Assembly (NCBI GenBank): GCA_031272375.1
Contig: JAISTY010000192.1
Span: 1 to 15,178, forward strand
DNA length: 15,178 nucleotides
Direction: 5' to 3'
DNA from: Opitutaceae bacterium
GTDB taxonomy: Bacteria; Verrucomicrobiota; Verrucomicrobiia; Opitutales; Opitutaceae
Of the stretch, positions 1-15,178 are shown piece by piece. The number at the start of each line of letters is the position of its first letter. The stretch's first letter is position 1. The translations under genes were made by a program, and so were the position numbers. The notes under the pieces are model-generated. The model was given only the letters and a program-made list of their open reading frames with translations. It did no database searches and had not been told where the DNA came from.

Positions 1-788
<788 letters not shown>

Positions 789-919
789 TTTTCCGCCCGC
801 CCCGCCGCCCGCCGCGCGCCCGTTCCCGGCGGCCTCCCGGCGGTTTCCTCGCTTGACCGCAACGGGGTCGCTTTCACGGTTGCGCGCCATTCCCGTCCTC
901 CCGAACCCATTTTCCAGCC

Positions 920-1912
920 ATGAGCCGCCTCCCAACGATCCTCACCGCACTGCTCCTTCTGACGGCGGCCTGCCCCGCCCAGCAGGACAACCTCGACGGG
1001 CGCTACGCGAACGGCGTCGTCGCCGTTGTCGAGGACAAGGTTATCACCGTCGAGGATCTGCGGCGCGAAATCGGCCCGCGCGTGCCGGCGGTGCAGCAAA
1101 TGTCCAGAAACGAGAAGGAATTCAACGAGCGCCTCGCCGTCATCCAGGAGGAAACCATCCAGGAGCTGATTGACAGGGCCGTGGTCGTGAAGGAGTTCCG
1201 CAAGGGCGACGGCGAGGAGGGCGAGACGCGCAGCGTGCCGGCCAGCTATATTGACAACGCCATCTCCGAGGAACTCATCACCCGCTTCGACAACGACCGC
1301 TCCAAGTTTCTCGGCTTCCTGAAGGCGATGGGCTACACGATGCGCGAATACCGCCAGAAGGTGGAGGAGGACATGATTTACGGCTTCATGCGCGGCCAGC
1401 AGCGCAAGAGCGCCAACATCGTCAGCCCCGCCAAGGTCGAACGCTTTTACGCCGAAAACCGCGACCGCTTCTACCAGGAGGCCCAGGTGAAACTCGCCCT
1501 CATCGCCCTCAACCGCAAACCGGGCGAGACCGACGCCGACCTGTCCGCGCGCGCCGCCGCCGTCACCGCCCGCGCGCGCGCCGGCGAGGACTTCGCCAAG
1601 CTCGCCGAGGAGGTCAGCGACGACTCCAAAAAATCCCAGGGCGGCGACTGGGGCTGGCAGAAAAGCTCCGACCTGAAGGACGATTTCAGCGGGCCCCTGT
1701 TCAAACTGCCGAAGGGCGGCGTCGCCGACCCGGTTCTGATGCCGGACGCCGCCTACATCCTGAAGGCGGAGGACACGAAGGCGGGCGGCATCCAGCCCCT
1801 CTCGGAGGCGCGCCCGGAAATCGAGCGCATCCTCTCCGGCATGATGGCGCGGGACGCCGAGGAACGCTGGCTGGAGCGGTTGAGGCGCAACGCCTACATC
1901 CGCATCTATTGA
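920..1912 (+). CDS. Exported SurA-like parvulin peptidyl-prolyl isomerase / chaperone
   Basis: The 330-residue protein has the layout of SurA/PrsA-type folding factors. Residues 1-20 form a signal peptide with a hydrophobic LTALLLLTAA core. The following cysteine could be a weak lipobox (TAAC), but ordinary signal peptidase cleavage is equally possible. Residues about 30-180 match the SurA N-terminal chaperone region (VVAVVEDKVITVEDLRRE near the start, then charged helices). Residues about 187-286 form a parvulin rotamase domain, with FAKLAEEVSDD, the GGDWGW turn and a glycine-rich LPKGGVADPV stretch. It probably acts in the periplasm on outer-membrane or secreted proteins. The ATG at 920 is chosen because it gives the signal peptide; there is no Shine-Dalgarno sequence before it. 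Its stop overlaps the stop of the convergent regulator gene by 7 bp. The family is clear, but client proteins and SurA orthology are not. Confidence 0.88.
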   Translation: MSRLPTILTALLLLTAACPAQQDNLDGRYANGVVAVVEDKVITVEDLRREIGPRVPAVQQMSRNEKEFNERLAVIQEETIQELIDRAVVVKEFRKGDGEEGETRSVPASYIDNAISEELITRFDNDRSKFLGFLKAMGYTMREYRQKVEEDMIYGFMRGQQRKSANIVSPAKVERFYAENRDRFYQEAQVKLALIALNRKPGETDADLSARAAAVTARARAGEDFAKLAEEVSDDSKKSQGGDWGWQKSSDLKDDFSGPLFKLPKGGVADPVLMPDAAYILKAEDTKAGGIQPLSEARPEIERILSGMMARDAEERWLERLRRNAYIRIY

Positions 1913-2838
1913 CCGTCCCGCCCCGCCGCGCCGCCCGGCGCCAGCTGCCTCGCGTAGGCGCGGTATTTCGCCGGCGTCATCCCCGTCCGCCGGTGGAACA
2001 GCCGGTGAAAATGCGCGACGTCCGAAAAACCCGTCACCAACGCGACCTGGAGGACGCTCATGCCGGAGTCGTTGAGCAGCTCCATCGCGGCGCGCAGGCG
2101 CCGCTGGATCAGCAGATCGCGGAACGTCGCCCCGCAGCATTGCCGGACAACATGGCTGCCGCGGCTCTCGCTCAGGTTCAGCGTCCGCGCCAGATCCGCC
2201 AGCGTGACGTCCTCCGTGTAGTTCTCCTCGATGAACCGCAGCACCGCCGTCTGCCGCCGCGTCAGCGAGCTGCTCGCGAAGGCATCGGGCGACTTCGACG
2301 GCCGCACGTGCTGGAAATCCGCCACCCAGAGGCGCAGCCGCGCGGCAAGCTGCCGCAGATGCTCGAGGATGTCCTGCGCGGCGGCCTCCCCCGCCGGCTC
2401 CGGCGACTGCGCCGCGCGCCAGGGCGGTTTCCGCCAGCGCGTCGGCCGCGCGCGCGGGTGATCCGGCGACAAGTCGCCGCCGGGCAGCCGCGGCCCGGCG
2501 AAAAGCACCCAGGCGAGCTTGCCCGCGTTGAAAACGGGCACGACCCACTCGACCAGCCCGGCGTGGCAGACGTGGACGCGGCCCTCCGGCATCGAGGCGA
2601 GCCTCGGACGGAGCTGGTGCACCTCGAAGGCGATGCACGCCGGCTCGTGCCCGCAGGCCTTGACCGCGAGGCAGAGCGGCGAGCGGTGGTGGAAACGGTC
2701 CGGCAGGATGAACGGCGCGAGGTTGCCCTCAAGGTCGTGGATGCTCACGCGCACCTTGTGGATGCGCTCGAACGCCGAAATCGCCTGCTCGGCGGCGGCG
2801 AGCCTCGGTCGGGGCGGCGGGTTGTCGGGAATGCTCAT
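1906..2838 (-). CDS. AraC-family regulator with PocR-like N-terminal sensor domain
   Basis: A 310-residue two-domain transcription factor. Residues about 13-118 resemble the PocR ligand-binding domain: after a helix comes VSIHDLEGNL, then Cys56, Cys62 and Cys68 (LCLAVKACGHEPAC), then HVCHAGLVEWVVPVF with Cys91-His92 and a WVLFAGP strand. The cysteine pattern is typical of sensors that bind small metabolites or a metal. Residues about 195-297 are the AraC DNA-binding domain, with helix-turn-helix 1 near VTLADLARTLNLSES (211-225) and helix-turn-helix 2 near SVLQVALVTGFSD (261-273), then HFHRLFHRRTGMTPAKYR. The frame stays open far upstream, but the ATG at 2838 places MSIPDN just before the sensor and leaves 166 bp to the divergent dehydrogenase gene. 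That arrangement suggests it controls the dehydrogenase or itself. The ligand is unknown. Confidence 0.88.
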   Translation of the reverse strand: MSIPDNPPPRPRLAAAEQAISAFERIHKVRVSIHDLEGNLAPFILPDRFHHRSPLCLAVKACGHEPACIAFEVHQLRPRLASMPEGRVHVCHAGLVEWVVPVFNAGKLAWVLFAGPRLPGGDLSPDHPRARPTRWRKPPWRAAQSPEPAGEAAAQDILEHLRQLAARLRLWVADFQHVRPSKSPDAFASSSLTRRQTAVLRFIEENYTEDVTLADLARTLNLSESRGSHVVRQCCGATFRDLLIQRRLRAAMELLNDSGMSVLQVALVTGFSDVAHFHRLFHRRTGMTPAKYRAYARQLAPGGAAGRDGQ

Positions 2839-3004
2839 GGGGATTGTTCGGGTCGCGGCGCCGGCGGACAAAAGCGCGGCGCCAGCGGAAAAAGTCAGTT
2901 TCCCGCCCCCGCGCGCAAGGCGTTTCCACGGCGCTCCGTGCTTCACTTTCCGCGCCGCCGCGCCCTCCCTTCCCGCCGGCGGCAAAAACCACTGAAAGGC
3001 ACCC

Positions 3005-3961
3005 ATGAAAATCACAGTCCTCGACGGCCTCACATTGAACCCCGGCGACAATCCCTGGGACGCCCTGCTCGAATTCGGCGGGCTGGCGGTCCACGACCGG
3101 ACGCCTCCCGCGGAAATCCTGACGCGCGCGGCGGACGCCGACATTCTCCTGACGAACAAAACCGTCCTCTCGCGCGAAACCCTCGACAAGCTGCCGCGCC
3201 TGAAATTCGTCTCCGTCCTCGCGACCGGCCACAACGTCGTGGACGGCAAGGCCGCCCGCGAGCGCGGCATCCCCGTCTCCAACGTCCCCACCTACGGCAC
3301 CGACTCCGTCGCGCAGCACGCCCTCGCCTTGCTGCTCGAGCTGACCAACAACGTCGGCGGCGCCGAGCGCGCCGTCCGCGACGGACGCTGGGAGGCCTGC
3401 GCCGACTTCTGCTTCTGGGACCGCCGGACAATCGAGTTGCGCGGAAAAACCCTCGGTCTCGTCGGCTTCGGCAAAATCGGACAACAGATGGGGCGCCTCG
3501 GCCTGGCGCTCGGCATGGACGTGATTTACGCCGACCGCTCCGAGGTGCGCGCCCCCGGCCTCGAAACCGCGCGGCGTGCGACGCTGGAGACGCTGTTCGC
3601 GGAGGCCGACGTCGTCTCGCTGCACTGCAACCAGACGCCGGAGAACGAGCGCTTCGTGAACGCCGCCCTGCTCGGCCGCATGAAGCCGTCCGCCTTCCTG
3701 ATCAACACGGCCCGCGGCGGCCTGATTGACGAGCCGGCCCTCGAGGCCGCCCTGCGCGCGCGGAAAATCGCCGGCGCCGGCCTCGACGTCCTCTCCTCCG
3801 AGCCGCCCTCCGGCGGCAACAGCCTCATCGGCGCGCCGAACTGCGTGATCACGCCGCACGTCGCCTGGAGCAGCCTCGCCGGGCGCCGGCGGCTGATGGC
3901 GACGACCGTGGGGAACGTCCGCGCCTTCCTCGCCGGCGCCCCCGTGAACGTCGTGAATTGA
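3005..3961 (+). CDS. D-isomer-specific 2-hydroxyacid dehydrogenase (glycerate/hydroxypyruvate reductase-like)
   Basis: A 318-residue, full-length NAD-dependent oxidoreductase that interconverts 2-keto acids and D-2-hydroxy acids. The nucleotide-binding motif is GLVGFGKIG (glycines 154, 156 and 159), and Asp177 (YADRS) after the second strand predicts NAD over NADP. The catalytic triad is complete: Arg237 in NTARGGLIDE, Glu266 in LSSEPP and His285 in ITPHVAW. The substrate-side loop LATGHNVVD is seen in glycerate dehydrogenase and hydroxypyruvate reductase relatives, so a D-glycerate-type substrate is likely but inferred. The ATG at 3005 follows a weak purine-rich GAAAGG about 7 nt upstream. 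The gene is divergent from the PocR-like/AraC regulator, which may sense a related metabolite, and convergent with hisS, 18 bp away. Confidence 0.9.
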   Translation: MKITVLDGLTLNPGDNPWDALLEFGGLAVHDRTPPAEILTRAADADILLTNKTVLSRETLDKLPRLKFVSVLATGHNVVDGKAARERGIPVSNVPTYGTDSVAQHALALLLELTNNVGGAERAVRDGRWEACADFCFWDRRTIELRGKTLGLVGFGKIGQQMGRLGLALGMDVIYADRSEVRAPGLETARRATLETLFAEADVVSLHCNQTPENERFVNAALLGRMKPSAFLINTARGGLIDEPALEAALRARKIAGAGLDVLSSEPPSGGNSLIGAPNCVITPHVAWSSLAGRRRLMATTVGNVRAFLAGAPVNVVN

Positions 3962-3964
3962 GCG

Positions 3965-3978
3965 GCGCGCGGGCGCGC
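3965..3978. terminator. Short GC hairpin between convergent genes, possible bidirectional terminator
   Basis: In the 18-bp gap between the dehydrogenase stop and the hisS stop, GCGCG (3965-3969) and CGCGC (3974-3978) pair around a CGGG loop. There is no T-run on either strand, so intrinsic termination would be weak, and such hairpins arise easily in sequence this GC-rich. The placement between two convergent stop codons is the main support. Confidence 0.3.
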
Positions 3979-3979
3979 G

Positions 3980-5293
3980 TCACTTCGCCGACAGAAACTC
4001 CGCCGCGCTTCCGGCGGCCTGTTCGCGCGGCACCTCGCGCTCGCCGCGGGCGGTCATGTCGCGGAGCTTCACAACGCCGCGCGCCAGCTCGTCCGCCCCG
4101 TAAATCAGGGCGAGCCGCGCGCCCGCCTCGGAGGCCAGGCGGAACTGTTTCCCGAAGGGCGTCTCGCGCAACGGATACTCCACGCGGAAGCCGGCCTCGC
4201 GCAGGCGGCGGATGTCGCCGAGCGCCGCCGCCCGCTCCGCCTCCCCGCCGATCACCGCGTAGGCGTCGCAGGCGGGCGCGGGCGGCGGCGGCTTGCCGCG
4301 TTGGTCGAGCAGCAGCCCCATCGTCACGTCGCCGATGGCGAAGCCCGCCGCTGGAAGCGCCGGCCCGCCGAGTTTCCCGACAAGGTCGTCGTAGCGCCCG
4401 CCGCCGGCGATCGCCCGCAGCTCGCCCTTGCGGTCGAAGGCCTCGAACACGAAGCCCGTGTAATACGCCAGGCCCCGCACGACGCCGAGGTCCACCGAGA
4501 CGAAATCCCCCAGCCCCATCGCGCCGAGGCCGCCGAGCAGCTTTTTCCAGTCCGCCAGCCGCGCGGCGATGGCGTCGTTCATGCGGCCCGCCAGCGCCGC
4601 CTCCAGCGCGCCGAGGCCGCGGATGTTGAGAAAGGCGAGGATGCGTTCCCGCGCCCCCGCGGGCAGCGCGCCGTGCTCCTTCTCGAAGGCGTCGAAGACC
4701 GCCTCGCCGGCCTTCTCGAACTTGTCCGCCGCCGAAAGCACGCCGCGCGCCCGCGCCTCGTCGAGGCCGAGCGCCGCGAGGAAATGGAGCCACAGCGTCC
4801 GGTCGCTCAACCGCACCAGAAAGTCCTCCGGCGACAGCCCGAAGGAGGCGATGGTCTGCGCGAGCAGCGCGATCAGCTCGATCTCCGCCTCCGGCCCGGC
4901 CTCGCCGAAAATGTCCGCGTTGAACTGGTAAAACGCCCGCTCGCGCCCGCGCTGCGCCCGTTCGTAGCGGTAAAATTCCGCGATGCTGAACCACTTGATC
5001 GGGCGCTTCAGCGCGTTCGCCTTCGCGCCGACGAGCCGGCACACCGTCGGCGTCATCTCGGGCCGCAACGCCACCTCCCGCCCGCCTTTGTCCGTGAAGC
5101 TGAACAGCTGCGCCTCGATTTCGTCGCCCGACTTGCGCCGGTAAAGCTCCAGCGGCTCCAGCACGGGGCCGTCGTATTCCCGGAACCCGAAGGCCTCCGC
5201 CATCCGCCGCCAGCGCCCGAAAATGAATTTCCGGCGCTCAAGGGCGTCGGGATAAAACTCGCGGAAACCGGGCAGTGACTGGAATTGGCTCAT
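3980..5293 (-). CDS. hisS: Histidyl-tRNA synthetase
   Basis: A 437-residue class II aminoacyl-tRNA synthetase that charges tRNA-His in the cytoplasm. From the N-terminus come the SLPGFREFYPDAL entry helix, the VALRPEMTPTVCR strand-turn near residue 80, motif 2 FYRYERAQRGRERAFYQFN (107-125), the histidine-binding HisA loop VVRGLAYYTGF (271-281) and GGGRYDDL (298-304). A C-terminal anticodon-binding domain runs from about 340. HisA reads GLAYYTG rather than the GLDYYTR type of E. coli, and motif 3 reads AAGFAIGDVTMGL rather than GFAxGLERL; these are lineage variants of a functional enzyme as far as I know. The frame continues upstream, but ATG 5293 (MSQFQSLPGF) is the natural start; no Shine-Dalgarno sequence is seen. 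It lies 62 bp downstream of the TerC-family gene on the same strand. Confidence 0.96.
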   Translation of the reverse strand: MSQFQSLPGFREFYPDALERRKFIFGRWRRMAEAFGFREYDGPVLEPLELYRRKSGDEIEAQLFSFTDKGGREVALRPEMTPTVCRLVGAKANALKRPIKWFSIAEFYRYERAQRGRERAFYQFNADIFGEAGPEAEIELIALLAQTIASFGLSPEDFLVRLSDRTLWLHFLAALGLDEARARGVLSAADKFEKAGEAVFDAFEKEHGALPAGARERILAFLNIRGLGALEAALAGRMNDAIAARLADWKKLLGGLGAMGLGDFVSVDLGVVRGLAYYTGFVFEAFDRKGELRAIAGGGRYDDLVGKLGGPALPAAGFAIGDVTMGLLLDQRGKPPPPAPACDAYAVIGGEAERAAALGDIRRLREAGFRVEYPLRETPFGKQFRLASEAGARLALIYGADELARGVVKLRDMTARGEREVPREQAAGSAAEFLSAK

Positions 5294-5355
5294 GGTTCGC
5301 GGCGATGCAAACGCCCGCGCCGCTCCGCGCCACCCCAATTTTCACAGGGCGGCCT

Positions 5356-6327
5356 TCACGCGCCCCGCGCCGGCGGCGGCTTGTCCGCCTTCGCCGGATT
5401 TAACAGGGAGGCGGCGATGGTGACGGCCAGGATGCCCCCGATGACCGCGAGCGAGAGGGCGATGTCGGGATGCCAGCGGGCGGGCAGCATCATCTTCACG
5501 CCGACAAAGCAAAGGATGGCCGAAAGCCCGATGTTCAGGTAGCGCAGGTGCCGCATCGCCCCGTTCAACGCGAAATAAATCGAGCGCAGTCCGAGAACGG
5601 CGAATATGTTGGAGGTGAAGACGATGAACGGATCCTTTGTGATCGCCAGAACCGCCGGAATGGAGTCCACCGCGAAGGCAAGGTCGGTGCTCTCCACCAC
5701 GAGCAGCACTAAAAAGAGCGGCGTGGCGACAAGGCGCGCGTTCTCCCGGATGAAAAAACGCCCCCGCGCGTCGTCGTTCTCCGCCACGCGAAAGTGTTTT
5801 TTGAAGAAACGGACGGCGACGTTCTTGGAGGGGTCAACATCGTGCGAGCCGGGCAGGGCCATCCTGACGCCCGTCACCACCAAAAAAGCGCCAAGCACAT
5901 AGACAAGCCAGTCAAAGCGTTCCAACAACCGCGCGCCCGCGAGGATGAACACAAGCCGCATGACCGCCGCCCCGACAATGCCCCAGAACAAAACCCGGTG
6001 CTGAAAACGCGCCGGCACCTTGAAAAACAGGAAAACCACTATGAAGACGAAAATGTTGTCCACGCTGAGCGAGATCTCGACAAGATAGCCCGCGAGAAAC
6101 TCCAGCCCGCAGCGCCCGCCAAGCGTTTGCCAGACAATAAGATTGAAAACAAGCGCAAGCGCCCCCCAGACCCCGCACCAGGCGAGCGACACCCCCATCG
6201 CCGGCGTCCGGTTCCGTTTGTGGAAAATGCCGAGGTCGAGCGCGAGCATCGCCGCGACAAACACGCCGAAACCCGCCCACGCCCAGGCGGGGACGGAATG
6301 CGCGGCGGTTGCGGCGGCTGTGTGCAT
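5356..6327 (-). CDS. TerC/Alx-family integral membrane protein (probable metal-ion exporter)
   Basis: A 323-residue polytopic inner-membrane protein with about eight to nine hydrophobic segments. The TerC family includes E. coli Alx and Bacillus proteins linked to manganese export and metal homeostasis. The two internally related acidic signature motifs are present: EISLSVDNIFVF (Glu84, Asp90) and ESTDLAFAVDSIPAVLAIT (Glu212, Asp215, Asp221), with another acidic residue, Asp31, in the first transmembrane segment. A charged cytoplasmic loop (about 160-200) divides the halves, as in Alx. ATG 6327 (MHTAAATAAH) is preferred over a GTG 30 bases upstream because the first hydrophobic segment follows at once. 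Some relatives are controlled by a yybP-ykoY Mn riboswitch; I did not recognise one upstream. The name fits with confidence, but the ion is inferred from the family. Confidence 0.92.
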   Translation of the reverse strand: MHTAAATAAHSVPAWAWAGFGVFVAAMLALDLGIFHKRNRTPAMGVSLAWCGVWGALALVFNLIVWQTLGGRCGLEFLAGYLVEISLSVDNIFVFIVVFLFFKVPARFQHRVLFWGIVGAAVMRLVFILAGARLLERFDWLVYVLGAFLVVTGVRMALPGSHDVDPSKNVAVRFFKKHFRVAENDDARGRFFIRENARLVATPLFLVLLVVESTDLAFAVDSIPAVLAITKDPFIVFTSNIFAVLGLRSIYFALNGAMRHLRYLNIGLSAILCFVGVKMMLPARWHPDIALSLAVIGGILAVTIAASLLNPAKADKPPPARGA

Positions 6328-6493
6328 AGGACGGGCACGGTAGCCCCCCACGGACACCGCGCAAGCGCGGACTGGAACACGAAGGCACGAAGTTTTTTCG
6401 CCTCACAGGAAGCCGAACCAAGCTGGGTCAAAGGAGGGCAGGGGAGCTGGCTTTCTTGGATTGGGTTTGTGTCTTTGTGTGAGCTTTTCCCAT

Positions 6494-6585
6494 CCACGGA
6501 TTCCGCCAATGGTCACAAATTCACAATACATTTAATATCAAAAAGTTCCATCTGTGCAATCCGTGAAGATCCGTGAAATCCGTGG
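6494..6585. repeat. Degenerate ATCCGTG / CACGGAT repeat cluster
   Basis: ATCCGTG occurs at 6559-6565, 6569-6575 and 6578-6584, spaced 10 and 9 bases apart, and the inverted form CCACGGATT is at 6494-6502. Nearby words TTTGTGTCTTTGTGTG (about 6466-6481) and CACGAAGGCACGAAG (about 6378-6392) belong to the same style of low-complexity intergenic repeats (accumulated CACGGATTTCACGG / GTGTCTTTGTG phrases) that I recall from several large environmental genomes, Verrucomicrobiota among them. A related phrase is at 9264-9281. No function is known to me. Confidence 0.6.
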
Positions 6586-6700
6586 TTGGTTTGGGCTGGG
6601 GGAAATGGATAGGTCGTAGGATTAAATAAATTGATTTTAACCAACAAGAAAATCCGAAACGCCACCCATCAAACGCAATCTAATCTTTGCAACTGATTAT

Positions 6701-6734
6701 GTCGGAATAATTTTAGTTGTTTTCTAATTCCGAC
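6701..6734 (+). promoter_or_regulatory. Inverted repeat, candidate operator upstream of the amine operon
   Basis: GTCGGAAT at 6701-6708 and its exact reverse complement ATTCCGAC at 6727-6734 are separated by 18 AT-rich bases, giving a 26-bp centre-to-centre distance, between two and three helical turns. A further half-match, CCGAATAAT (6734-6742), follows the right arm. It sits about 110 bp before the aminotransferase-like gene, where a dimeric regulator could act. No regulator gene for this operon is present in the window, so binding is inference. Confidence 0.4.
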
Positions 6735-6841
6735 CGAATAATCCATTATTAAATCAACTAATTTCAGCATCCGCAAATTCCCTCTTGAACAACCTGCCGC
6801 CGCCCTGTTTCGCAGGGGACGTCAATGCAAACCGTCCGCCC

Positions 6842-8191
6842 ATGTCCACCACGCCCATACTGAATCTCAACCGTTTCGACGCCTCCGCGCCCGGACTTGA
6901 CGCCGCCACGCTTCGCATGGTTCGCCGCCGCGAGGCCGCCTTCGGCCCAAACTCCGTGCTGTTCTACAAAAAACCCATCGTCGTCGCCTCCGCGTCCGGC
7001 GCGTGGATGACCGACACCGACGGCAACCGCTACCTCGATCTCTACAACAACGTCCCTTGCGTGGGTCATAGCAACCAACACGTTGCCAATGCGATATGCA
7101 ACCAGTCGCGCATCCTTTCCACCAACACCCGCTACCTTTACGAAACCATCCACGATTACGCGGAAAAGTTGCTCGCGACATTCCCCAATCCTTTGCGCAA
7201 CATCACTTTCACATGCACCGGAAGCGAGGCCAACGACCTCGCCCTCCAAATCGTCCGCGCCTGCACGGGTGGCGAGGGCATCATCATCACGGAGAACGCT
7301 TACCACGGCAACACCACCGCCGTCGCCGCCTGCTCACCGTCCGCCTGGCGCACCGGCGCGCCGCCGCCCGCGAACATCCGCCGCGTCCCCGCCCCCGAAC
7401 GTTTCCGCTCCGCCGACCCCGACCCCGGCGCCACGTTCTCAAAAAACATCGAACTCGCCATCAACGATTTCCGCGCCAACGGCCTCAAGCCAGCCGCGCT
7501 GCTTGTGGACACTTATTTCACCAGCGACGGCCTCCTCGACGGCCCCGCCGGCTTCCTCGCCCCAGCCTTTGAAACAGCCCGCAAACACGGCCTGCTCGTC
7601 ATCGGCGACGAGGTGCAACCCGGTTTTGGACGCACGGGTGTCATGTGGAACTTTCTGCGCCACAACGCAATCCCGGATCTCGTCACGCTCGGCAAACCGA
7701 TGGGCAACGGGTTCCCGATGGGCGGCGTCGTTGTCCGCCCCGACCTCCTCGACCGCTTCACACGCGAAATCTCCTATTTCAACACCTTCGGAGGCAACGC
7801 GCTCGCCGGCGCCACCGGCCTCGCCGTCCTCGAGGAACTGCAAGGACGGCAGCTTGTTGCGAACGCCGCAAAAACCGGCGCGTATTTGAAAAAACGCCTT
7901 GCCGAACTTGCCAAACAACATCCTTGCATCGGCGATGTCCGTGGCGCCGGCCTCTTTGTGGGCGTTGAGTTTGTTAAAACGCAAGACAAGCTGCCGCAAT
8001 GGGATGGACGTCAACCCGACGCCGCGATCGTCACACGTCTTGTCAACCGCCTGAAGGAACTTGGCGTGCTCATCGGCGCGTCCGGCCCGTTCGCGAATGT
8101 CATCCGCGCCCGCCCGCCGCTTTGCCTGACCGAAACCGAGGCGGATTTCTTCGTCGGAAAACTCGCCCAGGCTCTCGATGAAACAAATTAA
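6842..8191 (+). CDS. Class III PLP enzyme, AGXT2L-like (phospholyase or aminotransferase)
   Basis: A 449-residue fold-type I, class III PLP protein, complete and in the usual size range. PLP-binding residues are visible: GSEAND (127-132), AYHG (153-156), Asp256 in [13 protein letters not shown], and the Schiff-base Lys285 in [14 protein letters not shown]. Several stretches resemble the AGXT2L group (phosphoethanolamine and 5-phosphohydroxylysine phospholyases) more than classical GABA or ornithine aminotransferases: the [13 protein letters not shown] and [12 protein letters not shown] segments, [26 protein letters not shown], and the end [20 protein letters not shown]. Such phospholyases release ammonia and phosphate from a phosphorylated amino alcohol, which would suit the kinase gene at the end of this operon. 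An ordinary aminotransferase remains possible. The ATG at 6842 is preferred over an in-frame TTG at 6785, whose extension looks non-conserved. The next gene begins 24 bp downstream. Confidence 0.88.
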
Positions 8192-8215
8192 ACAACAAGA
8201 CCCTTCCAAGCCGTC

Positions 8216-9184
8216 ATGCAACCGAAAGCCGACCAATCAGAACCGACATTGACAAGCCGCCGCCAGGATCCGGCGCTGGATTATATCAAAAGCGAAAACC
8301 CGCTGTTGCCGCGCTTGTTCAAACGCATCAGCGCGGGGCCGGGCGTGATGGGATTTTTGTCCGCGACACCGTTTTCACTGCTCATGCTCGCCGCGTTCGT
8401 CGCGCCGTTGTTGTGCGTTGTCTGGTTCAGGTTCATGCCGCCGAAATCGTTTTCCCTGCTGCATGTCCCGACGCTCGCGAATTACGCGGAAATCTTCTCG
8501 CACACCTATTACAAATCCGTCCTGTGGTCGCTCGGACTCGCCGTCGCCACGGTTCTGCTGCTGCTGGTGATTTGCTATCCGCTCGCGTTCGCGCTCGCAA
8601 AGGTGTTCCGCGGCGGCGCGGCGTTTGTCACGTATGCCATTGCGAGTTCGTTGTTTGTCTCCGAGAACGTCCGGCTGTTCGGCTGGGTCATCGGGTTGAT
8701 GAAAAACGGCGTCGTCGGCGGCACGCTCGCGTCCCTCGGCTTCCCGATTGAATCATTATTATACAATGTTCCCGTCATATTGCTCGGCATGGTTTATGTG
8801 TATCTGCCTTTCATGCTGTTTCCGCTTGCGCTTGGTGTGCAGATGGTTCCGACGCAGGTGCGCGAGGCCGCCTTTGATCTCGGCGCGACGCGCTGGCAGG
8901 TTCTCAAACGCATTGACCTGCCGCTCTCCATGCCCGGCGTGCTGATCGGCTCGCTGCTCGTGTTCGTCCTCTCCCTCGGCGCGCTGGCGGAGGCAAAGAT
9001 ACTTGGAGGGCAAAAAGTTGTCACCATCGCGGCGGACATCGAAACCGAGTTCACCTTCGGACAAAACTGGCCGCTCGGCTCCGCGCTTTCGACGCTGCTT
9101 ATATTGATAACAACCGTCCTCGTTTTCCTCTGCCTCGGACGTTTCGACCTCGAAAAACTCCTCGGCAAAAAACCGGCGGAATAA
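8216..9184 (+). CDS. ABC transporter permease, polyamine-type (PotB-like)
   Basis: A 322-residue inner-membrane permease of the spermidine/putrescine-type (binding-protein-dependent importer) family. After a polar N-terminal extension of about 45 residues there are six hydrophobic segments, near 50-70, 101-128, 135-160, 184-208, 240-258 and 288-308. The EAA loop that docks to the ATPase is well formed: REAAFDLGATRWQVLKRIDL followed by PLSMPGVL (about 216-243). Length and loop fit the first of two permeases in a heterodimer; the partner is the gene at 9312. It lies 24 bp after the PLP enzyme gene and probably shares its transcript. The substrate cannot be read from the sequence; an amine or amino alcohol is suggested only by family and neighbours. 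The matching ATPase and binding protein are absent from the window. Confidence 0.9.
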   Translation: MQPKADQSEPTLTSRRQDPALDYIKSENPLLPRLFKRISAGPGVMGFLSATPFSLLMLAAFVAPLLCVVWFRFMPPKSFSLLHVPTLANYAEIFSHTYYKSVLWSLGLAVATVLLLLVICYPLAFALAKVFRGGAAFVTYAIASSLFVSENVRLFGWVIGLMKNGVVGGTLASLGFPIESLLYNVPVILLGMVYVYLPFMLFPLALGVQMVPTQVREAAFDLGATRWQVLKRIDLPLSMPGVLIGSLLVFVLSLGALAEAKILGGQKVVTIAADIETEFTFGQNWPLGSALSTLLILITTVLVFLCLGRFDLEKLLGKKPAE

Positions 9185-9263
9185 AAACAGCAATGAATAG
9201 ACATGAAATTAACCGCTCCGTGCTCTTTTCGATTAAACACAAACTCCGTTCCCTCCCGCCTCT

Positions 9264-9286
9264 CTCCGTGACCTCTGTGTGATAAT
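9264..9286. repeat. CTCCGTG-ACCTCTGTGTG phrase in the gap between the two permease genes
   Basis: The 127-bp gap 9185-9311 is unusually long for two permeases of one transporter. It contains CTCCGTG (9264-9270) followed directly by ACCTCTGTGTG (9271-9281), in the same style as the degenerate repeats at 6494-6585. The phrase runs into GATAAT (9281-9286) preceded by TGT, which resembles an extended -10 element, but there is no matching -35, so an internal promoter is only a possibility. Confidence 0.3.
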
Positions 9287-9311
9287 ATAAACCGTCAACA
9301 TTCCAAAAACC

Positions 9312-10115
9312 ATGCTCATCTCACGCGCGCAAAAAACCGGACTGTCATTATACGCCACGCTCACGCTGCTGTTGTTTTATTTCCCGCTCGTGTGCCTGCT
9401 CGTCGCGGCGGTCTCCCAAAAAAGATATTTCTCATTCCCCTATCCGCTGGAAAATGTGACAACCAAGTGGTTCGCGGAGGCTATTGCCTCGGAACAAGTT
9501 GCCGAATACGTCGGCGTCAGCCTGAAAATCGCCTCGCTGACGACCGTGCTGTCCGTCGGCATCGGTTTTTTCGCCGCGCTCGCCTACGCGCGGCACGCGT
9601 GGAAGTGCCGGAGGATGTTTCAGAAAATCGTGCTGCTGCCGCTGTTTTTCCCGCAGTCGGTTCTCGGCCTGGCGTTGTTGATGTGGTTTAACTTCCTCGG
9701 TGTCACCCCTTGCTGGCAGACGGCCGTCATCGCGCATACCGTTTGGATAGCACCGATTGCGACTCTCATCATGGCGATACAGGCCTACGGTCTCGATCCG
9801 TCGCTGGAGGAGGCCGCGCGCGACATGGGCGCGGGAACGCCGCGCATTTTGGCGCGCATCACGCTGCCGTTGATGGCGCCAGGAATGGTGTCGGCGGCTT
9901 GTTTCTCATTGCTGTTATCATGGGGCAATTTCGCGCTTTCATTATATACAACAGGCGCGGACAGCGCGCTGCCGGAATGGCTTTATGCCAGAATGACAGG
10001 TGGATACAAACCTGTCGTCCCGGCGATCGGCATATTGTCCGTCGTGGCGGCCGTGGCGGTGTTGTTGCTATTGTTCGGCGCCATGAAACTCGCCGCCAAA
10101 CGCCGCGCCGCATGA
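9312..10115 (+). CDS. ABC transporter permease, polyamine-type (PotC-like)
   Basis: A 267-residue permease, the usual length for PotC-type subunits. Six hydrophobic segments can be seen near 12-34, 68-93, 104-129, 136-158, 190-212 and 237-259. The EAA loop reads LEEAARDMGAGTPRILARIT with LPLMAPGM after it (165-192), next to the VLLPLFFPQSVLGLALL core. It should pair with the permease at 8216 to form the membrane channel of an importer. Codon use includes several TTA and TAT codons (for example 9350-9355 and 9941-9946), less GC-biased than the left side of the window. The ATG at 9312 has no clear Shine-Dalgarno sequence. Transport direction and EAA-loop role are family knowledge; the substrate is unknown. 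Confidence 0.9.
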   Translation: MLISRAQKTGLSLYATLTLLLFYFPLVCLLVAAVSQKRYFSFPYPLENVTTKWFAEAIASEQVAEYVGVSLKIASLTTVLSVGIGFFAALAYARHAWKCRRMFQKIVLLPLFFPQSVLGLALLMWFNFLGVTPCWQTAVIAHTVWIAPIATLIMAIQAYGLDPSLEEAARDMGAGTPRILARITLPLMAPGMVSAACFSLLLSWGNFALSLYTTGADSALPEWLYARMTGGYKPVVPAIGILSVVAAVAVLLLLFGAMKLAAKRRAA

Positions 10116-10148
10116 TTATTTCCCGGACCGGACAATATAACCCATACT

Positions 10149-10172
10149 ATATACAACATACCATATACAACA
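10149..10172 (+). repeat. Two direct copies of ATATACAACA upstream of the SDR gene
   Basis: ATATACAACA is at 10149-10158 and again at 10163-10172, a 14-bp period, in the 68-bp gap before the dehydrogenase start. The same ten bases occur once more inside the upstream permease gene (9944-9953). The gap is AT-rich compared with the genes. It could loosen structure around the ribosome-binding site or be a small tandem duplication; no function is evident. Confidence 0.45.
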
Positions 10173-10177
10173 AAGGA
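10172..10177 (+). promoter_or_regulatory. Shine-Dalgarno sequence of the SDR gene
   Basis: AAAGGA lies six bases before the ATG at 10184. It is the clearest ribosome-binding site in the window, where most starts lack one, and it decides the start of the short-chain dehydrogenase although the frame is open for a further 470 bases upstream. Confidence 0.7.
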
Positions 10178-10183
10178 AAACAC

Positions 10184-10969
10184 ATGAACTCCTCCCTCCT
10201 CGGCAAATCCGCCATCGTCACAGGCGCCACAAAGGGCATCGGCAAGGGCATCGCCCGCGTCCTCTCCCAAAAGGGCGCCAACGTCATCATCGCCGGACGC
10301 GACACCATTCTCGGACAAGCCGCCGCCGTCGAACTCAACGCAACCGCCACCCCTAACGGCGGTTCCGTCACGTTCGTCCGCGCCGATGTCACGCTCCGCG
10401 CCGACATCGAGGGCCTCGTCGCCACCGCCGTTGAACGCCAGGGCGGTCTTGACATCCTTTGCGCAAATGCCGGCGCCTTCCCGGCTTGCAAAATTGCCGA
10501 ACTCACGGACGCCGCCTGGGACGCCCTCTTTGCCACCAACGCCCGCAGCCTCTTCGCCTGCGTCCAGGTCGCCCTTCCGCATCTCAAAAAGTCCGCTTCC
10601 GGGCGTGTGGTCATCACATCCTCAATTACCGGCCCAATAACCGGTTATCCTGGCTGGGCGCATTACGGGGCGACCAAGGCGGCCCAACTCGGTTTTATGC
10701 GCACTGCCGCCATCGAACTTGCCCGCGACAACATCACCGTCAACGCCGTCCTTCCCGGAAATATTTACACGGAAGGACTTGCGAATGTCGGCCCCGAATA
10801 CATTGCCGCGACGACCGCCGCCATTCCCCTCAAGCGTCTCGGCACGGTTGACGACATTGGCCACGCCGCCGCCTTCCTTGCCTCCCCCGAAGCCGGTTTC
10901 ATCACCGGTCATGCCATCGTTGTTGACGGCGGCCAAATCCTCCCCGAATGCCCCGCCGCCCTCGAATGA
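10184..10969 (+). CDS. Short-chain dehydrogenase/reductase (FabG-like SDR)
   Basis: A 261-residue classical SDR with a complete active site. The cofactor motif is TGATKGIG (13-20), with GRD at 38-40 after the second strand, which leans toward NADP. Then come ADV (67-69), CANAG (93-97), Asn119 in the FATNARS helix, the serine in ITSSITG (146-147) and Tyr161/Lys165 in YGATK. The C-terminal stretch NAVLPGNIYTEGL, followed by a DIGHAAAFLAS and VDGGQ ending, resembles FabG-like catabolic dehydrogenases rather than the fatty-acid FabG itself. In this operon it could reduce or oxidise the carbonyl or hydroxyl product of the PLP enzyme; that role is inferred. Start ATG 10184 has a good AAAGGA six bases ahead. 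An AACCTGTCC-type repeat begins 15 bp after its stop. Confidence 0.92.
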   Translation: MNSSLLGKSAIVTGATKGIGKGIARVLSQKGANVIIAGRDTILGQAAAVELNATATPNGGSVTFVRADVTLRADIEGLVATAVERQGGLDILCANAGAFPACKIAELTDAAWDALFATNARSLFACVQVALPHLKKSASGRVVITSSITGPITGYPGWAHYGATKAAQLGFMRTAAIELARDNITVNAVLPGNIYTEGLANVGPEYIAATTAAIPLKRLGTVDDIGHAAAFLASPEAGFITGHAIVVDGGQILPECPAALE

Positions 10970-10983
10970 ATGATCCTCCCCGA

Positions 10984-11005
10984 AAAATAACCTGTCCCTT
11001 ATTCC
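10984..11005 (+). repeat. Dispersed repeat copy A (core AACCTGTCCCTTATTCC)
   Basis: This 22-bp unit begins AAAAT and continues with the core AACCTGTCCCTTATTCC. It is identical to copies at 11768-11789 and 11796-11817 and nearly identical to one at 11838-11859. It lies in the 80-bp gap between the SDR and hydrolase genes and is followed by low-complexity text (TTCCAACTTTTAACTTCCAA). It looks like a REP-type intergenic repeat; whether a transposase mobilises it is not visible here. Confidence 0.8.
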
Positions 11006-11049
11006 GGATTCCAACTTTTAACTTCCAATTACAAATCCCCGAATTACTT

Positions 11050-11757
11050 ATGTGGCGAACAGCCCACCGCTCCTTCTACTACGAAAACCTCGACGCTGAC
11101 GCGCTCCCCGAGCCGCGCCTGCCTGTTTCCCAAACCGCCCTCCTCCTCATTGACCTGCAGCAAGGCTTTATCCCACAACAACCTCCGCCCGACGCCCCCG
11201 ACGCCGCCCTCCGCGAATACACCCGCTGGCTGCCTTTTGTTAACCGACTCAACAACACCGTATTACCCAACGTCACGCGCCTCCTTAACGCCCTCCGCCC
11301 CACGCCTGCCGCCCGCGCCATCGTCCACACCCGCATCACCAGCCGCACCGCTGACGGTCGCGAACGCTCCATCAGCCATGCACGCCTCGGCTTCAACAAC
11401 TTGCATTTCCCGCCCGGCTCCGCTCCCGCGCAATTCCTGCCGCAAGTCGCCCCGTTGTCCGACGAAATCGTCCTCGGCAAAACCACCGACAGCGCCCTCG
11501 CAAGCACACCTTTGCGTTTAATCCTAAATAATTTACAAATCCGTCACGTCATCGTTGCCGGCATTTACACCGACCAATGCGTCTCCTGCACCGTCCGCGC
11601 TCTCGCCGACGAGAATTACGATGTCATTCTTGTCGAGGACGCCACCGCAGCCGCCACCGATGCCCTCCACAACGCCGAACTTGCCATCCTCAACAACATC
11701 TACTGCCAGGTCCTCACCACCGAGGAAACCATCAACCACATCATCACCAATGAATAA
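11050..11757 (+). CDS. Isochorismatase-family cysteine hydrolase
   Basis: A 235-residue member of the isochorismatase-like fold, which includes nicotinamidases, N-carbamoylsarcosine amidases, ureidoacrylate hydrolases and related amidases. The catalytic triad is intact: Asp35 in ALLLIDLQQGF, Lys144 in VLGKTTDSAL and Cys177 in GIYTDQCVSCTV. The cis-peptide strand VIVAG (168-171) precedes the cysteine loop. The second cysteine, Cys180, is an extra. The cysteine nucleophile argues for amide, carbamoyl or ureido hydrolysis rather than vinyl-ether cleavage. The frame is open upstream through repeat A, but ATG 11050 (MWRTAHRSFYYEN) starts just before the conserved region; no Shine-Dalgarno sequence is seen. 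Copies of the same 22-bp repeat lie on both sides, all in the same orientation. The substrate is unknown; in this operon it may open an N-acyl or carbamoyl form of the amine. Confidence 0.9.
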   Translation: MWRTAHRSFYYENLDADALPEPRLPVSQTALLLIDLQQGFIPQQPPPDAPDAALREYTRWLPFVNRLNNTVLPNVTRLLNALRPTPAARAIVHTRITSRTADGRERSISHARLGFNNLHFPPGSAPAQFLPQVAPLSDEIVLGKTTDSALASTPLRLILNNLQIRHVIVAGIYTDQCVSCTVRALADENYDVILVEDATAAATDALHNAELAILNNIYCQVLTTEETINHIITNE

Positions 11758-11767
11758 CGCAACATCC

Positions 11768-11870
11768 AAAATAACCTGTCCCTTATTCCCGCCCGAAAAT
11801 AACCTGTCCCTTATTCCCCCTCTCCTTTCCGCCTCCTGAATTAACCTGTCCCTTATTCCACCTGTCCCTC
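11768..11870 (+). repeat. Three and a half direct copies of the AACCTGTCCCTTATTCC repeat
   Basis: Copies B (11768-11789) and C (11796-11817) are identical over 22 bases. Copy D (11838-11859) has the same 18 3' bases but begins GAATT. A partial copy, ACCTGTCCCTC, runs from 11860 to 11870. Offsets are 28 and 42 bases, too irregular for CRISPR. The array fills nearly the whole 120-bp gap between the hydrolase and kinase genes and ends 7 bp before the kinase ATG, so it occupies the place where its ribosome-binding site should be. Confidence 0.85.
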
Positions 11871-11877
11871 CACACCA

Positions 11878-12918
11878 ATGAATACCAGCACACCAGCCGC
11901 CACCGCATTTGACGCCCTCCCCGTCACCGAACAACTCGGGCGCGTCAAAAATCTTGCACGCCAGGCGCTTCCGCTTTACGGGCTGCCTTTTGACAGCGAC
12001 ATCTCCCTTCTCAACTACTCCGAAAACGCCACCTGGCTCGTCAAGCCGCCGCCGGAAACACCCAACCTTTTCCCCAAGCGAGTGTTGCGCATAAACCGCC
12101 CCGGCTACAACCCGCGCCCCAACATCAACACCGAACTCGACTGGGTCCTCGCCATCCGCCGCGACACCCCCATCATCACCGCCGACCCCATCCCCGGTCT
12201 CGACGGAGAATTCGTCCAACATATTTGGCACAAAGATGTTCCACAGCCGCGCAATTGCGTCCTCCTCACCTTCCTCGAAGGCGTCCAACCCGACGAAACC
12301 AACCGCCGCGCCGCCTTCCAACTCCTCGGCGACGTCACCGCCCGGCTCCACAAACATGTCCTCAACTGGCGCCCCCCGCGCCCTCTCCATCGCCTCCTTT
12401 GGAACTTCGACAACCTCATCGGCCCCAACGCTTACTGGGGCAACTGGCGCGACAATCCCGACCTCGACGCCCCCACCCGTGCCCTCATCGAACGCGCCCT
12501 CCCTCTCATCCAAAAACGCGTCACCGCCCTCGGCACAGACCCCGACCGTTTCAACCTCATCCACGCCGACCTTCGCGACGCCAACCTCCTCATCCACAAC
12601 GGACAAGTTGCCGCCATTGACTTCGACGACTGCGGCTTCTCCTGGTTCATGCACGACCTTGCCGCCGCCTTGAGCTTCATGGAAACCGCGCCCGACGCCC
12701 CCGACTGCGTTGACGCCTGGTTCACTGGCTACAACAAAATCCGCACCCTCTCCAAACCCGAACGCGATGAACTTGACACGTTTATCCTGTTGCGGCGCCT
12801 GCAATTAACCGCATGGATAGGCAGCCATGCCGACACCGCGCAAGCCCGAAGTGTCCGCCCCGGACACGCCGCCGGCACCGCCCTGCTTTGCGAGAAATAC
12901 CTCCGGAAACACGCCTGA
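11878..12918 (+). CDS. APH-fold small-molecule kinase (phosphotransferase family)
   Basis: A 346-residue kinase-like protein of the aminoglycoside/choline phosphotransferase fold, which phosphorylates hydroxyls of small molecules with ATP. N-lobe: SENATWLV (48-55) and the KRVLRINRPGYN strand (67-78). Catalytic loop: LIHADLRDANLLI, with His229, Asp231 as the base and Asn236. Metal-binding AIDFDDCGFSWF (Asp248, replacing the usual DFG). The C-lobe carries RPPRPLHRLLWNFDNLIGP and AYWGNW. The RINRPGYN and WGNW features are those of a bacterial family often annotated only as phosphotransferase. Relatives include hydroxylysine kinase and SrkA. Being in the same operon as an AGXT2L-like enzyme supports an amino-alcohol substrate, but a protein-kinase-like role cannot be excluded. 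The ATG at 11878 is right after the repeat array. The stop lies 1 bp from that of the convergent gene. Confidence 0.88.
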   Translation: MNTSTPAATAFDALPVTEQLGRVKNLARQALPLYGLPFDSDISLLNYSENATWLVKPPPETPNLFPKRVLRINRPGYNPRPNINTELDWVLAIRRDTPIITADPIPGLDGEFVQHIWHKDVPQPRNCVLLTFLEGVQPDETNRRAAFQLLGDVTARLHKHVLNWRPPRPLHRLLWNFDNLIGPNAYWGNWRDNPDLDAPTRALIERALPLIQKRVTALGTDPDRFNLIHADLRDANLLIHNGQVAAIDFDDCGFSWFMHDLAAALSFMETAPDAPDCVDAWFTGYNKIRTLSKPERDELDTFILLRRLQLTAWIGSHADTAQARSVRPGHAAGTALLCEKYLRKHA

Positions 12919-12919
12919 C

Positions 12920-13549
12920 CTATTCCCTGTCCAATTCCCCAAAACGCGTCGCCTTGCTGTTGGATATCCACACCGGATAATCCCCTTTTGATTTCCAGCC
13001 GGACGTCAGCGGCGAGGGGGCGGAGGCGTCCTTTGTTTTTATGCCGAGCCAGTCGCGCACAAGATTATAGTTTTCCTCCGTGCAATACAGATCCTCCACC
13101 GTCCCAAGGCGTTGTGCTTTCGATTTGTCGGCCCACCAAATCCACATGGGAATTTCAGCCGCCTCCTTTTTTGCATGGCCGACGGCGTGTTTATAAACCC
13201 ATTTTCCGAAGGTTTTCACCCGTATCAAGGCGTGGTCGGAATAATATAACACCGATGCCCGCCGGTTTTCCAGCGCCTTGAAAATTTTCCCGATGACATA
13301 ATCCGTGTAATGGATGCTGTCGTCGTAATAATCGTCCTCGCGGATGTCGCCGGAGAATTTGCGCATCGCCGCCGGATAATTGTTTCCGGGCGGCTCGTGG
13401 CTTCCGCGAATATGCAATATTATCAATTTGCGACCGGGCGTTTTCAACACCGCCTCCATTCTTCCGACCAGCGTCTCATCATATTCCGAGGTGTCGCCGA
13501 ATTCCACAACATCCGCCATCCGGGCAAGCTTTGAAAAGCCGATGTTCAT
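12920..13549 (-). CDS. Phosphoethanolamine transferase, C-terminal catalytic half (separate frame)
   Basis: This 209-residue frame supplies the second half of the alkaline-phosphatase-fold domain of an EptA/CptA-type phosphoethanolamine transferase. It contains LIILHIRGSHEP (His51), DDSIHYTDYVIGKIF (78-90), VLYYSDHA (Asp105, His106) and HAVGHAKKEAAEIPMWIWW (His121, His125), the usual Zn ligands and substrate residues of the family. It has no membrane segment or nucleophile; those are in the frame upstream, whose stop overlaps this start as ATGA. Together the two give about 561 residues, a normal family length. Either the gene was split by a one-base change near 13551-13557, or the halves are made separately by translational coupling. 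The 3' end is 1 bp from the convergent kinase gene. Confidence 0.82.
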   Translation of the reverse strand: MNIGFSKLARMADVVEFGDTSEYDETLVGRMEAVLKTPGRKLIILHIRGSHEPPGNNYPAAMRKFSGDIREDDYYDDSIHYTDYVIGKIFKALENRRASVLYYSDHALIRVKTFGKWVYKHAVGHAKKEAAEIPMWIWWADKSKAQRLGTVEDLYCTEENYNLVRDWLGIKTKDASAPSPLTSGWKSKGDYPVWISNSKATRFGELDRE

Positions 13550-14604
13550 TGTCCGCCCTCGCCTTGAAGACTGATCCAGAAGGTCTTATAACCTGCCGCC
13601 TTCGCGAGCGTGATGATATTGTCCCCGATGAGACGCGGCAACGCATGTTCTCCCGCGTCCCTCTCCATGTTGCATAATGTCCGCGAAACCGCGAGGCGCG
13701 TTTCGATCGCCGGCGATATCGCGTTCGCAAACAGCAGCATGTTTCCGCGGCGCGCGACCTCCTCCGGCGCCGTCTCCCTCGTCGCTCCGTATAATGACAA
13801 CGCCCGCCGCCGCGCCGACTCGCCGATGACGATTATATAATCATCCACATCCGTCGCGGACACCGAAACCTCGATGTCGGGCGGGGTGAGTTCAAAGGCG
13901 TTCTCATCCAGACGGGCATGACGGACATATTCGCGCGCGTGCAAAAAGGCCGCCACATTGTATAGGGGCGTGTTAAAAAGCATATAGCCGCCCACGCACA
14001 CGGTTATGTCATCCCTGTGCTCCTTGTGACGGCGCATTTCGTAAGCGCATGAAATAACAGCAAGTAGCATGACGAACAAGCCGCCGCCGAGGACGAATGC
14101 GCCCGTCAGCCGCCTCGGAAAACACCTTGATATTTTCGCGGTCAGAAAAAGCAGCGCGAGAAACAGGAGCAGGAACACAACGCCCCATTGCCAGTGTTGG
14201 GAAACCTGTCCGCCCGCCTCGGTTGAATTTGTTTCTATCACATTCAACGCCATCCCGATGTCGAACCGGGTGTTGTATTCAATTTTATATAAAAGGGTGG
14301 TTGTCCAATTCAGCGTCCATGCCAGCAACAACATTGACGAAACCACCCGTCCGGCAATCCCGCGCCACAAAAACGCGCAAAGGGACAGGTAAGCAAACCC
14401 CGTTATGAAAAGTCGGGGGAGCCGGCTTTGTGTCGGCCATGCGGGATCATAGGCCAGGGCGAGGCAAACCGCCACGGCGACCGCCAGCCACCCCCAAAAC
14501 TTTCGGTCGCGGACGGCTCCGCACACATCCCCGATGAGGGAGCTGTGCCATTTTACAGTTGTATTAGCATCGTTTCTAACTGGATACGATTTTGCATCAG
14601 GCAT
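13546..14604 (-). CDS. Phosphoethanolamine transferase, N-terminal membrane half (frame-split)
   Basis: The 352-residue product has five hydrophobic segments (about 37-52, 63-81, 87-106, 139-156 and 168-187), as in EptA-type transferases that add phosphoethanolamine to lipid A or other envelope glycans. A periplasmic stretch follows, with the start of the catalytic domain: DDYIIVIGESARRRALSLYG (Glu262 as metal ligand) and ISPAIETRLAVSRTL, where Thr302 is the likely nucleophile. AKAAGYKTFWISLQGEG then ends at a TGA that overlaps the next frame's ATG. In relatives this point runs straight into the part encoded by that frame (IxxxARMADVV). The ATG at 14604 (MPDAKSYPVRN) is chosen over an upstream start at 14718 that would read through the terminator hairpin. 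The first 30 residues have AT-rich codons. The substrate acceptor is unknown. Confidence 0.82.
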   Translation of the reverse strand: MPDAKSYPVRNDANTTVKWHSSLIGDVCGAVRDRKFWGWLAVAVAVCLALAYDPAWPTQSRLPRLFITGFAYLSLCAFLWRGIAGRVVSSMLLLAWTLNWTTTLLYKIEYNTRFDIGMALNVIETNSTEAGGQVSQHWQWGVVFLLLFLALLFLTAKISRCFPRRLTGAFVLGGGLFVMLLAVISCAYEMRRHKEHRDDITVCVGGYMLFNTPLYNVAAFLHAREYVRHARLDENAFELTPPDIEVSVSATDVDDYIIVIGESARRRALSLYGATRETAPEEVARRGNMLLFANAISPAIETRLAVSRTLCNMERDAGEHALPRLIGDNIITLAKAAGYKTFWISLQGEGGQ

Positions 14605-14608
14605 GGCG

Positions 14609-14632
14609 AAGGCGCGTTGGTGCGCGAGCCTT
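14609..14632 (-). promoter_or_regulatory. Hairpin directly before the transferase start codon
   Basis: On the minus strand AAGG, a CT bulge, CGCG, the loop CACCAA, CGCG and CCTT form a stem that ends four bases before ATG 14604. It would occupy the ribosome-binding region, and no Shine-Dalgarno sequence is free nearby. It could restrain translation, but the stem is short and the sequence GC-rich, so it may be chance. Confidence 0.3.
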
Positions 14633-14672
14633 GGCCGATGCCGGATGCCGTTCGGACGCTGGGTGTGCCTGC

Positions 14673-14700
14673 AAAAAAAAGAGCGTGTCAGTTCACGCTC
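14673..14700 (-). terminator. Rho-independent terminator on the minus strand
   Basis: GAGCGTG (14681-14687) and CACGCTC (14694-14700) are perfect complements around a 6-base loop. On the minus strand the stem is followed at once by eight T residues (plus-strand A-run at 14673-14680). This is the clearest intrinsic terminator in the window. It would end transcripts arriving from the right, 69 bp before the transferase ATG, so it is either the end of a gene lying to the right or an attenuator in the transferase leader. Confidence 0.85.
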
Positions 14701-14803
14701 CATTGCTGGCACGACCAAGCGCCATTGAACGAACGCTCACCAACACGCCCGCTGGGGGCGTTGGCGAAGCGCTGTCGTTCGTCACTTTGGTCGTTTTGCA
14801 ATG
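14701..14803 (-). ncRNA. Nested inverted repeat, candidate structured RNA ending in the terminator
   Basis: Four sets of arms are nested around one centre: CATTGC (14701-14706) with GCAATG (14798-14803); ACGACCAA (14711-14718) with TTGGTCGT (14787-14794); ACGAACG (14729-14735) with CGTTCGT (14776-14782); and CCAAC plus GCCC (14740-14744, 14747-14750) with GGGC plus GTTGG (14756-14759, 14760-14764) around a GCTGG loop. A second CCATTG at 14722-14727 could replace the outermost arm. In minus-strand RNA this gives a hairpin of about 100 nt that leads straight into the U-tract terminator. It could be a small RNA, a transferase leader, the folded 3' end of an upstream transcript, or a palindromic mobile repeat. 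No known RNA family was recognised. Confidence 0.5.
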
Positions 14804-14856
14804 GACAGCAGCTTTCAGCTACGCAAATTGTTGTTTGTTTTTAGGTTCTAATATAT

Positions 14857-15178
14857 TTATTTGCCAGGTTTGAGAAGGGAAAGCGCGGAGCAAACAATGT
14901 CTTTCCCCTCGGTCAAGCAATATTTTGCGCATCCGCTCAAGAAGGGACAGGTCAATTTTGTTGGAACGGCAGATTGTCGCTTTCTGACCTGTCCCTTATT
15001 CGGTTTTGCCCAATAATACTCCCTGTGGGCGATCCTGACCAAAAGGGTGCCTTTTTTTGGGGAAAGTTGGCTGCGCGGGGTGTCCCGTGAGGGCGTTGGC
15101 GGGTGGGAATTTGGGTAAGCAACGGTAATTTCACGATACCAAGATGCACCGCGCCCGGCCCGCCGGTCTCCATTTTGG
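14857..15178 (-). CDS. Unrecognised open frame, partial (runs off the window edge); may not be a gene
   Basis: A minus-strand frame is open from the right edge (codon ending at 15177) down to a TAA at 14857-14859, 106 sense codons with no start visible inside if it is the tail of a longer gene. The inferred tail contains WYREITVAYP, TLLVRIAHREYYWAKP and a cysteine-containing KLTCPFLSGCAKYCLTEGKD stretch. I do not recognise a family. A second frame overlapping it is also open for 73 codons, which weakens the case. Two inverted copies of the dispersed repeat lie inside the frame, also unusual for coding DNA. Its favourable point is that the strong terminator and hairpin follow it on the same strand, as they would at the end of a transcription unit. 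Confidence 0.2.
   Translation of the reverse strand, partial: QNGDRRAGRGASWYREITVAYPNSHPPTPSRDTPRSQLSPKKGTLLVRIAHREYYWAKPNKGQVRKRQSAVPTKLTCPFLSGCAKYCLTEGKDIVCSALSLLKPGK
14942..15003. repeat. Inverted pair of the dispersed ACCTGTCCCTTATTC repeat
   Basis: AAGGGACAGGTCA (14942-14954) is the exact reverse complement of TGACCTGTCCCTT (14985-14997), a 13-bp inverted repeat around 30 bases. The right arm continues as ATTCGG and so matches the repeats at 10984, 11768, 11796 and 11838, with TGACC in place of TAACC. This head-to-head arrangement is like a BIME built from two REP units and differs from the direct array at 11768-11870. Confidence 0.75.

Follow-up and report, generated by a model that had tools for sequence, protein, structure and literature searches.

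A candidate kinase-phospholyase operon for small amino alcohols in an Opitutaceae bacterium

Gene content and origin of the operon

The window, a stretch of 15,178 nucleotides from one contig of an Opitutaceae bacterium, carries six co-directional genes for a class III PLP enzyme, two ABC permeases, a short-chain dehydrogenase (SDR), a cysteine hydrolase and a kinase (Table 1). All six ORFs are on the plus strand and fill the span given in a preliminary description of this DNA, and each of the domains named there passes the Pfam gathering score; for some of the six, the program-made ORF list holds earlier start codons. Because the intergenic gaps are 24, 127, 68, 80 and 120 bases in gene order, the genes are likely to be co-transcribed. 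A sequence scan found 1 promoter-like site, with 1.9 in shuffles, and 11 terminator-like sites, with 8.6 (sd 3.0) in shuffles, numbers that speak neither for nor against a single transcript. The cluster is not a chance grouping, since the order of its last five genes recurs in seven Opitutaceae loci and all six families occur together in Agrobacterium fabrum C58.

Table 1. Genes of the six-gene operon, with positions in the window and domain matches.
Gene product	Position	Strand	Domain match
Class III PLP enzyme, ethanolamine-phosphate phospho-lyase / 5g4i phospholyase family	6842-8191	+	PF00202 Aminotran_3, 236.8 bits
PotB-like ABC permease	8216-9184	+	PF00528 BPD_transp_1, 34.1 bits
PotC-like ABC permease	9312-10115	+	PF00528 BPD_transp_1, 54.8 bits
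Short-chain dehydrogenase (SDR), aminopropanol-dehydrogenase-like	10184-10969	+	adh_short_C2, 194.6 bits
Isochorismatase-fold cysteine hydrolase	11050-11757	+	PF00857 Isochorismatase, 111.6 bits
APH-fold kinase, (S)-1-amino-2-propanol-kinase-like	11878-12918	+	PF01636 APH, 67.9 bits

Only half of an ABC transporter is encoded in the window, two permeases without a binding protein or an ATPase. The best NCBIfam models are PotB for the first permease (139.4 bits, below the cut-off of 348) and PotC for the second (103.7 bits, below the cut-off of 326), and the window lacks the full gene set of a polyamine ABC transporter, in which a binding protein and an ATPase accompany the permease pair. On this point the earlier account of amine import needs correction. 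Elsewhere in the same genome, a binding protein (69% identical, contig C138) and an ATPase (73% identical, contig C103) are likely to be the missing partners.

GC content drops from about 69% in the first 6 kb of the window to about 58% after that. A chimeric contig is not needed to explain the drop, because a HisZ/HisS-like gene in the high-GC half (56-70% identical in 12 same-family genomes searched, 47-52% in six of the same order) and the kinase in the lower-GC half (57-63% in five same-family genomes) both are most similar to same-family sequences, the former in a search of related genomes; the kinase is also 58-60% identical in two named Opitutaceae records, and the remaining 50 loci do not exceed 45%. 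Third-position GC is 0.73-0.77 in the operon, below that of the upstream genes (0.81-0.92) and of the genome's own binding protein (0.92) and ATPase (0.86) genes, so the operon may have been acquired later.

Relationships of the PLP enzyme and the kinase

The best solved relatives of the PLP enzyme are 5g4i (332.6 bits) and human 6tor (284.6 bits), with the next at 172.6 bits. In a 28-row tree it falls in one clade with both (support 100/99), separate from the transaminases tested, the outside references being three transaminases of E. coli; this phylogeny bears out the AGXT2L-like identity first proposed for it. The clade is sister to Opitutaceae enzymes, one of which lies in an apparent pyrimidine/beta-alanine gene group. 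Two database proteins reach 66% (P0002) and 61% (P0003) identity to the window enzyme, one of them named Opitutaceae, and the other strong matches (E 1e-60 or better), in 23 of 115 genomes, are only 35-39% identical. Among the NCBIfam models listed, none is above cut-off for the PLP enzyme, hydrolase, permeases or kinase.

Residue conservation was counted over 148 phospholyase-family rows, which hold the window twice (as WIN and P0001) and keep near-identical rows. The column of GabT Glu211 is Ser, Thr or Cys in 148/148 (Ser228 in the window), Arg is kept at window residue 97 in 148/148 (Q, Q and V in GabT, PatA and ArgD), and Arg or Lys is kept at residue 424, again in 148/148 (L, E and A in the same three enzymes). 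An enzyme that is dialkylglycine-decarboxylase-like by residues (L080) is in both trees and was left out of these rows; two apparently mistranslated sequences on a very long branch (L090, L092) are in the 74-row tree and the phospholyase-family (OP) counts and not in the 28-row tree. We dropped L083, L088 and L089 for stops in the fragment as cut, and the pieces of L050 and L022 were not long enough to use.

The clade and conserved residues are common to the window enzyme and the phospholyases 5g4i/5g4j and human 6tor, from which it differs at residue 422. In this column, aligned with GabT Arg398, the window has Arg and 144/148 family rows have Lys. Arg at this position, as in transaminases, counts against a phospholyase and would fit an ordinary omega-transaminase, the kinase then acting on some other compound, as in the published lactaldehyde/lactyl-CoA scheme. 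PLP homologues are also annotated as aminotransferases, and PMC6620236 proposes an omega-transaminase for the microcompartment. We consider an omega-transaminase very unlikely, given the position of the enzyme in the tree, the loss of the Glu211 equivalent across the family and the existence of kinase-PLP fusions.

The kinase has 6ef6 as its best solved relative (221.5 bits; the next has 50), the match spanning residues 25-343 of 346 with the HADLRxANLL and IDFDDCGF motifs aligned. We take 6ef6 to be the moderately specific (S)-1-amino-2-propanol kinase of M. smegmatis. Across 52 kinase loci, with gene families called by our own bit thresholds, a phospholyase is present in 21 and a different class III enzyme, AT2, in 15, with both together in 0. 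Kinase and PLP enzyme are fused in one reading frame in four of the 52, all from Methylophaga. At one locus (L079) a phosphotransferase annotated beside a phospholyase is below the kinase bit threshold used, and nine plasmid loci were examined among 105 plasmid matches listed. This neighbourhood survey recovered the predicted kinase-PLP pairing in other genomes, even in fused form, and the similar neighbourhoods that the preliminary description had mentioned for other bacteria proved common. To judge by its title, a 2018 study described the kinase; it reportedly also linked the kinase to a candidate phospholyase and favoured a phospholyase as the PLP enzyme of aminopropanol microcompartments. 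With such neighbourhoods common and the kinase already in the literature, the pathway does not count as a new idea and is mostly of a known kind.

Apparent exchange of AT2 for a phospholyase-family enzyme

Ranked by kinase similarity, the seven closest Opitutaceae loci (L016-L021 and L072) carry AT2, 23-25% identical to the window PLP enzyme, instead of a phospholyase. These operons have permease, permease, SDR, hydrolase and kinase in the same order as the window, with identities to it of 70-81% for the first permease, 64-71% for the second, 65-79% for the SDR, 55-65% for the hydrolase and 56-62% for the kinase. They lack the window's phospholyase, AT2 lies between hydrolase and kinase, and, unlike in the window, binding protein and ATPase stand in front (L021 starts at the ATPase). 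L018 and L072 look like one locus because their kinases are identical, as are their AT2s. No AT2 relic was seen in the 120-base hydrolase-kinase gap of the window, and the only match to AT2 in its own genome (67.6% complete; E 0.001) is the window PLP enzyme, at 26%; an AT2 gene may lie in the part that is missing from the assembly.

Records that give AT2 a name call it a putrescine, acetylornithine or aspartate aminotransferase. Its best solved relative is 4ppm (161 bits), presumably PigE, and an assignment to a named enzyme was rejected, all NCBIfam models listed (best 25 of 69) being far below cut-off. The transaminase Glu/Arg pair is absent from AT2 in 142/142 sequences, which makes AT2 a candidate second phospholyase family. 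All 120 AT2 matches listed have the same four marker residues; the conserved His97 and Lys424 (window numbering) would be the counterpart of phospholyase Arg97 and Arg424 in holding the phosphate. Nine AT2 loci contain aldehyde dehydrogenase and microcompartment shell genes. With confidence just short of even, we suggest that AT2 is a second, separately derived class III phospholyase family that makes the aldehyde in some aminopropanol-type microcompartments, that an AGXT2L-type enzyme can replace it, and that the two were exchanged in the window's Opitutaceae lineage with the operon otherwise conserved. Among the publications covered, the 2018 kinase paper not being one of them, we found no published description of AT2-kinase pairing. 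The apparent exchange hints at the role of the replaced AT2 and is the more informative point, one absent from the preliminary description.

Proposed pathway and relation to microcompartments

We think it probable that the operon breaks down a small 1,2-amino alcohol without a microcompartment shell; the likeliest substrates are (S)-1-amino-2-propanol, its ketone aminoacetone, or both. The amine would enter through the polyamine-type ABC importer, and the hydrolase would probably free it from an amide- or carbamoyl-type precursor. The SDR would interconvert aminoacetone and 1-amino-2-propanol before the kinase, which would use ATP to form the amino alcohol O-phosphate. The lyase would act last, the PLP enzyme forming the external aldimine and then eliminating phosphate, with enamine hydrolysis yielding propionaldehyde and ammonia. 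These reactions, their order and the substrate are predictions, favoured by the phospholyase clade and its conserved residues, the solved relatives of kinase and SDR, the Methylophaga fusions, the RHA1 and C58 loci, the importer partners elsewhere in the genome and the literature on the microcompartment locus. The hydrolase step is the weakest, a guess: the best named family is biuret amidohydrolase (NF050097) at 68.9 bits, far below the cut-off of 370, so NCBIfam does not place the hydrolase in it, and the candidate Asp (LxIDxQ), Lys (KTTDSA) and Cys (TDQCV) are kept in 10/10 aligned rows including the window.

The best solved relatives of the SDR are 3pk0 (283.6 bits), 6ci9 (266.0), 6ci8 (265.9) and 3rih (253.4), with the next at 151 bits. 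We take at least some of 3pk0, 6ci8 and 6ci9 to be aminopropanol enzymes of M. smegmatis, two of them 1-amino-2-propanol dehydrogenase. Because these two are among its nearest solved relatives, the SDR most likely acts before the kinase, from amino ketone to amino alcohol, and not on the aldehyde after elimination, where the original account had placed it.

The same kinase-lyase chemistry could instead serve a different small amino alcohol, such as ethanolamine, which would yield acetaldehyde; the SDR would then reduce the aldehyde or oxidise the alcohol. Ethanolamine has to be weighed because phosphoethanolamine is the substrate of both solved phospholyases, 5g4i, named a phospholyase, and human 6tor, named an ethanolamine-phosphate phospho-lyase. 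EutB also follows the kinase in L019, L020 and L021 and is near it in Oceanobacter mangrovi (L060), and a Chimaeribacter gene annotated as an ethanolamine permease lies between kinase and PLP enzyme. We judge this alternative rather unlikely, since the SDR is nearest to presumed aminopropanol-type SDRs, 6ef6 is presumably moderately specific for (S)-1-amino-2-propanol, and EutB (81%), behind apparent TRAP transporter genes read by eye, is already available for ethanolamine in this genome.

To a larger hydroxy-amine, such as 5-hydroxylysine or a hydroxylated polyamine, we give hardly any weight. A polyamine-type importer would suit such a substrate, the importer subunits being closest to PotB and PotC, and Veiga-da-Cunha in 2012 is said to have found that AGXT2L2 acts on 5-phosphohydroxylysine; however, the importer family says little about substrate, and the association with aldehyde dehydrogenase and shell proteins in Rhodococcus jostii RHA1 points to a small aldehyde. 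The RHA1 locus also favours the aminopropanol module: its PLP enzyme, 44% identical, lies among microcompartment genes close to the kinase and to an aldehyde dehydrogenase. The final 31 residues of this PLP enzyme match those of that dehydrogenase, as would be expected if the two enzymes are packed together.

The kinase, SDR and class III PLP families of the window are also common to the RMM (or Aut) microcompartment locus for aminoacetone and 1-amino-2-propanol in Mycobacterium and Rhodococcus, and PMC4207490 lists hydrolases for RMM1. In contrast to RMM/Aut, the window has ABC permeases instead of an amino acid or GabP-type permease, and the operon has neither a GntR gene nor an aldehyde dehydrogenase. 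BMC shell protein (PF00936) had no match in 1.46 Mb of the genome (67.6% complete), window contig included, and Verrucomicrobiota were not found among the hosts named in the consulted parts of the microcompartment literature. The SDR-containing locus is linked there to 1-amino-2-propanol (PMC4207490, PMC6620236). PMC6620236 proposes that the PLP enzyme is a true aminotransferase and that the route runs through lactyl-CoA, and PMC4207490 considers methylglyoxal; both proposals assume a transaminase as the microcompartment PLP enzyme. Another related system is the pAt cluster ATU_RS25115-ATU_RS25080 of C58, which contains all six gene families together with a binding protein and an ATPase. It differs from the window in gene order and in forming three units by strand, with 38-54% identity, and its record gives only general product names.

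Several observations count against the shell-free aminopropanol module: neither PLP enzyme occurs in 16/52 kinase loci (within the locus stretch examined), a Tsukamurella plasmid pairs a kinase homologue with a decarboxylase-like enzyme, the SDR is above the NCBIfam cut-off as FabG and no listed model names the other proteins above cut-off, the six-gene operon contains no aldehyde dehydrogenase, and the published schemes differ. Altogether, the earlier interpretation is partly supported. The importer and hydrolase are now tied to a kinase-phospholyase route outside microcompartments. Because one PLP enzyme has apparently taken the place of the other, the two kinds of operon amount to a natural experiment that could give AT2 a function, and that function, if resolved, would help to settle the role of the PLP enzyme in aminopropanol microcompartments.

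Components of the operon

A preliminary description had listed six ORFs and six domain calls for the operon, all of which are borne out by our ORF and Pfam analysis of the window. The closest solved relatives of the PLP enzyme, among the best 60 of 193 matches, are 5g4i (332.6 bits; named a phospholyase in the database, and which we take to be A1RDF1 of Arthrobacter aurescens) and the human ethanolamine-phosphate phospho-lyase 6tor (284.6 bits); the next match, a class III enzyme, scores 172.6 bits. In a 28-row mixture-model tree these two and the window enzyme fall within a 13-row group with support of 100/99. Its sister, joined at 100/100, comprises five enzymes of the same taxonomic family as the window, all retaining Arg in the column of R398 of the E. 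coli transaminase GabT. A 74-row quick tree is concordant (window with 5g4i 98; with 6tor 94); the tree program issued a long-branch warning for 5g4i, the E. coli references, and the Tsukamurella plasmid locus L080. One sister enzyme, L101 (L084 in the tree), has an Amidohydro_1 protein next to it, and further neighbors look by eye like an aldehyde dehydrogenase and a permease, which suggests pyrimidine or beta-alanine breakdown.

GabT residues 79, 211, and 398 are presumably active-site residues. Across the phospholyase family, the E211 column contains S in 146/148 rows (T and C in 1/148 each) and the R398 column K in 144/148 and R in 4/148; residue 97 of the window enzyme is R in 148/148 and residue 424 is R in 147/148 and K in 1/148. 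As far as the alignment shows, the R398-column Arg rows are the window enzyme, counted twice (WIN and P0001), and the database proteins P0002 and P0003. Arg rather than the usual Lys in the window's subgroup counts against a full match to the family.

Among solved structures, 6ef6 is the best match to the kinase (221.5 bits across residues 25-343; next solved relative, 50 bits), and the SDR is closest to 3pk0 (283.6 bits), 6ci9/6ci8 (266 bits), and 3rih (253 bits), with the next at 151. Structure-database entries for these relatives carry general molecule names only; we take 6ef6 and 6ci8/6ci9 to be the (S)-1-amino-2-propanol kinase and dehydrogenase, respectively, of M. smegmatis (Mallette and Kimber 2018), and 3pk0 to be a mycobacterial SDR. 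The abstract of the 2018 kinase paper by Mallette and Kimber reportedly ties the kinase to a candidate phospholyase. According to PMC4207490 and PMC6620236, the aminoacetone/1-amino-2-propanol microcompartment (RMM) locus holds a phosphotransferase, SDR, aminotransferase, and aldehyde dehydrogenase, the PLP enzyme being regarded there as an aminotransferase.

Kinase neighborhoods across genomes

By kinase identity, the closest named loci are those of Geminisphaera colitermitum (60%) and Opitutus sp. (58%), both Opitutaceae. In a search of 115 genomes (the window's own and relatives), nine contained kinase matches with E no higher than 0.001: the own genome, five with identities of 57-63%, and three with weak scores of 19-27 bits. 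A single kinase scan of genome contigs yielded 52 loci. Using bit thresholds that we set, we found the phospholyase in 21, a different class III PLP enzyme (AT2) in 15, both in none, and neither in 16, some of which are simply short because the stretches examined were only 3 to 21 kb. Independence would predict about 6 loci with both (p 7e-5, kinship ignored). The SDR occurs in 15/21 phospholyase loci, 14/15 AT2 loci, and 4/16 with neither.

In four of the 52 loci, all from Methylophaga (L059, L061, L063, L066), kinase and phospholyase form one reading frame. Among nine plasmid loci compared, that of Agrobacterium fabrum C58 (L077) unites kinase, phospholyase, SDR, binding protein, ATPase, two permeases, and hydrolase. 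At the RHA1 locus (L076), shell genes accompany the kinase, an aldehyde dehydrogenase, and a phospholyase 44% identical to the window's; the C-terminal 31 residues of this phospholyase are identical to those of the dehydrogenase. In its residues, the class III enzyme of L080 resembles dialkylglycine decarboxylase rather than phospholyases. Shell-protein matches were found in 14/52 kinase loci, with AT2 in 9/14 and the phospholyase in 0/14; in the remaining five, the sequence stops short of the position that AT2 has in L040 (AT2, aldehyde dehydrogenase, shell genes, kinase, SDR, GntR).

Importer genes and genomic setting

A binding protein and an ATPase precede the permeases in six of seven AT2-type loci of the window's family (L016-L020, L072), and L021 begins with the ATPase. 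Neither importer component is present in the window. Their counterparts in the own genome are separated from the nearer contig end by other open frames, so the importer genes are dispersed. EutB lies 3′ of the kinase in L019-L021, and its own-genome counterpart (81%) lies on another contig behind TRAP-transporter-like genes, so that a separate ethanolamine route probably exists.

Coordinates of features in the window, its own genome, and compared loci
Sequence	Position	Feature
Window	1-6000	GC ~69%
Window	6000-15178	GC ~58%
Window	10965-11859	Repeat ATAACCTGTCCCTTATTCC (19 bases): one copy between SDR and hydrolase; two exact and one near-exact between hydrolase and kinase, the AT2 position in relatives
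Window, - strand	12920-14718	EptA/CptA-like phosphoethanolamine transferase, in two reading frames
Window, - strand	13546-14718	N-terminal part
Window, - strand	12920-13549	C-terminal part
C103 (own)	7676-8770	Importer ATPase, 73%
C138 (own)	4759-5919	Binding protein, 69%
C28 (own; L116)	3372-8052	EutB behind TRAP-transporter-like genes (by eye)
L073 (Phyllobacterium), L074 (Mesorhizobium) plasmids	about 2060-11260	DeoR, dipeptide-type importer, phosphodiesterase-type gene, AT2 in a row
L076 (Rhodococcus jostii RHA1 pRHL2)	2588-9518	Four microcompartment proteins appear twice under the same accessions
L079 (Chelatococcus sp. CO-6 plasmid)	8940-18920	Phospholyase-family gene overlapping annotated phosphotransferase by a few bases, just ahead of annotated ectoine-breakdown genes
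L080 (Tsukamurella plasmid)	9950-12164	Kinase homologue, then class III enzyme

Third-position GC is 0.73-0.77 in the operon and 0.81-0.92 in upstream genes; the EptA/CptA-like gene, split by either a frameshift or an assembly error, has the lowest value among the window genes measured (0.65-0.66). The repeat has one further exact copy in the own genome, on C102, and its copies are possibly a trace of rearrangement.

Probable exchange of the PLP enzyme in Opitutaceae

In the kinase tree, the window sequence sits in a group of eight rows from its family (SH-aLRT 99); the seven others, of which L018 and L072 are identical, are all paired with AT2. Strong similarity to the window extends to the SDR, hydrolase, and permeases of these loci, whose gene order is permease, permease, SDR, hydrolase, AT2, kinase. 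In the window, the phospholyase lies 5′ of the permeases and the operon has no AT2, nor did we find one in the own genome assembly (1.46 Mb, 242 contigs, 67.6% complete; the window is contig C158). The simplest reading is that AT2 was replaced by a phospholyase doing the same job. This reading is not conclusive: AT2 may have served a different function since lost, and roughly a third of the genome lies outside the assembly.

AT2 is 22-27% identical to the window PLP enzyme among the loci compared, and neither the structure search nor the best 25 of 69 NCBIfam models gave it a close relative. All 142/142 AT2 rows have T in the E211 column, Q in the R398 column, H at residue 97, and K at residue 424; as judged from the alignment, AT2 lacks the transaminase Glu/Arg pair and carries two basic residues at the positions of the phospholyase Arg residues. 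In trees AT2 falls outside the phospholyases and groups with E. coli PatA (88/90, with a long-branch warning), so that, if a phospholyase, it would have a separate origin.

Two features tie the hydrolase to the pathway: it accompanies either type of PLP enzyme, and it is fused to AT2, as the N-terminal part, in two database proteins (nearly whole in P0152, partial in P0166). Its candidate Asp, Lys, and Cys, presumably catalytic, are kept in 10/10 aligned rows; the best named family is biuret amidohydrolase, scoring far below the cut-off.

In two rhizobial plasmids, AT2 immediately follows a dipeptide-type importer and an alkaline-phosphatase-type gene; Pfam identifies the latter in L073 as a type I phosphodiesterase. 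At our bit thresholds neither stretch has a kinase of the window's family. A diester could be the source of a phosphorylated amine there; a phosphonate role for AT2 is also possible, since the alkaline-phosphatase-type gene has weak PhnA matches. The profile of PbfA, a class III lyase described in PMC8154272, matches AT2 (166 bits) and the window PLP enzyme (181 bits) weakly against a cut-off of 525.

RMM1 is reported to have hydrolases of its own (PMC4207490). This, together with the occurrence of AT2 without the kinase, slightly lowers our confidence, leaving the overall explanation reasonably probable and the reading of AT2 tentative, a shade under even. The chemistry of the operon is most likely that of a known pathway that in this case has no shell, uses another importer, and includes a hydrolase; what we infer for AT2 is the part of the result worth testing.
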